From the NCBI GenBank assembly GCA_018238965.1, contig JABCSI010000002.1, positions 1 to 54,569 of the forward strand: a stretch of DNA of 54,569 nt. The letters run 5' to 3'. The translations under genes and the position numbers were made by a program. Positions 1 to 54,569 of the stretch are shown piece by piece (position 1 is the first letter of the stretch; every line of letters starts with the position of its first letter). This DNA is from Promethearchaeota archaeon. GTDB lineage: Archaea; Asgardarchaeota; Lokiarchaeia; Sigyniarchaeales; Promethearchaeaceae. The notes under the pieces were generated by a model that had not been told where the DNA came from, did no database searches, and saw only the letters and a list, made by a program, of their open reading frames with translations.

Positions 1-24
1 AACAAGGAAAATAGGTGAAGAATA

Positions 25-825
25 ATGGCAAAAAAAGCAAATACAATAAAAGTTCTCGGTTTAGATGGTAAAGAAAAAGGGACCGTTGAATTGCCCTCTA
101 TTTTCTCTGTAACACCCCGATTAGATTTGATTCATAGATCCGTAGTGGCAACCGAATCTGCTCAGAAACAACCTCAAGGGCGTGATCCTTTAGCTGGCAA
201 ACGAAATACCGCTGGAAGTTGGGGTACTGGTTTTGCTGCAGCTCGAGTTCCACGTTTAACTGGTTCAGGTTATCCATCTTCTCGTAATGCAGCTTTTGCT
301 CCAGGTGTGGTAGGAGGAAGGTTGGCACATCCACCCCGTGCTGAGAAAGTAATAACTAAGAGAATCAACAAGAAAGAAAGGAAGTTAGCTCTAATATCAG
401 CAATTTCTGCAACTGATAAACGTGATTTAATTGAGAAACGTGGGCATCAAATCTCCGAAATTAAAGAATTTCCAATGGTAATTGATGATAAATTGCAAAC
501 TTTGAAGAAAACTTCTCAAGTTATGGAAGTTTTTGAGAATATTGGATTAATTCCTGATATCATTCGCGTTAAAGAGGGAAGACAAATTAGAGCCGGGAAA
601 GGAAAACGGAGAGGTCGTAAATACAGAAGAAGAACTGGACCGTTAATTGTTATCAAAGATGATTTTGGAATATTTAAAGCAGCTCGGAATATCACTGGGG
701 TTGAGGTAATTCATGTTAAGAATCTTAGCAGCAAAAAATTAGCCCCTGGTACCCATGCAGGTAGATTAGTGGTATGGACTCAATCTGCTTTTCAATCTCT
801 AAATAAATTTGAGGTGAATGAATAA
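25..825 (+). CDS. rpl4: 50S ribosomal protein L4 (uL4)
   Basis: Large-subunit ribosomal protein that binds 23S rRNA and lines the exit tunnel through its extended loop. The 266-residue product is the usual archaeal/eukaryotic length. It has the family's recognisable loop region around residues 50-105 (KRNTAGSWGTGFAAARVPR and the following GGRLAHPPR stretch) and a basic C-terminal half (GKGKRRGRKYRRRTGPL). The start is supported by an AGGTGA ribosome binding site at 13-18, seven bases upstream of ATG. The stop codon overlaps the start of uL23 by one base (TAATG), so the two are translationally coupled. L3 would be expected just upstream, outside the window. Confidence 0.97.
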   Translation: MAKKANTIKVLGLDGKEKGTVELPSIFSVTPRLDLIHRSVVATESAQKQPQGRDPLAGKRNTAGSWGTGFAAARVPRLTGSGYPSSRNAAFAPGVVGGRLAHPPRAEKVITKRINKKERKLALISAISATDKRDLIEKRGHQISEIKEFPMVIDDKLQTLKKTSQVMEVFENIGLIPDIIRVKEGRQIRAGKGKRRGRKYRRRTGPLIVIKDDFGIFKAARNITGVEVIHVKNLSSKKLAPGTHAGRLVVWTQSAFQSLNKFEVNE

Positions 826-1091
826 TGGTAGATAATTATTTTGCGATTATAAAAAAACCATTAGTTACTGAGAATACTTTTGATCTCATTGAGGATCAGA
901 ACAAATTGGTTTTTATTGTAGATAGAAGAGCAAATAAGTTCCAAATTAAAAATGCTATCGAAAAGTTATATAAAGTTCGAGTGGTAAAAGTGAATACCCT
1001 GATTAATACTGAAGGAACGAAAAAGGCTTTTATCAAGCTACATCCTGATAATTCCGCAGCAGATTTGGCTATTGAACTGGGAATATTCTAA
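825..1091 (+). CDS. rpl23: 50S ribosomal protein L23 (uL23)
   Basis: Large-subunit protein at the polypeptide exit, docking site for SRP and other nascent-chain factors. The 88-residue length and the sequence pattern (KPLVTENTFDL near the N-terminus, LYKVRVVKVNTL in the middle, a C-terminus ending IELGIF) are those of archaeal L23. GAGGTGA at 811-817, inside the end of uL4, is its ribosome binding site, and the gene overlaps uL4 by one base. In most archaea L2 follows; here a T-run and an unrelated minus-strand operon follow, so the ribosomal operon ends here. Confidence 0.97.
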   Translation: MVDNYFAIIKKPLVTENTFDLIEDQNKLVFIVDRRANKFQIKNAIEKLYKVRVVKVNTLINTEGTKKAFIKLHPDNSAADLAIELGIF

Positions 1092-1103
1092 ATATTATCC
1101 CGT

Positions 1104-1118
1104 TTTGTATTTTTTTTT
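1104..1118 (+). terminator. T-rich terminator after rpl23
   Basis: A run of nine T (1110-1118), preceded by a TTTTG stretch, starts about 13 bases after the uL23 stop. Oligo-T tracts of this kind are the usual archaeal intrinsic termination signal. No strong hairpin was seen. It lies between two converging transcription units. Confidence 0.55.
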
Positions 1119-1253
1119 CTCATTTATTTAAAAATTTTCGTAATATTACAAATCTTTATCATAACTCCCAACTGGGTTTATTCTATCGTCTCTCCATTTT
1201 CATGAGAATGATGTTTTCTTGCCAATTTTCTGCTTTCAAGAATCAATGTCCCG

Positions 1254-2762
1254 TTAAATGAAAATAACAATGTTTTTGGTGATAAAAAATATTAAGATGA
1301 AAATTTGAAAGAATATGAGATCTTCTTTTCTGAAGAAAGATAAAGTTGTTATCCGGTTGAAGGAAATAAAAACAATAATAACAAAATACGTGGAATTAAA
1401 TAGAATAACCCATAAACTTGTTGTGTTTCCTGAAAATTCAAAGAAATATGAAAAATTCCCGAAATCTGTTGAAATAGTTTTTAAAATTTCTTGAAACATA
1501 AAAATGAATGGACTTATTATCCCAATCGTAATAGAACTTACAAATTTGAACACTTTTGATTTCTTTGCCATATCGTCAGTAATGATTTGTCTTCGATTGT
1601 CAAGAGTTCTGTGTTTTTGGAAAATTTCATAAACAGATTTAAAATAATCAGCTCCTCTTTGGCTGTTTCTCTTCAATATCTGAAAAAAAGAATTGGATAA
1701 AACTCTTACAGGGCGAGTGTATTGATCAGATTGAAACAAATTAAATACTTCTTCCATGGGATTGATGGATTCATATATTTTAACTAAATCCTTCTTAGTG
1801 AAGTAGTTTAATTCATTGTTATCTAATGCTTTAATAATGGCAAACTCGGGTGAATTAAATTGAAGATGAAAGCAAAATTGTTTCAAAAAATCGATGAAAA
1901 GCTCAATTCCATATATATTTTTGGTAGATCTTTTTTGCATAATTATCGCTGGATATTCGAGTTCCCATCGAAATATCATAAATATTTGTATTAATAAGAA
2001 GATAAGTAAGAAGGTCATTTTATCCAATAATCCATTCAGATAGAATATGTTAGAGAATAGATATAGAATTGGATAAAAGAGAGTTGTAAATGTAAACAAT
2101 TGCAATTTTAAATCAAGAGATTGAAGATAATTTTCAAAATCCAAATTTAACTCCTTTTCAAATACATTCGTCCATTGGTTAATTAAATGAATATTACCCG
2201 TTTCAATAATCCTATTATATGATTTTTCAAAATTGGGCAAATAATAATGTATTTTTTTTAAAGATATGAGTATATTTCCCCCCAATAATACATCTAGAAG
2301 ACTTTCCGAAATGTTTTTCCCTATTGTAGGCATATTATGTAAAAAATCAAGGATATGGGAATATGTATTGTCATAAATACTTGATTTCTTTTGAAGAATT
2401 TCAAGATTTAATAAAAAGACACGGTAATAATCAATATTTCTTATTGTTTCTTGTTTGATTTGATATTCTATCAAATTATTTAAAAGAAATTGCAAAATTA
2501 AAACAAGAAGTGTCAATAAAATAAATATACTTAGTTTTTTTCCTGAAATTATGAAGAGAATAATGAACATAATTATTGTGGGAAATATAATTGCCAAATT
2601 ACATTTTACAATCTGGTTACGTGAAAGATGATATAAATTTTGAATTGCATCGGAATTCTTAAATATTCTCCCTCTTTTTTTACCAAAAGTATACTTTGAA
2701 TCAAATTTTTGACACAAAATTAAATAAATTCGAAAAATTACGTTCATTTTACCTTGCTGCAT
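1254..2762 (-). CDS. TadC/ArlJ-like pilus platform membrane protein (T2SS F family)
   Basis: Probable inner platform protein of a type IV filament machine, the membrane partner of the secretion ATPase encoded two genes upstream. The 502-residue product has the layout of a double T2SSF protein: paired hydrophobic segments at about 55-90 and 220-270, two cytoplasmic helical blocks (about 95-215 and 290-400) and paired segments at the C-terminus (about 410-430, 455-500). Sequence identity to known families is not obvious by eye, so the call rests on topology, length and operon position. Start could be M1 or M6; AAGGTA lies just before M6. It is the last gene of the pilus operon, 11 bp after the 142-residue gene. 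Confidence 0.7.
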   Translation of the reverse strand: MQQGKMNVIFRIYLILCQKFDSKYTFGKKRGRIFKNSDAIQNLYHLSRNQIVKCNLAIIFPTIIMFIILFIISGKKLSIFILLTLLVLILQFLLNNLIEYQIKQETIRNIDYYRVFLLNLEILQKKSSIYDNTYSHILDFLHNMPTIGKNISESLLDVLLGGNILISLKKIHYYLPNFEKSYNRIIETGNIHLINQWTNVFEKELNLDFENYLQSLDLKLQLFTFTTLFYPILYLFSNIFYLNGLLDKMTFLLIFLLIQIFMIFRWELEYPAIIMQKRSTKNIYGIELFIDFLKQFCFHLQFNSPEFAIIKALDNNELNYFTKKDLVKIYESINPMEEVFNLFQSDQYTRPVRVLSNSFFQILKRNSQRGADYFKSVYEIFQKHRTLDNRRQIITDDMAKKSKVFKFVSSITIGIISPFIFMFQEILKTISTDFGNFSYFFEFSGNTTSLWVILFNSTYFVIIVFISFNRITTLSFFRKEDLIFFQIFILIFFITKNIVIFI

Positions 2763-2773
2763 ATATTTTATCT

Positions 2774-3202
2774 TCAGAAAAATTTAATAAATCTCGAATT
2801 ATTTTCAATCCCGATATTATATCCTTGAACATAAGATTTCAAACCATAAATTTGAAAAAATTCTACTAACACAATTTCCCGATGATAATATATTGTGAAA
2901 TTTTTGTTATGACAAAAAATTGATAAAATTTGGGTGGAATTCTCAAAAAAACTAATTATTTTTCCTTGAAAGTTAAATTGGATGCTAATATTTTCAAAGC
3001 TTGAATATTCCAAAGAATGATTTGAGATTTCATTAATATTCTGTTCCAAGAAATTAATATCTTGAACAATAATGTTGTTTTCAGAACTAACTCGCTGGAA
3101 ATTTTGGATTGTAGCAAAAAATGGTGTGAATAATGGGAAAATCAACACAAACCCAATAAAACTGACCATCATTAATAGTGTTTTTTCAAGAATTTCACTC
3201 AT
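2774..3202 (-). CDS. Small pseudopilin-like membrane protein
   Basis: Not recognised as a named family. The 142-residue protein has one strongly hydrophobic helix starting almost at the N-terminus (residues 7-32), preceded by an acidic MSEILEK, and then a polar, beta-rich extracellular-type region. This is the architecture of minor pilins, TadE/F-type pseudopilins and ArlF/G proteins. It sits between the secretion ATPase and the platform protein, with gaps of 6 and 11 bp, so a structural role in the same machine is inferred. A classical class III peptidase cleavage site (G or A before a hydrophobic stretch with E at +5) is not clear. Confidence 0.55.
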   Translation of the reverse strand: MSEILEKTLLMMVSFIGFVLIFPLFTPFFATIQNFQRVSSENNIIVQDINFLEQNINEISNHSLEYSSFENISIQFNFQGKIISFFENSTQILSIFCHNKNFTIYYHREIVLVEFFQIYGLKSYVQGYNIGIENNSRFIKFF

Positions 3203-3208
3203 CTTGAG

Positions 3209-5260
3209 TTAAATTGAAATTGAATTATTTATTTCCCGATATATTTTATTGATCAAGAGTAAATCCTTTAAATCAATGGATTTCCCATCTATTTTATTGA
3301 TCTTTTTATTCAGAAAATCCTTTAAAGTAATTAGTATCTTAGAAAGGGCTTCTTCTGAAAGAGAAATTAGGCCGTTAATTTCCTGAAATAGAGGAGATGA
3401 TAATAAATTATCAATTCTAATCCAATTCTTTGAAATAGGGCAATATTTGAACAAATTATTTATTTTAATCTCTTTAGTTTCCTGATTGGCTTGTAACTGA
3501 GAAATCGAATGAACAATTCTTCGATTTCCCCATTTTTTCATGAAAATTATAACTCCCAAATCATTTAAACATGAATGCCCAACTCCATAATGTAAAACCC
3601 AGCGGTTAATTAAACCATTTATTGTCGATGCATGAGTAGTTTGTAACCCTTTTAATCCCGTGCTTAGGCAGTGGAAAAGTGCTTGAGTTTCCATTTTACT
3701 TAAAATTTCCCCCAAAATTATATAGTCGCCTGATCTATGAAGTAATTTGTAAATTTCATCTTGCTTAGAATAATCATTGAACCGTTCAGGAGATACTTTA
3801 TATTTTAGCTGATGGGAATACAGTTGAGGTAACTCTAATGTCTCAATATTTTCTTCTAGATATATTTTCCGATAAAAATTAGGGACGTAAAGGTCTAAAG
3901 CATTTAAAAATGTCGTCTTTCCTGAATTTACTTCCCCAACGATGGTAATATTCATCTTGAAAAAAAGAATCAGAAGTAAAAATGACGCCATTTCTCCATT
4001 TAGAGTCTTTAATTCAATCAAATCTTTAAGTGTAAGAACATTTTTCTTCAAATTTCTGATATCTAACCCAAAATCTTGCCAATGGGACGGAAATATATCA
4101 ACACAGAAACGTGCATGAAAATAGGGATTATTATAAACATACGTGATATTGGGTTTTTCAATGTCAAGCCGCTCTCGACTATCCAAACATAAATGAGTTT
4201 TAATCGCCTCAACCTCCTCCAGAGATAATTGAATATAGCTTTCTACTTTTCCTAGATTTTGGTGGTTAAAATATAAGAAGCCATCTTTTTTATCCAGAAA
4301 AATTTCTTCTATGTTTGGATCTTGAAGAAAAACAAAAATTTTTTCAAAATGTAACCTTTTTACGGTTACAATATCCGCAATTTTATTTCGGTCTAATTCT
4401 TGAGTTTCAGGGAAATAACCCTTAAGAATTGCATTGAATTTCTGTGAAATTAATGTTATTTTATCTGCGAGGCTATATTGGGGTACAATACCCATTGTGG
4501 ATAATTTCTGGTTTAAAAGGTTTATATAACGGTCTATTTCATTTCTAGTAATCTCATCAATGTTATAATCAAAATCTATTATATATGAACCAGAAATCTC
4601 TTTTTGAGAGATGGATATGATATATCTTCCATTGAAAATGGGATATTTTAGGATTGGAATACGTTTTTCTATATCCTTGCCTTGATTTTCTTGACACTGA
4701 ATATTTTGGAATTTGGGATAGAGAGCATCAAGTGTGTTTAAATCCCACGAAAAAAGCGCATATTTTGACTCCAAGAATTTATTGAGAGTCGATTTCTTGA
4801 GTTCGCTATTTAATTTTACAAAATATTGTAGGATCTTCTCATTTTGCTTTTTTGGAATATTCGGGCTATTTTTGAGTAGGTTTTCAAAATTAGGGAGAAT
4901 TTTGTTGATTGATTCTGAAAATAGGGTGACAGAATATGGCCGATGGAAAAACCTCATTATTGGTTCGTTTGTTTCATAATTTCTCATTTTTTTTTTAAAT
5001 TTTTGATGATGTGATTGAAAAATCATGTATAAAGAATTCAATAATTCAATAATGTGAATTTCTTCTTGTTCCAAATAGAAATTTTGGCCACATTGAATAT
5101 GATAATAATTTTTTCCTTTATTTTCCAAAAAAATTTGAAGTATATACAAGATTAGTGATTTTTTTTTGCATTTTAATGCAATTTTATCTGGAATGTCTAG
5201 TCTATACTGCATATTTGAATTTGAAAATTTAGATTGCGAAATTTTATATGACTTACTCAT
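3209..5260 (-). CDS. Type II/IV secretion system ATPase (TadA/ArlI/GspE-2 family)
   Basis: Hexameric motor ATPase that would drive filament assembly or retraction at the cytoplasmic face. The C-terminal half holds the catalytic core: Walker A GEVNSGKT at about residue 440, a Walker B/Asp-box region DYIILGEIL at about 515, and the His box TTHAST at about 545. Residues 230-420 fit the N-terminal domain of archaeal GspE/ArlI proteins. At 683 residues it is longer than a typical TadA (about 450) or ArlI (about 550); the first 200 residues, rich in Lys, Asn and Ile, are unassigned and may be a docking domain. It follows the prepilin peptidase and precedes the pseudopilin-like gene in the operon. 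Confidence 0.88.
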   Translation of the reverse strand: MSKSYKISQSKFSNSNMQYRLDIPDKIALKCKKKSLILYILQIFLENKGKNYYHIQCGQNFYLEQEEIHIIELLNSLYMIFQSHHQKFKKKMRNYETNEPIMRFFHRPYSVTLFSESINKILPNFENLLKNSPNIPKKQNEKILQYFVKLNSELKKSTLNKFLESKYALFSWDLNTLDALYPKFQNIQCQENQGKDIEKRIPILKYPIFNGRYIISISQKEISGSYIIDFDYNIDEITRNEIDRYINLLNQKLSTMGIVPQYSLADKITLISQKFNAILKGYFPETQELDRNKIADIVTVKRLHFEKIFVFLQDPNIEEIFLDKKDGFLYFNHQNLGKVESYIQLSLEEVEAIKTHLCLDSRERLDIEKPNITYVYNNPYFHARFCVDIFPSHWQDFGLDIRNLKKNVLTLKDLIELKTLNGEMASFLLLILFFKMNITIVGEVNSGKTTFLNALDLYVPNFYRKIYLEENIETLELPQLYSHQLKYKVSPERFNDYSKQDEIYKLLHRSGDYIILGEILSKMETQALFHCLSTGLKGLQTTHASTINGLINRWVLHYGVGHSCLNDLGVIIFMKKWGNRRIVHSISQLQANQETKEIKINNLFKYCPISKNWIRIDNLLSSPLFQEINGLISLSEEALSKILITLKDFLNKKINKIDGKSIDLKDLLLINKIYREINNSISI

Positions 5261-5297
5261 CGTATTATCTTTTTCTTAATTAATAATAAAAGCGAAA

Positions 5298-5738
5298 TTA
5301 AAGTGCGATTGTTAAAATAATTGATACGAACATAATTGGAGCAAGTTTAATATTCTTTTTTTGATGCGTAATTCTACCGATTAGAAAGAAAACTAACACA
5401 ATGCATGAAAAAATTAGCAGAAAAATGCGACTTTCTTGGAAAAAAAATGGAACTGTTAGAAGATATAGAATCATTTTAAGATCTCCTGAACCAATTAATC
5501 CATGATTATACACATAAATAAAAATAGTCATCCATAATAATTTTTGAAAAACAGAGCCAAAATTCAACATCTCTTGACTTTGTGTCTTAAAATACAAATA
5601 TAAAATTAAATTAACAATTAATCCCGCAAGAACTATGAAATTATTTATTTTTTGAAATATTATGTCTTCGATACTGAATATTAGAAAGAAACATGATAAA
5701 ATCACATATATAATCGGAAATGGACACTGATTAATCAT
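5298..5738 (-). CDS. Prepilin peptidase (A24 family, TadV/CpaA/ArlK-like)
   Basis: Membrane aspartic protease that cleaves class III signal peptides of pilins. The two catalytic aspartates are visible: D25 in SIEDIIFQK and D86 in the GxGD motif (GSGDLKM). The 146-residue length with four or five hydrophobic segments matches the minimal TadV/CpaA type, without the N-methyltransferase domain of bacterial PilD. Its start overlaps the upstream winged-helix gene by 8 bp, indicating coupled translation. The most likely substrate is the Flp-like pilin at 7329-7535. Confidence 0.88.
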   Translation of the reverse strand: MINQCPFPIIYVILSCFFLIFSIEDIIFQKINNFIVLAGLIVNLILYLYFKTQSQEMLNFGSVFQKLLWMTIFIYVYNHGLIGSGDLKMILYLLTVPFFFQESRIFLLIFSCIVLVFFLIGRITHQKKNIKLAPIMFVSIILTIAL

Positions 5739-6024
5739 ATTCCTCCCAAAATTCTATGAGTTTTTTGATTGCATTTGCTTTAATATTCTCGTCCTTGAAC
5801 CGATATATCTTTATCCTTCCAAAACACTTTTCTTCAATAATATTAACCTTGTTAAGAAAATTAAGATGAATTTTAACGCTGCTATGGTTAAGACCTGTTA
5901 ATTTAACGATATTGGATATATTTGTTTCATTATTGATTGCCAAGATTTTAATGATTTTTGTTCTACCTTTGGAAGCAAAAATATCTTCGATATCAATCTT
6001 TGTTTGGTTTATTGCTGTTTGCAT
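5731..6024 (-). CDS. Winged-helix (ArsR-like) transcriptional regulator
   Basis: A 97-residue DNA-binding protein with a single wHTH domain. Residues 15-80 show the expected helix pattern: a KIIKILA helix, the turn and recognition helix region TNISNIVKLTGLNHSSVKIH, then a wing with IEEKCFGRIKIYRFK. There is no metal-binding Cys pair typical of metal-sensing ArsR proteins. It lies inside the pilus operon, 9 bp downstream of the Orc1/Cdc6-like gene and overlapping the peptidase gene, so it is a candidate autoregulator of pilus expression (inference). Confidence 0.8.
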   Translation of the reverse strand: MQTAINQTKIDIEDIFASKGRTKIIKILAINNETNISNIVKLTGLNHSSVKIHLNFLNKVNIIEEKCFGRIKIYRFKDENIKANAIKKLIEFWEEYD

Positions 6025-6033
6025 GATATTGTA

Positions 6034-7251
6034 TCACATCTCAGAATTAAAATCACGAATTTTTTTCTTTAATTCATTAAAAATCGAAAGAATAGGTAAA
6101 TCAGATAATGAAATATATGATTTTCTTCCACGAATATTTTTAGAAACCGTATTTACTGAAATCAACCTATATTTTTCAAATTGTTGAATATAACTCCAAA
6201 TTTGGGTATTTTTTCTGGGATCTTGCTGAAACTTAACACATAATTGATTATAAGTCTCTTTGATCTCTAAAAATGAAATATTTTGTTCTCCCTTATTTAT
6301 TATTATTTTTAAAATTGAATAGAAGAGAACAATTTGATGGTAATTTAAGATGTCAAAAATATCTGTTTGAATGTTTGGGATAACATTTTGCAATGCAATA
6401 TCGATTTCTTCCCTGTCAACATGATTTTTTTCCCTAGTTTCTGCGATTTTTGTAGCATTCCTAATGATATTCAAACCTTTGCGTATGTCCCCTGAAGCTT
6501 CAATATTGGCTGCAATATAATTGACCAATCCAGGTGAAATTACATCTTCTTTTAATGATATCTTAATTCTCTCAGATAAAATGTTTGAAATCTGTTCTTT
6601 AGTGTATTTTTTCAGAGAAAGAATATTCCCTTGAAGAGTACTCTTCGTAGAATCATCTAAACTTCCTAATAATGCAAGATTTCGGACTATTACAATTAGT
6701 GATAGATAATTTCTCTTATTTAGACTTGATTCATTACATCTACTTAAACTATAGATCAAATTGTAATGTGATTTCTGTAGATAGTTTAATTCATCCAAAG
6801 TCAAAACAAGATATATTTTAGATTTAATTAGGAATTCCTCCAAAAAAAATGTCAATTCTTGAGGAGAGTATCCTCTATTTGGAATATTACAAACCAATTC
6901 TGAAAGAATTCGATTTAATATGTTGTAAGGCGTTTTTTCCTTCCTGCAATTTATATGGATGTAGTGTATATTCAAGTTTCTCTTTTCGGCTGATAATAGA
7001 AGCATTTTGCCAAAAGTTTTTGCAATAACTGTTTTACCAATTCCGATTTCGCCTTGAATTGAAATTTTGCGTGATATTAGAAAGGGATCTTCTAATATTT
7101 TTACAAAAATTTTAGATAACATTATCAATTCTTGTTCTCTATGCAGTAAGATTTCAGGAATATAGTTAATCTCTAAATATTCTTCATGTAAAAACAAATT
7201 TTTTGAATATAGTTGTTCTTCCAAATAATTGATACTCATTTCAAAGACCAT
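6034..7251 (-). CDS. Orc1/Cdc6-family AAA+ ATPase
   Basis: A 405-residue member of the archaeal initiator family, found within a pilus operon. Walker A is GEIGIGKT (67-74); Walker B is LVLTLDEL with D153/E154; sensor 1 region is near residue 190; sensor 2 is GDIRKGL with R257. The region after about 305 aligns with the archaeal Cdc6 winged-helix domain. The segment that in replication initiators usually reads DPRVxSSL, with the arginine finger, reads DDSTKSTL here, so the trans-acting arginine appears to be absent. No origin recognition boxes were seen beside it. It may be a true initiator or a DNA-binding regulator of the operon; family membership is firm, role is open. ATG at M5 is an alternative start. 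Confidence 0.85.
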   Translation of the reverse strand: MVFEMSINYLEEQLYSKNLFLHEEYLEINYIPEILLHREQELIMLSKIFVKILEDPFLISRKISIQGEIGIGKTVIAKTFGKMLLLSAEKRNLNIHYIHINCRKEKTPYNILNRILSELVCNIPNRGYSPQELTFFLEEFLIKSKIYLVLTLDELNYLQKSHYNLIYSLSRCNESSLNKRNYLSLIVIVRNLALLGSLDDSTKSTLQGNILSLKKYTKEQISNILSERIKISLKEDVISPGLVNYIAANIEASGDIRKGLNIIRNATKIAETREKNHVDREEIDIALQNVIPNIQTDIFDILNYHQIVLFYSILKIIINKGEQNISFLEIKETYNQLCVKFQQDPRKNTQIWSYIQQFEKYRLISVNTVSKNIRGRKSYISLSDLPILSIFNELKKKIRDFNSEM

Positions 7252-7328
7252 GTGTTAACATTTTGTGTAAAATGAAAATTGTCGGAAGGCAGATAAAGAA
7301 AAATGGTTTAATGATTTACTTGATTTTT

Positions 7329-7535
7329 TTATAATTGTGTTAAAAATCCTGAAACTTCTTGAACTTGCTGCTCTATCCAATCATATATATTGGTGACAAT
7401 TCCTATAAGCATTAGAAATAGAATTAAAGACAACGCAATGAGTAATCCGGATTCAAGCATAGATCCTCCTGATTCGTCTATCCAGAATTTTTTTATCCAT
7501 CGTCCTAGTTTTTTTCCCAATTTCATACAGATCAA
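7329..7535 (-). CDS. Flp/Tad-like type IV pilin
   Basis: Candidate major pilin, 68 residues. A basic leader (MKLGKKLGRWIKKFW) is followed by DESGGSMLESG and a 20-residue hydrophobic helix (about 31-50), then a short polar tail. This matches bacterial Flp pilins, where the processing site reads DESGATAIEYG. Cleavage after G23 would place Glu28 at position +5 of the mature protein, the conserved glutamate of type IV pilins. The mature product would be only 45 residues. A prepilin peptidase and motor ATPase are encoded downstream in the same operon. M4 is an alternative start. Confidence 0.82.
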   Translation of the reverse strand: MICMKLGKKLGRWIKKFWIDESGGSMLESGLLIALSLILFLMLIGIVTNIYDWIEQQVQEVSGFLTQL

Positions 7536-7630
7536 AGATGATATCCATAATTATATATTAAAATCACGAAATTTTAATAAAAAAGGTTCACTTTATCAAA
7601 TGTTTAGGATTTAAAGATTTACGTTGTTAT

Positions 7631-7900
7631 TTAACAATGAGGAACCTCGTTTCTTGCTCTTGACCGAGGAAATGTAAGTGGTGAAAACCGAATCTTAGAA
7701 TAGAAACGACTTTGATTAAGTCTGAATAATGATTGCAAAGCATGAATGGCACTAATCAAATTGAAACGACTAAGATCCTCGAAGAAAGGGAATAAAAAGC
7801 TAAAAATTGTCAAGAATTTGCTTTTAGTGTCCCGAAAAGTCGGATATCTTATCAAAATATTGAACAAAAAAGCGGGTATTAAATCCATAAACATTTTCAA
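7631..7900 (-). CDS. Small hypothetical protein in pilus operon
   Basis: Open frame of 89 residues, not recognised. It begins with a moderately hydrophobic stretch (MKMFMDLIPAFLFNILI) and continues rich in Phe, Arg and Ser. The start codon overlaps the stop of the PKD-protein gene by four bases (ATGA), as in coupled operon genes, which is the main support. Against it, the C-terminal RSRARNEVPHC is unlike the Lys/Asn/Ile-rich proteins around it, so it may be a chance frame in a 360-bp gap. Confidence 0.35.
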   Translation of the reverse strand: MKMFMDLIPAFLFNILIRYPTFRDTKSKFLTIFSFLFPFFEDLSRFNLISAIHALQSLFRLNQSRFYSKIRFSPLTFPRSRARNEVPHC

Positions 7901-9975
7901 ACTGTAATTTTTTTTCCTCTTATTCTTTTTGTAGATTTTCTAATAATTTTAGTCTTCTTGAGATAAACTATAACGCCTACCAATATGGTGCTACCTAAAG
8001 ATGCTGATAATGGAAGGATGTTGCTTTTTGGTGCAGATGAAGAAAAATTTGCGGAAGATTGAATGTCCTTTTCGACCGTTATACAATTCTTGATGTAACA
8101 ATTATCTTCATCTCCATCCCAATCACGAATAGAAAGTCTCACAGAGTAAGACCCGTTTTGATTATATATGTGTGAAGGTTCTAAAACTGAGGAATTAGTT
8201 CCGTCTCCAAAATCCCAGAATATGAGAACAGGATCATTACCTAAATCTCCTAAGAATTGAAATTTCACAACATCTCCTTCAATGATTTTTGAATCATTAG
8301 CAGAAAATATCGCTGATGGTTTTAAATCGTAGTAAATCAATATATATGATGATTGAAATACTGTATCTGATTTACCTTGGTTATCAGTGATATTCAAACT
8401 AATTGAGAAACTCCCTTCTAACCAAAAAATATGCCTGGGATTTTTTTCTGTTGAATTATTGCCATCTCCAAAATCCCAATTGAAAAACAGATCAATTTCA
8501 TTTTCCGAAATTCCTGTGAAAAAAAATTGAATTGGATCTCCGACAGATCCGATTTGGGGTGTAGCATAAAAGTCTGCAAATATTGGACATGAAATATTGG
8601 CAGTATTTGAAGATGTTGGTGAAAATTCTTCATTTCCGGTGAATTCGAGATGAAATTGATAATATTCAACAATGACGAAATCAGATAATTCTTGGATGTC
8701 CCTCCACAATGCTTCCAATAATAAAGTCGAATTTGTCTCGAATTTCGTTAAATTATAATCAATTTTCAACCACTGACCACCCAAATTGATTTTTAACAGT
8801 AAATTTTCTGGATTCAGTGCCGAGACATTTGTTACATTAACTAAAAAAATTAAAGAGTTGAAATTTTTAAAAACTGGCTTATTTAACACAACGTTGAATG
8901 AATTGTGAATAATATTTAATGAAAAATTTCCAATATCCATTCTATAATTCTCAATCTCTCCCCATAATTCAATTGAATAATTTCCTATTGATTTGGGATT
9001 TTCAACTCTTATTTGGTAGTCATTGCTTGATGGTTCTATCGAAATTATGTTCAAGTTAGAATGAAATTCCCAAAATATATTTGGGATAAGAATAGTTCGA
9101 TTTTTCGTATTCTTTAATTGAAATCTGAATTCCAGTTCAGAATCTAGCATATTTACACTCCATATGCTTGCGTTAAGAAATTCTATTTTCAATTCGGATT
9201 CTTCAATCGTTAAAAAATATATCATTTTCTTTGAATAAAATTTATGGGTTTCTCTTAAATCAAACTTAAGAATATAAATTCCAACAGCCATCTCCTCAAA
9301 TTCAGACAAATTTATTATAAAATCACCTGTCTCATTCAAATTTAGTAGATTTGAAGTATATAACACCTCTTGTGAACTAATTGAGTAGTTAATCACATTA
9401 TCATCATAATATATACCTGGTTTCTCGAGAGCCACCACTCTATTTGGAAGCTGGGTAGTAATTTCAAATTCAATGGGGAATTGAGTGAAATTGGAATATA
9501 ATGTTGGCATATACTTGGTGATTTGAATTATTTTTTCATACTTTTCAACATGAGAATTACTTGGTTCATTTTGAATATAAGTGAATATAACAAAGAGTAT
9601 CCAAACATTTAACGACTTAAAAGATTCTAAAAGATTTAAATTTGTAATATCGACTGCTATTTCAAAGAATTGATCTCCATTATCATCAGGTAAGTCAATT
9701 ACCAGGATCGAATTTGCAATGATCGAAGAAATCGCCAATAAGTCAGGATTTTCATCAATTAAAATTATTTTAACCCCAATATCATCATTGTCTGAAGAAT
9801 ATATATTCCAAGAAGCATTTAGATAAATTATTTCATCTACAAAATAGATATTCTTATCTGATTGAATTTGGGGGGTAGGTTCATTAATAAGAAACGCTTG
9901 CGAGGGCTTGAAGGAAAGCGTTAAAAATATCAATACAAATAAAATCATCCATATCTTATATCCCTTTTTCATCAA
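7897..9975 (-). CDS. Secreted, membrane-anchored PKD-domain protein
   Basis: Surface protein of 692 residues, first gene of the pilus operon. An N-terminal signal peptide (residues 6-28, hydrophobic, ending near SQA) is followed by several beta-sandwich-like repeats with many Asn-x-Ser/Thr sites. Two PKD domains carry the signature WDFGDG at about residues 501 and 588. A transmembrane helix at about 657-673 and a basic tail (KKTKIIRKSTKRIRGKK) anchor it in the membrane with the C-terminus inside. PKD domains commonly mediate adhesion, so a tip adhesin or cell-wall partner of the pilus is inferred from the operon. Confidence 0.85.
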   Translation of the reverse strand: MMKKGYKIWMILFVLIFLTLSFKPSQAFLINEPTPQIQSDKNIYFVDEIIYLNASWNIYSSDNDDIGVKIILIDENPDLLAISSIIANSILVIDLPDDNGDQFFEIAVDITNLNLLESFKSLNVWILFVIFTYIQNEPSNSHVEKYEKIIQITKYMPTLYSNFTQFPIEFEITTQLPNRVVALEKPGIYYDDNVINYSISSQEVLYTSNLLNLNETGDFIINLSEFEEMAVGIYILKFDLRETHKFYSKKMIYFLTIEESELKIEFLNASIWSVNMLDSELEFRFQLKNTKNRTILIPNIFWEFHSNLNIISIEPSSNDYQIRVENPKSIGNYSIELWGEIENYRMDIGNFSLNIIHNSFNVVLNKPVFKNFNSLIFLVNVTNVSALNPENLLLKINLGGQWLKIDYNLTKFETNSTLLLEALWRDIQELSDFVIVEYYQFHLEFTGNEEFSPTSSNTANISCPIFADFYATPQIGSVGDPIQFFFTGISENEIDLFFNWDFGDGNNSTEKNPRHIFWLEGSFSISLNITDNQGKSDTVFQSSYILIYYDLKPSAIFSANDSKIIEGDVVKFQFLGDLGNDPVLIFWDFGDGTNSSVLEPSHIYNQNGSYSVRLSIRDWDGDEDNCYIKNCITVEKDIQSSANFSSSAPKSNILPLSASLGSTILVGVIVYLKKTKIIRKSTKRIRGKKITV

Positions 9976-10062
9976 TAGATAGAACCATTTAGAGGAATTT
10001 AAAGTCCGACATTAATTCTTTTCCCTTCAATTTGATTAAAATTGATTGTGATCGAATCATAA

Positions 10063-10072
10063 ACTTAAAATT
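10063..10072 (+). promoter_or_regulatory. TATA box upstream of rps17e
   Basis: The sequence ACTTAAAATT lies about 35 bp upstream of the eS17 start, in the gap between divergent transcription units. With the usual 25-bp TATA-to-start distance, the transcript would begin about 10 bases before the ATG. Confidence 0.4.
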
Positions 10073-10104
10073 ATTCGTTAAATTGAATTGAATAGGTATC
10101 TATT

Positions 10105-10305
10105 ATGGGAAAAGTTCGTCCAGTATTTATAAAAAAAGTCTCGAAAGAACTTATAGAGAAATATCCAGAAGTGTTTTCGATAGATTTCGAAGAAAATAAG
10201 AAGCTCCTTGCCAAATACACTGTTATTCAATCGAAGCTAGTCCGGAATCGTGTTGCAGGTTATTTAACTCATTTAATAAAGAATAAAGTTGATAAGTTAG
10301 AGTAA
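10105..10305 (+). CDS. rps17e: 30S ribosomal protein S17e (eS17)
   Basis: Archaeal/eukaryotic-specific small-subunit protein. The 66 residues match the archaeal eS17 pattern: a MGKVRPVFIKK start, the central KYPEVFSIDFEENKKLL block and the VRNRVAGYLTHLI helix. Archaeal eS17 is naturally about 60-70 residues, about half the eukaryotic length, so this is complete. It is followed 19 bp later by the ZNRD2-like gene and then tRNA-Glu, probably one transcript. Confidence 0.96.
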   Translation: MGKVRPVFIKKVSKELIEKYPEVFSIDFEENKKLLAKYTVIQSKLVRNRVAGYLTHLIKNKVDKLE

Positions 10306-10324
10306 TCAACTAGAAAAGATAAAA

Positions 10325-10744
10325 ATGTCTGAAAAATCCGTAAAAAAGATGGCAAGTTATCTCCGAAATGGAGCATCCATGCTGGATAAGTATTGCCCAA
10401 AATGTGATGGTATTCTTTTTCGATTAAAAAACGGAGTAATTTTTTGTCCAAATTGTAATCAAGAAGTGAAAATCGCATCTACTGAGGAAGAATTGGCATT
10501 AATTTTATCTGAAAATCGAAAAATTGAACAGAGATATAGCACTCCTTTTGATAGTAGTTCGATTGAAATCAATTCTGTAAAAAATTATAGTGAAATTAAT
10601 AACCAAATTTCGCAATTAATAAACAAGCTTTTAACAATGTTGGAAAACACAAGCGATATGCTATTAATCGAGAAAATATTAATTAATATTGAAAGAAGTT
10701 TAGATATTGTGATTAAATTACGTGAAATTCAAAAAGCTATTTAA
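10325..10744 (+). CDS. ZNRD2/SSSCA1-family (UPF0148) zinc-ribbon protein
   Basis: A 139-residue protein of the family related to human ZNRD2 (Sjogren syndrome/scleroderma autoantigen 1). The N-terminus has the family block MASYLRNGASMLDKYCPKC, and a zinc ribbon is formed by C24/C27 and C41/C44. The C-terminal half is a long coiled-coil-like helix (about 85-139). The biochemical function in archaea is not established. It sits between eS17 and tRNA-Glu, suggesting a link to translation by context only. Confidence 0.8.
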   Translation: MSEKSVKKMASYLRNGASMLDKYCPKCDGILFRLKNGVIFCPNCNQEVKIASTEEELALILSENRKIEQRYSTPFDSSSIEINSVKNYSEINNQISQLINKLLTMLENTSDMLLIEKILINIERSLDIVIKLREIQKAI

Positions 10745-10771
10745 ATCGGCGGTATTAAAAAAAGCAGCAAG

Positions 10772-10844
10772 GCTTCCATAGTGTAGTGGTCAAGCATTTG
10801 AGGCCCTCACCCTCAGGACTCGGGTTCGAATCCCGGTGGAAGCA
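10772..10844 (+). tRNA. tRNA-Glu (anticodon CTC)
   Basis: A full cloverleaf can be read: acceptor 5' strand GCTTCCA (10772-10778) pairs with TGGAAGC (10837-10843), and the discriminator is A10844. The anticodon stem is TGAGG/CCTCA with loop CCCTCAC, giving anticodon CTC, which decodes GAG. The T arm has GGGTTCGAATCCC. No intron is seen and CCA is not encoded. It lies 27 bp after the ZNRD2-like gene and is probably co-transcribed with it. Confidence 0.95.
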
Positions 10845-10899
10845 CTTATTTTATTTCAATTACCTATAATATTTACATTTTAGAAAGGATGAAACGCAA

Positions 10900-12186
10900 A
10901 TGGTTCCTCCAAGGGAGAAATTTACCCCGTATTTTATCAAAACCTATGGTTGTACCTATAATTTAGGAGATTCCTTGAAAATCGAAGCTCTTTTAAAAAA
11001 TATGAATTTTATCAAAACTCAGATTATCGACCAGGCAGAAATTCTAATCATAAATACATGCGCAGTGAAGCATGCAACTGAAGTGAAGATTTTGCATTAT
11101 CTCTCTCAATTGAAAACATCATTTCCAACGAAAAAAATTATTGTTACTGGGTGTCTCCCCCAAATTGGAAAAAAAAGTTTGCAAAGAATTGAAAATATTT
11201 TGTCTGTTCACGATTTGGTGGTAAAACCTAACGAAATCCATCAAATTCCTGAACTCTTAGGATCAAAACTTCTTAGCACTACCATTGAATCCAAATCTTC
11301 TGTAGTCCCCCTAGTAGAAAGAAAAAAACAAGTAGGTATTGTACAATTATCTGAGGGGTGCAATAATTCCTGTAGTTATTGTTGCACAACTATTGCTCGG
11401 GGTAAGTTAATCTCTTTTAATCCAGAAAATATTGTAAATCAGATTAAAAAACAGTATTCCGAAGGAATAAAGCAATTTTACCTTACTAGTCAAGATTTAG
11501 GTAATTACAATTTTCAGGGGGAAAAATTACATGATTTGTTATATAAAATTTCAAACTTGCAAGGAAATTTCCAGATTCGCCTTGGAATGTTAAATCCAGA
11601 TTACTTAATTAAGAATCAAGCGGAATTAATGCCAATCTTAAATGATCAGCGATTTTTTCGATTTATTCACATCCCAATCCAATCAGCAAGTAATGATGTT
11701 TTAAAATCCATGAGGAGAAATTATTTAATTGAAGATGTTGAAGAAATTATTCGAAATTTTATCAAATATGATAAGAAATTCACATTCTCTACTGATATTA
11801 TCGTAGGATATCCTTCAGAAACGCTTGCAGACTTTGAAATGACTTATTCATTCATAAATAATTGGCGACCTTTCGTCTTGAATGTATCAAAATATTCGGT
11901 AAGGGAAAATACTTTAGCAAAAAAAATGAAACAACTCACTTCTCAGGAAATTAAGTTAAGATCAAAAAGAATGCATATATTATATGAAGAATATTCTAAA
12001 AATTTACGATCGAAGTGGATAGGATGGAAAGGAAATGTATTTATTACCGAGAGTAACTCAAAACAAAACTATCCCCTTTCTAGAAATTTGTATTATATAC
12101 CTATAGCTTTGAAGCAAAATTCTTCGTGCCAAGTTAAAAAAACCGAAATTATTGAATTAAAAAATTATTCACTTATTGGTAAATAG
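10900..12186 (+). CDS. tRNA t6A methylthiotransferase (CDKAL1/e-MtaB-like)
   Basis: Radical SAM enzyme that would convert t6A37 to ms2t6A37 in tRNAs reading ANN codons. Three blocks are visible. The UPF0004 N-terminal domain carries the auxiliary 4Fe-4S ligands C18, C54 and C85 (TYGCTYN, NTCAVK, TGCLPQ). The radical SAM domain carries C154, C158 and C161 (GCNNSCSYC). A TRAM-like C-terminus lies from about 365. The 428-residue length is normal for the archaeal/eukaryotic clade. It ends 1 base before the convergent TFB gene. Confidence 0.9.
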   Translation: MVPPREKFTPYFIKTYGCTYNLGDSLKIEALLKNMNFIKTQIIDQAEILIINTCAVKHATEVKILHYLSQLKTSFPTKKIIVTGCLPQIGKKSLQRIENILSVHDLVVKPNEIHQIPELLGSKLLSTTIESKSSVVPLVERKKQVGIVQLSEGCNNSCSYCCTTIARGKLISFNPENIVNQIKKQYSEGIKQFYLTSQDLGNYNFQGEKLHDLLYKISNLQGNFQIRLGMLNPDYLIKNQAELMPILNDQRFFRFIHIPIQSASNDVLKSMRRNYLIEDVEEIIRNFIKYDKKFTFSTDIIVGYPSETLADFEMTYSFINNWRPFVLNVSKYSVRENTLAKKMKQLTSQEIKLRSKRMHILYEEYSKNLRSKWIGWKGNVFITESNSKQNYPLSRNLYYIPIALKQNSSCQVKKTEIIELKNYSLIGK

Positions 12187-12187
12187 T

Positions 12188-13213
12188 TCAAAGGGAAAAA
12201 AAAGGCTTTAAAATTTTCACATAATGATCTCGAATTGAATATTCTGCCACTTTCATTGCTTTTGAAGCAAAATATTGAGTTAGAATGGCTTTTGTGTTAT
12301 TTTCTTTGGCTAACATCTTATCCGCACAATATGCAACTGCTGCTGCTAGTATGAACGGATTTCTCGAACCTCTCACCCTGTTATTCAACTTTTTTAAAAT
12401 AAACTCACTTTTTTTTGTTAATAAAAATCGATATTCTTCCTTGCTCCAAGTAGAACCTTTAATTTTCATTCTTCTAAGAACAGGGTCCGAATTAACAATT
12501 CCATCTATAAATCTTGGAATGAAATCTTCACTTCTATGTGGTTGTTTATTCTTTTTAATGATGTTTTGATATTTCATATTATCTCTAATTATTAATTTTG
12601 GATTAATCCGGTGTCCCAATATTGAAAAAACTTGACAAAGTTCTTTTAAACTTATTGGACACTTATCTTTATATTCTCTGGATGCTTGAAAAATGCAGTA
12701 GCCAATCAAAGAAACATGGTTGGTAATTGAAGGTGCTTTCTTTTTAATTTCATGGTATATATAAGCCGCCCGATTTCTAATTATAGGAGAAAGTGCCATA
12801 TATTCTACGATTTTTCCAAGGATTTTTAAAATTCTGTAATCTGTCTCACGGTTTTTAATTTTTGATGGAAGAGAATAATACTTTTTTAATTTTTTATATA
12901 ATTTCTGATATTTTGCAGAAACCATCTGTTTCTTATAGTCATAAAATCTAAATTTAGAAAAATAATCAATATGACTCCCTAATGTACAAACACTATCAAC
13001 AGTCTTTCCTATTGAGACAAATTGAGTACCAGAATTGATTTGGATTCCATCATTATCATTCATCTGATAACTATTTGATAAACAAAGGGAATTAATAACT
13101 AATCCACATTTTTCACAAACTTGTTCAAAACCATTTGAAATAATTTTCCCAGTACATTCAGGACATTTGTTTAAATAAACTAATTCAGAACCATTTGAAT
13201 TCTGTGCCAACAT
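12188..13213 (-). CDS. tfb: Transcription initiation factor B (TFB), divergent paralogue
   Basis: General transcription factor bridging TBP-DNA and RNA polymerase. The N-terminal zinc ribbon has C17/C20 and C33/C36 (CPEC, CEKCGLVI). Two cyclin-like repeats follow: about 120-215 (IVEYMALSPIIRNRAAYIYHE) and about 225-335 (RGSRNPFILAAAVAYCADKML). The linker/B-reader region is Asn- and Gly-rich and differs from the usual TFB sequence, and the first cyclin fold is weakly conserved, so this looks like a specialised paralogue. Lys-rich composition is in line with its AT-rich neighbourhood. Confidence 0.85.
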   Translation of the reverse strand: MLAQNSNGSELVYLNKCPECTGKIISNGFEQVCEKCGLVINSLCLSNSYQMNDNDGIQINSGTQFVSIGKTVDSVCTLGSHIDYFSKFRFYDYKKQMVSAKYQKLYKKLKKYYSLPSKIKNRETDYRILKILGKIVEYMALSPIIRNRAAYIYHEIKKKAPSITNHVSLIGYCIFQASREYKDKCPISLKELCQVFSILGHRINPKLIIRDNMKYQNIIKKNKQPHRSEDFIPRFIDGIVNSDPVLRRMKIKGSTWSKEEYRFLLTKKSEFILKKLNNRVRGSRNPFILAAAVAYCADKMLAKENNTKAILTQYFASKAMKVAEYSIRDHYVKILKPFFSL

Positions 13214-13418
13214 TGTTTTTCAAATTAGTATGAATTCTACACATTTTTATTGAATTTTTAAGAAATAACCACGTGTTTAAGCAGATACTTTGTTCTCATC
13301 GATTTATAGAAGATCAGGTAATTCAGAGACATGATCGAAAATAGAAAATTGACAAAAATTATAAAGACTGAACCAATATTTCTCGGAATTTAAAATATAC
13401 AGAAATTTTCATAATATA

Positions 13419-14573
13419 ATGACCAAAAGACCCTCCATATATGATTATAATATTGAAAATAACATCCTATATTATAAGCAAAACAACAAATATCTCGTAT
13501 ATTTTTGCATGAAAATTGAAAATTCATCTGATATGAACAATATTTATTCATTAAATCTTCAAAAATATAAGAAATCTCAAATATTGCACTGTATTTTCTA
13601 CTTTCCTTTAAAAAATGAAATATTTCTATGGTTATTCACAAAAAAACCAAATTTACAAAATGTAGAAATCGAAATTGAAAAGATTGCACATCAAATTACT
13701 CCAATACCTACCATTTTGAAGCAAAAGGATTTAATAAATGCATTTTTTATTCAAAAACTTTACCAGAATTCCAACATATTAATAGAAGATAATGAAAATG
13801 AAAATTATTTTGAAATCTCTGAAGATACCGGAATTAAAACTTACATTTATCAAATAGTTGTTAAACGTAAAAAGGAGAAGAATTTATTAGAGCCACTATC
13901 CAAAATATCAGAATATTTTCAAACTGCCAAATTTACTACTAGTTTTCAATTGAATTTACACAATCTCGATCTTTTCGAAGCAAATATTATTTTTAATTGT
14001 GATACCATAATTAAGAAAAATATTCTTCAGAGTTACATTGAATCTCTTGGTTTTTCAGAATTTTTTGACATTCAGAAAATGGATCTGAAAAATTTTCGGA
14101 GATATCTGAAAAAAGAACCCCTTTCTAAACCATTTAAAATAAAAACGGATAATTTTCTATTATTATTAAAAAAAAATGGTGCTCAAGACTTCTTCTCTCC
14201 CAAAATTAATAATTTATCCGATTTTCAGACTTTAGAGAAAAATTTTTTGAATAATCTCCACAAAATTGTAAAGATTTCCGATGAAACATTTTCTTATGAT
14301 CAAAATTTATTAATCTATTTTTTACATGAAGATAACATATCCGATCTAATCAAAAATCTTCAACCTTATTATAAGAAATGCCTAAGTTTCGTGATTATAG
14401 TAAACAGCGAGAAATTATTTACCACAATAAAAACTCAGACTTCTATTTCAGAGTTGGAAAAAATAACAATTTATCAATCAAACAAATGTAATCAATTAAG
14501 AAAAAAACTCCAAAAACACCTGCAATTAGAATATGAAATTCAAGAAAATGAAAACCTCTCCCTTATTCAATAA
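13419..14573 (+). CDS. Hypothetical protein (384 aa)
   Basis: Not recognised. A soluble-looking, Lys/Asn/Ile-rich protein without membrane segments, cysteine motifs or nucleotide-binding motifs. Predicted secondary structure alternates strands and helices in the first 230 residues (for example YLVYFCMKIEN, FEANIIFNCD) and is followed by a C-terminal alpha/beta part (YDQNLLIYFLHED, LSFVIIVNSEKLF). It ends 14 bp before the SRP RNA and the TATA-like element of that gene overlaps its stop codon. Base composition matches the rest of the AT-rich first half of the window. Confidence 0.7.
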   Translation: MTKRPSIYDYNIENNILYYKQNNKYLVYFCMKIENSSDMNNIYSLNLQKYKKSQILHCIFYFPLKNEIFLWLFTKKPNLQNVEIEIEKIAHQITPIPTILKQKDLINAFFIQKLYQNSNILIEDNENENYFEISEDTGIKTYIYQIVVKRKKEKNLLEPLSKISEYFQTAKFTTSFQLNLHNLDLFEANIIFNCDTIIKKNILQSYIESLGFSEFFDIQKMDLKNFRRYLKKEPLSKPFKIKTDNFLLLLKKNGAQDFFSPKINNLSDFQTLEKNFLNNLHKIVKISDETFSYDQNLLIYFLHEDNISDLIKNLQPYYKKCLSFVIIVNSEKLFTTIKTQTSISELEKITIYQSNKCNQLRKKLQKHLQLEYEIQENENLSLIQ

Positions 14574-14582
14574 TTATAAATT
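14571..14582 (+). promoter_or_regulatory. TATA-like element before SRP RNA
   Basis: TAATTATAAATT overlaps the stop codon of the preceding gene. It is the best TATA match ahead of the SRP RNA, but the spacing to the proposed 5' end (about 12 bp) is shorter than the usual 25 bp, so the true RNA start may lie near 14600 or an earlier promoter may be used. Confidence 0.35.
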
Positions 14583-14587
14583 TGAAG

Positions 14588-14896
14588 AATCTTTCTTTAA
14601 ATATGATCGTGGGGATCTAGGCAATCCCTTGAAACTCTAAATTGAGTGGAGCCGTGCCTATAACGGACTGAAAAAACTTTGAAAATGATTGAATTTTTTT
14701 CGTAAGATATTCTTACTAACCAATGACGCACTCACTATTTGAGATGGATTACGCTGAAGTGATTTTCGTAGGAAAATTATAATTAGCTTAAAGGACAAAA
14801 TCGGCCAGGCCAGGGATGGAGCAACCGTAAGTTCACTAATTCATGCACAAGTTGATGGGTGTTAAGGTCCAAGGATATCGAGCCAATTGAAAGATT
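14588..14896 (+). ncRNA. ffs: Signal recognition particle RNA (7S RNA)
   Basis: RNA scaffold of the SRP. The decisive element is the helix 8 apex at 14802-14827: CGG, internal loop CCAGG, CCA, tetraloop GGGA, TGG, internal loop AGCAA, CCG. This has the layout of the SRP54 site (CAGG opposite AGCAG below a GNRA tetraloop). The ends pair as AATCTTTC (14588-14595) with GAAAGATT (14889-14896), as in archaeal helix 1. Near the 5' end a GGGAT/ATCCC hairpin (about 14611-14628) and ACTC/GAGT hairpin fit the Alu-domain helices 3 and 4. Length near 309 nt is typical for archaea. Exact ends are uncertain, and no protein frame covers the region. Confidence 0.85.
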
Positions 14897-14915
14897 TCAT
14901 TTGAAAAGTTGATCA

Positions 14916-15278
14916 TCATGAAAAAGCATGGAAGCATATGATGATGAAATTAATCATCATCATGAAAATTAACACAAATTCAATATACGTTCCAAAATTT
15001 AGCAAATAAAAACTTTCTTCTAAAATTTGTGATTTTATTATCGATGAATTTGGACTCAATTTATCAAAAAAAGCAATTTTAGATCTGAAGTTTAATAACT
15101 TAATTTCTACAAAATTGAAGAGCAATTCGCTAATCCAAAATAAAATGGATTTTAGGCTAAAATCCGGTATTGTATGAATTAACACAGAGATAAAAAAAAT
15201 AATTGTGCACATAATAATAATTTCTTTTGTTGTGTTTTTAATATCAAGTAAAATGAGAAATGGGTTAATCTGTGACAT
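14916..15278 (-). CDS. Small membrane protein downstream of MglA-like GTPase
   Basis: Not recognised. The 120-residue product has hydrophobic segments at about 20-38, 44-58 and 97-117, so two or three membrane helices. It begins 2 bp after the GTPase stop codon and is the last gene of the GTPase/roadblock operon. A membrane partner or anchor for the GTPase is a reasonable inference from position only. Confidence 0.6.
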   Translation of the reverse strand: MSQINPFLILLDIKNTTKEIIIMCTIIFFISVLIHTIPDFSLKSILFWISELLFNFVEIKLLNFRSKIAFFDKLSPNSSIIKSQILEESFYLLNFGTYIEFVLIFMMMINFIIICFHAFS

Positions 15279-15280
15279 TT

Positions 15281-15853
15281 TTATTTTACCAAAATTGTGG
15301 GAAATATAAGTTCAAGCATTTTTTTAAAAGAATCTAGAATACCAGCATCGTTTATTGCTACCGTGGGAATAATTTCTATTTTATTATGCTTTTCTAACTC
15401 AAAAGGTGCTATTATATCATCAATTGATATAACATCGGAAAGATCTCTCTTATTTAAGCAAATTGAAATTGGAATTTTTTGAAAATTATCTTCTAAATAA
15501 AACTTCAATTCATTCCAAGAATTTAAGTTATCATAAAAAAATTGCTTCTGAGAATCTATGACAAATATTATACCATCTAACCCAGTAAGCGTAGATGGGC
15601 GTGTAGCTGCATAGAAATCTTGACCAGTGGCGGTATATAAAGAAATTTTGACCATCCAATCTCCTCCTTTTAATTGTAAGGTTCCGAAGTCAAAAAATAA
15701 GGTTCTCCCTGTAGTTGTCTCTATTGAAGTTAGAAGATCTTCCCGATTAAACTTTTTAAACAGGCTTTTTAGACTTGTTGTCTTTCCAGACATAGCACAC
15801 CCGTAATATACAATTTTTATTTGAATTTCTTTATTTTTGTAGTTGATTATCAT
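15281..15853 (-). CDS. MglA-like small GTPase
   Basis: Ras-superfamily GTPase of the MglA type. Counting from the upstream GTG at 15865: G1/P-loop GCAMSGKT (22-29), switch I TTTGRTLFFDF (50-60), G3 region YTATGQDFY (77-85), and G4 NKRD (138-141). The RTLFFDF block and replacement of the usual DxxGQ Asp by a Thr are hallmarks of MglA rather than Rab/Arf proteins. No C-terminal prenylation Cys is present. The ATG at 15853 is chosen because a GGGG element precedes it and because it removes a 10-bp overlap with the upstream gene. It lies in an operon with a roadblock-domain protein, the known regulator type for MglA. Confidence 0.9.
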   Translation of the reverse strand: MIINYKNKEIQIKIVYYGCAMSGKTTSLKSLFKKFNREDLLTSIETTTGRTLFFDFGTLQLKGGDWMVKISLYTATGQDFYAATRPSTLTGLDGIIFVIDSQKQFFYDNLNSWNELKFYLEDNFQKIPISICLNKRDLSDVISIDDIIAPFELEKHNKIEIIPTVAINDAGILDSFKKMLELIFPTILVK

Positions 15854-15855
15854 AA

Positions 15856-16755
15856 TTATCCCCACAAACTTTCGAATGTATCAGAAAAATTCGAAGTTTC
15901 TTTGAAATTTAGTAATGAGAAAAAATCTTCTTTCCATTCACAGAAAATAAATTGTAAAATCCTTCCTATTGGCGCATTTTTATAGGCTATAGTAGAATAC
16001 AGAGTTTTTGGAGAAAGCTTAGTATCAATTTTAAATGACTCTAAAATTTTCATCCGATTCAATATATTTATGGATCTCTTGCAAGCGTTGAAAAAATTTA
16101 AGATTTCCTTTTTGATAATGTTTTCCTTAATTTCACCCTCTTCTTCATCAAAATTCATGATTGAGGTAATTTGATCCTTTGGAATTTTTTTAAATCGAGT
16201 ACGTTTTAACAAAACTCTTTTCATTTTTTCTATTTCAATTTCTGTTCGGCTAATTGCATTCTGATATATCCAACGTTCCAATGAAAGATCCAAATTCTGA
16301 AATTTTTTTCCAATTATTTCTGCCTTTAAACTGTCATTTTCGACTTCTAATTTCAAAAAGTACTCTGATTGTGTATAAATTTTATTATGTACTGAAATAA
16401 ATGAAGAATAATTTTGTTTGTTTATTAGAACTCCGATTATCCATGAATTAAAATTCTTAATTATATCCATAGCTTTCTGTGTTGTGTCAGGAAATGATAA
16501 AAAAATATTTCGTTCATTGTTTAAATCATAATCTTCATATTCTAATATCTGTGAATAATCCTCGTTATCTAGAAAATCTGAAAGAAATATTACTGTATTT
16601 CGGAATGGAACAAGAGAAATGAGTTCATTCATTAAATTTTCTATCACATTTTCTTGATCACTCAAAATTATAATTGGTATTCGGTCTAGAAGGCACCGAA
16701 TTAAGAGTGAGATATCTTCAATTTCAGAATTACAGAATCGCAGTATCAGGTCCAT
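15856..16755 (-). CDS. Hypothetical protein of GTPase/roadblock operon
   Basis: Not recognised. The 299-residue protein starts with an alternating strand-helix pattern (IPIIILSDQENVIENLMNEL, then RNTVIFLSDFL) that resembles a degenerate P-loop or receiver-like fold, but it has no Walker A motif. Residues 165-250 are strongly helical and charged, with an acidic stretch (DEEEGEIKEN). AGGTGA four bases before the ATG supports the start. It lies between the roadblock gene and the GTPase gene with 8-bp and 2-bp gaps, so it probably acts with them, for example as an effector or GEF/GAP-like partner (inference). Confidence 0.65.
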   Translation of the reverse strand: MDLILRFCNSEIEDISLLIRCLLDRIPIIILSDQENVIENLMNELISLVPFRNTVIFLSDFLDNEDYSQILEYEDYDLNNERNIFLSFPDTTQKAMDIIKNFNSWIIGVLINKQNYSSFISVHNKIYTQSEYFLKLEVENDSLKAEIIGKKFQNLDLSLERWIYQNAISRTEIEIEKMKRVLLKRTRFKKIPKDQITSIMNFDEEEGEIKENIIKKEILNFFNACKRSINILNRMKILESFKIDTKLSPKTLYSTIAYKNAPIGRILQFIFCEWKEDFFSLLNFKETSNFSDTFESLWG

Positions 16756-16763
16756 TTTATCAC

Positions 16764-17777
16764 CTATAAAATTAATTGACTAAATAAAGAATCTACTTTA
16801 ATTTCGGGTGTGATTTTCGTTGAGCTCTCTGATTCCATTAATATTTTTTCAATTTTTGTGCAATATTTAGGAATAATTAATCTAAGAAGGCCAAGCTTTT
16901 GTCTACCTTTTTCAATTGTTGTAGAAAATATCGAATTTCTTACTAAATTTATAAATTGGAATTCGTCGATACACTCTAGTAGAATCGATTTGATGTGCAT
17001 TTTTTTCAATAACCAAGCACATTTATCTGCAGTGAAGAATAAAGAATTACTCAATGTTGCCTCAACTTCAATTTGATTCAAATCCATGATTTGATGATTA
17101 AAATTACTAGAAAGAACAAATCCACCATCAAACGTAATATATGAACTAATTAAATCTAGGGTATTGCGTCCAAATTCTTCTAATACTCGATCTAAATCTA
17201 AGTACGTGTTTTGAGGAAGACATAATGAGAATAAAGATATCCTATCTTTTTTACCCTGATCTTCCTTCACGTCAATTGCATTTAATAATGTTTGAATTTC
17301 TTCTGGAGAATATTTCCGTTTGGGCGGTTTAAAGGATTCACCTGACAAAATTAAGCACTTCTTTATATTCATCAAACTCGTTCTAATTTTGAGAAAAATA
17401 CCTCCGAGATTTACATTTGATTTGGTTGTTATTGCAACGTAAAATTCATCATCAAATCCTTGTAAATTCTGTGCATCAATGATATTATTGATGGTTGAAG
17501 ATCCATAATTCCTTAAGGGTGTGATCAAAATTTTCGCTTTTTTTCCCTCGATCAAAATATATTTCATTTTATCATGATGTAAGCTTATCCCACAATTATA
17601 TATTGCAGAAGTGGCTGCTGATATACTAAATAGTTCATTCTTCGAGAGCCAAATACCGCTATGTTGGATGGGATTACCGTCCCTTTGGGTCAGCACTACA
17701 TTTTCAACGCCTTTAGTAGTCCTTATCATATCTAAATATTTTTTAACTTCGATTGTAAGTGAAATCTCTTTTCTCAC
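16764..17777 (-). CDS. Roadblock/LC7-domain protein (two domains)
   Basis: Probable GTPase regulator. The first 130 residues fit the roadblock/LC7 (MglB) fold: helix KKYLDMIRTTKGVENVV, the strand pair around LTQRDGNPIQHSG, helix NELFSISAATSAIYNCG, then strands MKYILIEGKKAKILITPL and DEFYVAITTKSNVNLG. A weaker second copy is suggested in residues 185-310 (LDLISSYITFDGGFVLSSN, LFFTADKCAWLLKKM, KLGLLRLIIP). The start codon is GTG. It is the first gene of a four-gene operon that contains an MglA-like GTPase. Roadblock/GTPase pairs control motility polarity in bacteria and lysosomal signalling in eukaryotes. Confidence 0.78.
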   Translation of the reverse strand: MRKEISLTIEVKKYLDMIRTTKGVENVVLTQRDGNPIQHSGIWLSKNELFSISAATSAIYNCGISLHHDKMKYILIEGKKAKILITPLRNYGSSTINNIIDAQNLQGFDDEFYVAITTKSNVNLGGIFLKIRTSLMNIKKCLILSGESFKPPKRKYSPEEIQTLLNAIDVKEDQGKKDRISLFSLCLPQNTYLDLDRVLEEFGRNTLDLISSYITFDGGFVLSSNFNHQIMDLNQIEVEATLSNSLFFTADKCAWLLKKMHIKSILLECIDEFQFINLVRNSIFSTTIEKGRQKLGLLRLIIPKYCTKIEKILMESESSTKITPEIKVDSLFSQLIL

Positions 17778-18062
17778 CCATTTAAGATGATTTTGATTTT
17801 CAATTATAAAAATATCGAAAAAATATCTACGAAATTATTAGAAAATACGCTTGAAAATGTGGTTTAATTTTTCCTTTTTGAATAAATTATCATTATATTC
17901 TTTCCCGTATTTAGAGCTAGGAACAAATTCAAAATCCAGTCTTACTGGATTTAGGTTAAATATCTCCAATAAAATCTTTAGTATTCCATGAAAACGTTAA
18001 AATTTATTAAGGAAGAATCTCCGATTGAATTTGTTTATGAACATTCGATATGTTTAAATTAA
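17778..18062. other. Intergenic region before rRNA promoter
   Basis: About 285 bp of AT-rich sequence between the divergent roadblock operon and the 16S promoter. CCAGT/ACTGG (near 17936-17950) forms a small inverted repeat. No convincing reading frame or RNA gene was seen. Confidence 0.5.
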
Positions 18063-18088
18063 CAATTACATTGTATATTTTGTAATTG
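18063..18088 (+). promoter_or_regulatory. 16S rRNA promoter with palindrome over the TATA box
   Basis: A TATA-like core TGTATATTTT is flanked by a perfect 8-bp inverted repeat, CAATTACA (18063-18070) and TGTAATTG (18081-18088). A further half-site CAATTACT follows at about 18092. With a 25-bp spacing the transcript would start near 18100, giving a leader of about 210 nt before the 16S. A palindrome centred on the TATA box suggests a dimeric regulator competing with TBP (inference). Confidence 0.5.
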
Positions 18089-18099
18089 GAAACAATTAC

Positions 18100-18308
18100 T
18101 CTCCATATCAATCGGCGTGAGCATGGATCAACGACATCCGTCACGGAGATGAAGTGCTCCATTCCTTGATAATGGGAAATAAATGACGTCCTTGAAAAAG
18201 GGCTGATGTATATTTGTTATGCACAAGATGGTCGGTAAGATATAACGACCCCCAAAAATGAATTTAAGTAGAATAGAAGCGAATGTGGATAGGATGCACT
18301 GAGTTATT
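18100..18308 (+). other. 16S rRNA leader
   Basis: Untranslated leader between the proposed promoter and the mature 16S 5' end. It has several small hairpins: GGAG/CTCC near 18156-18171, TTCC/GGGAA near 18173-18189 and GGTCG/CGACC near 18231-18251. A long classical processing stem pairing leader and trailer was not found by eye. No protein frame is apparent. Confidence 0.4.
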
Positions 18309-19806
<1,498 letters not shown>

Positions 19807-19811
19807 CAACA

Positions 19812-19856
19812 TGCACTGGGGGCTAACGCTCCCAGGCACTCTTTTTCTTTTATTTC
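19812..19856 (+). terminator. 16S rRNA terminator hairpin and T-run
   Basis: CTGGGGGC (19816-19823), loop TAAC, GCTCCCAG (19828-19835) form an 8-bp stem with one G-U pair, extended by TGC/GCA past a bulged A. It is followed by TTTTTCTTTTATTT. It starts seven bases after the 16S 3' end, so it either terminates transcription or protects the trailer during processing. Confidence 0.7.
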
Positions 19857-19908
19857 TATTCAATTTTAGTATAAGTAATTAATGGAATTCAAATTTCTAA
19901 ATTTCACT

Positions 19909-20727
19909 CTAATCTGCATTAATTTTTGTACGATTCAAGCGATCTTGAGCTGCTTGGTGATATTTTGGATTTAATTCCATACCAGTACAATATCTTGAAA
20001 GGTTTTTACAAGCAATATTCACAGTTCCAGTCCCTGCAAAAGGATCTAAAACTACATCATTTTGGTTGGAAGAAATTCTGACAAGTTTTTCAATAAGTTT
20101 TAATGGCTTTTGGGTTGGATGCAACGTAGGATATTTTCCCTTCTTATTTAGAGAATTACCAATTAATCGTTCAGGTCTTTGACATATGGGTGTTTCAATC
20201 ATATTGTGCATTTCATTCTGGCCAAGAAAATTGAAGGTTGGCTTTCCCTTCACCATGAACAATATTAATTCAGTTGAGGAAAGATACCCTGATTTTCTAA
20301 TTTTCGGTACTGGATTTGTTTTATGCCAAATCAAAATACCTTTATATTTCATATTAAGTCTCTCACACGCGCGTAGAAGATCGGAAATATATTGAGCACC
20401 GAAGAACACATACAATGATGAGTTATCCTTCATTTTTGGAATCACAGCTTCAAGCCATGACGATGTAAAATTCATAAACTCTTCGAAAGTCTCAAAATGA
20501 TCAAATTTGGCGTTTTGAATGATATCAGCTCGATTTTTGAATTTCAAATTTGATTTATTCATTACGTAAAAGGGGGGGTCTGTGATGACTAAATCAACAG
20601 AATTTGGTGGAATCTCATCTAATAGCGAAAGACAATTTCCAAGCAAAATTTGATTAGATTCTAAAATTAAAGTCATTATTCTAGTTGGAAATGAGTTACT
20701 TTTTATTAAGACTTCTAATATTTTCAA
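19909..20727 (-). CDS. Orphan DNA methyltransferase (beta class, N4-C or N6-A)
   Basis: AdoMet-dependent amino-methyltransferase. The catalytic motif IV is DPPF (50-53) and the AdoMet-binding motif I DPFAGTGT lies near the C-terminus (228-235). This IV-before-I order defines the beta class. The HPTQKPLKLIEKL block (about 203-215) is motif X. DPPF is found in enzymes of both N4-cytosine and N6-adenine type, so the base is not settled. At 272 residues it is complete. ATG at M18 is a plausible later start. No restriction endonuclease gene is adjacent, so it is probably an orphan methylase. Confidence 0.88.
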   Translation of the reverse strand: MKILEVLIKSNSFPTRIMTLILESNQILLGNCLSLLDEIPPNSVDLVITDPPFYVMNKSNLKFKNRADIIQNAKFDHFETFEEFMNFTSSWLEAVIPKMKDNSSLYVFFGAQYISDLLRACERLNMKYKGILIWHKTNPVPKIRKSGYLSSTELILFMVKGKPTFNFLGQNEMHNMIETPICQRPERLIGNSLNKKGKYPTLHPTQKPLKLIEKLVRISSNQNDVVLDPFAGTGTVNIACKNLSRYCTGMELNPKYHQAAQDRLNRTKINAD

Positions 20728-20865
20728 AATGAATGAACATTAAGGATTTCGGAATCAAAACTTTTCTTCGAATTATCTCTCTTGGTGATTAATTTTCATA
20801 ATGAAATAACTTCGCAATATGAATAAAATATATCGAATCTCGATTATTATCTTAAGTTGAGGCAT

Positions 20866-20899
20866 GTAGAACTTTTAATAGAATTCTACCTTATATTTT
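20866..20899 (+). promoter_or_regulatory. HSP90 promoter with upstream inverted repeat
   Basis: A TATA-like TTATATTTTC (20891-20900) lies about 75 bp before the HSP90 start. Immediately upstream is the inverted repeat GTAGAA (20866-20871) and TTCTAC (20884-20889), in the position where BRE and activator or repressor sites act. A regulatory role, for example in heat-shock control, is inferred. Confidence 0.4.
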
Positions 20900-20966
20900 C
20901 ATACAATAACTATTTCTACCCTTTCCAAATTTGATACAACAAAGTCAAAAATAGAGGTGCTAAAAC

Positions 20967-23240
20967 ATGACTGAAGAAACTAAACATGAATTTAAAGCGG
21001 AAATCAAAAAACTACTGGACATTCTTAGTAAATCACTTTACCAACACAAAGAAATCTTTTTGCGGGAATTGATAAGTAATTCCTCTGATGCCTTGAAGAA
21101 AATTCATTTCATCGCTCTGCAAAATAAGGAGTTAGAAAGCCCTGATCTGGAATATGAAATAAATATTACCTTGGATCAAGAAAAGAACACCCTAACAATA
21201 AGAGATACTGGTTTGGGAATGACCAAAGAGGATCTCATTACCAGTTTAGGGACAATCGCCGGCAGTGGCTCTCAAAAATTCTTGGAGCAATTGGAGCAAA
21301 AGAATGGAGACCAAAAAGAGGTCGACCTAGATATAATCGGGCAATTTGGAATTGGATTTTACTCGGTTTTTATGGTCGCCCAAAAAGTAGTGGTTATTTC
21401 TAAATCATATTTGCCCGGAGAACCAGCACAACAATGGATTTCGGATGGAACCGGAGAATTCCAAATTAATCAAGTAGAGAAAGATTCTCGCGGAACGGAA
21501 GTAATTTTATATCTCAAGGATGATGAAGAGGAATTCTTCCAGCTCCACCGAATTGAAGGAATTATTAAAAAATATTCCAACTTTGTCCCATACCCGATCT
21601 ATATTACCGAAATTAAAAAACCCGAAGACAAGGTGGAAGTGGATATGGATGAAGATGAATCTGATGGGGAGGATGGCGAAACATCGGAAGGCGAAGAAAA
21701 ACCTGAAGAATCTGAGGTATCTGATGTTCCTGAGGTACCGACACGAGAACCTGTAAATCAGATCCATCCCATTTGGAAACGTGAAAAATCCGAGATAACT
21801 GAGGAAGATTATATTAACTTCTATCACTATCTCTCTAAGCGCTATGACAATTACCTTAAAGTCATTAATTATAAAGTCGATGGCAGGGTTCAATTTCGCA
21901 CAGTAATATTTATTCCGGAGACCAAATCCCAGGATTTGCTAAGACCTGAGGTTGATTATGGGTTAGCCCTTTATTCGAAAAATGTAATGGTAGTTGAAAA
22001 ATCAAAGGAAATTATTCCTCAATGGATGCGATTCATCTCCGGCATCGTTGATTCGGATGATATTCCATTAAACATGAGTCGCGATACCATCCAAACAAAT
22101 AGATTTTTAATGAAAATCGAAACCCTGATAGTAAAGCGGTTCTTCAAAGAATTGAATGAGTTCAGTGCCGATGATCCGGAAAAATACACAGCCTTTTGGA
22201 AAGAATTCGGAACTTTCATCAAGGAGGGAATTGTTACCGACCAAGTTCGCAAAGAAAAGCTGTTGGAATTGTTGCGGTTCAAAACAAACAAAACTACCAA
22301 TGGTGAATATATCGGATTAAAGGATTATGTTGAGCGAATGGAAGAAGATCAAAAAGATATATATTATTTGGTTGGAGAAAATATCGAAGGTTTGAAGATG
22401 TCTCCACATCTTGGATATTATGAACAACAGGGATATGAGGTGATCTTCTTCGATGAACCCATTGATAATTTCTTGATGATGAATGTCCACCAATACACGA
22501 CAAAAATCAGTAAGGATATTGCAGAATCTACTCCAGTTGAAGAAAAAGAAGAAGGAACAGAAAAATCCGAAAAGGCTGCAGAGGCTGAAGATGTCGAAGT
22601 GGAAGAAGAAGATGTTTCATTTTCGTTCAAACCGATAGATGTTTCAGAGGAAGAGAAAAAATCTTCGGAGGACAAAGATGATTCGGAGGAATCTGAAGAG
22701 AAATCTGAAGAGGATGAAGAAATTCCGGAGAATATGAAGAACTTTTTGGCCCATGTTAAGGAGTTTTTGGGCGAAAAAATTGTAGATGCAAAAATTTCGA
22801 CACGATTATATAAAAATGCCTGCCGATTGGCCAACCCCTCCGGAGGAATGACATCCAGCATGCAACGTGCAATGCGTTATTGGACCCAATCGGGGGCGGA
22901 TAAATCCTTCCAAATCCCCCGGAAGGTTTTTGAATTTAATCCGAACCATGAATTAATCCAAAAATTGGTTGAAATCTATGAATCCAATCCAGAGGATCAG
23001 CTGATCGACCTAACCATCGAACAGATGTTCGAAAATTGTTTACTCGCTGAGGGAGATTTACCGGAACCAGCAAGTATGGTTCCACGACTCAATCAAATTC
23101 TGGAAATGATGGTTGTGGGGAAAAAGATTACTGAAATTCTTGTGAAAGCAGCACCTGAAACGACGAATGATCAAGAAGATGTCATTCAAGATGCAGAAGT
23201 TGTTGAAGAGGATTCTGAAGTAAACCCACCAGAAGAATAA
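20967..23240 (+). CDS. htpG: HSP90 family molecular chaperone (HtpG-like)
   Basis: ATP-dependent dimeric chaperone. The N-terminal GHKL domain has the expected ELISNSSDALKK, DTGLGMTKEDL and GQFGIGFYSVFM motifs. The middle domain carries PLNMSRDTIQ with the catalytic-loop arginine, and the C-terminal dimerisation domain is present. At 757 residues it is longer than bacterial HtpG (about 625). An acidic linker (about 220-265) lies between the N and middle domains, and a second acidic insertion (about 520-585) between middle and C-terminal domains. There is no MEEVD tail; the end is acidic (EEDSEVNPPEE). GAGGTG at 20954-20959 is the ribosome binding site. HSP90 is rare in archaea outside Asgards. 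Confidence 0.97.
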   Translation: MTEETKHEFKAEIKKLLDILSKSLYQHKEIFLRELISNSSDALKKIHFIALQNKELESPDLEYEINITLDQEKNTLTIRDTGLGMTKEDLITSLGTIAGSGSQKFLEQLEQKNGDQKEVDLDIIGQFGIGFYSVFMVAQKVVVISKSYLPGEPAQQWISDGTGEFQINQVEKDSRGTEVILYLKDDEEEFFQLHRIEGIIKKYSNFVPYPIYITEIKKPEDKVEVDMDEDESDGEDGETSEGEEKPEESEVSDVPEVPTREPVNQIHPIWKREKSEITEEDYINFYHYLSKRYDNYLKVINYKVDGRVQFRTVIFIPETKSQDLLRPEVDYGLALYSKNVMVVEKSKEIIPQWMRFISGIVDSDDIPLNMSRDTIQTNRFLMKIETLIVKRFFKELNEFSADDPEKYTAFWKEFGTFIKEGIVTDQVRKEKLLELLRFKTNKTTNGEYIGLKDYVERMEEDQKDIYYLVGENIEGLKMSPHLGYYEQQGYEVIFFDEPIDNFLMMNVHQYTTKISKDIAESTPVEEKEEGTEKSEKAAEAEDVEVEEEDVSFSFKPIDVSEEEKKSSEDKDDSEESEEKSEEDEEIPENMKNFLAHVKEFLGEKIVDAKISTRLYKNACRLANPSGGMTSSMQRAMRYWTQSGADKSFQIPRKVFEFNPNHELIQKLVEIYESNPEDQLIDLTIEQMFENCLLAEGDLPEPASMVPRLNQILEMMVVGKKITEILVKAAPETTNDQEDVIQDAEVVEEDSEVNPPEE

Positions 23241-23542
23241 TTGACCCGATTTGTGAGTGAGTGTATTTATTATGATTTTTTGATTTTTTGATTTGACTTT
23301 TTAATTTGATTTTTTCTTTTCTTCATCTTTTTCTTCTGGATTCAACTTTTTAGCTTGATATTTTGACATGTCGATAACCAAACTAACTCAAATGAAACGA
23401 CTTAAATCAAAATTAGCTGATTTCAATCGACATATTCAAAAAAATAGCCTTTTCAAGTTTTTCGGAAGAAAACCGTGAATACTCTTATATAGGCGTATGA
23501 CAACTATAATTATATATAATACAAAAAAGTAATTTCAAGAAT
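23241..23542. other. T-rich intergenic region after HSP90
   Basis: The first 80 bases hold repeated GATTTTTT/GACTTTTT units (about 23272-23320), probably acting as the HSP90 terminator. Toward the end, TTATATATAATAC (about 23510-23523) is a TATA box for the following small gene. No other gene is evident. Confidence 0.45.
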
Positions 23543-23728
23543 GTGGAAGTGTCAATATCAATGGAAGAATCTTCAAAATACGAGCCAAGACAGCTCAAAT
23601 TCACCAAGCCAATCCCCGATGAAGAGGGATTGCTTAAAAAACGTTTAACAATTATCGATAATCAGATTGAATGGTTATCTAAAATAAAACTTACTCTCGA
23701 ACGTAAACTCCGAGAGGATTTCAAATAA
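23543..23728 (+). CDS. Small coiled-coil protein
   Basis: A 61-residue charged frame, not recognised. Residues 27-58 (GLLKKRLTIIDNQIEWLSK and onward) form a likely amphipathic helix. A good TATA box (TATATATAAT, 23510-23520) lies about 30 bp upstream, so the transcript could start right at the GTG start codon (leaderless), or translation could begin at ATG 23561 behind GGAAGTG. A promoter at the right distance and protein-like composition support it being real. Confidence 0.5.
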   Translation: MEVSISMEESSKYEPRQLKFTKPIPDEEGLLKKRLTIIDNQIEWLSKIKLTLERKLREDFK

Positions 23729-23919
23729 TAGGATTTCATTAGAGTCATAACGAATTTTTTTGCCTGGTTTTTATCTATTAATCTTTCCCACCGACTGAGA
23801 TTTTCATAAAGTTCAGTCTCATACGGAATTATGGTCCAACCTTTCCAGCTTAGGTTTAAATATTAAGAAGTTATTTAGTAGGATTGAGGAAGAATGAAGC
23901 CAACTGCTGAGGAATTATA

Positions 23920-25281
23920 CTATTCTCTTATCCATAATTTATCCCCCATATTCTTTAAATCAAAGCAATATACTTTACTCCCATTAAATTCTTCAATTTT
24001 CTTTGAAAAAGTTTTTGCAAACACAATATATGTGTGATCTTTTTTCTTAACTTTCCCTCTATAAAGCAAAAATTGCTCTTTTTCTGCTAAAGACTTAACA
24101 ATTCGCTTTGCATTTACATCATTTTTCCATTTGCATTCAATTAAATAATCCTTTTTTGAAGTGGGGGAAAAAGCAACAAGATCTATTTCATGTTCCTTCC
24201 ACCACCATCGACCAATTTTAGAAAATTTGAATGTATCATCTTTAATCAGAAATTGTTTTGCCACATTTTCAAAGATATGTCCTAAATAATCACTGTAGTT
24301 TAACTTTATTTCATCTATGCTTAAAATCCCTTCTTCAAGACTACTTAAATTATTGTAAATAAGTCGAAACCAAAATCTTAAGAAATTATCCTTCAAAAAA
24401 TATCTCCCATTTCGGGAAGGAATTTTATCTGTAATAGGGATTTCTCTGTGGATGAATTCAATTTCAATTAACTGGCTTAAGTACTTGGATATTTGAGACG
24501 TATCCAAATTAATGTAATTCGCAATAGCGTTCGGGGTTGTATTTCCAAATGCAATCGCTTCTAGAATTTGCTTATACCTGCGCGCATTTTTAAATTCATA
24601 ACGTATTATGAAATCAATCTCATCTTTCAAAAAACTTATCGAAGATTTGAATTCAGCAGATAACCAATCCCAGAAATTACCCTTAATCATATTCAGATAA
24701 TAGGGGATTCCATCAGCAAATCCGAATATTTCGATTATTTCTTCCAGGGATTTGTACGGAAAAAAAGCCCTGAGATCGTAAAATTTTACGGGAGCTAGTT
24801 TTAACGAGACATCTTTCCGGGCATATAGTGGGCTGGAATGATCTAAAACATTTTTCATCATCAGAGAAATGGAGGACCCCAATAGGATTAACTTAAGGGA
24901 AGAATCGGGTAGAAGAATATCTATAATATATTGAAAAGTATTGAGAATCCCCGGATCCTCAAGAATTAAATTTTGAAATTCATCGATAATTATGATATTG
25001 ACCTTATTTCTGAGATATTTGAAAAGAATTTGATAATCCTTTTTTAAATCTAGTATTTCTGGGACCTTTCTTGCACAATTATCATAAAATCTGTCCAAGT
25101 TTTGTGTTTCTCTTGCAAGATAATATATATATTTCTCATTCTTAGATATATGTAGCGCCAATGCGGTTTTTCCTATTCTGCGCCGACCATAGATTATAAT
25201 CACTTGCTTTTGTTTTGAAGAAATAATTTTTGATAAATCTTGAACTTCCTTGCTTCTATCCTTAAATTCCATAGGTAACAT
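23920..25281 (-). CDS. Archaeal ATPase with DUF234 nuclease-like domain
   Basis: P-loop ATPase of the archaeal ATPase (AAA/STAND-related) family. Walker A is GRRRIGKT (32-39) and Walker B is IIIIDEFQNL with D100/E101. A winged helix follows at about 235-295 (NTTPNAIANYINLDTSQISKYL). The C-terminal DUF234 region contains HEIDLVAF and DYLIECKWKN, the D...ExK pattern of PD-(D/E)XK nucleases. Such proteins are abundant in archaea, and their function is unproven; links to mobile elements or defence have been proposed for related ATPases. It is transcribed alone. Confidence 0.85.
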   Translation of the reverse strand: MLPMEFKDRSKEVQDLSKIISSKQKQVIIIYGRRRIGKTALALHISKNEKYIYYLARETQNLDRFYDNCARKVPEILDLKKDYQILFKYLRNKVNIIIIDEFQNLILEDPGILNTFQYIIDILLPDSSLKLILLGSSISLMMKNVLDHSSPLYARKDVSLKLAPVKFYDLRAFFPYKSLEEIIEIFGFADGIPYYLNMIKGNFWDWLSAEFKSSISFLKDEIDFIIRYEFKNARRYKQILEAIAFGNTTPNAIANYINLDTSQISKYLSQLIEIEFIHREIPITDKIPSRNGRYFLKDNFLRFWFRLIYNNLSSLEEGILSIDEIKLNYSDYLGHIFENVAKQFLIKDDTFKFSKIGRWWWKEHEIDLVAFSPTSKKDYLIECKWKNDVNAKRIVKSLAEKEQFLLYRGKVKKKDHTYIVFAKTFSKKIEEFNGSKVYCFDLKNMGDKLWIRE

Positions 25282-25592
25282 TAAGAAAACCGATTATAAA
25301 AAATTTTAGGGTAAAAAATTTTATGAATAATACGAAAAAAAAAATTATAATACATCTATCTTTTGTAGCAATGCTTGGATCGGGAGAATACAATTTCTTA
25401 TCACATTAATGGTGATGGCACCTGGTGTTAATTTTCCCAATATCAAGATCAGTTGTTATTTCTGCTTATTGAGACCGTTTAAAGATTCTCGAGTTATTAT
25501 TTGTGTTCTCTGGAAAAAGAACGAAAAATAATATTGACAATATTGATAATATTCAGAATTCACCAGAATTAGGAGACCAGAAGCTAAATGAA
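25282..25592. other. Intergenic, no gene seen
   Basis: About 310 bp of AT-rich sequence between two minus-strand genes. There are AT tracts (AAAAAAAAATTATAATAC near 25335) that could serve as the promoter of the ATPase gene on the minus strand. No convincing coding or RNA gene. Confidence 0.5.
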
Positions 25593-25829
25593 TCAAGCAG
25601 GCAGAACTTCTGGTGTATTTCTCTCGCGAGAGACAAAATAAATCAAACAGCCAATCCACCCTAAGAGACCGATTAAAACTCCCCATAAAGTCGGGTTTAT
25701 CCCCCTTGATTTGGCATCTTTGACCATCCAGACAATCATGCCGATTCGAATAACAAGAACAACTATAATAATATAAAAAATATAGCCCTTGCTAAATAGG
25801 CCAAAATCCAACGCTTCTTCTAATATCAT
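25593..25829 (-). CDS. Small PLDc_N-like membrane protein
   Basis: A 78-residue protein with two hydrophobic helices (about 15-34 and 46-66) joined by a short polar loop MVKDAKSRGINPTLW. This arrangement, an N-terminal helix, a WMVKDA motif, then a Gly-rich helix ending in YFVSR, matches PLDc_N-type small membrane proteins (phospholipase D nuclease N-terminal-like). Such stand-alone proteins are common and of unknown function. No operon partner is apparent. Confidence 0.65.
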   Translation of the reverse strand: MILEEALDFGLFSKGYIFYIIIVVLVIRIGMIVWMVKDAKSRGINPTLWGVLIGLLGWIGCLIYFVSRERNTPEVLPA

Positions 25830-26093
25830 TTTTTTTACTCCCAGAATATTCTTGCTTCATATCTCTTGAATTCAATTCTGTTTATATACATTTAAGTGTT
25901 TTTCTTGTTACAATCTATGTTGTTTCAAAGGTAAGAAGAATTGAGAAATTGGAGAGTCGAATGGTGTGTTCCCTATTGAAGAAATTTGTTAATCAAATTT
26001 CACAACAAATCATCTAATCCTAATACGAGGTATTTGCATAAGACTTGTGATTCTATAAAATAGTTTATTAGTGTATATTTTGTATATAAATAT

Positions 26094-26216
26094 ATGGCAA
26101 TTAATTGGAGAAATGATCCAGTCCTCGATGATATAGACTTAGATTTAGATGAAAATGCGAGTGAAACAGTTGATGAAGTAATCTACAATGAGATTAACAA
26201 AGATTGCTCGATCTAA
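26094..26216 (+). CDS. Possible 40-residue acidic protein
   Basis: A short frame encoding MAINWRNDPVLDD and further acidic residues, 40 aa in all, with about a third Asp/Glu. A TATA-like stretch (GTATATTTTGTATATAAAT, 26072-26090) lies immediately upstream. No ribosome binding site is visible, so expression would have to be leaderless. It is the only candidate gene in the 490-bp gap between 25830 and 26317. Unrecognised; may be chance. Confidence 0.3.
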   Translation: MAINWRNDPVLDDIDLDLDENASETVDEVIYNEINKDCSI

Positions 26217-26317
26217 TCATCAAAATATTGCTAAAAACGGATCTACTGGTGTAATCTTTCCTTGACAAATAAGGGGAAATAAAAAGAGAAAAGCGAAAAA
26301 AATAGGATAGTGAGAGA

Positions 26318-27073
26318 TTATTCTTCGGGTGTTAGGATAACCTCTTGTTTCAGGAGTTTCGCTTTGATAGGATCCCAGAAAATCTGGTTGTAGGGTCCGG
26401 TTGTGTTGATTTTTGTCCACCAAACTTTGAAATTGTCTTGTGGGCAGACGTTCATACACGCTGAACAAGTACAGCACTTTTCTTCATCCACTTCAATCAA
26501 TACCTTCGATTCCCAGGCGGTTTCGAATTCGGGGAAAGAGATCGCTTCGGTAGGGCAAATTTGCTCACACTTGTGGCAATCACCAGGGCACTTGTTCGTA
26601 TAATATTTACGGAATTCTTCTTTGTCCTCATGCATTTTGTAGGTAACTTCAATCTTTCCTTCCCAATAGATGTGCCCGTCCCGTGCAAGTTTGGAACAGT
26701 GGGTTTCCTTCATAGTAAGGGCCGGAAGGGAATTTTTCGAAACGATGTGCATCGCTTCGGTCTTCACTTCTTCGCCGTCCTCGTATAGCTGGATAGCATC
26801 GAATGGACAGAATACAACGCAGGTTCCACACATCACGCATTTTTCGGGGTCGACGGTATCGACAACCGCTGCGTTCAGGTCCTTGGGTTTTGTATCGTAG
26901 ACTGCGGCCGCGGGACCGAAGAGGATCGCATCCTTCGGGCATACGATGGAGCACTGACCACAACCGGTGCACTTGAGTCGGTCGAGCATGAGGTCAAATT
27001 GCTTGACAAGGTATTTATGCGTAATCTTGATTTGGGAATCATCAATAGTTTTAGTTTTTTTAGGAAAAGCCAT
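26318..27073 (-). CDS. Polyferredoxin with four 4Fe-4S clusters
   Basis: Electron carrier or Hdr-associated subunit of 251 residues. Four cluster-binding motifs are visible: CTGCGQCSIVCP (about 36-47), CVMCGTCVVFCP (about 79-90), CPGDCHKCEQICP (about 163-175) and CCTCSACMNVCP (about 199-210). The region between the second and third motifs (about 95-160) has no cysteine pattern of its own apart from one Cys. It is encoded next to the TPR-HdrB gene on the same strand, 137 bp downstream of it, and close to hdrC, hdrA and mvhD. Its GC content is clearly higher than that of genes in the first 26 kb. Confidence 0.9.
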   Translation of the reverse strand: MAFPKKTKTIDDSQIKITHKYLVKQFDLMLDRLKCTGCGQCSIVCPKDAILFGPAAAVYDTKPKDLNAAVVDTVDPEKCVMCGTCVVFCPFDAIQLYEDGEEVKTEAMHIVSKNSLPALTMKETHCSKLARDGHIYWEGKIEVTYKMHEDKEEFRKYYTNKCPGDCHKCEQICPTEAISFPEFETAWESKVLIEVDEEKCCTCSACMNVCPQDNFKVWWTKINTTGPYNQIFWDPIKAKLLKQEVILTPEE

Positions 27074-27210
27074 GATAAGGTCCTCGAAATTTTTACAGAT
27101 TTTAACAGATACTCACAACAAATCGCAGATAGTTAGATCGTTAGATATTGCTAGATAAGCTTGGGTGATAAAAAAAGTATTCACATACGATACCCGCATA
27201 TTAGGGGTCC

Positions 27211-29049
27211 CTAAATCAGTTCCCTAAGACATTCCAGATCTTTTTGGATGCTGGTGAAAAGGGGATCCACGGGTATGAAAGGAGGGACTCCCTTCTTTTG
27301 GGGATATCGGAGCAAGCCCAGTGAGAAAGGATCTATTCCCATTGCTAAGCCCAATAATTGAGAAATATATATTACGGGAATTGTGAAGGGGCCGCTAATT
27401 TTATCCTTGAAAAGATTATTAATTTCCATCTGGCCCAAATCAAATTGGAGATGGCAGAAGGGGCAACAGTTAATGATTATATCAACACCCGCTTTTCGCA
27501 TGGATTCCAATTTATCCCGTGTAAAGTCCAAGGATATTTCCTTTTCAGATCCGCGCAATCCTCCTCCGGCTCCACAGCACATTAGTTTATCCTGATAATC
27601 GACGGAGGTGCATCCTGTTATTTCTACCAATTCATCCAAAAATGTTGGTGTTTCAAAATCCTCTTTCCAGGGTTTATTATGTATGGGTTTCAGAATATGG
27701 CATCCGTAATGCACCGCCACCTTCAAATCCAATTTATGGTTCATCATTTTCTTAATATTCTCGATCCCAATATCATGATAGAGAACCCACACTAAGTGCT
27801 CGGCTTCGATGGTGCCTTTAAATTCTTTCCCGATTTCTTTTAATTTATCGTTGACATAATTCCTTTTTAGTTTATCGTGCTTTAATTCGGTATTAACGTC
27901 GTTCAGTGTTCCGTAACACCCATTACACATAATGCACATATTTCTTCCCAGGTCTTCCGAAATGGTTAAATTTCGAGCACCCAGGGTCAACCAGGTGTTA
28001 ATATCAAAAGAACGAAAAACTCCTGGTGCGGGACAACACCCTGCGCCCTCGAGCTCGACAACTCCGACCTTCAGTGAATTCAATACGTGACGGGTGGCTG
28101 CATCGATAAAAGGATAGCGGTTTGGAATTACACAACCTAAATACATAGCAACATTAACTCCTTTTGGGTTTTCCTTAATGAAGGAGTCCATTTTTGCCTT
28201 TAACCATTCGGAGCCTTCGGTAGTATAGTGTGTAACTGCAGAAAGCCAAGGCCACTTGGATGGTTCTAATCTATGCACGGTTTTTAAAGCTGCGAGAGCT
28301 TCTTCAAGTTTATCTTGGACCCAATAGACCATGGCTAAATTTAACCACATTTGGGCATTTTTTGGGTATTTTTCCGTGATTACTTCTAGAAATGCCCTTT
28401 TTGCGTATTCATAATTTCCCAAGCGAAAATGCGCCACCCCGATGTTATTTTTCAGTGCTTGGTAATTAATCGGCATGCTTTCGGAGAATGGCGGAATGGC
28501 CTTAAGGGAATTAAAATAATTCAGTGCTTCTTGAAAAAATCCTTTTTGAAAGTTTAGCACACCCAAATAAAAGGTTGCATAGGACCAATATTGGTAATCT
28601 TTTGATTGTACACTGGCTGTGAGGTGCCTCTCCGCTAAAAGCAAATTATGTTTTTTTAAATTGGTGAGTCCTACATAGAATAATACTGTTGGATCTTCGG
28701 GTGCTTGTTTCAAAGCTTTATTCAGATGAAATTCCGCGCGATCCAATCCGTTTTGCTGAAGATGCGTTCTGCCCATACCGACAAGAGCCTCTATATTTTG
28801 GCTATCAATCCTCAGGGCTTGGGAGTAATAGTTATTGGCATCAAAGAATTTTTCATGGCAAAAGGAGAAGTTGGCCATCCGATTGTAACCTTGAATAGAT
28901 TGGGGATATTCCTTTATTGCGCGCTCATAATAATGACGTGCTTCCAAGATATCTTGGGTTTTAAGGTACAAATCTCCTAATTGGATAATATTTTCCACGG
29001 AATCGGCATTTCCCCTAAGTTCATGAATTTGTTTTTTGACATCTTCCAT
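27211..29049 (-). CDS. TPR-HdrB fusion protein (heterodisulfide reductase B-like)
   Basis: A 612-residue two-part protein. Residues 1-290 are about six or seven tetratricopeptide repeats (for example AEFHLNKALKQAPEDPTVLF, YAKRAFLEVITEKYPKNAQM). Residues 300-570 are HdrB-like with two CCG domains: YLGC, GAGCCPAPG and MCNGC form the first; HYGC, LMCCGAGGG and INCCPFCHLQFD the second. These cysteines would bind the noncubane 4Fe-4S clusters that reduce disulfides. HdrB is normally about 290 residues, so the TPR half is an addition. It is divergent from hdrC-hdrA-mvhD, sharing a 400-bp control region, and is probably the B subunit of that complex. Confidence 0.88.
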   Translation of the reverse strand: MEDVKKQIHELRGNADSVENIIQLGDLYLKTQDILEARHYYERAIKEYPQSIQGYNRMANFSFCHEKFFDANNYYSQALRIDSQNIEALVGMGRTHLQQNGLDRAEFHLNKALKQAPEDPTVLFYVGLTNLKKHNLLLAERHLTASVQSKDYQYWSYATFYLGVLNFQKGFFQEALNYFNSLKAIPPFSESMPINYQALKNNIGVAHFRLGNYEYAKRAFLEVITEKYPKNAQMWLNLAMVYWVQDKLEEALAALKTVHRLEPSKWPWLSAVTHYTTEGSEWLKAKMDSFIKENPKGVNVAMYLGCVIPNRYPFIDAATRHVLNSLKVGVVELEGAGCCPAPGVFRSFDINTWLTLGARNLTISEDLGRNMCIMCNGCYGTLNDVNTELKHDKLKRNYVNDKLKEIGKEFKGTIEAEHLVWVLYHDIGIENIKKMMNHKLDLKVAVHYGCHILKPIHNKPWKEDFETPTFLDELVEITGCTSVDYQDKLMCCGAGGGLRGSEKEISLDFTRDKLESMRKAGVDIIINCCPFCHLQFDLGQMEINNLFKDKISGPFTIPVIYISQLLGLAMGIDPFSLGLLRYPQKKGVPPFIPVDPLFTSIQKDLECLRELI

Positions 29050-29489
29050 ACTGGATCAACCATTTATGTCACTGCATTACGGAATACGGTCTTGGTTTCC
29101 AATTTCACCAACCTTTCGTATCACATTCCCACAGTTATATTCCAATTCAGATCTTTGATATTTAAGATTTATTTTATTGAATTCCCAAAAAGAATGAAAA
29201 TTTCCGTGAATTCGAATTTTCAAGATGTCCCTTTGTAGCCAAAATACAAAACAATTGATCGATTTTAGTACCCTTTAGGGGTGCATTCTTTCGGAAATTT
29301 GTCTTAAAATGATGCAATTGTGCTAAAATTGTCATCTTTCCTCCAATTTTTCACCAAAAGGAATAAATTAACCTTTTTAAATTCTGGTTAAAATTCTACA
29401 TTATTCATGAATCGATTCGGGCAGTCATTGTCATTTTTTGAATGACTCCCAAAAAACACCTCACATCGATTCACTTCGAGGGTAATTTA
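29050..29489. other. Divergent control region of the Hdr island
   Basis: About 440 bp between the TPR-HdrB gene (minus) and hdrC (plus). It contains a small inverted repeat TACCCTTTAGGGGTGCA near 29269-29285 and AT-rich stretches suitable for two divergent promoters (TTAACCTTTTTAAATT near 29369). No further gene was seen. Confidence 0.45.
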
Positions 29490-30380
29490 ATGGAAAAAAT
29501 TCAGCCCAATATTATTTATTCCATCTCCAATGCCATAACTGAGGAATTAATCAAAGATGAAGCCCTTAAGGTTGTCCGTGCCTGCTTCCAGTGCGGAACA
29601 TGTACGGGTTCGTGCCCGAGTGGGCGCCGTACCGCCATCCGAACCCGGCAAGTCATCCGACGGATCGCATTGGGCTTGGATGAAGTAATATCCTCCGATG
29701 ATATCTGGCTTTGCAGCACCTGTTATACCTGTTATGAACGCTGCCCACGATCAATTCCGGTTACCGATGTAATCATCAAACTCCGAAATTTGGCAACCCA
29801 AAGAGGGTTTATGAAACCACCCCATAGGGCAGTTACGCATATTCTTGCCAAAACTGGACATGGTGTGCCCCTGGGAACCCAAAAAGGCGGAGAGGATAAT
29901 AATTGGAGTCTATTACGGGCATCCTATGGGCTACCCAATATCCCCCCAACCACGTTGAGTCATCCAGATGCCATAACGGACATTCAAACGTTAATGCATG
30001 CAACGGGTTTTGATGAATTGGTGGGTTGGACTCCTGACCCACAATCACCAGCAGCACCATCCAGCATTAAATCTCAGTCGAATAAGCCTTCCTCTTTGGA
30101 GGATACTTTGGAGAAGAAACCGATTGAGAAACCGGCAGAGAAATCAGTAGAAAAAGCTGCGGAAAAAGCTGCAAAAAAATCAACCGATAAGTCGGCTTCG
30201 AAGAAAAAGAAATCCGCTAAGAAAACAACCTCGAAGAAAAAGAAATCCACTAAGAAAACAACCTCCAAGAAGAAGAAATCTACAAAGAAGAAGACTTCGA
30301 AGAAAAAATCATCCAAGAAGGCGCCCGCCGATACCACAGAGAAACCAAAAAGAGCCAAGCGCCGATCAAAAAAAAACTAA
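29490..30380 (+). CDS. hdrC: HdrC-like subunit with histone-H1-like C-terminal tail
   Basis: Electron-transfer subunit with two 4Fe-4S motifs, CFQCGTCTGSCP and CSTCYTCYERCP, in the first 100 residues, followed by the family-typical helical part. From about residue 200 the protein becomes low-complexity. An acidic/Ala/Lys segment (EKPAEKSVEKAAEKAAKK) is followed by an 11-residue repeat SKKKKS(A/T)KKTT and a basic end, PKRAKRRSKKN. This tail of about 90 residues resembles histone H1 or bacterial Hc1-type tails and is not part of ordinary HdrC (about 190 residues). ATG 29490 is preferred over 29442 because GAGGGTAA precedes it. Confidence 0.9.
   Translation: MEKIQPNIIYSISNAITEELIKDEALKVVRACFQCGTCTGSCPSGRRTAIRTRQVIRRIALGLDEVISSDDIWLCSTCYTCYERCPRSIPVTDVIIKLRNLATQRGFMKPPHRAVTHILAKTGHGVPLGTQKGGEDNNWSLLRASYGLPNIPPTTLSHPDAITDIQTLMHATGFDELVGWTPDPQSPAAPSSIKSQSNKPSSLEDTLEKKPIEKPAEKSVEKAAEKAAKKSTDKSASKKKKSAKKTTSKKKKSTKKTTSKKKKSTKKKTSKKKSSKKAPADTTEKPKRAKRRSKKN
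30198..30296 (+). repeat. 33-bp tandem repeat encoding the Lys-rich tail
   Basis: Three adjacent 33-bp units starting at 30198, 30231 and 30264, and a partial fourth, each encoding SKKKKS(A/T)KK(T/K)T. The first two differ at only two positions, while the third has AAG/AAA synonymous changes, so the amino acid sequence is kept while the DNA drifts. Confidence 0.85.
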
Positions 30381-30444
30381 TTTCAAATAATCAATCATAC
30401 CTATACAAGAAAAATAATTCGAACCCATAACTAGAGTGAAATCC

Positions 30445-32469
30445 ATGAGTAAATCAGACTTATCCTCCCAGCCAACTTCCGATTCCGATTCTTCCCCTTC
30501 ATCCGATATTCGTGTGGGCGTGTACCTTTGCCACTGTGGTGTCAATATCGGTGGTGTTATTGATATGACCGAGATGGTAGAATTTGCAAAAACCCTTCCA
30601 GACGTAGTGATTGCCCGCGAATACAAATTTTATTGTTCCGATAATGGTCAAGCCGAAATTGCCAAAGATATCCGCAATGGATTGGTTAATCGCGTAGTGG
30701 TAGCAGCTTGTAGTCCCCGTATGCACGAACCAACTTTTAGAAGAATCTTGGTAGAAGAAGGTTTAAATCCTTTCTATTTTGCCCAAGCAAACATTCGTGA
30801 ACATGCCACGTGGGTCAATATGTATGATTCTGCCGGCGCCCAACGCATTTCCCAAGATCATCTCAGAATGCAAGTCGCCAAAGTTCGCCAATTAAAGGCC
30901 CTTGAACCACAAATTGTCATGGTGCGCCCCTCTTCACTTATTATTGGTGCAGGAATTGCAGGGATTAATACGGCTCTGGATTTGGGAAATCAGGGCTTCA
31001 AAGTATATCTGGTGGAGAAAGATGCAACAATCGGGGGACATATGGCACAACTCGACAAGACCTTCCCAACGATGGATTGTTCTTCGTGTATTTTAACCCC
31101 AAAAATGGTGGAGGTTTCCCGAAATCCCAATATTACCATTATGGCTTATTCGGAAGTCGAAAAGGTCGATGGATATGTGGGAAATTTTCAAGTTCAGATT
31201 CGTCGGAAGGCCCATTATGTAGATCAATCAAAATGTACGGGTTGCGGTGAATGTGCTCTGCACTGCCCGGTAGTGGTTGGTAATGAATTTGACTTGGGTA
31301 TGAGCCACCGCAGTGCGATTTATATTCCCTTTCCCCAAGCCGTTCCCGGTTTGTATACCATAGATATGGATCATTGCATCAAATGCGGAATTTGCGCTAC
31401 CACAACCGTGTGCGAACCCCAAGCAATAAATTTTGATGAAGTCGATGAAATCGAAACGGTAGAGGTTGGAACGATTGTTGTCGCCACGGGATATGATACA
31501 ATTGATGTAAGCCATCTGGGAAATTACGGATACGGTAGATTCGAAAATGTAGTAACTGGGATGGAAATGGAGCGCAATCTCAGCAGTACCGGCCCCAATC
31601 TCGGCCATCCTGTGCGTCCTTCAGATGGACAAACCCCGCACTCAATTGCTTGGCTCCAATGTGTGGGAAGTCGGGATACGCGGGAAGGGAATCATCCCTA
31701 TTGCAGTCGTGTGTGCTGTATGTATGCTATTAAACAAGCCCGGCAATACAAAGAGAAACATCCAGAAGCGGAATGTTATATATTTTACATGGATATACGA
31801 GCATTTGGAAAGGGATACGAGGAGTTTTATGAATCGGCCAGCCATGAGTACGGCATTAAATTTATGCGTGGAAGGTTGGCGGAAATTCAAGAAAACCCTG
31901 ATAAAACCCTCCTGATCCGTGGGGAAGATACTTTTTTGGGACAACCGCTGGCACTTAATGTTGATATGGTGGTACTTTCCAACGGTGTTGAGGCGCGGGC
32001 AGACGCAGGCAAGATCGCTTCACTGGTTACAATTCAGCGATCCACCGATGGCTTTTTCATGGAGGCACATCCCAAGCTCCGCCCTGTGGATTCCTTAACA
32101 GATGGAGTATATATTGCCGGAGTTGCCCAGGGGCCGAAAGATATTCCCGATGTTGTCTCTCAAGCGAAGGGAGCTGCTTCGGGGGCCGCCATTTTAATGG
32201 CCAAGGGAGAAGTGGAAGTGGAACCATATTTTTCCATTGTTCAAACCGCTTTGTGTGCGGGATGTAGATCATGTATTGGTCAATGTCCATTCGGAGCCAT
32301 TACGTTTGATTCAGTGTTGCACGTTGCCCATATTAATCCAGCGCAGTGCAAAGGTTGTGGAACTTGTGTGTCGACATGTCCCAATAACGCGATTTTGCAA
32401 AACCATTTTACTACAAAGCAATTGATGTCCATAATCGAGGGCGTTTTAGGAGATGATAGAGTATGGTAG
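30445..32469 (+). CDS. hdrA: Heterodisulfide reductase subunit A (HdrA)
   Basis: FAD-containing, flavin-bifurcating core subunit. The N-terminus has VGVYLCHCG; a conserved ANIREHATWVNMY lies before the FAD-binding GAGIAGINTALDL, followed by IGGHMAQLDKTFP and the cluster ligand region MDCSSCILTPKMVEV. An inserted ferredoxin domain has KCTGCGECALHCP and HCIKCGICATTTVC. The C-terminus has two 4Fe-4S motifs, LCAGCRSCIGQCP and QCKGCGTCVSTCP. The length, about 675 residues, is normal. ATG 30445 is preferred to GTG 30436, which lies within the AGAGTGA ribosome binding site. It overlaps mvhD by 7 bp. Confidence 0.96.
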   Translation: MSKSDLSSQPTSDSDSSPSSDIRVGVYLCHCGVNIGGVIDMTEMVEFAKTLPDVVIAREYKFYCSDNGQAEIAKDIRNGLVNRVVVAACSPRMHEPTFRRILVEEGLNPFYFAQANIREHATWVNMYDSAGAQRISQDHLRMQVAKVRQLKALEPQIVMVRPSSLIIGAGIAGINTALDLGNQGFKVYLVEKDATIGGHMAQLDKTFPTMDCSSCILTPKMVEVSRNPNITIMAYSEVEKVDGYVGNFQVQIRRKAHYVDQSKCTGCGECALHCPVVVGNEFDLGMSHRSAIYIPFPQAVPGLYTIDMDHCIKCGICATTTVCEPQAINFDEVDEIETVEVGTIVVATGYDTIDVSHLGNYGYGRFENVVTGMEMERNLSSTGPNLGHPVRPSDGQTPHSIAWLQCVGSRDTREGNHPYCSRVCCMYAIKQARQYKEKHPEAECYIFYMDIRAFGKGYEEFYESASHEYGIKFMRGRLAEIQENPDKTLLIRGEDTFLGQPLALNVDMVVLSNGVEARADAGKIASLVTIQRSTDGFFMEAHPKLRPVDSLTDGVYIAGVAQGPKDIPDVVSQAKGAASGAAILMAKGEVEVEPYFSIVQTALCAGCRSCIGQCPFGAITFDSVLHVAHINPAQCKGCGTCVSTCPNNAILQNHFTTKQLMSIIEGVLGDDRVW

Positions 32470-32927
32470 AAACAACCGAAATTGAGACCAAAACTGAGAC
32501 TAAAACTGAAGCCGAAGCATTCGAACCCTTTATTTTGGGCATATTTTGTAATTGGTGCACTTATACCGGAGCCGATCAGGCTGGAACGAGCAGAATGCAA
32601 CGTCCACCCAATCTACGGATTATGCGAGTTATGTGTTCTGGACGAGTGGAGCCCGAGATGATTATCGAGGCACTCCGACGTGGTGCTGATGGTGTATTGG
32701 TGGGGGCCTGTCATATTGGGGATTGCCACTATGTAAATGGGAATTTCAAAACCGTCCGGCGGATGCCTGTCCTCGTTAATCTCATCGAACAATACGGGTT
32801 GAATCCCAATCGGTTGTGGTTGCGGCATATTTCTGCCAGTGAGGGAGCAGAATTGACCGAAATAGTTAAGGAATACGTTGAGATACTTAAAAAACTAGGT
32901 CCCAACCCCCTAAAGAAACATAAGTAA
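32463..32927 (+). CDS. mvhD: MvhD/HdrF-type iron-sulfur subunit
   Basis: A 154-residue electron-entry subunit that docks on HdrA. The 2Fe-2S/FlpD-type motifs are visible: FCNWCTYTGAD, RVMCSGRV and GACHIGDCHY. In methanogens MvhD links the MvhAG hydrogenase to HdrA. No MvhA or MvhG gene lies in the window, so the electron donor here may be a different dehydrogenase. It overlaps the end of hdrA. A run of seven T at 32963-32969 probably ends the transcript. Confidence 0.93.
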   Translation: MVETTEIETKTETKTEAEAFEPFILGIFCNWCTYTGADQAGTSRMQRPPNLRIMRVMCSGRVEPEMIIEALRRGADGVLVGACHIGDCHYVNGNFKTVRRMPVLVNLIEQYGLNPNRLWLRHISASEGAELTEIVKEYVEILKKLGPNPLKKHK

Positions 32928-33252
32928 AACACTATGCGAAATTTAAATCATGAAATCCCGTATTTTTTTACCTCTATTTGAACGGTTTGCTAAGCAATTG
33001 CCTTTTCATATTCTAATTCAGTTGTAATTCGGAGATTGGAAGGTAATACCAGCTGGAATCCCTTTTTCATTCTTCTCCCCAAAAAAAGTGGCAGATGCTT
33101 TATAAGATTCACCGCGAAATAAATAATCAATTAGGGATGCCTATCAAATAATGGGAAGCAATTCATCCTTGTAGAATAAAAATTCTAATAGAAATATGCA
33201 TTACCTAAAATGTTAGCTCAATGAGTGGTAAATTACAACACTCTATAACTGT
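32928..33252. other. Intergenic with terminator of the hdr operon
   Basis: About 325 bp. A T-run (TATTTTTTTA, 32961-32970), 35 bp after mvhD, is a likely terminator. The rest is AT-rich with no convincing gene. The start of the next gene has no clear ribosome binding site. Confidence 0.45.
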
Positions 33253-34332
33253 ATGAGGTGTCAAAAAATAACTGTCCAAACACACGCGTTATCGGCGAAA
33301 TTTTACCAAACCAAGGAATATTTCCCGATCGAGATAAATTTCGGTGATAAAGAAACAATAAAGATAACCAAACGCCCACGTAAAACGACAACTGAGATTA
33401 TTGATCTGTATGCTAATACAATTCATATCGGAATGTTCGTTGGTATTGAGAAAAAAGGGAATGAATTGCATTTCGGGCCGACCGGGTTAAATAAATCTCA
33501 CGTTTATCGTAATATCTTGGATTATACTTTCGTTCGTCTGCTGGAATATTATGGATTAAATGATTTGGAGAAGATTTCGATTGATGTTCCCGAAGATCCA
33601 GAATTTAAGACTTTTGTGCTTCAATGTGGATTTATTCCCAAAGGTGCGGAATTAGTCCTAGAAATAACGGATTCTTCGGTCCAGAAACTGATGGAGACCA
33701 TCGAAGCATCTTCTCCTGAAATTAAATCCCAGGTTGGGCAATTACATAATATTATTCAACTTAACCTTGATAATCCCGCCGAATCACAAATTACCGAAAT
33801 GGTCGATATAATCGTCGAAAAAATCAAGAATATGGATCCACTTGGCAAAGAGTTTTGGGATAATCGCAAAATCATGCAACTCAACTATTATCTCACCACT
33901 GCTGTTTTAAATGACACTCAAATAATCAATGATGAATTCCTTGAGATGACCATAAAAACAATTGTTGCTTCACTGGATACTTTTAATCGGGAACCATATT
34001 TGGAAGAGCTTTTTATCGCACTCGATGGGGGCAATCCGTTTAAAATGGATTATATCCAAAAAATGATTGACCAACTGCGCCCCTTAGTCCCTGAAGAAAT
34101 CAAAAATCTTCCCAAGGATCATCTGCGTGAATGGGTTCAAAAAAATCTTCCAGGGTGGATCCTGAGCGATGAAATTGAAAATAAAACTCGAACCGATCAA
34201 GTCACCGCGGCTCAGTTGAAACCGGGAGATTTCGGTCCCGAATTAAAGGAAAAAGCGAAATCGGTGGTAAATAATTTAATCGCCCACTACAACGGAGAAA
34301 AAATCTTCTTTGGGGTAAATAATCGATTTTAA
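33253..34332 (+). CDS. Unknown protein with possible degenerate GNAT-like domain
   Basis: Not firmly recognised. In this 359-residue protein the first 130 residues have a strand-helix pattern. The stretch YRNILDYTFVRLLEYYGLND, followed by KISIDVPEDPEFKTFVLQCG and FIPKGAELVLEI, recalls the last helices and strands of GNAT acetyltransferases (the FYxxxGF region). The remainder (about 150-320) is mostly helical and acidic with no known motif. It lies between mvhD and the AOR gene on the same strand, 72 bp before AOR. No cysteine clusters are present, so it is not an electron-transfer subunit. Regulatory or assembly role is conjecture. Confidence 0.6.
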   Translation: MRCQKITVQTHALSAKFYQTKEYFPIEINFGDKETIKITKRPRKTTTEIIDLYANTIHIGMFVGIEKKGNELHFGPTGLNKSHVYRNILDYTFVRLLEYYGLNDLEKISIDVPEDPEFKTFVLQCGFIPKGAELVLEITDSSVQKLMETIEASSPEIKSQVGQLHNIIQLNLDNPAESQITEMVDIIVEKIKNMDPLGKEFWDNRKIMQLNYYLTTAVLNDTQIINDEFLEMTIKTIVASLDTFNREPYLEELFIALDGGNPFKMDYIQKMIDQLRPLVPEEIKNLPKDHLREWVQKNLPGWILSDEIENKTRTDQVTAAQLKPGDFGPELKEKAKSVVNNLIAHYNGEKIFFGVNNRF

Positions 34333-34363
34333 TAGGATTTACTCAGATTACAGATTACAAATA

Positions 34364-34379
34364 TTATTATAAAAAAAAT
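34364..34379 (+). promoter_or_regulatory. TATA-rich element before AOR
   Basis: ATTATTATAAAAAAAA lies about 30 bp upstream of the AOR start codon, a fitting distance for a TATA box and a very short leader. Confidence 0.4.
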
Positions 34380-34403
34380 AAAATACAACAAGTTGATTAT
34401 GAT

Positions 34404-36290
34404 ATGGTAGAAGCATATACTCAAGTTTGCGTAAGAATCAATCTTACCACCGGTGAAATTAAAAAAGAGAAGCTCAGTCAAGAGTTTTGTAAAAATTATA
34501 TCGGGGGCTATGGTTTTGTTACTAAAATCTTATGGGATGAATGTCCAACGGGCATCGATCCCTTTGATCCCCGAAATCCATTCATTATGGCAATCGGACC
34601 CTTCCCCGGCACAATTGTTCCCACTTCATCAAAATACTGCGTAGGAGCAAAAGCACCTCTCTCGGATCGCATTGGTTTTGGTATCAGCTCAGGATCATGT
34701 GGGGCTCAAATGCGCCGCACCGGGATTGATATGTTGATCCTAACCGGAAAGGCGCCAGAACCAGTCTTCATTTTCTTCGATGATGATGCCATCAAAATTA
34801 TTCCTTGCAAGGAAACTTTGTGGGGTAAGGATATATGGTTCACTGAAGATGAAATTCGCAATATGTATGGAGATCAGAGGATTTCTGTAATGGGAATCGG
34901 TCCCGCAGGAGAAAAATTGGCAAAATTGGCATGTATCACCAACGATCGAGCCCGACAAGTGGGAAGGACCGGTTTGGGGGCAGTTATGGGTTCCAAACAT
35001 GTCAAAGCCCTTGCATTCCGCGGAACAAAACCCATCAAAGTTGCCAAACCGGAAGAATTCATGATAAAGGCTAAGGAATTAATCCAATTGGCGAATGGGA
35101 AGGATACATTAAAATATCGTGATTTAGGTACACCCATCAATGTGATGAAATTCAACGACCTCGGCGTTTTACCTACGAAGAATTTCCAAACCGGGTATTG
35201 GGATAAAGCAGATGCAATTTCGGGCGAAACTATCGATGAAAAATGGGTCGTAAAGAAAACTGGCTGTAGTCAATGTCCGATTGCTTGTGATCATCTGTGT
35301 GGAACTAAACCCGATGACCCAGATTGGCCCAATGTCGTTTCCAGTATTGATTTTGAAAGCATATATGCGATAGGATCTGTCTGTTTGATTGATCATTTTC
35401 CCGCTATTATTAAAGCTGTCGAATTGTGCGATAAGTTGGGGATTGATACCATGACGGGGGGAACCACCCTCGGTTTTGCCTTCGAAGCCTATGAAAAAGG
35501 GTTTATTACCAAAGAGATGTTAGGTGATAATCCGGTCTACAAAAATGGACTTCAATGGGGTGATTATAAAGCCATGGTTCAGCTCGTAGAAGACATGTGC
35601 TACCGTTCTACTCCTGCAGGCGATTTACTCGCTGACGGGTCTCGTGATGCTGCGAAAAAACTCGGTGGCGATACGTGGAAATTTTCCCAAGATATTAAGG
35701 GTTTGGGAATTCCCGGTTACGAATTGAAAGGACTAACCACCGCTTCCATTGGTTTTGCGGTTTCTCTTCGCGGGGCGTGTCATTTACGTAGTGGTTCCTA
35801 TGGCTATGATATGAAAAAGACCTTTGACCGCAAAACTTATGATCAAGCCGATAAACGGGGTGCAGCCCTGGCAGGTCAAGAAGCGTTCATGGCTGTTATT
35901 GATTCCCTTGTAGTGTGCAAGTTTACTCGGGGGATTTATCATAGAGGATTACCCGAAATTGCGGAAGTTTATGAAATGGTAACCGGCATTCCTATGACAG
36001 GTGATGAAATGGAAATGGCAGGTCACCGCATCCATGATTTGGCCAAATGTTTCAATATTCGTGAAGCGAAAGCAGCCGGTATCAAACCGATTGACGAAGA
36101 TACTCTCCCATGGCGCAACTTCAATGAACCGAATTTAGACGGTCCAACGAAGGGATGGAAAAATGATGAAGTCGGCTTCAAGAAAGCGATTGTCGAATAC
36201 TATCTGGCCCGTGGTTGGGATGAGCGCGGATATCCCACCGAGAAAACTCTGAAGGAGCGGGGTTTAGATTTTGTTGTGGGGAAATTGTAG
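34404..36290 (+). CDS. aor: Aldehyde:ferredoxin oxidoreductase (tungsten enzyme)
   Basis: Tungstopterin enzyme oxidising aldehydes to acids with ferredoxin as acceptor. The N-terminal pterin-binding domain has the family's GGYGFVTKILWDE, GPFPGTIVPTSSKY and GISSGSCGAQMRRTG blocks. The 4Fe-4S ligands are C288, C291 and C295 (CSQCPIAC), with C505 in DSLVVCKF as fourth. The 628-residue length is usual. The following polyferredoxin starts just after its stop codon, so the two form an operon and the ferredoxin is the probable electron acceptor subunit. The physiological aldehyde cannot be told from sequence. Confidence 0.93.
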   Translation: MVEAYTQVCVRINLTTGEIKKEKLSQEFCKNYIGGYGFVTKILWDECPTGIDPFDPRNPFIMAIGPFPGTIVPTSSKYCVGAKAPLSDRIGFGISSGSCGAQMRRTGIDMLILTGKAPEPVFIFFDDDAIKIIPCKETLWGKDIWFTEDEIRNMYGDQRISVMGIGPAGEKLAKLACITNDRARQVGRTGLGAVMGSKHVKALAFRGTKPIKVAKPEEFMIKAKELIQLANGKDTLKYRDLGTPINVMKFNDLGVLPTKNFQTGYWDKADAISGETIDEKWVVKKTGCSQCPIACDHLCGTKPDDPDWPNVVSSIDFESIYAIGSVCLIDHFPAIIKAVELCDKLGIDTMTGGTTLGFAFEAYEKGFITKEMLGDNPVYKNGLQWGDYKAMVQLVEDMCYRSTPAGDLLADGSRDAAKKLGGDTWKFSQDIKGLGIPGYELKGLTTASIGFAVSLRGACHLRSGSYGYDMKKTFDRKTYDQADKRGAALAGQEAFMAVIDSLVVCKFTRGIYHRGLPEIAEVYEMVTGIPMTGDEMEMAGHRIHDLAKCFNIREAKAAGIKPIDEDTLPWRNFNEPNLDGPTKGWKNDEVGFKKAIVEYYLARGWDERGYPTEKTLKERGLDFVVGKL

Positions 36291-36299
36291 GTGAAAATC

Positions 36300-36857
36300 A
36301 TGGTAACAAATACTGAAAAAGATTTAAAAGTGGATGCAGCGACTCTGGTTCACCGTATCCTTGTAGTGGATCCTGAAAGATGTGTTGGATGTGAAATCTG
36401 CGAATCGACCTGTAGTATGGTCCATGATGACCTATTTAACCCAATGAATTCTCGAATTCACCGCGTGCGGATTGAGCCTATTATTAACTCGTGCATCAGC
36501 TGTGTGTCGTGCTTTGAGCCCGAGTGTATAACTGCGTGTCCCTTGAGTGCGATTACGAAAAATGCAGAAACGGGTATTCTGGAAGTTGACCAACAAAAGT
36601 GTGATGGCTGCGGCGCATGTGTTCGTGCCTGTCCATATGGAGCAGTTACGGTTCATACAAAAAACAAGAAGGCTATTATGTGTGATATGTGCGAAAGTAC
36701 CCCCGAAGGAGAGCCACAATGCGTGGAATACTGCCCAAAAGGTGCTATTTTTGTAAAGGAGATCGATCCATCTGTAAACGAAGATCGGTTGGTGACCATT
36801 GCCAATTTCATCAAAGAGGGCTTCCCACAACCCCCAGAGGGCGAAATCTTAAATTAA
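36300..36857 (+). CDS. 4Fe-4S polyferredoxin, AOR partner (HycB/DmsB-like)
   Basis: Electron-transfer subunit of about 185 residues with four Cys clusters in the arrangement of HycB/DmsB-type proteins: CVGCEICESTC, CISCVSCFEPECITACP, CDGCGACVRACP, and CDMCESTPEGEPQCVEYCP. AGGTGA (36289-36294) overlaps the AOR stop codon region and lies five bases before ATG 36300, which is therefore chosen over GTG 36291. Probably carries electrons from AOR to ferredoxin, the Hdr complex or a quinone-like acceptor (inference). Confidence 0.93.
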   Translation: MVTNTEKDLKVDAATLVHRILVVDPERCVGCEICESTCSMVHDDLFNPMNSRIHRVRIEPIINSCISCVSCFEPECITACPLSAITKNAETGILEVDQQKCDGCGACVRACPYGAVTVHTKNKKAIMCDMCESTPEGEPQCVEYCPKGAIFVKEIDPSVNEDRLVTIANFIKEGFPQPPEGEILN

Positions 36858-36935
36858 TTCGTTTCCTTTTTTGGGAAACCGCAATACATCGAACATTATC
36901 TTTTTTCTTCTCTTTATTTTCTGCATTTTCTTTCT

Positions 36936-37472
36936 TTAGTAATTCTCCACCGCAAAATTAACCAAACCTCCATGAGATACCACCATTTTATCAAATGTGC
37001 TAATTAAGAAAGAGAAATCCAATTTTTTCTTCGAACCCTGAAGTGTTAGAATCTGTGAAGTGAGATCTATGGCAACCTCAACATCCTGTGAGTCGGTAAA
37101 TGTCAAAAATATTTGATTGATCTTTTCAGAACCGAGTTCGATGGGTAATATACCGGAATTTACCGCGTTTTCTCTAAAAATCCGCGCAAAACTGCTTGCA
37201 ATTATAGCGGAAATTCCGTTCACTTCAAAAGCCCATACAGCCATTTCCCGAGAAGACCCACATCCAAAATTAGTGCGGGAAATTAGAATATTATATTCAT
37301 CCCATGAAATTTTCTTTGGATCAAGCCCATCCAAGATTAAATCTTCGAGTAAATGGGTTTTTAGGGGTAATTTCTCAATATGAGTCAAGTATTTCGCGGG
37401 GATGATTTCATCTGTGTTAATGTTATTCCGATCTAAAAGAAATGCCTTGCCGCTAAATTCCTCGCTTTTCAT
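36936..37472 (-). CDS. leuD: 3-isopropylmalate dehydratase small subunit (LeuD/HacB family)
   Basis: Swivel-domain subunit of the two-subunit aconitase-family isomerase. Motifs include DRNNINTDEIIPAKYL near the N-terminus, TNFGCGSSREMAVWA (the conserved GCGSSRE) and FARIFRENAVNSGILPI. The 178-residue length matches archaeal LeuD-type proteins (about 165). Its start overlaps leuC by four bases. Whether the substrate is isopropylmalate, citramalate or homocitrate cannot be settled from sequence alone, but the neighbouring leuA favours leucine or isoleucine synthesis. Confidence 0.93.
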   Translation of the reverse strand: MKSEEFSGKAFLLDRNNINTDEIIPAKYLTHIEKLPLKTHLLEDLILDGLDPKKISWDEYNILISRTNFGCGSSREMAVWAFEVNGISAIIASSFARIFRENAVNSGILPIELGSEKINQIFLTFTDSQDVEVAIDLTSQILTLQGSKKKLDFSFLISTFDKMVVSHGGLVNFAVENY

Positions 37473-38764
37473 AGTTCCATCTCCAAAAATTTTCTAGGAT
37501 CTACAATAAAACCCTCAATTGCAGATGCCGCTGCTGTAGCTGGGCTGGCTAAATGCACCATTCCACCCTTCCCCATTCTGCCGTTGAAATTTCGATTGGT
37601 AGTAGCAATTGCCACTTCTCCGGGAGCAAGAACACCATTACTCATGCCTAGGCACGCCCCACATGTAGTGGCAGTTACGACGAATCCCGCATCCATGAAT
37701 ATGTCTATCAAGCCCTCTTTCAATGCTTTCCTATATATTTTTGTTGTGGCAGGGGCAATGATACCGCGCACATGGGGAGCAATTTTATTGTCTTTAAGAA
37801 TTCGAGCCGCTTCCCGAAGATCTGAAAGTCTCCCATTGGTACAGGAACCAATGTATACCTGATCTACTTTTATCTTTGCGTCACATGCATTTACGACCTG
37901 GTCTGGCTGATATTGGATGGTGATTACAGGTTGAATGGTAGAAATATCAATTTGAATCACTTTTGTATATTCTGCATCCCGATCTGCAATCCATCTAGAA
38001 TATTCCTGCAAAGCGGAGTTTTTATCATTATCAAATTCTTCTTTGATAAATGGCCATAAGTAGTTCACTGTTTGCATATCTGGAGGGAATATACCTGATG
38101 TGGCTCCCGCTTCGACCACCATATTTGTGATTGTCATTCGTTCTTCCATAGTAAAGGATGGGACGGCATCCCCTGCAAACTCAATGACTTGATCGGTTGC
38201 TCCATTGACGGTTAATTCCTTAATTAAAGTTAAAATGACGTCTTTGGCATAAACCCCCCGAGGTAGTTTACCAGTTAATTCCACTTTCATTGATTTTGGA
38301 TATTGGAGTGCCACAATTCCCTTCAAAATCCCCACTTCTAAGGCAGTTGTGCCGGTGCCGCAGGCAAAAGCCCCAAAAGCACCATGGGTACAAGTATGAC
38401 TATCTCCCATAATTATTGTAAAACCCGGGCGAACAAATCCTTTTTCAGGAAACAGGGCATGGCAGACCCCATTTCTCCCGATGTCAAAGAAGTCCTCGAT
38501 TTGATGCCGACGTGCCCAATTCCGTAACACTTGCGCTTGGATCGCCGATAAAGTATCCTTGGAAGGAGTCACGTGATCAATCACGGCCTTGATTTTGGTA
38601 GGATCGAACACGGAATCCAAACCTCGCTGCTCTAGATCCTTAATCGCGGGGGGAGTTGTAATTTCATGTGCAAAAACACGATCGAGACTGATAATCACTG
38701 TCTCTCCAAAGCGATCATCTACAATATGAGCGTTGAATATCTTTTGTGCAATAGTTTTCCCCAT
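37469..38764 (-). CDS. leuC: 3-isopropylmalate dehydratase large subunit (LeuC/HacA family)
   Basis: Catalytic 4Fe-4S subunit of the isomerase. Recognisable blocks: IGRNGVCHALFPEKG, IMGDSHTCTHGAFGAFACG, and YIGSCTNGRLSDLREAARIL, with C in GSCTNG and the later TTCGACLGM pair as cluster ligands. About 431 residues, typical for archaeal LeuC. AGGTGA overlaps the GTG at 38773 and lies five bases before the ATG at 38764, which is the chosen start. It sits 37 bp downstream of leuA and overlaps leuD. Confidence 0.94.
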   Translation of the reverse strand: MGKTIAQKIFNAHIVDDRFGETVIISLDRVFAHEITTPPAIKDLEQRGLDSVFDPTKIKAVIDHVTPSKDTLSAIQAQVLRNWARRHQIEDFFDIGRNGVCHALFPEKGFVRPGFTIIMGDSHTCTHGAFGAFACGTGTTALEVGILKGIVALQYPKSMKVELTGKLPRGVYAKDVILTLIKELTVNGATDQVIEFAGDAVPSFTMEERMTITNMVVEAGATSGIFPPDMQTVNYLWPFIKEEFDNDKNSALQEYSRWIADRDAEYTKVIQIDISTIQPVITIQYQPDQVVNACDAKIKVDQVYIGSCTNGRLSDLREAARILKDNKIAPHVRGIIAPATTKIYRKALKEGLIDIFMDAGFVVTATTCGACLGMSNGVLAPGEVAIATTNRNFNGRMGKGGMVHLASPATAAASAIEGFIVDPRKFLEMEL

Positions 38765-38801
38765 TCTTTTCACCTATGTAAATTTTTAATGTATGATTCT
38801 A

Positions 38802-40424
38802 TTATTGAAAGATTTTTTGTTGCACGATTTTATTCAAGGCTTTGATCATCGCCAATACGGAACTCATGACAACATCTTCGTGAGTAGCATCTGAGGTGAC
38901 GATATGATTTGTATCTCGGTCCATCACTTCAATGGATACATGACCCAATGCATCGGTCCCTCCAGTTATTGCCTCAATATCGAAGGAGAGCAACAAGATT
39001 TTGGACATTTTGGAGAAACACTTGACTATAGCATTGATACTGGCATCGATGGGGCCATTTCCAATTGAGGATGCTATTTTTTCAGTAAAATCTACATCAC
39101 CATTATTTCGAATTTTCAATCGCACTGTGGCTGTTGGCGTCACAGAACCGGTCAATACAGTTAATTCTTCTAAAATGACATACTTTTCCTGCTCAGGGAT
39201 TTCACCCATCACATCTTTCACAATAGCTAGAAAATCTTCTTCTCCGATATCACGACCCCGGTCACCTATTCTTTTGATATTGGAACGGATTGCGGAAAAT
39301 TGTTCGTCCGTTGGATTAATCCCTACTTCGCTGATTTTGGCCTTTAATGCATGGTTTCCCGTATGTTTTCCCAATTTAATTGATTGGGCGATAATTGCAG
39401 ATTTTGAATCTGATCGAGGGATTCCCAAGAGTGATGGTGAAATTGGTTCGTAGGTCCGAGCATTCTGAATCATCGCGTGGGCATGAATGCCTGATTCATG
39501 CGCGAAGGCATTCTTCCCGATCAGCGGAGTTAGCCTTCCAATTGACACTTTTCCGCCACAGTAGCGTTCCACTAATTTTGCCGTAGGGTAAATCTTGCTA
39601 TATTGGATATTGGATTTAATCCCATAGAGTGCATAGAGGGACATGGCTGTTTCTGCAAACGCCGCGTTTCCAGCACGTTCCCCCAGTCCCAAAATGGTTG
39701 TTTGTGCTTCAGAAGCCCCATTTTCAAAGGCAGCAATGGTATTTGCCACCCCCAATCCAAAATCATTATGGCAATGGGCCGATATTCGGATATTTTTAGG
39801 TAATTTTTCATAATGTTCTTTGATAATATACCCATAAGCCATTGGCGTAATAGTTCCAACAGTATCAGGGATATTTATACGAGTCGCCCCTGATTTAACA
39901 GCGAGCGCATTACATTTCAGTAGATAGTCTAAGCTGGTTCGAGTTGCATCTTCTGCGGAGAAAATAACATTGGTGAAATGCTCTTTTGCTTTGGAGACAT
40001 ATTGTTCAATTTTTGAAAGGACTTGATCCTGGGTCATTTTCAACTTATTTTTGAGATGGATGTCGGATGTGGCAATAAATAAATGAATTGTATCCACATC
40101 GGCTTCGACAACTCGATCTATATCTTGTTGATTTAAGCGTGCCAATCCTGCAATTTCAGCTTTCAAACCTAATTTTCCGATTTCTTTACAAGACTGAAAA
40201 TCTCCTTCGGAGACCACTGGAAATCCCGCTTCTATCACATCAATTCCAAGATTATCCAAACTCCGCGCGATTTCGAGTTTCTCCTTGATATTAAACACAA
40301 TTCCATGGGTTTGTTCACCATCACGCAGGGTTGTATCGAAAAAATAGGCTTTGGGAGGCAAATTCATCTGATTCTGCAACTTTTCCATCATTTGGGAAAT
40401 CGATATAGTATTATTTGTGTTCAT
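38802..40424 (-). CDS. leuA: 2-isopropylmalate synthase family (LeuA/CimA)
   Basis: Acetyl-CoA-condensing enzyme. The N-terminal TIM barrel has the metal- and substrate-binding FFDTTLRDGEQTHG, HLFIATSDIHLKNKL, and RISAHCHNDFGLGVANT motifs. A linker with NAFAHESGIHAHAM follows, and the C-terminal regulatory LeuA dimer domain occupies about 400-540 (ILEELTVLTGSVTPTATVRL, DASINAIVKCF). The 540 residues match full-length LeuA or citramalate synthase, which share this layout; the two differ in few residues, so either leucine or isoleucine precursor synthesis is possible. First gene of leuA-leuC-leuD, preceded by a structured leader. Confidence 0.92.
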   Translation of the reverse strand: MNTNNTISISQMMEKLQNQMNLPPKAYFFDTTLRDGEQTHGIVFNIKEKLEIARSLDNLGIDVIEAGFPVVSEGDFQSCKEIGKLGLKAEIAGLARLNQQDIDRVVEADVDTIHLFIATSDIHLKNKLKMTQDQVLSKIEQYVSKAKEHFTNVIFSAEDATRTSLDYLLKCNALAVKSGATRINIPDTVGTITPMAYGYIIKEHYEKLPKNIRISAHCHNDFGLGVANTIAAFENGASEAQTTILGLGERAGNAAFAETAMSLYALYGIKSNIQYSKIYPTAKLVERYCGGKVSIGRLTPLIGKNAFAHESGIHAHAMIQNARTYEPISPSLLGIPRSDSKSAIIAQSIKLGKHTGNHALKAKISEVGINPTDEQFSAIRSNIKRIGDRGRDIGEEDFLAIVKDVMGEIPEQEKYVILEELTVLTGSVTPTATVRLKIRNNGDVDFTEKIASSIGNGPIDASINAIVKCFSKMSKILLLSFDIEAITGGTDALGHVSIEVMDRDTNHIVTSDATHEDVVMSSVLAMIKALNKIVQQKIFQ

Positions 40425-40466
40425 TTTTTTCTTTAAACTCCTTTTGTACTCTAAAGTATCAACAGA

Positions 40467-40517
40467 AGCCTCTTAAATTCGAGAATGGCAAATTTGTGCC
40501 TAAGAATCTAAGAGGCT
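40467..40517 (-). promoter_or_regulatory. Strong hairpin in the leuA leader
   Basis: Arms AGCCTCTTAAATTC (40467-40480) and GAATCTAAGAGGCT (40504-40517) form a 14-bp stem with one G-U pair when read on the minus strand. Inside, GGCA (40487-40490) and TGCC (40497-40500) make a second 4-bp stem. A smaller TACTCTAAAGTA repeat lies at about 40447-40458, closer to the leuA start. Position 43 bases upstream of leuA suggests a cis-regulatory RNA or operator; no known riboswitch class was recognised. Confidence 0.5.
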
Positions 40518-41170
40518 ACTATAATAAAAGAAGAAGAGCTAACATTTGCAAATGTAATAAACCAAGAAGAGAAAACCCACGTAATGATAAAAGTTTAAAA
40601 TGATTATTTATCGATTGCATCGGATTCATAGGGGTTTCCTTCTTATTTACAAACTGAAAATTCATTCACTGCAAATTAAAAACTTAAAGTTCTCGTTAGG
40701 TTAAAAACCTTATCTTAATAATAGGGAATAATACCCGATATTATGGTCAATATTCATAAAACTTTTGTCAAGAAATGGCCTCTGGAAAAATCATATATTC
40801 CTTCACACTAATTTAATCATGGCACCTACCCAGGATTCTTCCCAATCCCCCCTCCTAAATTCCACCTTACTCGAACAAATACGTAAAATAATTTTACAAT
40901 ACAATTCATAAATTTAGAGATGTTTTTTCCTTAAATTCTTCGATTTATATCAATCACAGTTAATGGAATCCAGAATTTAGTTCTTCATTTTATCCAATTT
41001 AAATCATGGAAAGCTTTAAAGGGGTATTGGGTGGATAATTGAGACAATTCTGGGGTAATGAGGTATAGTTTTCGAACATTTTTATAAGTTTACCGATAGT
41101 TTTATAACGAGCAAATTCGTATACTATTTTGATTTGTGTGAGGGAAGAAAAAAGCGCACCGCTAAAACGA
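40518..41170. other. Intergenic, divergent promoter region
   Basis: About 650 bp between the leuA leader and the membrane winged-helix gene. AT-rich, with T- and A-tracts. GTAACGAGCAAATTCG-like sequence and TTTATAAGTTTACCG (near 41079-41094) may hold a promoter for the plus-strand gene. Small frames exist but none looks like a protein. No RNA gene was recognised. Confidence 0.45.
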
Positions 41171-41662
41171 ATGATTAAATCAATTCGATCAATACGATTT
41201 GTCAAGAAATCAAGTGAGGATGACAAATCTGCTCTAGATAAGAACGAAATATTAAAAAAGCTCAACGGAACGACCTTGATGGTTTATTTCGTATTGCTAA
41301 ATAAGAAAGAGATTGGAGTTCGCGCATTACAACGAAATTTGGAATTATCAAGCCCCAGCGTCGCCCGTTATCATCTGGAAAAATTGTACGATCTTAATTT
41401 GGTTGATAATAATAACGGCGTATACCAACTGATTCGGAAAGCGGACATTCCTATGTTATCAACTTGGATTTTATTTGGAAAGTTATTATTTCCCCGGTCA
41501 CTGTTTATTGCAATCTTTTCATCTCTATTTTTTGTTGGGTATTTAATCTTTATCTATAGATCTTGGAATCGGGATTCTTCAATCGTTATATTTTCCTTTG
41601 GATTTTTTTTGGCTTATTTATGGTATGATGTAGTTACCCATTTCAAAAATCGTCCTATTTAG
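41171..41662 (+). CDS. Membrane-anchored winged-helix protein
   Basis: Putative membrane-bound transcriptional regulator. Counting from ATG 41171, residues 25-95 form a wHTH (TLMVYFVLLNKKEIGVRALQ, then LELSSPSVARYHLEKLYDLN and the wing NNNGVYQLIRK). Two hydrophobic helices at the C-terminus (about 113-130 and 137-155) would place the HTH in the cytoplasm. TTG 41129 is a possible earlier start but is less likely. Standing 224 bp upstream of the giant alpha-2-macroglobulin-like gene on the same strand, it may control it. Confidence 0.78.
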   Translation: MIKSIRSIRFVKKSSEDDKSALDKNEILKKLNGTTLMVYFVLLNKKEIGVRALQRNLELSSPSVARYHLEKLYDLNLVDNNNGVYQLIRKADIPMLSTWILFGKLLFPRSLFIAIFSSLFFVGYLIFIYRSWNRDSSIVIFSFGFFLAYLWYDVVTHFKNRPI

Positions 41663-41825
41663 GATGTATTCAGTGTAAATTTCTAGTTGATTCATTTATT
41701 TTCACAATGTTAGGATACCCAATTTCTGTATTCTGATCAAAGATCTGAATTTCTCCTATCTTAACTTTCAAATTTTTGGTGTGATCTACATATTTTTCTC
41801 TAAAACCGATCGCGTTCTATTCTGT

Positions 41826-41835
41826 AGTATAAAAT
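41826..41835 (+). promoter_or_regulatory. TATA box of the alpha-2-macroglobulin-like gene
   Basis: AGTATAAAAT lies about 52 bp upstream of the start codon. An imperfect palindrome ATGAGCACGCTCTCAT follows at 41834-41849, where transcription would begin, and could be an operator. Confidence 0.5.
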
Positions 41836-41886
41836 GAGCACGCTCTCATATCATAATTAATCACTACTTTTTGGGGAAAAATTCGA

Positions 41887-44800
41887 ATGAAAAAAAATCG
41901 GAAGTTAATTGCCGTCCTGCTGGTGGGGTGCATAATTTTGCAAGCCATCGCTCTTGGGGCTGCTGGGACGGGGGCATTTTCCAATGTCGATCCCTATGTT
42001 GATCAAGATCCATCTGAAATCGAGGAGACAACACATGAGTCAATTTCTTCTCATTATTCACCCTATTCCTTCCCGGTAACCGAGCAAACGTCGCTTTTTA
42101 CTGAGATGGATGCTGATTCTGAGCAAGAAATTACATCTACTGAACCGCAATCTGCATATTGGTGGGATACTGACTTCGCCTTGACTATAAATTTAGAAAA
42201 ATACGCCTATACGGTCGAAGAGGATATCAATATTGAATTTCATGTGTCAAATAATTTCACAGCGGTGGCCAATCATGCGATTTATGTGAAAGTATACGCG
42301 GGTTATTGGCGTGATTGGTATGATTATTATGGATATTATTACAGTTATGATGAAGCTGAATATACATTAATGGAAGAAGTCGTTGTGTATACAATGAGTG
42401 ACGGGCACGCTGTTCTGAGCCTCACAGATACCTATGCCGAAGGAATGTATACTATATTTGCCACAGACAACAATATGGAGGTTTACAAAGAGTTTACAGT
42501 TGGAAACGAGGGTATTTTCGTAAAATCGCCCCGTTATTATCGAGCTGGCCAGAATTTCCGAGCAGGTATTCACTTGGTCGATTTACCTGACTTTTCACCT
42601 CTGTCACTTGCTGAGTTTACTTATTCCATTTCCTACTATGATTGGAATAATGGCGAGTGGAATACATCTATCACAGGCGACGGATCAGTTGATGCAAATG
42701 GATATTCCTTCCTTGAATTTTATATCCCTGAGGAATTGGAAGACAAATACTACCTTAAACTGGAAGTACAGATTTTTGGATCCGAAGCCGAATTTTCAAT
42801 GAACCTTTATCAGTCTTGGGATTACTATTACTACAGCCTCTGGGGAGGAGAGCAAGCAACTGCTAGCCAAAATATCCAATATGTGGTCACCACCGATAAA
42901 ACAATTTATAGTCTGGGAGAAACAATTCATATCCGGGCGATGGTGTTGGAATACTCCTTCATGAATGAAACAAAATCTCCCTTAATTAATACCCCCATTC
43001 AGGTGGTGGTTAATAATCCCGATGAGTTTGCTGTTTATTGGGTGGAAATATTGACGGATAATAGTGGAATCTTGACATTTGACTTTCCAATTGCGTTGGA
43101 TACTGATATTGGAACCTATAGTATTCAATTTAGGTACGGAGAAAATTCCTATTCTTACCCTGTTAAAGTGCAGTATTATGAAAAGCCAGTTTTCAGAGTA
43201 GAGATTGACACATTTGGAAAAATGTTCTTTCCTGATAATCATGATCAAATAATTGGTCCTGATACCTTCTTCACAGGTGATATCGTGGCTGAATATTATT
43301 TCGGGCAAAATGTAATTGGTGCCACCGTTGATATTGAAATTCTCACGTACTGGGATGAAATTGTATATAGTGAAACGGGAATCACCGATAGTGAAGGACG
43401 GTACCATTTTAATGTTAATTTGGACGATCTTTCAGATCTTTATTATTCCTTTACCGCCCATGCGGTGGTCACCGATGAATACGGGCGAACTGCTGAAATA
43501 TCTCAGAGATTTACCCGCATCGAGGAAACTTATCTTTGGGGATATGTTCGACCATGGGCTCCCGAACCAGGTGACATGATTGATTACTACTTTTATGCCT
43601 ATCAATTCTTAATGGGAACCGGGGGTTATTATTGGAATTACGAATATAATCCTCTCTCTAATGTGACTGTGAATATTAACGTATATGGAATTCATTCTTT
43701 TCTTCTAGATGAATCGATTTTACGAACTAAACAGTATATCACATCCCACACAGGTGTAACAAATGATTTTGGTTCAGGTTCGCTTCAATTTCAGCTGGAT
43801 TCGGCAACCACTGCAGCATATGATTATTTTCAGATCGAAATCACGATGGAACTGGAGGATGGACGATCAGCGACTTCTCAATCCTATTTCCGATATAAAA
43901 AATATAGTCTTTCGGTAGAATTGGACAAAACTACCTATCAACGTGGTGATACAGTTGAAATTATCGCCACTTATGAGGATATTGTAGCAGGTGCCATGGT
44001 TGAAGGGCAGGGGAAACTCTATATTTATGATTCGTCCTATCAGTTAGTTGGAAAATCAACTATGCTATATGACGGCGAAGAACATATTTCCTTTGCTCTC
44101 TCAGATTATGCGAAAGAGGGTACCTACTATTTGTATTCCTATGTCACTTCCGAGAGCAATTCCTATTATGGAGGTTATACCTATCATTCGGCCTATGTTA
44201 GATTTGAGGTTGGTGAGAGTTATGAAATTGATATCGACACAAATATATCAACTACCGATACCCAAGGGCGCCGGTATTTGGTTCAATCGGGTGATTCGGT
44301 TGAGATCAGCGGTATATCTAACGTTCCTAGTAACAACTATCATTATCTCGAAATATATAAAAGAGGATTACTATATTCTACACCTTTGGAGCTAATTGAT
44401 GGTGCTTTTTCATATACTATCGAAGTTGATGATTTGTTGGCTCCAGATTTTACCGTGTTTGTGTATACAATCTCCGATTCCGGAAAAATAATTGAAAACT
44501 ACCTTGTATTTCAAGTTGAGGTTGAAAGCGGGTTCACATTAAGTACAGATAAAGAAATGTATGAGCCCGGGGATACAATCACGTTAACCATTACTCCCAC
44601 TTCGGACAGTCCTACGTTGGTCGCTTTATCCTTTATCGATAGTGCTGTTTTGGATGTGGAACCTGAAGACGATTCCGAGTTAGCCTACTTTAGTTCCTAT
44701 AATTATGCTGCTTACTTGCAATCATCAAGCTCTTGGGGTGTGGGCTATGATGGATCCAATTATTGGTGGATAGGATATGGTTCTCCTAATGGATTTTGGT

Positions 44801-47800
44801 ATTGGCCCTACTTTGATTACGGAAATAGGTGGGCAGAAGATGTTGCATATGACGGAGATACTGAATTGGACGGTGACGCCCCAGGAGGTGATCAATCTAA
44901 TTCCCTCGATGGAGGAAGTATGGATTTCGCTGGCTTAGCTTTCGCTTTTGAAACCGAAATCCGAAAAAATATCAGCGAATCAGCCAATTGGGTTCCCAAG
45001 ATGTGGATCACCGGAGCTACGAATTTTACGTTCAAACTCCCCGATAATATTGGAGAATGGACTATCCGGGTTGTGGGCACTGGATTAAGTCAAGAAGGTC
45101 CCAGCAGTGTTTTATGGGGTGATATTCAAACAATTCCAATTAAGAGTTTTCTTCCGTTCTTTGTAGAATATGAAATCAACGGGCCTGTGGTTCAAGATGA
45201 CATAATTTCGTTGAAAGCCTATATTTATAATTATTTAGGAACAGATGTGATTGCCTATGTAGCTATAGATGCTCCGGGGATGGTCGTGCTCAACAATGAA
45301 GTCCAAGAAGTTTTCGTACCCGATAACCATGTTTCTGAAGTAGAGTTTTCGGTATACTGCCGTGATCCCTTCAACCAAAACGTGACTATATTAGCGGCTG
45401 CAAATACAACCTCTGGACCATTTTCGGATGCTAAACTGATCACTACCTATATACATCCCAATGGGCTAGAAATATCTAATCGGGAAATTGGTTTTGTGAA
45501 TGCCGGCGATCCCTTTACTTTGGATTATTATATCGATGAGGATGCCATTTATCATCAAGAAAGGTTAGCAATATACAGTGATCTAATGGATATTTCATTG
45601 GATAGCTGGCAATCCTTGATTGGATACCCCTATGGATGCATTGAGCAAACAATCTCGAAGCTTTTACCCAGTGTGCTGATATATCAATATTTACAGGTGA
45701 CGGACCAATTAACACCTGATTTGGAATTCCAAATTCAACAAATCGTTGCCCAAGGTCTAAGTCGAATCTATGCCATGCAACACACTGATGGAGGGTGGGG
45801 TTGGTGGGAGGAGGATGAGTCTCGATTGTACATGACATCAATTGTCCTTTCGGCACTGGTAGAAATTGATAATGCAGGGTTTTATATCAATGAATATCAC
45901 TTTTCGAATGGATTAACACGGCTATTAAATCAACAGGAGCTAGATGGTTCTTGGAGTCTGGCTTCCTATTACGGAGACACATCTTTCGAAGCGACGGCAT
46001 ATATCGTCCAATTACTGATGAACCAAGACATTGCGGACGTTGAAATTAGTTCTAAAATTGCCTTGGCTGTGTCATATCTTAAAACCGATTGGCAAGATGT
46101 CGCCTATCGGGGATCCTATGGTGCCGCTTTAATGTTCTTAGCTATCCATGATACAATTTATGAAGATGTAGCTCTTGAAGCAGAGTTAATCACCTACTTG
46201 TTGGAAAATAAACAAGTAGGGGTGGACGAAAACTTCTGGACCTTTGAATCAGATGAGAATTGGTACTGGGGTTATTTCGGAGGAACTGTTGAAATTACTG
46301 CCAACGTAATCATGGCTTTGGTCGCCGATGACTACATTACACATTACCCAATTCTCCAGAAAGCGACTCAATTTTTGCTCAATCGAAAAGATAACTACGG
46401 TTGGTGGTCCACTGCGGACACGTCTGCCGCAATCCGGGCACTCATAGACCTAAAAACGGCTACCGTGGTTAACGAAACTATTGAATTTAATGGAACAATT
46501 GAGGTCTTGCTTAATGGAGAAGAGGTGCCATATGCCACCTTAGATTATTCGACCGAGGGAATTCCTCCCGAAATTCAACTTCGACTCGATGCGGGTTTAG
46601 AAATTGGTGCGAATTCTATTTCATTGAATTCTACCGGTGAAGGACAGTTTGTATACATCTTTGAATCCACACAAATAATTCGCATTGAGCCAACTATTGA
46701 TGTTAGCGATGTTATTCCTGTATCCGTCGATACCGCATTCAATGTATCTGTGAATTTTTCGGATGTAGATGCATGGTATTCATTGGAAAACATCTATATT
46801 GAGATTGATGAACTTAATTCAGAGTTCGTGTTATCGGCAGATGGCTCTCCCACAATTATCCAAAATCAAGCTGTGACAGGCGATTCTGCACAGTTCGACT
46901 TAGAAGTCATTGCCCCGGGAACTCAAGGCTCATATTCGTTAGGAAATCTTAAAATTTCCGGAGATGTGGTTTATCACCATCCTACAGAAAACACAACCAC
47001 ATATCAACATTTTCAAAAAGAAATTGGGCCTATCCAAGTAAATGTTGGAAACACACCTGGCGGAGCAAATACAGCTGATTTTATTGGTTTGACCTCTCCC
47101 CTTGCATCGTCTGGGTTGGAGGCTGGAGGTTCTGGTTTAATTGTTACCAAAGAAGGTATTTCCTTGCAAAAGACATATTCGAAGACCTCCCAGTTATTTG
47201 CAGGTGATGTGATAACGGTCTCGATCGATATTACGAATTTAGCTACCGGAAGACAATTTTATGCCTTGGATGATCTTATTCCCGCAGGAACAGAATATTT
47301 TCCGAATTCTCTATCGATTACATCGGAAGATGGTGGCGATTTTGAAGCGGATATAAGTGGATCTCGTCTCCATATTTATTTCCCCGATTTACCTGTCAAT
47401 AGTATTTCGATCTCCTATAAATTGCAGATTTTGGAAATCAAAAATTCATTCGTGGGTAGATGTGAACTGTGGGGGATGTATGATAAGTTTTCCTTAGAAT
47501 ATGGAATTAGTTCGTTGGAAAATATTCCCTTGCAATATTCTACCGATGCAATAATGTATCGTGACCTGGATAGGCCGGTGATCTCAGTACCAAAACTCAA
47601 AGATATAACCGATGATTCTCCGAAAATTCAAATATCATTGTCAGCAGAGGACGAAAATCCGCTCTACAAATATCGCATCTATTACAAGCAATTGAATCAA
47701 TGGCGAGTTCAAAAAGATTTCATTATGGGAAATGGGGAAAATGGAGTAAATCTTGAAATCATCTTGGAATCGCTTACAAATACAGATTCTGAGGTGGAAA

Positions 47801-48051
47801 TTGTTATTGAAATAATGGATATCTACGGAAATATCGCAAGATATACATTTGATCCTTTCAAAATCTTCTCTACACTTCCTCCTTATTTGACCATCGCAAT
47901 AATTGTTGGAGTTTCCATGGGATTGGCTGGTCTGGCCTACGTTCTTACGCGCAAACCTGAATTATTGAAAAAAGCAAATCCGCTTCCTAGCGATTCATCA
48001 ATAGGATCTAACAATAATTCTTCGAAATTTTCATTTGTTGATGAAGAATAG
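41887..48051 (+). CDS. Alpha-2-macroglobulin-like thioester surface protein
   Basis: A 2054-residue secreted protein. The N-terminal signal peptide (residues 6-25, LIAVLLVGCIILQAIALG) is followed by many beta-sandwich macroglobulin-like domains with Tyr/Asp-rich sequence. An intact thioester motif GCIEQ lies at residues 1250-1254 (C1251, Q1254), followed by alpha-helical repeats with HTDGGWGWWEED and DNYGWWSTADTSAAIRAL, the complement-like alpha/alpha toroid. Receptor-binding-like beta domains and a CARDB/Ig-type segment follow. A transmembrane helix at about 1998-2020 and a short basic tail end it. Family members trap proteases or bind surfaces. The bait region, probably between residues 960 and 1040, is Tyr/Trp/Gly-rich. 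Confidence 0.9.
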   Translation: MKKNRKLIAVLLVGCIILQAIALGAAGTGAFSNVDPYVDQDPSEIEETTHESISSHYSPYSFPVTEQTSLFTEMDADSEQEITSTEPQSAYWWDTDFALTINLEKYAYTVEEDINIEFHVSNNFTAVANHAIYVKVYAGYWRDWYDYYGYYYSYDEAEYTLMEEVVVYTMSDGHAVLSLTDTYAEGMYTIFATDNNMEVYKEFTVGNEGIFVKSPRYYRAGQNFRAGIHLVDLPDFSPLSLAEFTYSISYYDWNNGEWNTSITGDGSVDANGYSFLEFYIPEELEDKYYLKLEVQIFGSEAEFSMNLYQSWDYYYYSLWGGEQATASQNIQYVVTTDKTIYSLGETIHIRAMVLEYSFMNETKSPLINTPIQVVVNNPDEFAVYWVEILTDNSGILTFDFPIALDTDIGTYSIQFRYGENSYSYPVKVQYYEKPVFRVEIDTFGKMFFPDNHDQIIGPDTFFTGDIVAEYYFGQNVIGATVDIEILTYWDEIVYSETGITDSEGRYHFNVNLDDLSDLYYSFTAHAVVTDEYGRTAEISQRFTRIEETYLWGYVRPWAPEPGDMIDYYFYAYQFLMGTGGYYWNYEYNPLSNVTVNINVYGIHSFLLDESILRTKQYITSHTGVTNDFGSGSLQFQLDSATTAAYDYFQIEITMELEDGRSATSQSYFRYKKYSLSVELDKTTYQRGDTVEIIATYEDIVAGAMVEGQGKLYIYDSSYQLVGKSTMLYDGEEHISFALSDYAKEGTYYLYSYVTSESNSYYGGYTYHSAYVRFEVGESYEIDIDTNISTTDTQGRRYLVQSGDSVEISGISNVPSNNYHYLEIYKRGLLYSTPLELIDGAFSYTIEVDDLLAPDFTVFVYTISDSGKIIENYLVFQVEVESGFTLSTDKEMYEPGDTITLTITPTSDSPTLVALSFIDSAVLDVEPEDDSELAYFSSYNYAAYLQSSSSWGVGYDGSNYWWIGYGSPNGFWYWPYFDYGNRWAEDVAYDGDTELDGDAPGGDQSNSLDGGSMDFAGLAFAFETEIRKNISESANWVPKMWITGATNFTFKLPDNIGEWTIRVVGTGLSQEGPSSVLWGDIQTIPIKSFLPFFVEYEINGPVVQDDIISLKAYIYNYLGTDVIAYVAIDAPGMVVLNNEVQEVFVPDNHVSEVEFSVYCRDPFNQNVTILAAANTTSGPFSDAKLITTYIHPNGLEISNREIGFVNAGDPFTLDYYIDEDAIYHQERLAIYSDLMDISLDSWQSLIGYPYGCIEQTISKLLPSVLIYQYLQVTDQLTPDLEFQIQQIVAQGLSRIYAMQHTDGGWGWWEEDESRLYMTSIVLSALVEIDNAGFYINEYHFSNGLTRLLNQQELDGSWSLASYYGDTSFEATAYIVQLLMNQDIADVEISSKIALAVSYLKTDWQDVAYRGSYGAALMFLAIHDTIYEDVALEAELITYLLENKQVGVDENFWTFESDENWYWGYFGGTVEITANVIMALVADDYITHYPILQKATQFLLNRKDNYGWWSTADTSAAIRALIDLKTATVVNETIEFNGTIEVLLNGEEVPYATLDYSTEGIPPEIQLRLDAGLEIGANSISLNSTGEGQFVYIFESTQIIRIEPTIDVSDVIPVSVDTAFNVSVNFSDVDAWYSLENIYIEIDELNSEFVLSADGSPTIIQNQAVTGDSAQFDLEVIAPGTQGSYSLGNLKISGDVVYHHPTENTTTYQHFQKEIGPIQVNVGNTPGGANTADFIGLTSPLASSGLEAGGSGLIVTKEGISLQKTYSKTSQLFAGDVITVSIDITNLATGRQFYALDDLIPAGTEYFPNSLSITSEDGGDFEADISGSRLHIYFPDLPVNSISISYKLQILEIKNSFVGRCELWGMYDKFSLEYGISSLENIPLQYSTDAIMYRDLDRPVISVPKLKDITDDSPKIQISLSAEDENPLYKYRIYYKQLNQWRVQKDFIMGNGENGVNLEIILESLTNTDSEVEIVIEIMDIYGNIARYTFDPFKIFSTLPPYLTIAIIVGVSMGLAGLAYVLTRKPELLKKANPLPSDSSIGSNNNSSKFSFVDEE

Positions 48052-48372
48052 GAGCCAGATCTTCAAAATTTTTTTTCATTTTTATCATTTCCTTTTTTGT
48101 ATTCATACTTCAACTATTTTTGATGGGTGAGCTTGATGATGTATGAAGAAAAATAAAGATTACATGAAATCTGATTCTTTTGTTCAGTTTTTTATGGATT
48201 TCCCCTCTTCTTATTTCTGATTATGAAAATAGAACCAGTTCTTAACCTAATCTGATTTTTCACTTTGTAGTTATGAACAACATGATTGGAGTATAACATT
48301 TAGATGTGATGAAACAAAGACATTAAAGTGATCCAATTTATTAGAAATTATTAAAAATTTAGGTGTTTAGGG
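48052..48372. other. Intergenic with terminator
   Basis: A run of eight T (48069-48076), 18 bp after the stop codon, is a likely terminator. The remainder is AT-rich; a possible box C (TGATGAT, 48133-48139) and box D (CTGA) are present but the pattern is too weak to call an sRNA. Confidence 0.4.
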
Positions 48373-49335
48373 ATGGAAAAAAGAAAAGAAGCAAAAAAAA
48401 TAGCCCGAAAGGCCCAATGGACTTATTTTTCGACATGTTCCTGTTCTTTAACGCAGATCAAGCCCTTTCAAGATGTTTTTGATAACAAAGATGATGATGT
48501 TTTAAAAGCAGCTATGGGATTAACAGGAGGAATGTTCTTAAAAGGTTCAACTTGTGGTGTCGTTTTTAGTGGAGCCCTAACTTTGGCGATGTTAATGGAT
48601 AAGGAAATACCCGAATGGAAAACAGCTGATGAAATTAAACTACATTCTTTGATTAAGGATTACTATACTTGGTTTGATGGGAAATATGGAACGACTCTCT
48701 GTCGAGAAAGATCAAAGTTGAATTTATGGAAACTCAGAGGTGTGTTGAGTTGTTTTCTCCCCCATACAATATATAAAGGGTTATCACATACAGGGGGAAC
48801 TGGAAAATATATTCATTCTATTAAAGATCTTGAATTTGAAATAGAGATGAATCAAGATTCTGATTTTCCCAATAATTTTCATTGTGCTAAGCAAGTTTTA
48901 GAAAAAATTAGAGAAGAGACAGAAATCGGCAATTCTACTGTGGAAAGAATCTCAATCGCACTTGATGGGGGTGTAGGATTACAAGGTGGTGCTTGTGGAG
49001 CTATGGCTGGGGCTATTATGGCAATTAGTTTACATTTAGCGAAAAATATCAGAAAATCTGGGGTTTTATCAAATTGGAAAGATTTTATTCTAAGTCCAGG
49101 GAAATTGAGTAAGCAGAAGTCTTTCGATGATTTTTTCAGTGTTGGGGGTAAATTAATGGATAGCTTCTTAGAAAAAACGCATAGTTTGGAATGTAAGGAT
49201 ATATCTAATACGGAATTTAACAGTTTGAAGGAATTTCAACAATTTGGTGGATCGGATTCCTCCAAAGTATGTCATGAATTAATAGATTTTGCGGCAAATA
49301 AAGCCATTGAACTAATAAATAAAAGCAGAGAATAA
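48373..49335 (+). CDS. C_GCAxxG_C_C family redox protein, duplicated
   Basis: A 320-residue protein with two copies of the C_GCAxxG_C_C domain (normally about 120-150 residues, one copy). The first copy has MGLTGGMFLKGSTCGVVFSG (about 54-73) and downstream Cys residues (CRERS). The second has LDGGVGLQGGACGAMAGAIM (about 197-216), followed by LEC and VCHEL. The first copy reads STCGVVFSG in place of GCAxxG. The conserved Cys pattern suggests a redox-active or metal-bound function, which has not been established for the family. No operon partner. Confidence 0.82.
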   Translation: MEKRKEAKKIARKAQWTYFSTCSCSLTQIKPFQDVFDNKDDDVLKAAMGLTGGMFLKGSTCGVVFSGALTLAMLMDKEIPEWKTADEIKLHSLIKDYYTWFDGKYGTTLCRERSKLNLWKLRGVLSCFLPHTIYKGLSHTGGTGKYIHSIKDLEFEIEMNQDSDFPNNFHCAKQVLEKIREETEIGNSTVERISIALDGGVGLQGGACGAMAGAIMAISLHLAKNIRKSGVLSNWKDFILSPGKLSKQKSFDDFFSVGGKLMDSFLEKTHSLECKDISNTEFNSLKEFQQFGGSDSSKVCHELIDFAANKAIELINKSRE

Positions 49336-49398
49336 AAATACAGTGAGTTCCATTCAATGGAATAACACATATAAAAAAGGAAACTCCCTGTATATCTG

Positions 49399-50790
49399 TT
49401 ACAAATTGGATTTTTTATTATTATGGATTTTTTCAATTTCTATTCTTACAGTTTTCAAATATTCTCCATCCAGCGGATAATATTTCATTCCAATTATCCC
49501 AATAACCAGAAATACAATCGGAAATACGGACATTAGAAGACGTAATCCATTGACTACGCTTGATGTGACATTCTCTGGCTCAAACACCTTCCATCCAACA
49601 GTAGAAAATACACTACTAATTGAAAGGAAAACAAGAATTGTGGAAAGACGCATAAAAAAAGCAGTTACTCCCCAATATCCTCCCTCGGATCGTGTTCCCG
49701 TTTTATATTCATCTTCATCAACCACATCTCCCAGAACTAAATCAACATTGAGCATGGATCCGGACAATCCTATTCCAATAAAGGGGAAGAAAATCATTCC
49801 TTGAATTAAATTGGTAATAAACAACATTGGCACTAGAGACAGTATCCAGCAGAATTGGGAAATCATCCAGGTTTTCCTGGCTCCTATTTTCTTTACCACC
49901 AATTTCCACACATTTATGAATATGGCACCGAAAATGAAAGCTTCTCCAAGAAGAAGTCCCCAATAAAACGAATCTTCAATATTGAGGACATATTGTCCAT
50001 AAAGAGGAACAATTGCTGGCAAAATTCCATACACATACCAGTTTGATACTTCGGTTACTATGAACCACATGAACGATTTATTCTTCATTGCGATCTTCAA
50101 AGATGCAAAGAAGGATGGAGTGTCTTTATAATCATTACTGAACTCCTTTCGCTCACGGGGTCCCCAGATTAAAAATATTACAGCACCGATGATAACTAAA
50201 ATTCCGATTAGCGCTCCAACCCATCGATACAGTGGAAATGAATCAGGATCAGTTAGATCACTAATAATAAATGTCGGAAGAAGAAAAGCCATAAGCAAGG
50301 CTATTATCCCAATTATTTGTTTGATATTCATAGCCTTAATTCGTAATTCTGGCTCCATAAATACTTCAGGGAACATACATGTCTGGTTTAGATTATACAT
50401 TGTGTAGAAAAATTCGAAAATACAAATAATTACAATGAAATAAGTCAATTTGAGTGAATAGGTGCCATTAATAGGTGGAGTAAATAATATTATCATCATA
50501 ATCGCTAAGGGAATAATGGAAATCAACACATAGGGCCGACGTCTCCCGAAACGTGTATGGGTTCGATCTGAAACATATCCAAGCAAAGGGTCGTTGATAC
50601 TATTCCAAAGGCTCCAAATAATAAATCCGACTGTGATATGATTTACTTCCAAGCCTACAATGGCAAAATAGAACGTGAATATGTAAATTGAGAAGGTTTG
50701 ATAAGAAAGTATATCCGAAAATTGAGCAAATCCGTAGGCCAAAATACGGGAAAATTTAGAATTGTCAGTGTCCGTTTTCATGTTCATCAA
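49399..50790 (-). CDS. GPH-family (MelB-like) cation:sugar symporter
   Basis: Integral membrane transporter of 463 residues with about 12 hydrophobic helices, in the major facilitator superfamily. The cytoplasmic-loop signature NDPLLGYVSDRTHTRFGRRR (about 66-85) is the hallmark of the glycoside-pentoside-hexuronide:cation symporters. Start is ambiguous among closely spaced Met codons (M1, M2, M4). Substrate is not evident; no sugar catabolic genes are adjacent. Confidence 0.85.
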   Translation of the reverse strand: MMNMKTDTDNSKFSRILAYGFAQFSDILSYQTFSIYIFTFYFAIVGLEVNHITVGFIIWSLWNSINDPLLGYVSDRTHTRFGRRRPYVLISIIPLAIMMIILFTPPINGTYSLKLTYFIVIICIFEFFYTMYNLNQTCMFPEVFMEPELRIKAMNIKQIIGIIALLMAFLLPTFIISDLTDPDSFPLYRWVGALIGILVIIGAVIFLIWGPRERKEFSNDYKDTPSFFASLKIAMKNKSFMWFIVTEVSNWYVYGILPAIVPLYGQYVLNIEDSFYWGLLLGEAFIFGAIFINVWKLVVKKIGARKTWMISQFCWILSLVPMLFITNLIQGMIFFPFIGIGLSGSMLNVDLVLGDVVDEDEYKTGTRSEGGYWGVTAFFMRLSTILVFLSISSVFSTVGWKVFEPENVTSSVVNGLRLLMSVFPIVFLVIGIIGMKYYPLDGEYLKTVRIEIEKIHNNKKSNL

Positions 50791-50924
50791 TAATACCCCC
50801 TACCTTTTGAATAATAAAGGTTTCTCCCCAAATAACAGATTTGGAGTATCAATCGAATTCAGAAAATAGAAATTGAAGAAGAAAAGAAAGGATAAATATA
50901 ATATAAAATATATACCACCTACTC

Positions 50925-51371
50925 ATGTCTGAATCACTGAAAATCGGGATCATCATTTGCGATCGCTATTCCACTTGTGCAGGGGGAAAATGTTTTCGAT
51001 CTCTTAGAGAGAGGGAAGGTGCCTTTCGAGAGTATCTCAATCAAGAAGTTGAATTGGTTGGGTTCACTACTTGTGGAGGCTGTCCTGGAGGCAATATTGA
51101 ATATGCTCCTGAAGAAATGAAGAATAACGGTGCCCAAGTCATACACCTTGCCACCGGATTAGTGGTTGGGTACCCTCCTTGTCCCTACACTACCCATTTC
51201 AAAGCCTTTATTGAATCAAAATATCAATTGAAGGTCGTAATTGGAACACATCCTATTCCTCAGAAGTACTTTCTAACCCATTCCGAATTGCAAACTTGGA
51301 AAGACCCAGAATGGAAAGAAATGCTGGAACCAACAATGTGCGATGAACCTATGCGGAAAGCATACGACTAG
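50925..51371 (+). CDS. CGGC-domain protein
   Basis: A 148-residue protein of the CGGC-domain family, named for the motif seen here as TTCGGCPGGN (about 47-56). Other cysteines lie in YSTCAGGKC near the N-terminus and GYPPCPY in the middle; with the CGGC they could bind metal. The function of the family is unknown; metal binding is often assumed. ATG follows a purine-rich stretch. The AEC-type permease gene starts 89 bp downstream on the same strand. Confidence 0.88.
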   Translation: MSESLKIGIIICDRYSTCAGGKCFRSLREREGAFREYLNQEVELVGFTTCGGCPGGNIEYAPEEMKNNGAQVIHLATGLVVGYPPCPYTTHFKAFIESKYQLKVVIGTHPIPQKYFLTHSELQTWKDPEWKEMLEPTMCDEPMRKAYD

Positions 51372-51459
51372 CCTCACACGACCCCGCATGACCCTACATT
51401 ATCCAACTCGGTAATTGATTCACAAAATTAAATACCCGCCAATCATTGAATCACATATA

Positions 51460-52422
51460 ATGGATTGGGCTCTCTTTTTGAATTTATCCTTAGTATATGG
51501 GTATATCGCTCTGGGTGCGATTTTGGGCATTGTTCTCGGGCGATATCGGGAAAAATTTCAGAAGACCGCAGTCAATGTTCTCATTAACTTCATTACACCT
51601 ATCCAAATCTTCATAACTATTCTCGTTTCGGCTTTTGGTCTTAATTTATCCTCCATATTGCAAATTTTGGGTATGGCGATTTTTGCCCATTATATTCAAT
51701 TTTATATAGGATTACGATATTTTAAACACAAGAAGAATCCCAATTCGCAAATCGGCGCCCAGATACTTCACGGTTCCTTTCCAAACTCCCTATATTTTAT
51801 GGTTCCGCTCATCCTTTTTATTTTTCCCAATGAACTTCTGATTATTCCTGTGATCTATGCCAGTTCCAGTCTTACTCTAAAAGCATCCGTCTTACAGTTT
51901 CAAGTTCACCATTTGGGTGCTAAGATAGAAGAATCTTCATTGTGGGCAATTATTCGCAAGATTTTACTATTTCCTCCCTTTTTGGGGATTATACTTGGGC
52001 TTGGGTGTCGTTTGATTCCACTCATTCAAACCAGTGTATTCCTAGAATCAATAAAATCTCCCATTAGTTTCGTAACCTCCGCTACGAGTGCAGTGCTCAT
52101 AGGCATGAGCCTGGTAGGTTTATCCAAAGAAGCACTTAAATCTTATTGGAAATTAATGCGAGAAATTTCGGTGATCCGCTTTGGATTGGGATTTTTAGTT
52201 TTCCTTGCTTTTGGATTTTTCTTACGGTTTCCATCGGATCAAACAGCCATACGCACGATTCTTCTTCTCACAGTGTGTGCACCTCCCGCTCAGAACAATG
52301 TAATTTACACCATGTATTTTGAATTTGATGAACAACTGAGTGCCGTGAGTGTGGTTGTGCTTACCATAGTTGGTTTGATGTTGATGCCTTTGTTGCTGTG
52401 GTTTGGTATGGCTGTTTTGTAA
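51460..52422 (+). CDS. AEC-family permease
   Basis: Integral membrane protein of 320 residues with about ten hydrophobic helices, of the auxin efflux carrier/malonate-type AEC family. The central loop separates two halves, and the last helices contain CAPPAQNNVIYTMYFEFDEQ and AVSVVVLTIVGLMLMPLLLW, similar to the PPAxN...L..TLP segment of the family. ATG 51460 is preferred over TTG 51415, whose first residues are polar and unlike a transporter start. Substrate (organic acid or metabolite) unknown. Confidence 0.8.
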   Translation: MDWALFLNLSLVYGYIALGAILGIVLGRYREKFQKTAVNVLINFITPIQIFITILVSAFGLNLSSILQILGMAIFAHYIQFYIGLRYFKHKKNPNSQIGAQILHGSFPNSLYFMVPLILFIFPNELLIIPVIYASSSLTLKASVLQFQVHHLGAKIEESSLWAIIRKILLFPPFLGIILGLGCRLIPLIQTSVFLESIKSPISFVTSATSAVLIGMSLVGLSKEALKSYWKLMREISVIRFGLGFLVFLAFGFFLRFPSDQTAIRTILLLTVCAPPAQNNVIYTMYFEFDEQLSAVSVVVLTIVGLMLMPLLLWFGMAVL

Positions 52423-52500
52423 AATAAAATAAAATGTAAAGAAGGAAAAAAATTAATTTTGTTAGTTAAGATCGTTATATTTGCTCGAAATCAGTCCAGA

Positions 52501-53775
52501 TTAATCAAGATCATTCATAAGATCCTTCAAAACTCGACTGACCAAAAAGCGTTGAATATTGCGGGATCCACCGATTACTTCCTGGATTCGACTGACATTG
52601 AGTGCCCGATCCATCTTTAAATTATCGGTGTAGGCAATTCCTCCGCATAAATGTTGGGCTTCATAGGCAATTTTATGGGAGAGCTGAGAGGTTACGGTTT
52701 TTATCCCGGAGCTGAGGGTGGCATTATAGCGGGTGAATTTAGGTTCAGGATGTTCTACAAATTTGCGATATTCCGTTCCCATGTGTAATCCAATGCTTGT
52801 GGCAGCCAATAACTCGGAAAAGAGCTCGCTCATCGGGAAGGACACCGCTTCGTATGAAAATATGGGCTTCCCAAATTGAACACGATAATTCTGATACATG
52901 AAGGCTGTGATCATCGACAACCAACTCACTCCTAAACTGGAACCAACAATAGTTCCGCGTTCGGCAACCAATCCTGAGAAAAGATGTTCATATCCTTTTC
53001 CCTGTTCTGCTACAATATTTTCTCGGGGGATATTCACACCATTGAACAGTGTTTGTCCAATGTGAACCCGTGGTACTGCAGGGATTCCAAGTCGAGGCGT
53101 TTCTAATCCTCCAAATGTCCGTTCTGCAACAAGTTGATACATTGTTTTGCGAGGTTGGTCAACATCAGCCACCGCATAGACTATGAAATAATCGGCTTTG
53201 GGTCCATTGGTGGTAAAAACTTTCTCGCCAGTAACGGTGATATAATCGGGATGCTCTACCGCCAGAGTTTTCATATTTACGGCATCGGATCCTTGGGTCG
53301 GCTCGGTAATGCAGATACTGCCAACTTTCTCACCCGAAAGGACATCCTTGAGGATTTGTTGGATTTTTGGGTTATCTTTTCCATGTTGGAAGAGAGGATT
53401 TGTAAAGATGAGTCCAGATACTACTCGAGCTAAATCCAATTCAGGATCGACAATGGAGGTAACCATTGCGAGCAAGAGTTCAAATCTCATGCCAAAGTGC
53501 TTTCCTTCACCATATGGATTTAGACGTTGCATATAGTTTCCCTTTCCTAATATGGGAAAGAGCCCATAGACATCCTTGGAAAAATCAACTAGGGGTTCGA
53601 CTTCCTTCAACATGAAATCTTCCAATTCCAGTAAAAATTCGCGTTCCTCCTCTGAAATCAATGGATAAATGAATTTGTTGAATATTTTAAATATGGCCTT
53701 GGTAGTTATCTTCTTTTTTATTTCGGGATCGATGATTTGCACCCCAAGTTCTTCCTTGTAGCTCATTTTTTTCAT
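52501..53775 (-). CDS. Acyl-CoA dehydrogenase
   Basis: FAD-dependent acyl-CoA dehydrogenase of 424 residues. Motifs: CITEPTQGSDAVNMKT (FAD/CoA region), GEKVFTTNGPKADYFIVYA, VNIPRENIVAEQGKGYEHL, and a C-terminal helical domain with YEAQHLCGGIAYTDNLKMDR and EVIGGSRNIQRFLVSRVLKD. It lies 32 bp downstream of the SDR gene in the same direction, suggesting a fatty-acid or branched-chain acyl-CoA oxidation operon. Electron acceptor genes (EtfAB) are not in the window. Confidence 0.93.
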   Translation of the reverse strand: MKKMSYKEELGVQIIDPEIKKKITTKAIFKIFNKFIYPLISEEEREFLLELEDFMLKEVEPLVDFSKDVYGLFPILGKGNYMQRLNPYGEGKHFGMRFELLLAMVTSIVDPELDLARVVSGLIFTNPLFQHGKDNPKIQQILKDVLSGEKVGSICITEPTQGSDAVNMKTLAVEHPDYITVTGEKVFTTNGPKADYFIVYAVADVDQPRKTMYQLVAERTFGGLETPRLGIPAVPRVHIGQTLFNGVNIPRENIVAEQGKGYEHLFSGLVAERGTIVGSSLGVSWLSMITAFMYQNYRVQFGKPIFSYEAVSFPMSELFSELLAATSIGLHMGTEYRKFVEHPEPKFTRYNATLSSGIKTVTSQLSHKIAYEAQHLCGGIAYTDNLKMDRALNVSRIQEVIGGSRNIQRFLVSRVLKDLMNDLD

Positions 53776-53807
53776 CTCTTTTCTTTTCTTATAATTTCAT
53801 TATTTCT

Positions 53808-54569
53808 TTAAAGTCCATCCAATTTGCCCCCATTGATGGGGATGACACAACCATTCATGAAATATCCGCCTTCGCTGCACAAAAAGCACACTGGGTCGCT
53901 CACGTAAGAAGTTTTACCAATACCAAATGGAATTTTGCTTTCGTACATTTTTTTGAATTTTCCATCACCGCGTTCCAGCAAATCACCGATGATAGGCGTT
54001 TCAATAAGTGTTGGTTTCAAGACATGAGCCCGAATATTATATCTATTTAATTCCTTGGCCATAGTGAGTGTCATCCCCACTACTCCCGCTTTCGAGGCGG
54101 AATAGGCCAATTGACCCATGTTTCCGTCGGCAGCCATAGAAGCCATATTGACAATCACACGGGGAGGATTTTCCAAGACAGACAAATATTTCTCTCCTTT
54201 CTCCTTTGCAGTTTTTTTGGAGATAGCAACCCACTGGGCGACCACTGCCTGTGAAACCATCGCAACTCCCTTGAGATTCACCTCAATGGTGAGATCCCAT
54301 TTCTTTTCTTCGAATTTGTGGATCATGAAATCTCTGAGTATTCCTGCACAATTTACAAGAAAATCAACCGGTCCAATTTCAGCAAAAATTTTGGCTACTG
54401 CACTATCAACAAAGGCTTGATCGGCAACCGATCCTTTGAAAAAGCCCACTTTCCCCGAAGTTAGCGCTTTTAGTTCCTCTTCGGTTTTTAAACCATTCGT
54501 CTCATCTAAATCAAATATGGCGACAGAAGCTCCCGATTTGGCCATATCCATGGCAATTTGACGGCCAAT
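53808..54569 (-). CDS. SDR-family dehydrogenase (FabG/3-hydroxyacyl-CoA-like), truncated by window
   Basis: Short-chain dehydrogenase/reductase. The reading frame runs off the right edge of the window: the six codons before the ATG at 54551 read IGRQIA, the end of the glycine-rich cofactor loop, so the true N-terminus is outside. Visible elements: NCAGI (NNAG-equivalent), catalytic S in VNMASMA, YSASK with catalytic Tyr/Lys, and the family end PINGGKLDGL. A charged insertion (SKKTAKEKGEKY) sits between the NCAG and Ser regions. Likely acts with the following acyl-CoA dehydrogenase. Confidence 0.9.
   Translation of the reverse strand: MGRQIAMDMAKSGASVAIFDLDETNGLKTEEELKALTSGKVGFFKGSVADQAFVDSAVAKIFAEIGPVDFLVNCAGILRDFMIHKFEEKKWDLTIEVNLKGVAMVSQAVVAQWVAISKKTAKEKGEKYLSVLENPPRVIVNMASMAADGNMGQLAYSASKAGVVGMTLTMAKELNRYNIRAHVLKPTLIETPIIGDLLERGDGKFKKMYESKIPFGIGKTSYVSDPVCFLCSEGGYFMNGCVIPINGGKLDGL

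Follow-up and report, generated by a model that had tools for sequence, protein, structure and literature searches.

Gene content of the pilus locus

The window, the whole stretch of 54,569 nucleotides analysed here, comes from a member of the same genus as Ca. Harpocratesius repetitus (Lokiarchaeia). ORFs, Pfam matches and homologues support eight protein genes in the pilus locus, and the features considered are as follows.

1254..2762, minus strand: pilus platform, 502 residues, fused TadC-like and TadB-like parts (two T2SSF-type halves); split homologues, conserved in 39 loci
2774..3202, minus strand: pilin-like (pseudopilin) protein, 142 residues; alignment of 17 relatives
3209..5260, minus strand: type IV pilus assembly ATPase, 683 residues; Pfam T2SSE (PF00437) 1e-10, above the cut-off
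5298..5738, minus strand: prepilin peptidase with a GSGD motif, 146 residues; Peptidase_A24 (PF01478) 3e-5, just under the cut-off
5731..6024, minus strand: ArsR-type winged-helix protein (wHTH); HTH_5 7e-7; 8-nt overlap with the peptidase gene
6034..7251, minus strand: Orc1/Cdc6 paralogue of a non-Orc1-1 lineage; Cdc6_C 4e-13, Cdc6_lid 5e-12, alignment and trees
7274..7286, minus strand: candidate cis-acting element TCCGACAATTTTC, located in the leader of Orc1; sole exact match in the window, kept in relatives from its own family and aligned in five loci of family f1
7329..7526, minus strand: Flp-like major pilin, 65 residues from ATG 7526 (ORF start at TTG 7535); alignment with 11 relatives
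7607..7886, plus strand: probable gene for archaeal RNase P RNA; full-length match to RF00373, E=2.2e-17, 64.2 bits against a gathering score of 84
7897..9972, minus strand: secreted PKD-domain surface protein; PKD_4 2e-28; ORF 7897-9975
12188..13213, minus strand: TFIIB-like protein; Zn_Ribbon_TF 0.0075 in the window protein, TFIIB matches in a relative (L146)

An earlier, sequence-only reading had described the locus as a nine-gene operon on one strand and of probable Asgard origin. The origin is supported and eight of the protein genes stand with their coordinates, but the count was too high by one and a gene on the opposite strand lies inside the run. The 89-residue ORF at 7631-7900, considered as a conserved small protein, was rejected: stops break its frame in relatives, its DNA is 75-80% conserved, and the interval matches RNase P RNA on the other strand. 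It does not code for a protein. The match covers the full length of the RF00373 model and is conserved in relatives, with the RNA found also in loci L032 and L057 (80.0 bits in the latter), although the window score is below the Rfam gathering score. Being on the plus strand, the RNA gene interrupts the surrounding minus-strand run and separates the PKD gene from the pilin, so that the PKD gene is probably a transcription unit of its own.

The identities proposed earlier for the secretion ATPase, the prepilin peptidase with D25 and the GxGD residue D86, the small Flp-like pilin, the PKD surface protein, and the Orc1/Cdc6 homologue and wHTH in the middle of the locus all agree with the matches listed and with the alignments. 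The ATPase is the only T2SSE-family match in the source genome (87% complete) and carries an N-terminal extension of about 220 residues. It had been called unusually long, but its length is usual among its own relatives (683-751 residues in Lokiarchaeia and some others, against 455-584 in the rest). In the peptidase, D25, D86 and K88 are invariant in 15 relatives, and the relative from L036 matches Peptidase_A24 at 6e-8. ATG 7526 is the probable start of the pilin. The protein matches Flp_Fap at E=0.08 only, though the alignment of 11 relatives reveals a class III-type leader with a predicted cleavage site in the motif G|GSMLE, an invariant E28 and a hydrophobic helix; its gene leader contains a TATA-like sequence. 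In the pilin-like protein the leader consists of Met alone, followed by E at +5 and a long N-terminal helix; the structural model, of low overall confidence, has a helix at 2-38 and then strands. The PKD protein, which probably starts at ATG 9972, has a signal peptide and a C-terminal membrane anchor. Related surface proteins occupy the same place in many loci, and the protein is a candidate adhesin.

The 502-residue protein gave no match in a direct T2SSF search, and its AlphaFold model (all-helical, pLDDT 81) had no significant Foldseek match in PDB. Other Asgard families have a pair of adjacent homologous proteins in its place, which match halves 1-276 and 277-507 of its profile, and some of these split homologues match T2SSF (PF00482) at 3e-7, 2e-5 and 2e-3. 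Since the homologues provide this link, the lack of T2SSF support that would have spoken against the earlier reading did not arise, and we retain its platform assignment. Taken together, the locus is predicted to encode a complete, small type IV pilus machine.

Linkage of Orc1/Cdc6 and pilus genes across Asgard archaea

Conservation of gene order in other Asgard genomes was a point on which the sequence-only reading could have failed, and the order is conserved. In the window's own family, the genes follow one another on one strand as Orc1-wHTH-peptidase-ATPase-pilin-like-platform (the window, L032, L033 and L057, and L071 up to its contig end), and in families f1 and f4 the peptidase gene comes directly after the wHTH gene, often overlapping it. 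Next to the pilus ATPase, most other Asgard families usually have a member of the TFIIB-like family (cluster k3, 20 loci). Lokiarchaeia have the platform as a single fused gene; in other Asgard families two genes encode it.

The new point here is the physical linkage of Orc1 and pilus genes. Of the 128 Asgard genomes with both genes listed, 96, in at least nine families, have a pilus-type Orc1 no more than 20 kb from the pilus ATPase; restricted to genomes with both genes on one contig, the count is 96 of 101. Orientation and intervening genes vary among families. A pilus-type Orc1 is likewise present in second pilus loci that have a HerA-like ATPase. The linked Orc1 is of the non-Orc1-1 type and coupled to a winged helix, which adjoins 46 of 47 pilus-type Orc1 genes. 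In the Orc1 tree, Orc1-1 of Sulfolobus and Aeropyrum groups with the other, canonical Asgard paralogue (100/100 branch), which places the pilus-locus protein outside the Orc1-1 lineage of replication initiators. In the eight genomes examined for it, the Orc1-1 gene is at least 89 kb away or on a separate contig. The gene identities, their order, their conservation and this linkage make up the established part of the explanation given below.

Linkage is not universal: the Orc1-wHTH pair is kept away from the pilus in L155 and L162, f13-f15 and f20 show no linkage of Orc1 with the pilus ATPase, and in f20 the pilus-type Orc1 stands head to head with another Orc1. We also considered joint presence and absence of the two genes in f4 (41 genomes with both, 2 with the ATPase only, 0 with Orc1 only, 22 with neither; p about 2e-15). 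This correlation was rejected as an assembly artefact, because the whole region is missing in the 'neither' genomes examined: 12 of 12 also had neither ribosomal L3 nor S17e. A first scan of genome contigs with the single ATPase as query found nothing.

Possible roles of the Orc1-wHTH pair

By homology, the steps of assembly would be the following. The Flp-like pilin would lose its basic leader to the peptidase, the 142-residue pilin-like protein would help to initiate assembly, and the ATPase ring would turn or reshape the fused TadC-TadB platform and so drive pilins outwards across the single membrane. A surface or tip adhesin is the likely role of the PKD protein. As for Orc1 and the wHTH, which are encoded together, the role that seems most fitting is that of an ATP-controlled switch for transcription of the pilus genes. 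We consider this reading, a minimal archaeal type IV pilus with such a switch, to be evenly poised between right and wrong, and the regulatory role to be its least certain part. The role is plausible because there is a precedent in Saccharolobus: Orc1-2 of S. islandicus, a non-initiator, binds at upsE as well as at its own promoter, and it activates upsA, cedA1 and tfb3 (PMC9738581). The linkage described above and the TFIIB-like neighbours also speak for it. It is no more than plausible because the same region forms a housekeeping supercluster, with L3-L4-L23-L2, RNase P RNA, RFC, FtsZ and TruA genes and in some genomes 16S and SRP RNA.

For the same reason the linkage may be positional. The pilus would then be the same minimal machine, and the Orc1-wHTH pair would be a replication module, made up of a second lineage of initiators and a small partner protein that binds DNA. 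It would lie in the old housekeeping supercluster near the pilus and would simply have become co-transcribed with the pilus genes in this family. We hold this to be a serious possibility, if a little short of an even one. The housekeeping genes that adjoin the locus favour it, as do the families in which Orc1 is unlinked and the fact that the wHTH accompanies Orc1 with or without a pilus nearby. Orc1 has also retained initiator-type domains, with intact Walker A and B motifs, a lid and a C-terminal winged helix (Pfam, alignment; PDB 1fnn, 1e-68). In Ca. Harpocratesius repetitus FW102, where GC skew was sampled coarsely, every 218 kb, the sign changes at about 0.33-0.55 Mb; this is near the locus (0.705 Mb) and in the same chromosomal region, though not at the locus itself. 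The sampling of G174 was too noisy. However, no strong local GC-skew switch was found at the locus and no classical ORB patterns or local repeats near the pilus Orc1. Moreover, the linkage survives in families that have no ribosomal genes within 20 kb (L143, L145-L148, L151-L153), and an Orc1 protein outside the Orc1-1 type is a known transcription regulator in Sulfolobales (PMC9738581).

We also looked for a shared regulatory signal. No motif common to the leaders of Orc1, the pilin and the ATPase was found, which counts against the transcription switch, and the TCCGACAAWTTTC element was rejected as a regulon motif, since exact copies occur solely ahead of Orc1 and looser matches are at chance level.

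Based on the transcription-switch reading, it is possible to speculate further that Asgard archaea control their pili in an ancestral way. A dedicated Orc1/Cdc6 and winged-helix switch, with a TFIIB-like factor, would be wired into the locus, pilus building would answer to replication state or DNA damage, and an older archaeal pattern would include the Saccharolobus Orc1-2/TFB3/Ups link as one of its branches. This proposal is tentative, and we would sooner expect it to fail than to hold. If the Orc1 pair does regulate the pilus, command of pili by Orc1 as in Saccharolobus would be a general and old archaeal trait, testable in cultured Lokiarchaea.

A Ups/Ced-like apparatus moving DNA between cells, built from the pilus, the TFIIB-like gene, Orc1 and, in second loci, the HerA/VirB4-like ATPase, with Orc1 as a damage-responsive activator or as the replication initiator of a mobile element, appears improbable: it has a Sulfolobales precedent (PMC9738581), and second loci in G058, G010 and G056 do combine pilus genes, a HerA-like ATPase and a pilus-type Orc1, with their pilus ATPases and the G010 Orc1 branching inside chromosomal Lokiarchaeal forms (the ATPase tree having three references only), but the pilus locus of the window showed no HerA-like gene, neither a relaxase nor a nuclease was identified, and viral contigs scanned with the ATPase alignment gave no match.

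Comparison with known systems

In the literature searched, neither this Asgard pilus nor any pilus locus with an Orc1/Cdc6 gene has been described. The earlier statement that the regulator block is foreign to known Tad loci thus holds within that literature, including the 2016 census of archaeal pili, which mentions neither Cdc6 nor Loki (PMC4858521). With its T2SSE/VirB11-type ATPase, T2SSF-type platform (via homologues), GxGD peptidase and class III-type pilin leader, the system falls within the type IV filament superfamily, and we classify it, from its genes, as an archaeal type IV pilus that shares some features with Tad systems.

The earlier assignment to Tad/Epd-type systems is not supported when the definition of Denise et al. 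2019 (PMC6668835) is applied strictly. Such systems have two separate, contiguous platform genes with one T2SSF domain each, whereas the window has a single fused gene; no TadZ/FlaH-type gene was noticed among the ORFs, in the window locus or in related ones; and by profile match the ATPase resembles Archaeoglobus GspE (2e-40) and FlaI (1e-29) more than CpaF (6e-17). Nonetheless, the very short Flp-like pilin and, in other Asgard families, the two contiguous platform genes resemble Tad/Epd-like pili. The occurrence of both fused and two-gene platforms bears on the origin of the Tad/Epd platform split.

With the archaeal type IV pili of Makarova et al. 2016 (PMC4858521), the locus shares a single secretion ATPase, a polytopic platform with two T2SSF-type halves, a prepilin peptidase, a short pilin, a surface protein and a TFIIB-like neighbour, TFIIB homologues being common in archaeal pilus loci. 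It differs in the Orc1/Cdc6 and ArsR-type winged helix held in the operon, in the long N-terminal extension of the ATPase and in a platform too divergent for direct Pfam detection. Unlike in the Saccharolobus Orc1-2/TFB3/Ups/Ced DNA-damage regulon (PMC9738581), the Asgard parts are physically clustered and their Orc1 is coupled to a small wHTH. The two systems are alike in combining an Orc1 outside the Orc1-1 type, a TFIIB paralogue, a type IV pilus and a HerA-like ATPase, the last in Asgard second loci.

Gene content of the locus

The host genome is 3.85 Mb in size and 87% complete, with the window as contig 11. Since its nearest relative among the genomes compared, Ca. Harpocratesius repetitus FW102 (G001), is of the same genus and is a Lokiarchaeon (PMC8813620), the Asgard origin guessed in the sequence-only reading is supported. 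According to ORFs and Pfam matches, the minus strand carries genes for a PKD-domain surface protein, a small pilin, Orc1/Cdc6 and a winged-helix protein; the prepilin peptidase and the secretion ATPase follow, and then a pilin-like protein of 142 aa and a membrane protein of 502 aa, the platform protein. Between Orc1 and the platform gene, neighbouring genes overlap or are 6-37 nt apart, as one would expect of an operon. The short leader of the pilin gene has a TATA-like sequence of its own. A ninth gene had also been proposed, but it was dropped as a protein gene: the DNA between the PKD and pilin genes is 75-80% identical in relatives, yet the reading frame is broken there, and archaeal RNase P RNA gives a full-model match on the plus strand, recurring in relatives. 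Although the score is below the Rfam gathering value, the identity of this predicted RNA is scarcely in doubt, given its E-value, its match over the whole model and its conservation. Because its gene lies on the opposite strand, the PKD gene is separated from the remaining run.

Several other features are worth pointing out. The PKD surface protein of FW102 (its pilus locus L032, 14230-19998) has at least 1922 aa and many near-identical PKD repeats. The window also carries a tRNA (10772-10844), a complete archaeal 16S rRNA gene (18310-19805) and, at 41887-48051, a 2054-aa secreted protein that looks alpha-2-macroglobulin-like. A small Ras/Arf-like GTPase, a 299-aa protein and a Roadblock protein (15281-17777) form a conserved trio of the same Asgard supercluster, which brings to mind MglA/MglB polarity control of bacterial pili.

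Orc1 and its winged-helix partner: possible regulation or shared position

No part of the locus is better conserved than these two: mean column identity is ~60% for both Orc1 and the winged-helix protein, against ~40% for the platform protein. The winged-helix gene comes next after pilus-type Orc1 in 46 of 47 genes, with an overlap or at most 15 nt between them in 41. Among the matches listed, 128 genomes have both pilus-type Orc1 and the pilus ATPase, and in 96 of these the two lie within 20 kb of each other; this is not a count of independent events, because the listings favour best matches and related genomes. When both are on the same contig, the figure is 96 of 101, and the 20 kb linkage spans at least nine Asgard families. 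In a tree with Orc1-1 references from Sulfolobus and Aeropyrum, these references group with the other Asgard paralogue. In the eight genomes checked, that paralogue either sits on a different contig or is separated from the pilus by 89 kb or more. On this grouping, the Orc1 of the pilus loci is distinct from the Orc1-1 initiator.

There is a direct precedent for Orc1 control of pilus genes: in S. islandicus (Saccharolobus) Orc1-2, which is not an initiator, depends on ATP for binding to the upsE promoter, and upon DNA damage it activates ups (pilus), ced (DNA import) and tfb3 genes (PMC9738581). The majority of the other Asgard families also have a TFIIB-like gene next to the pilus ATPase. In addition, three Lokiarchaeal genomes have second loci where Orc1 and a HerA-like ATPase accompany pilus genes.

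HerA/VirB4-like ATPases (~900 aa) encoded at second pilus loci, next to pilus genes
L070, 4340-7033: HerA/VirB4-like ATPase, C-terminal zinc ribbon
L068, 4250-6973: HerA/VirB4-like ATPase
L064, 15232-17856: HerA/VirB4-like ATPase

A PDB sequence search with these ATPases gave no match. In the second pilus-type locus region of genome G010 (L097, 3842-19093), a reverse transcriptase, a DUF2604 ubiquitin-like protein and a JAB-domain protein occur near pilus-type Orc1.

The pair might regulate the pilus genes, a possibility that we rate about evenly balanced and only slightly ahead of the alternative that place rather than function links the two. Against regulation, many housekeeping genes surround the locus (ribosomal proteins, RNase P RNA, RFC, FtsZ, TruA, 16S), some families carry the pair away from the pilus and in others Orc1 is unlinked to it. 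Searches near pilus Orc1 gave no origin boxes, and no promoter motif was common to the Orc1, pilin and ATPase leaders. The seemingly near-exceptionless joint presence or absence of pilus ATPase and pilus-type Orc1 in one Asgard family (f4) is an artefact: the 'absent' genomes tested are also without ribosomal proteins L3 and S17e. The region is missing or withheld in their records, and the correlation is not evidence.

The pilus machine compared with Tad and Epd systems

Members of the ATPase family occur in 42 of the 59 relatives; at the level of the phylum, 187 of 228 genomes have one. The succession of ATPase, pilin-like and platform genes is conserved across most of the order. In the window's genome, at 87% completeness, this ATPase is the sole T2SSE-family match. 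The prepilin peptidase retains D25 and D86, and the pilin its Flp-type glutamate. The platform protein of the window had no match in Pfam, and a Foldseek search of its model against the PDB gave no confirmation. Other Asgard families have two adjoining genes in place of the fused one; their products align to the fused profile up to ~276 and from ~277, respectively, and several match T2SSF. Beyond gene identity, order and conservation, we infer mechanistic steps from known families.

Some loci deviate from this picture. Many f4 members (L035-L061) have GxAD/GxSD in place of GxGD in the prepilin peptidase, and its gene is split into two ORFs in L049, L050, L059, L061 and L067. In L031 and L060 (G058:C5), the ATPase gene has several in-frame stops, while a second copy elsewhere in the genome is intact.

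The two platform halves parallel TadC and TadB as reported for Tad and Epd systems (PMC6668835), except that Lokiarchaeia have both in one gene. In the profile ranking of the ATPase, Archaeoglobus GspE is best, FlaI second and CpaF third. Of the proposed Tad/Epd-type assignment, some Tad-like features stand, whereas the fused platform speaks against the assignment itself and the GspE ranking leans the same way. We conclude that the pilus is of the archaeal type IV kind and that, although it shares some features with Tad pili, it is neither a Tad nor an Epd system.
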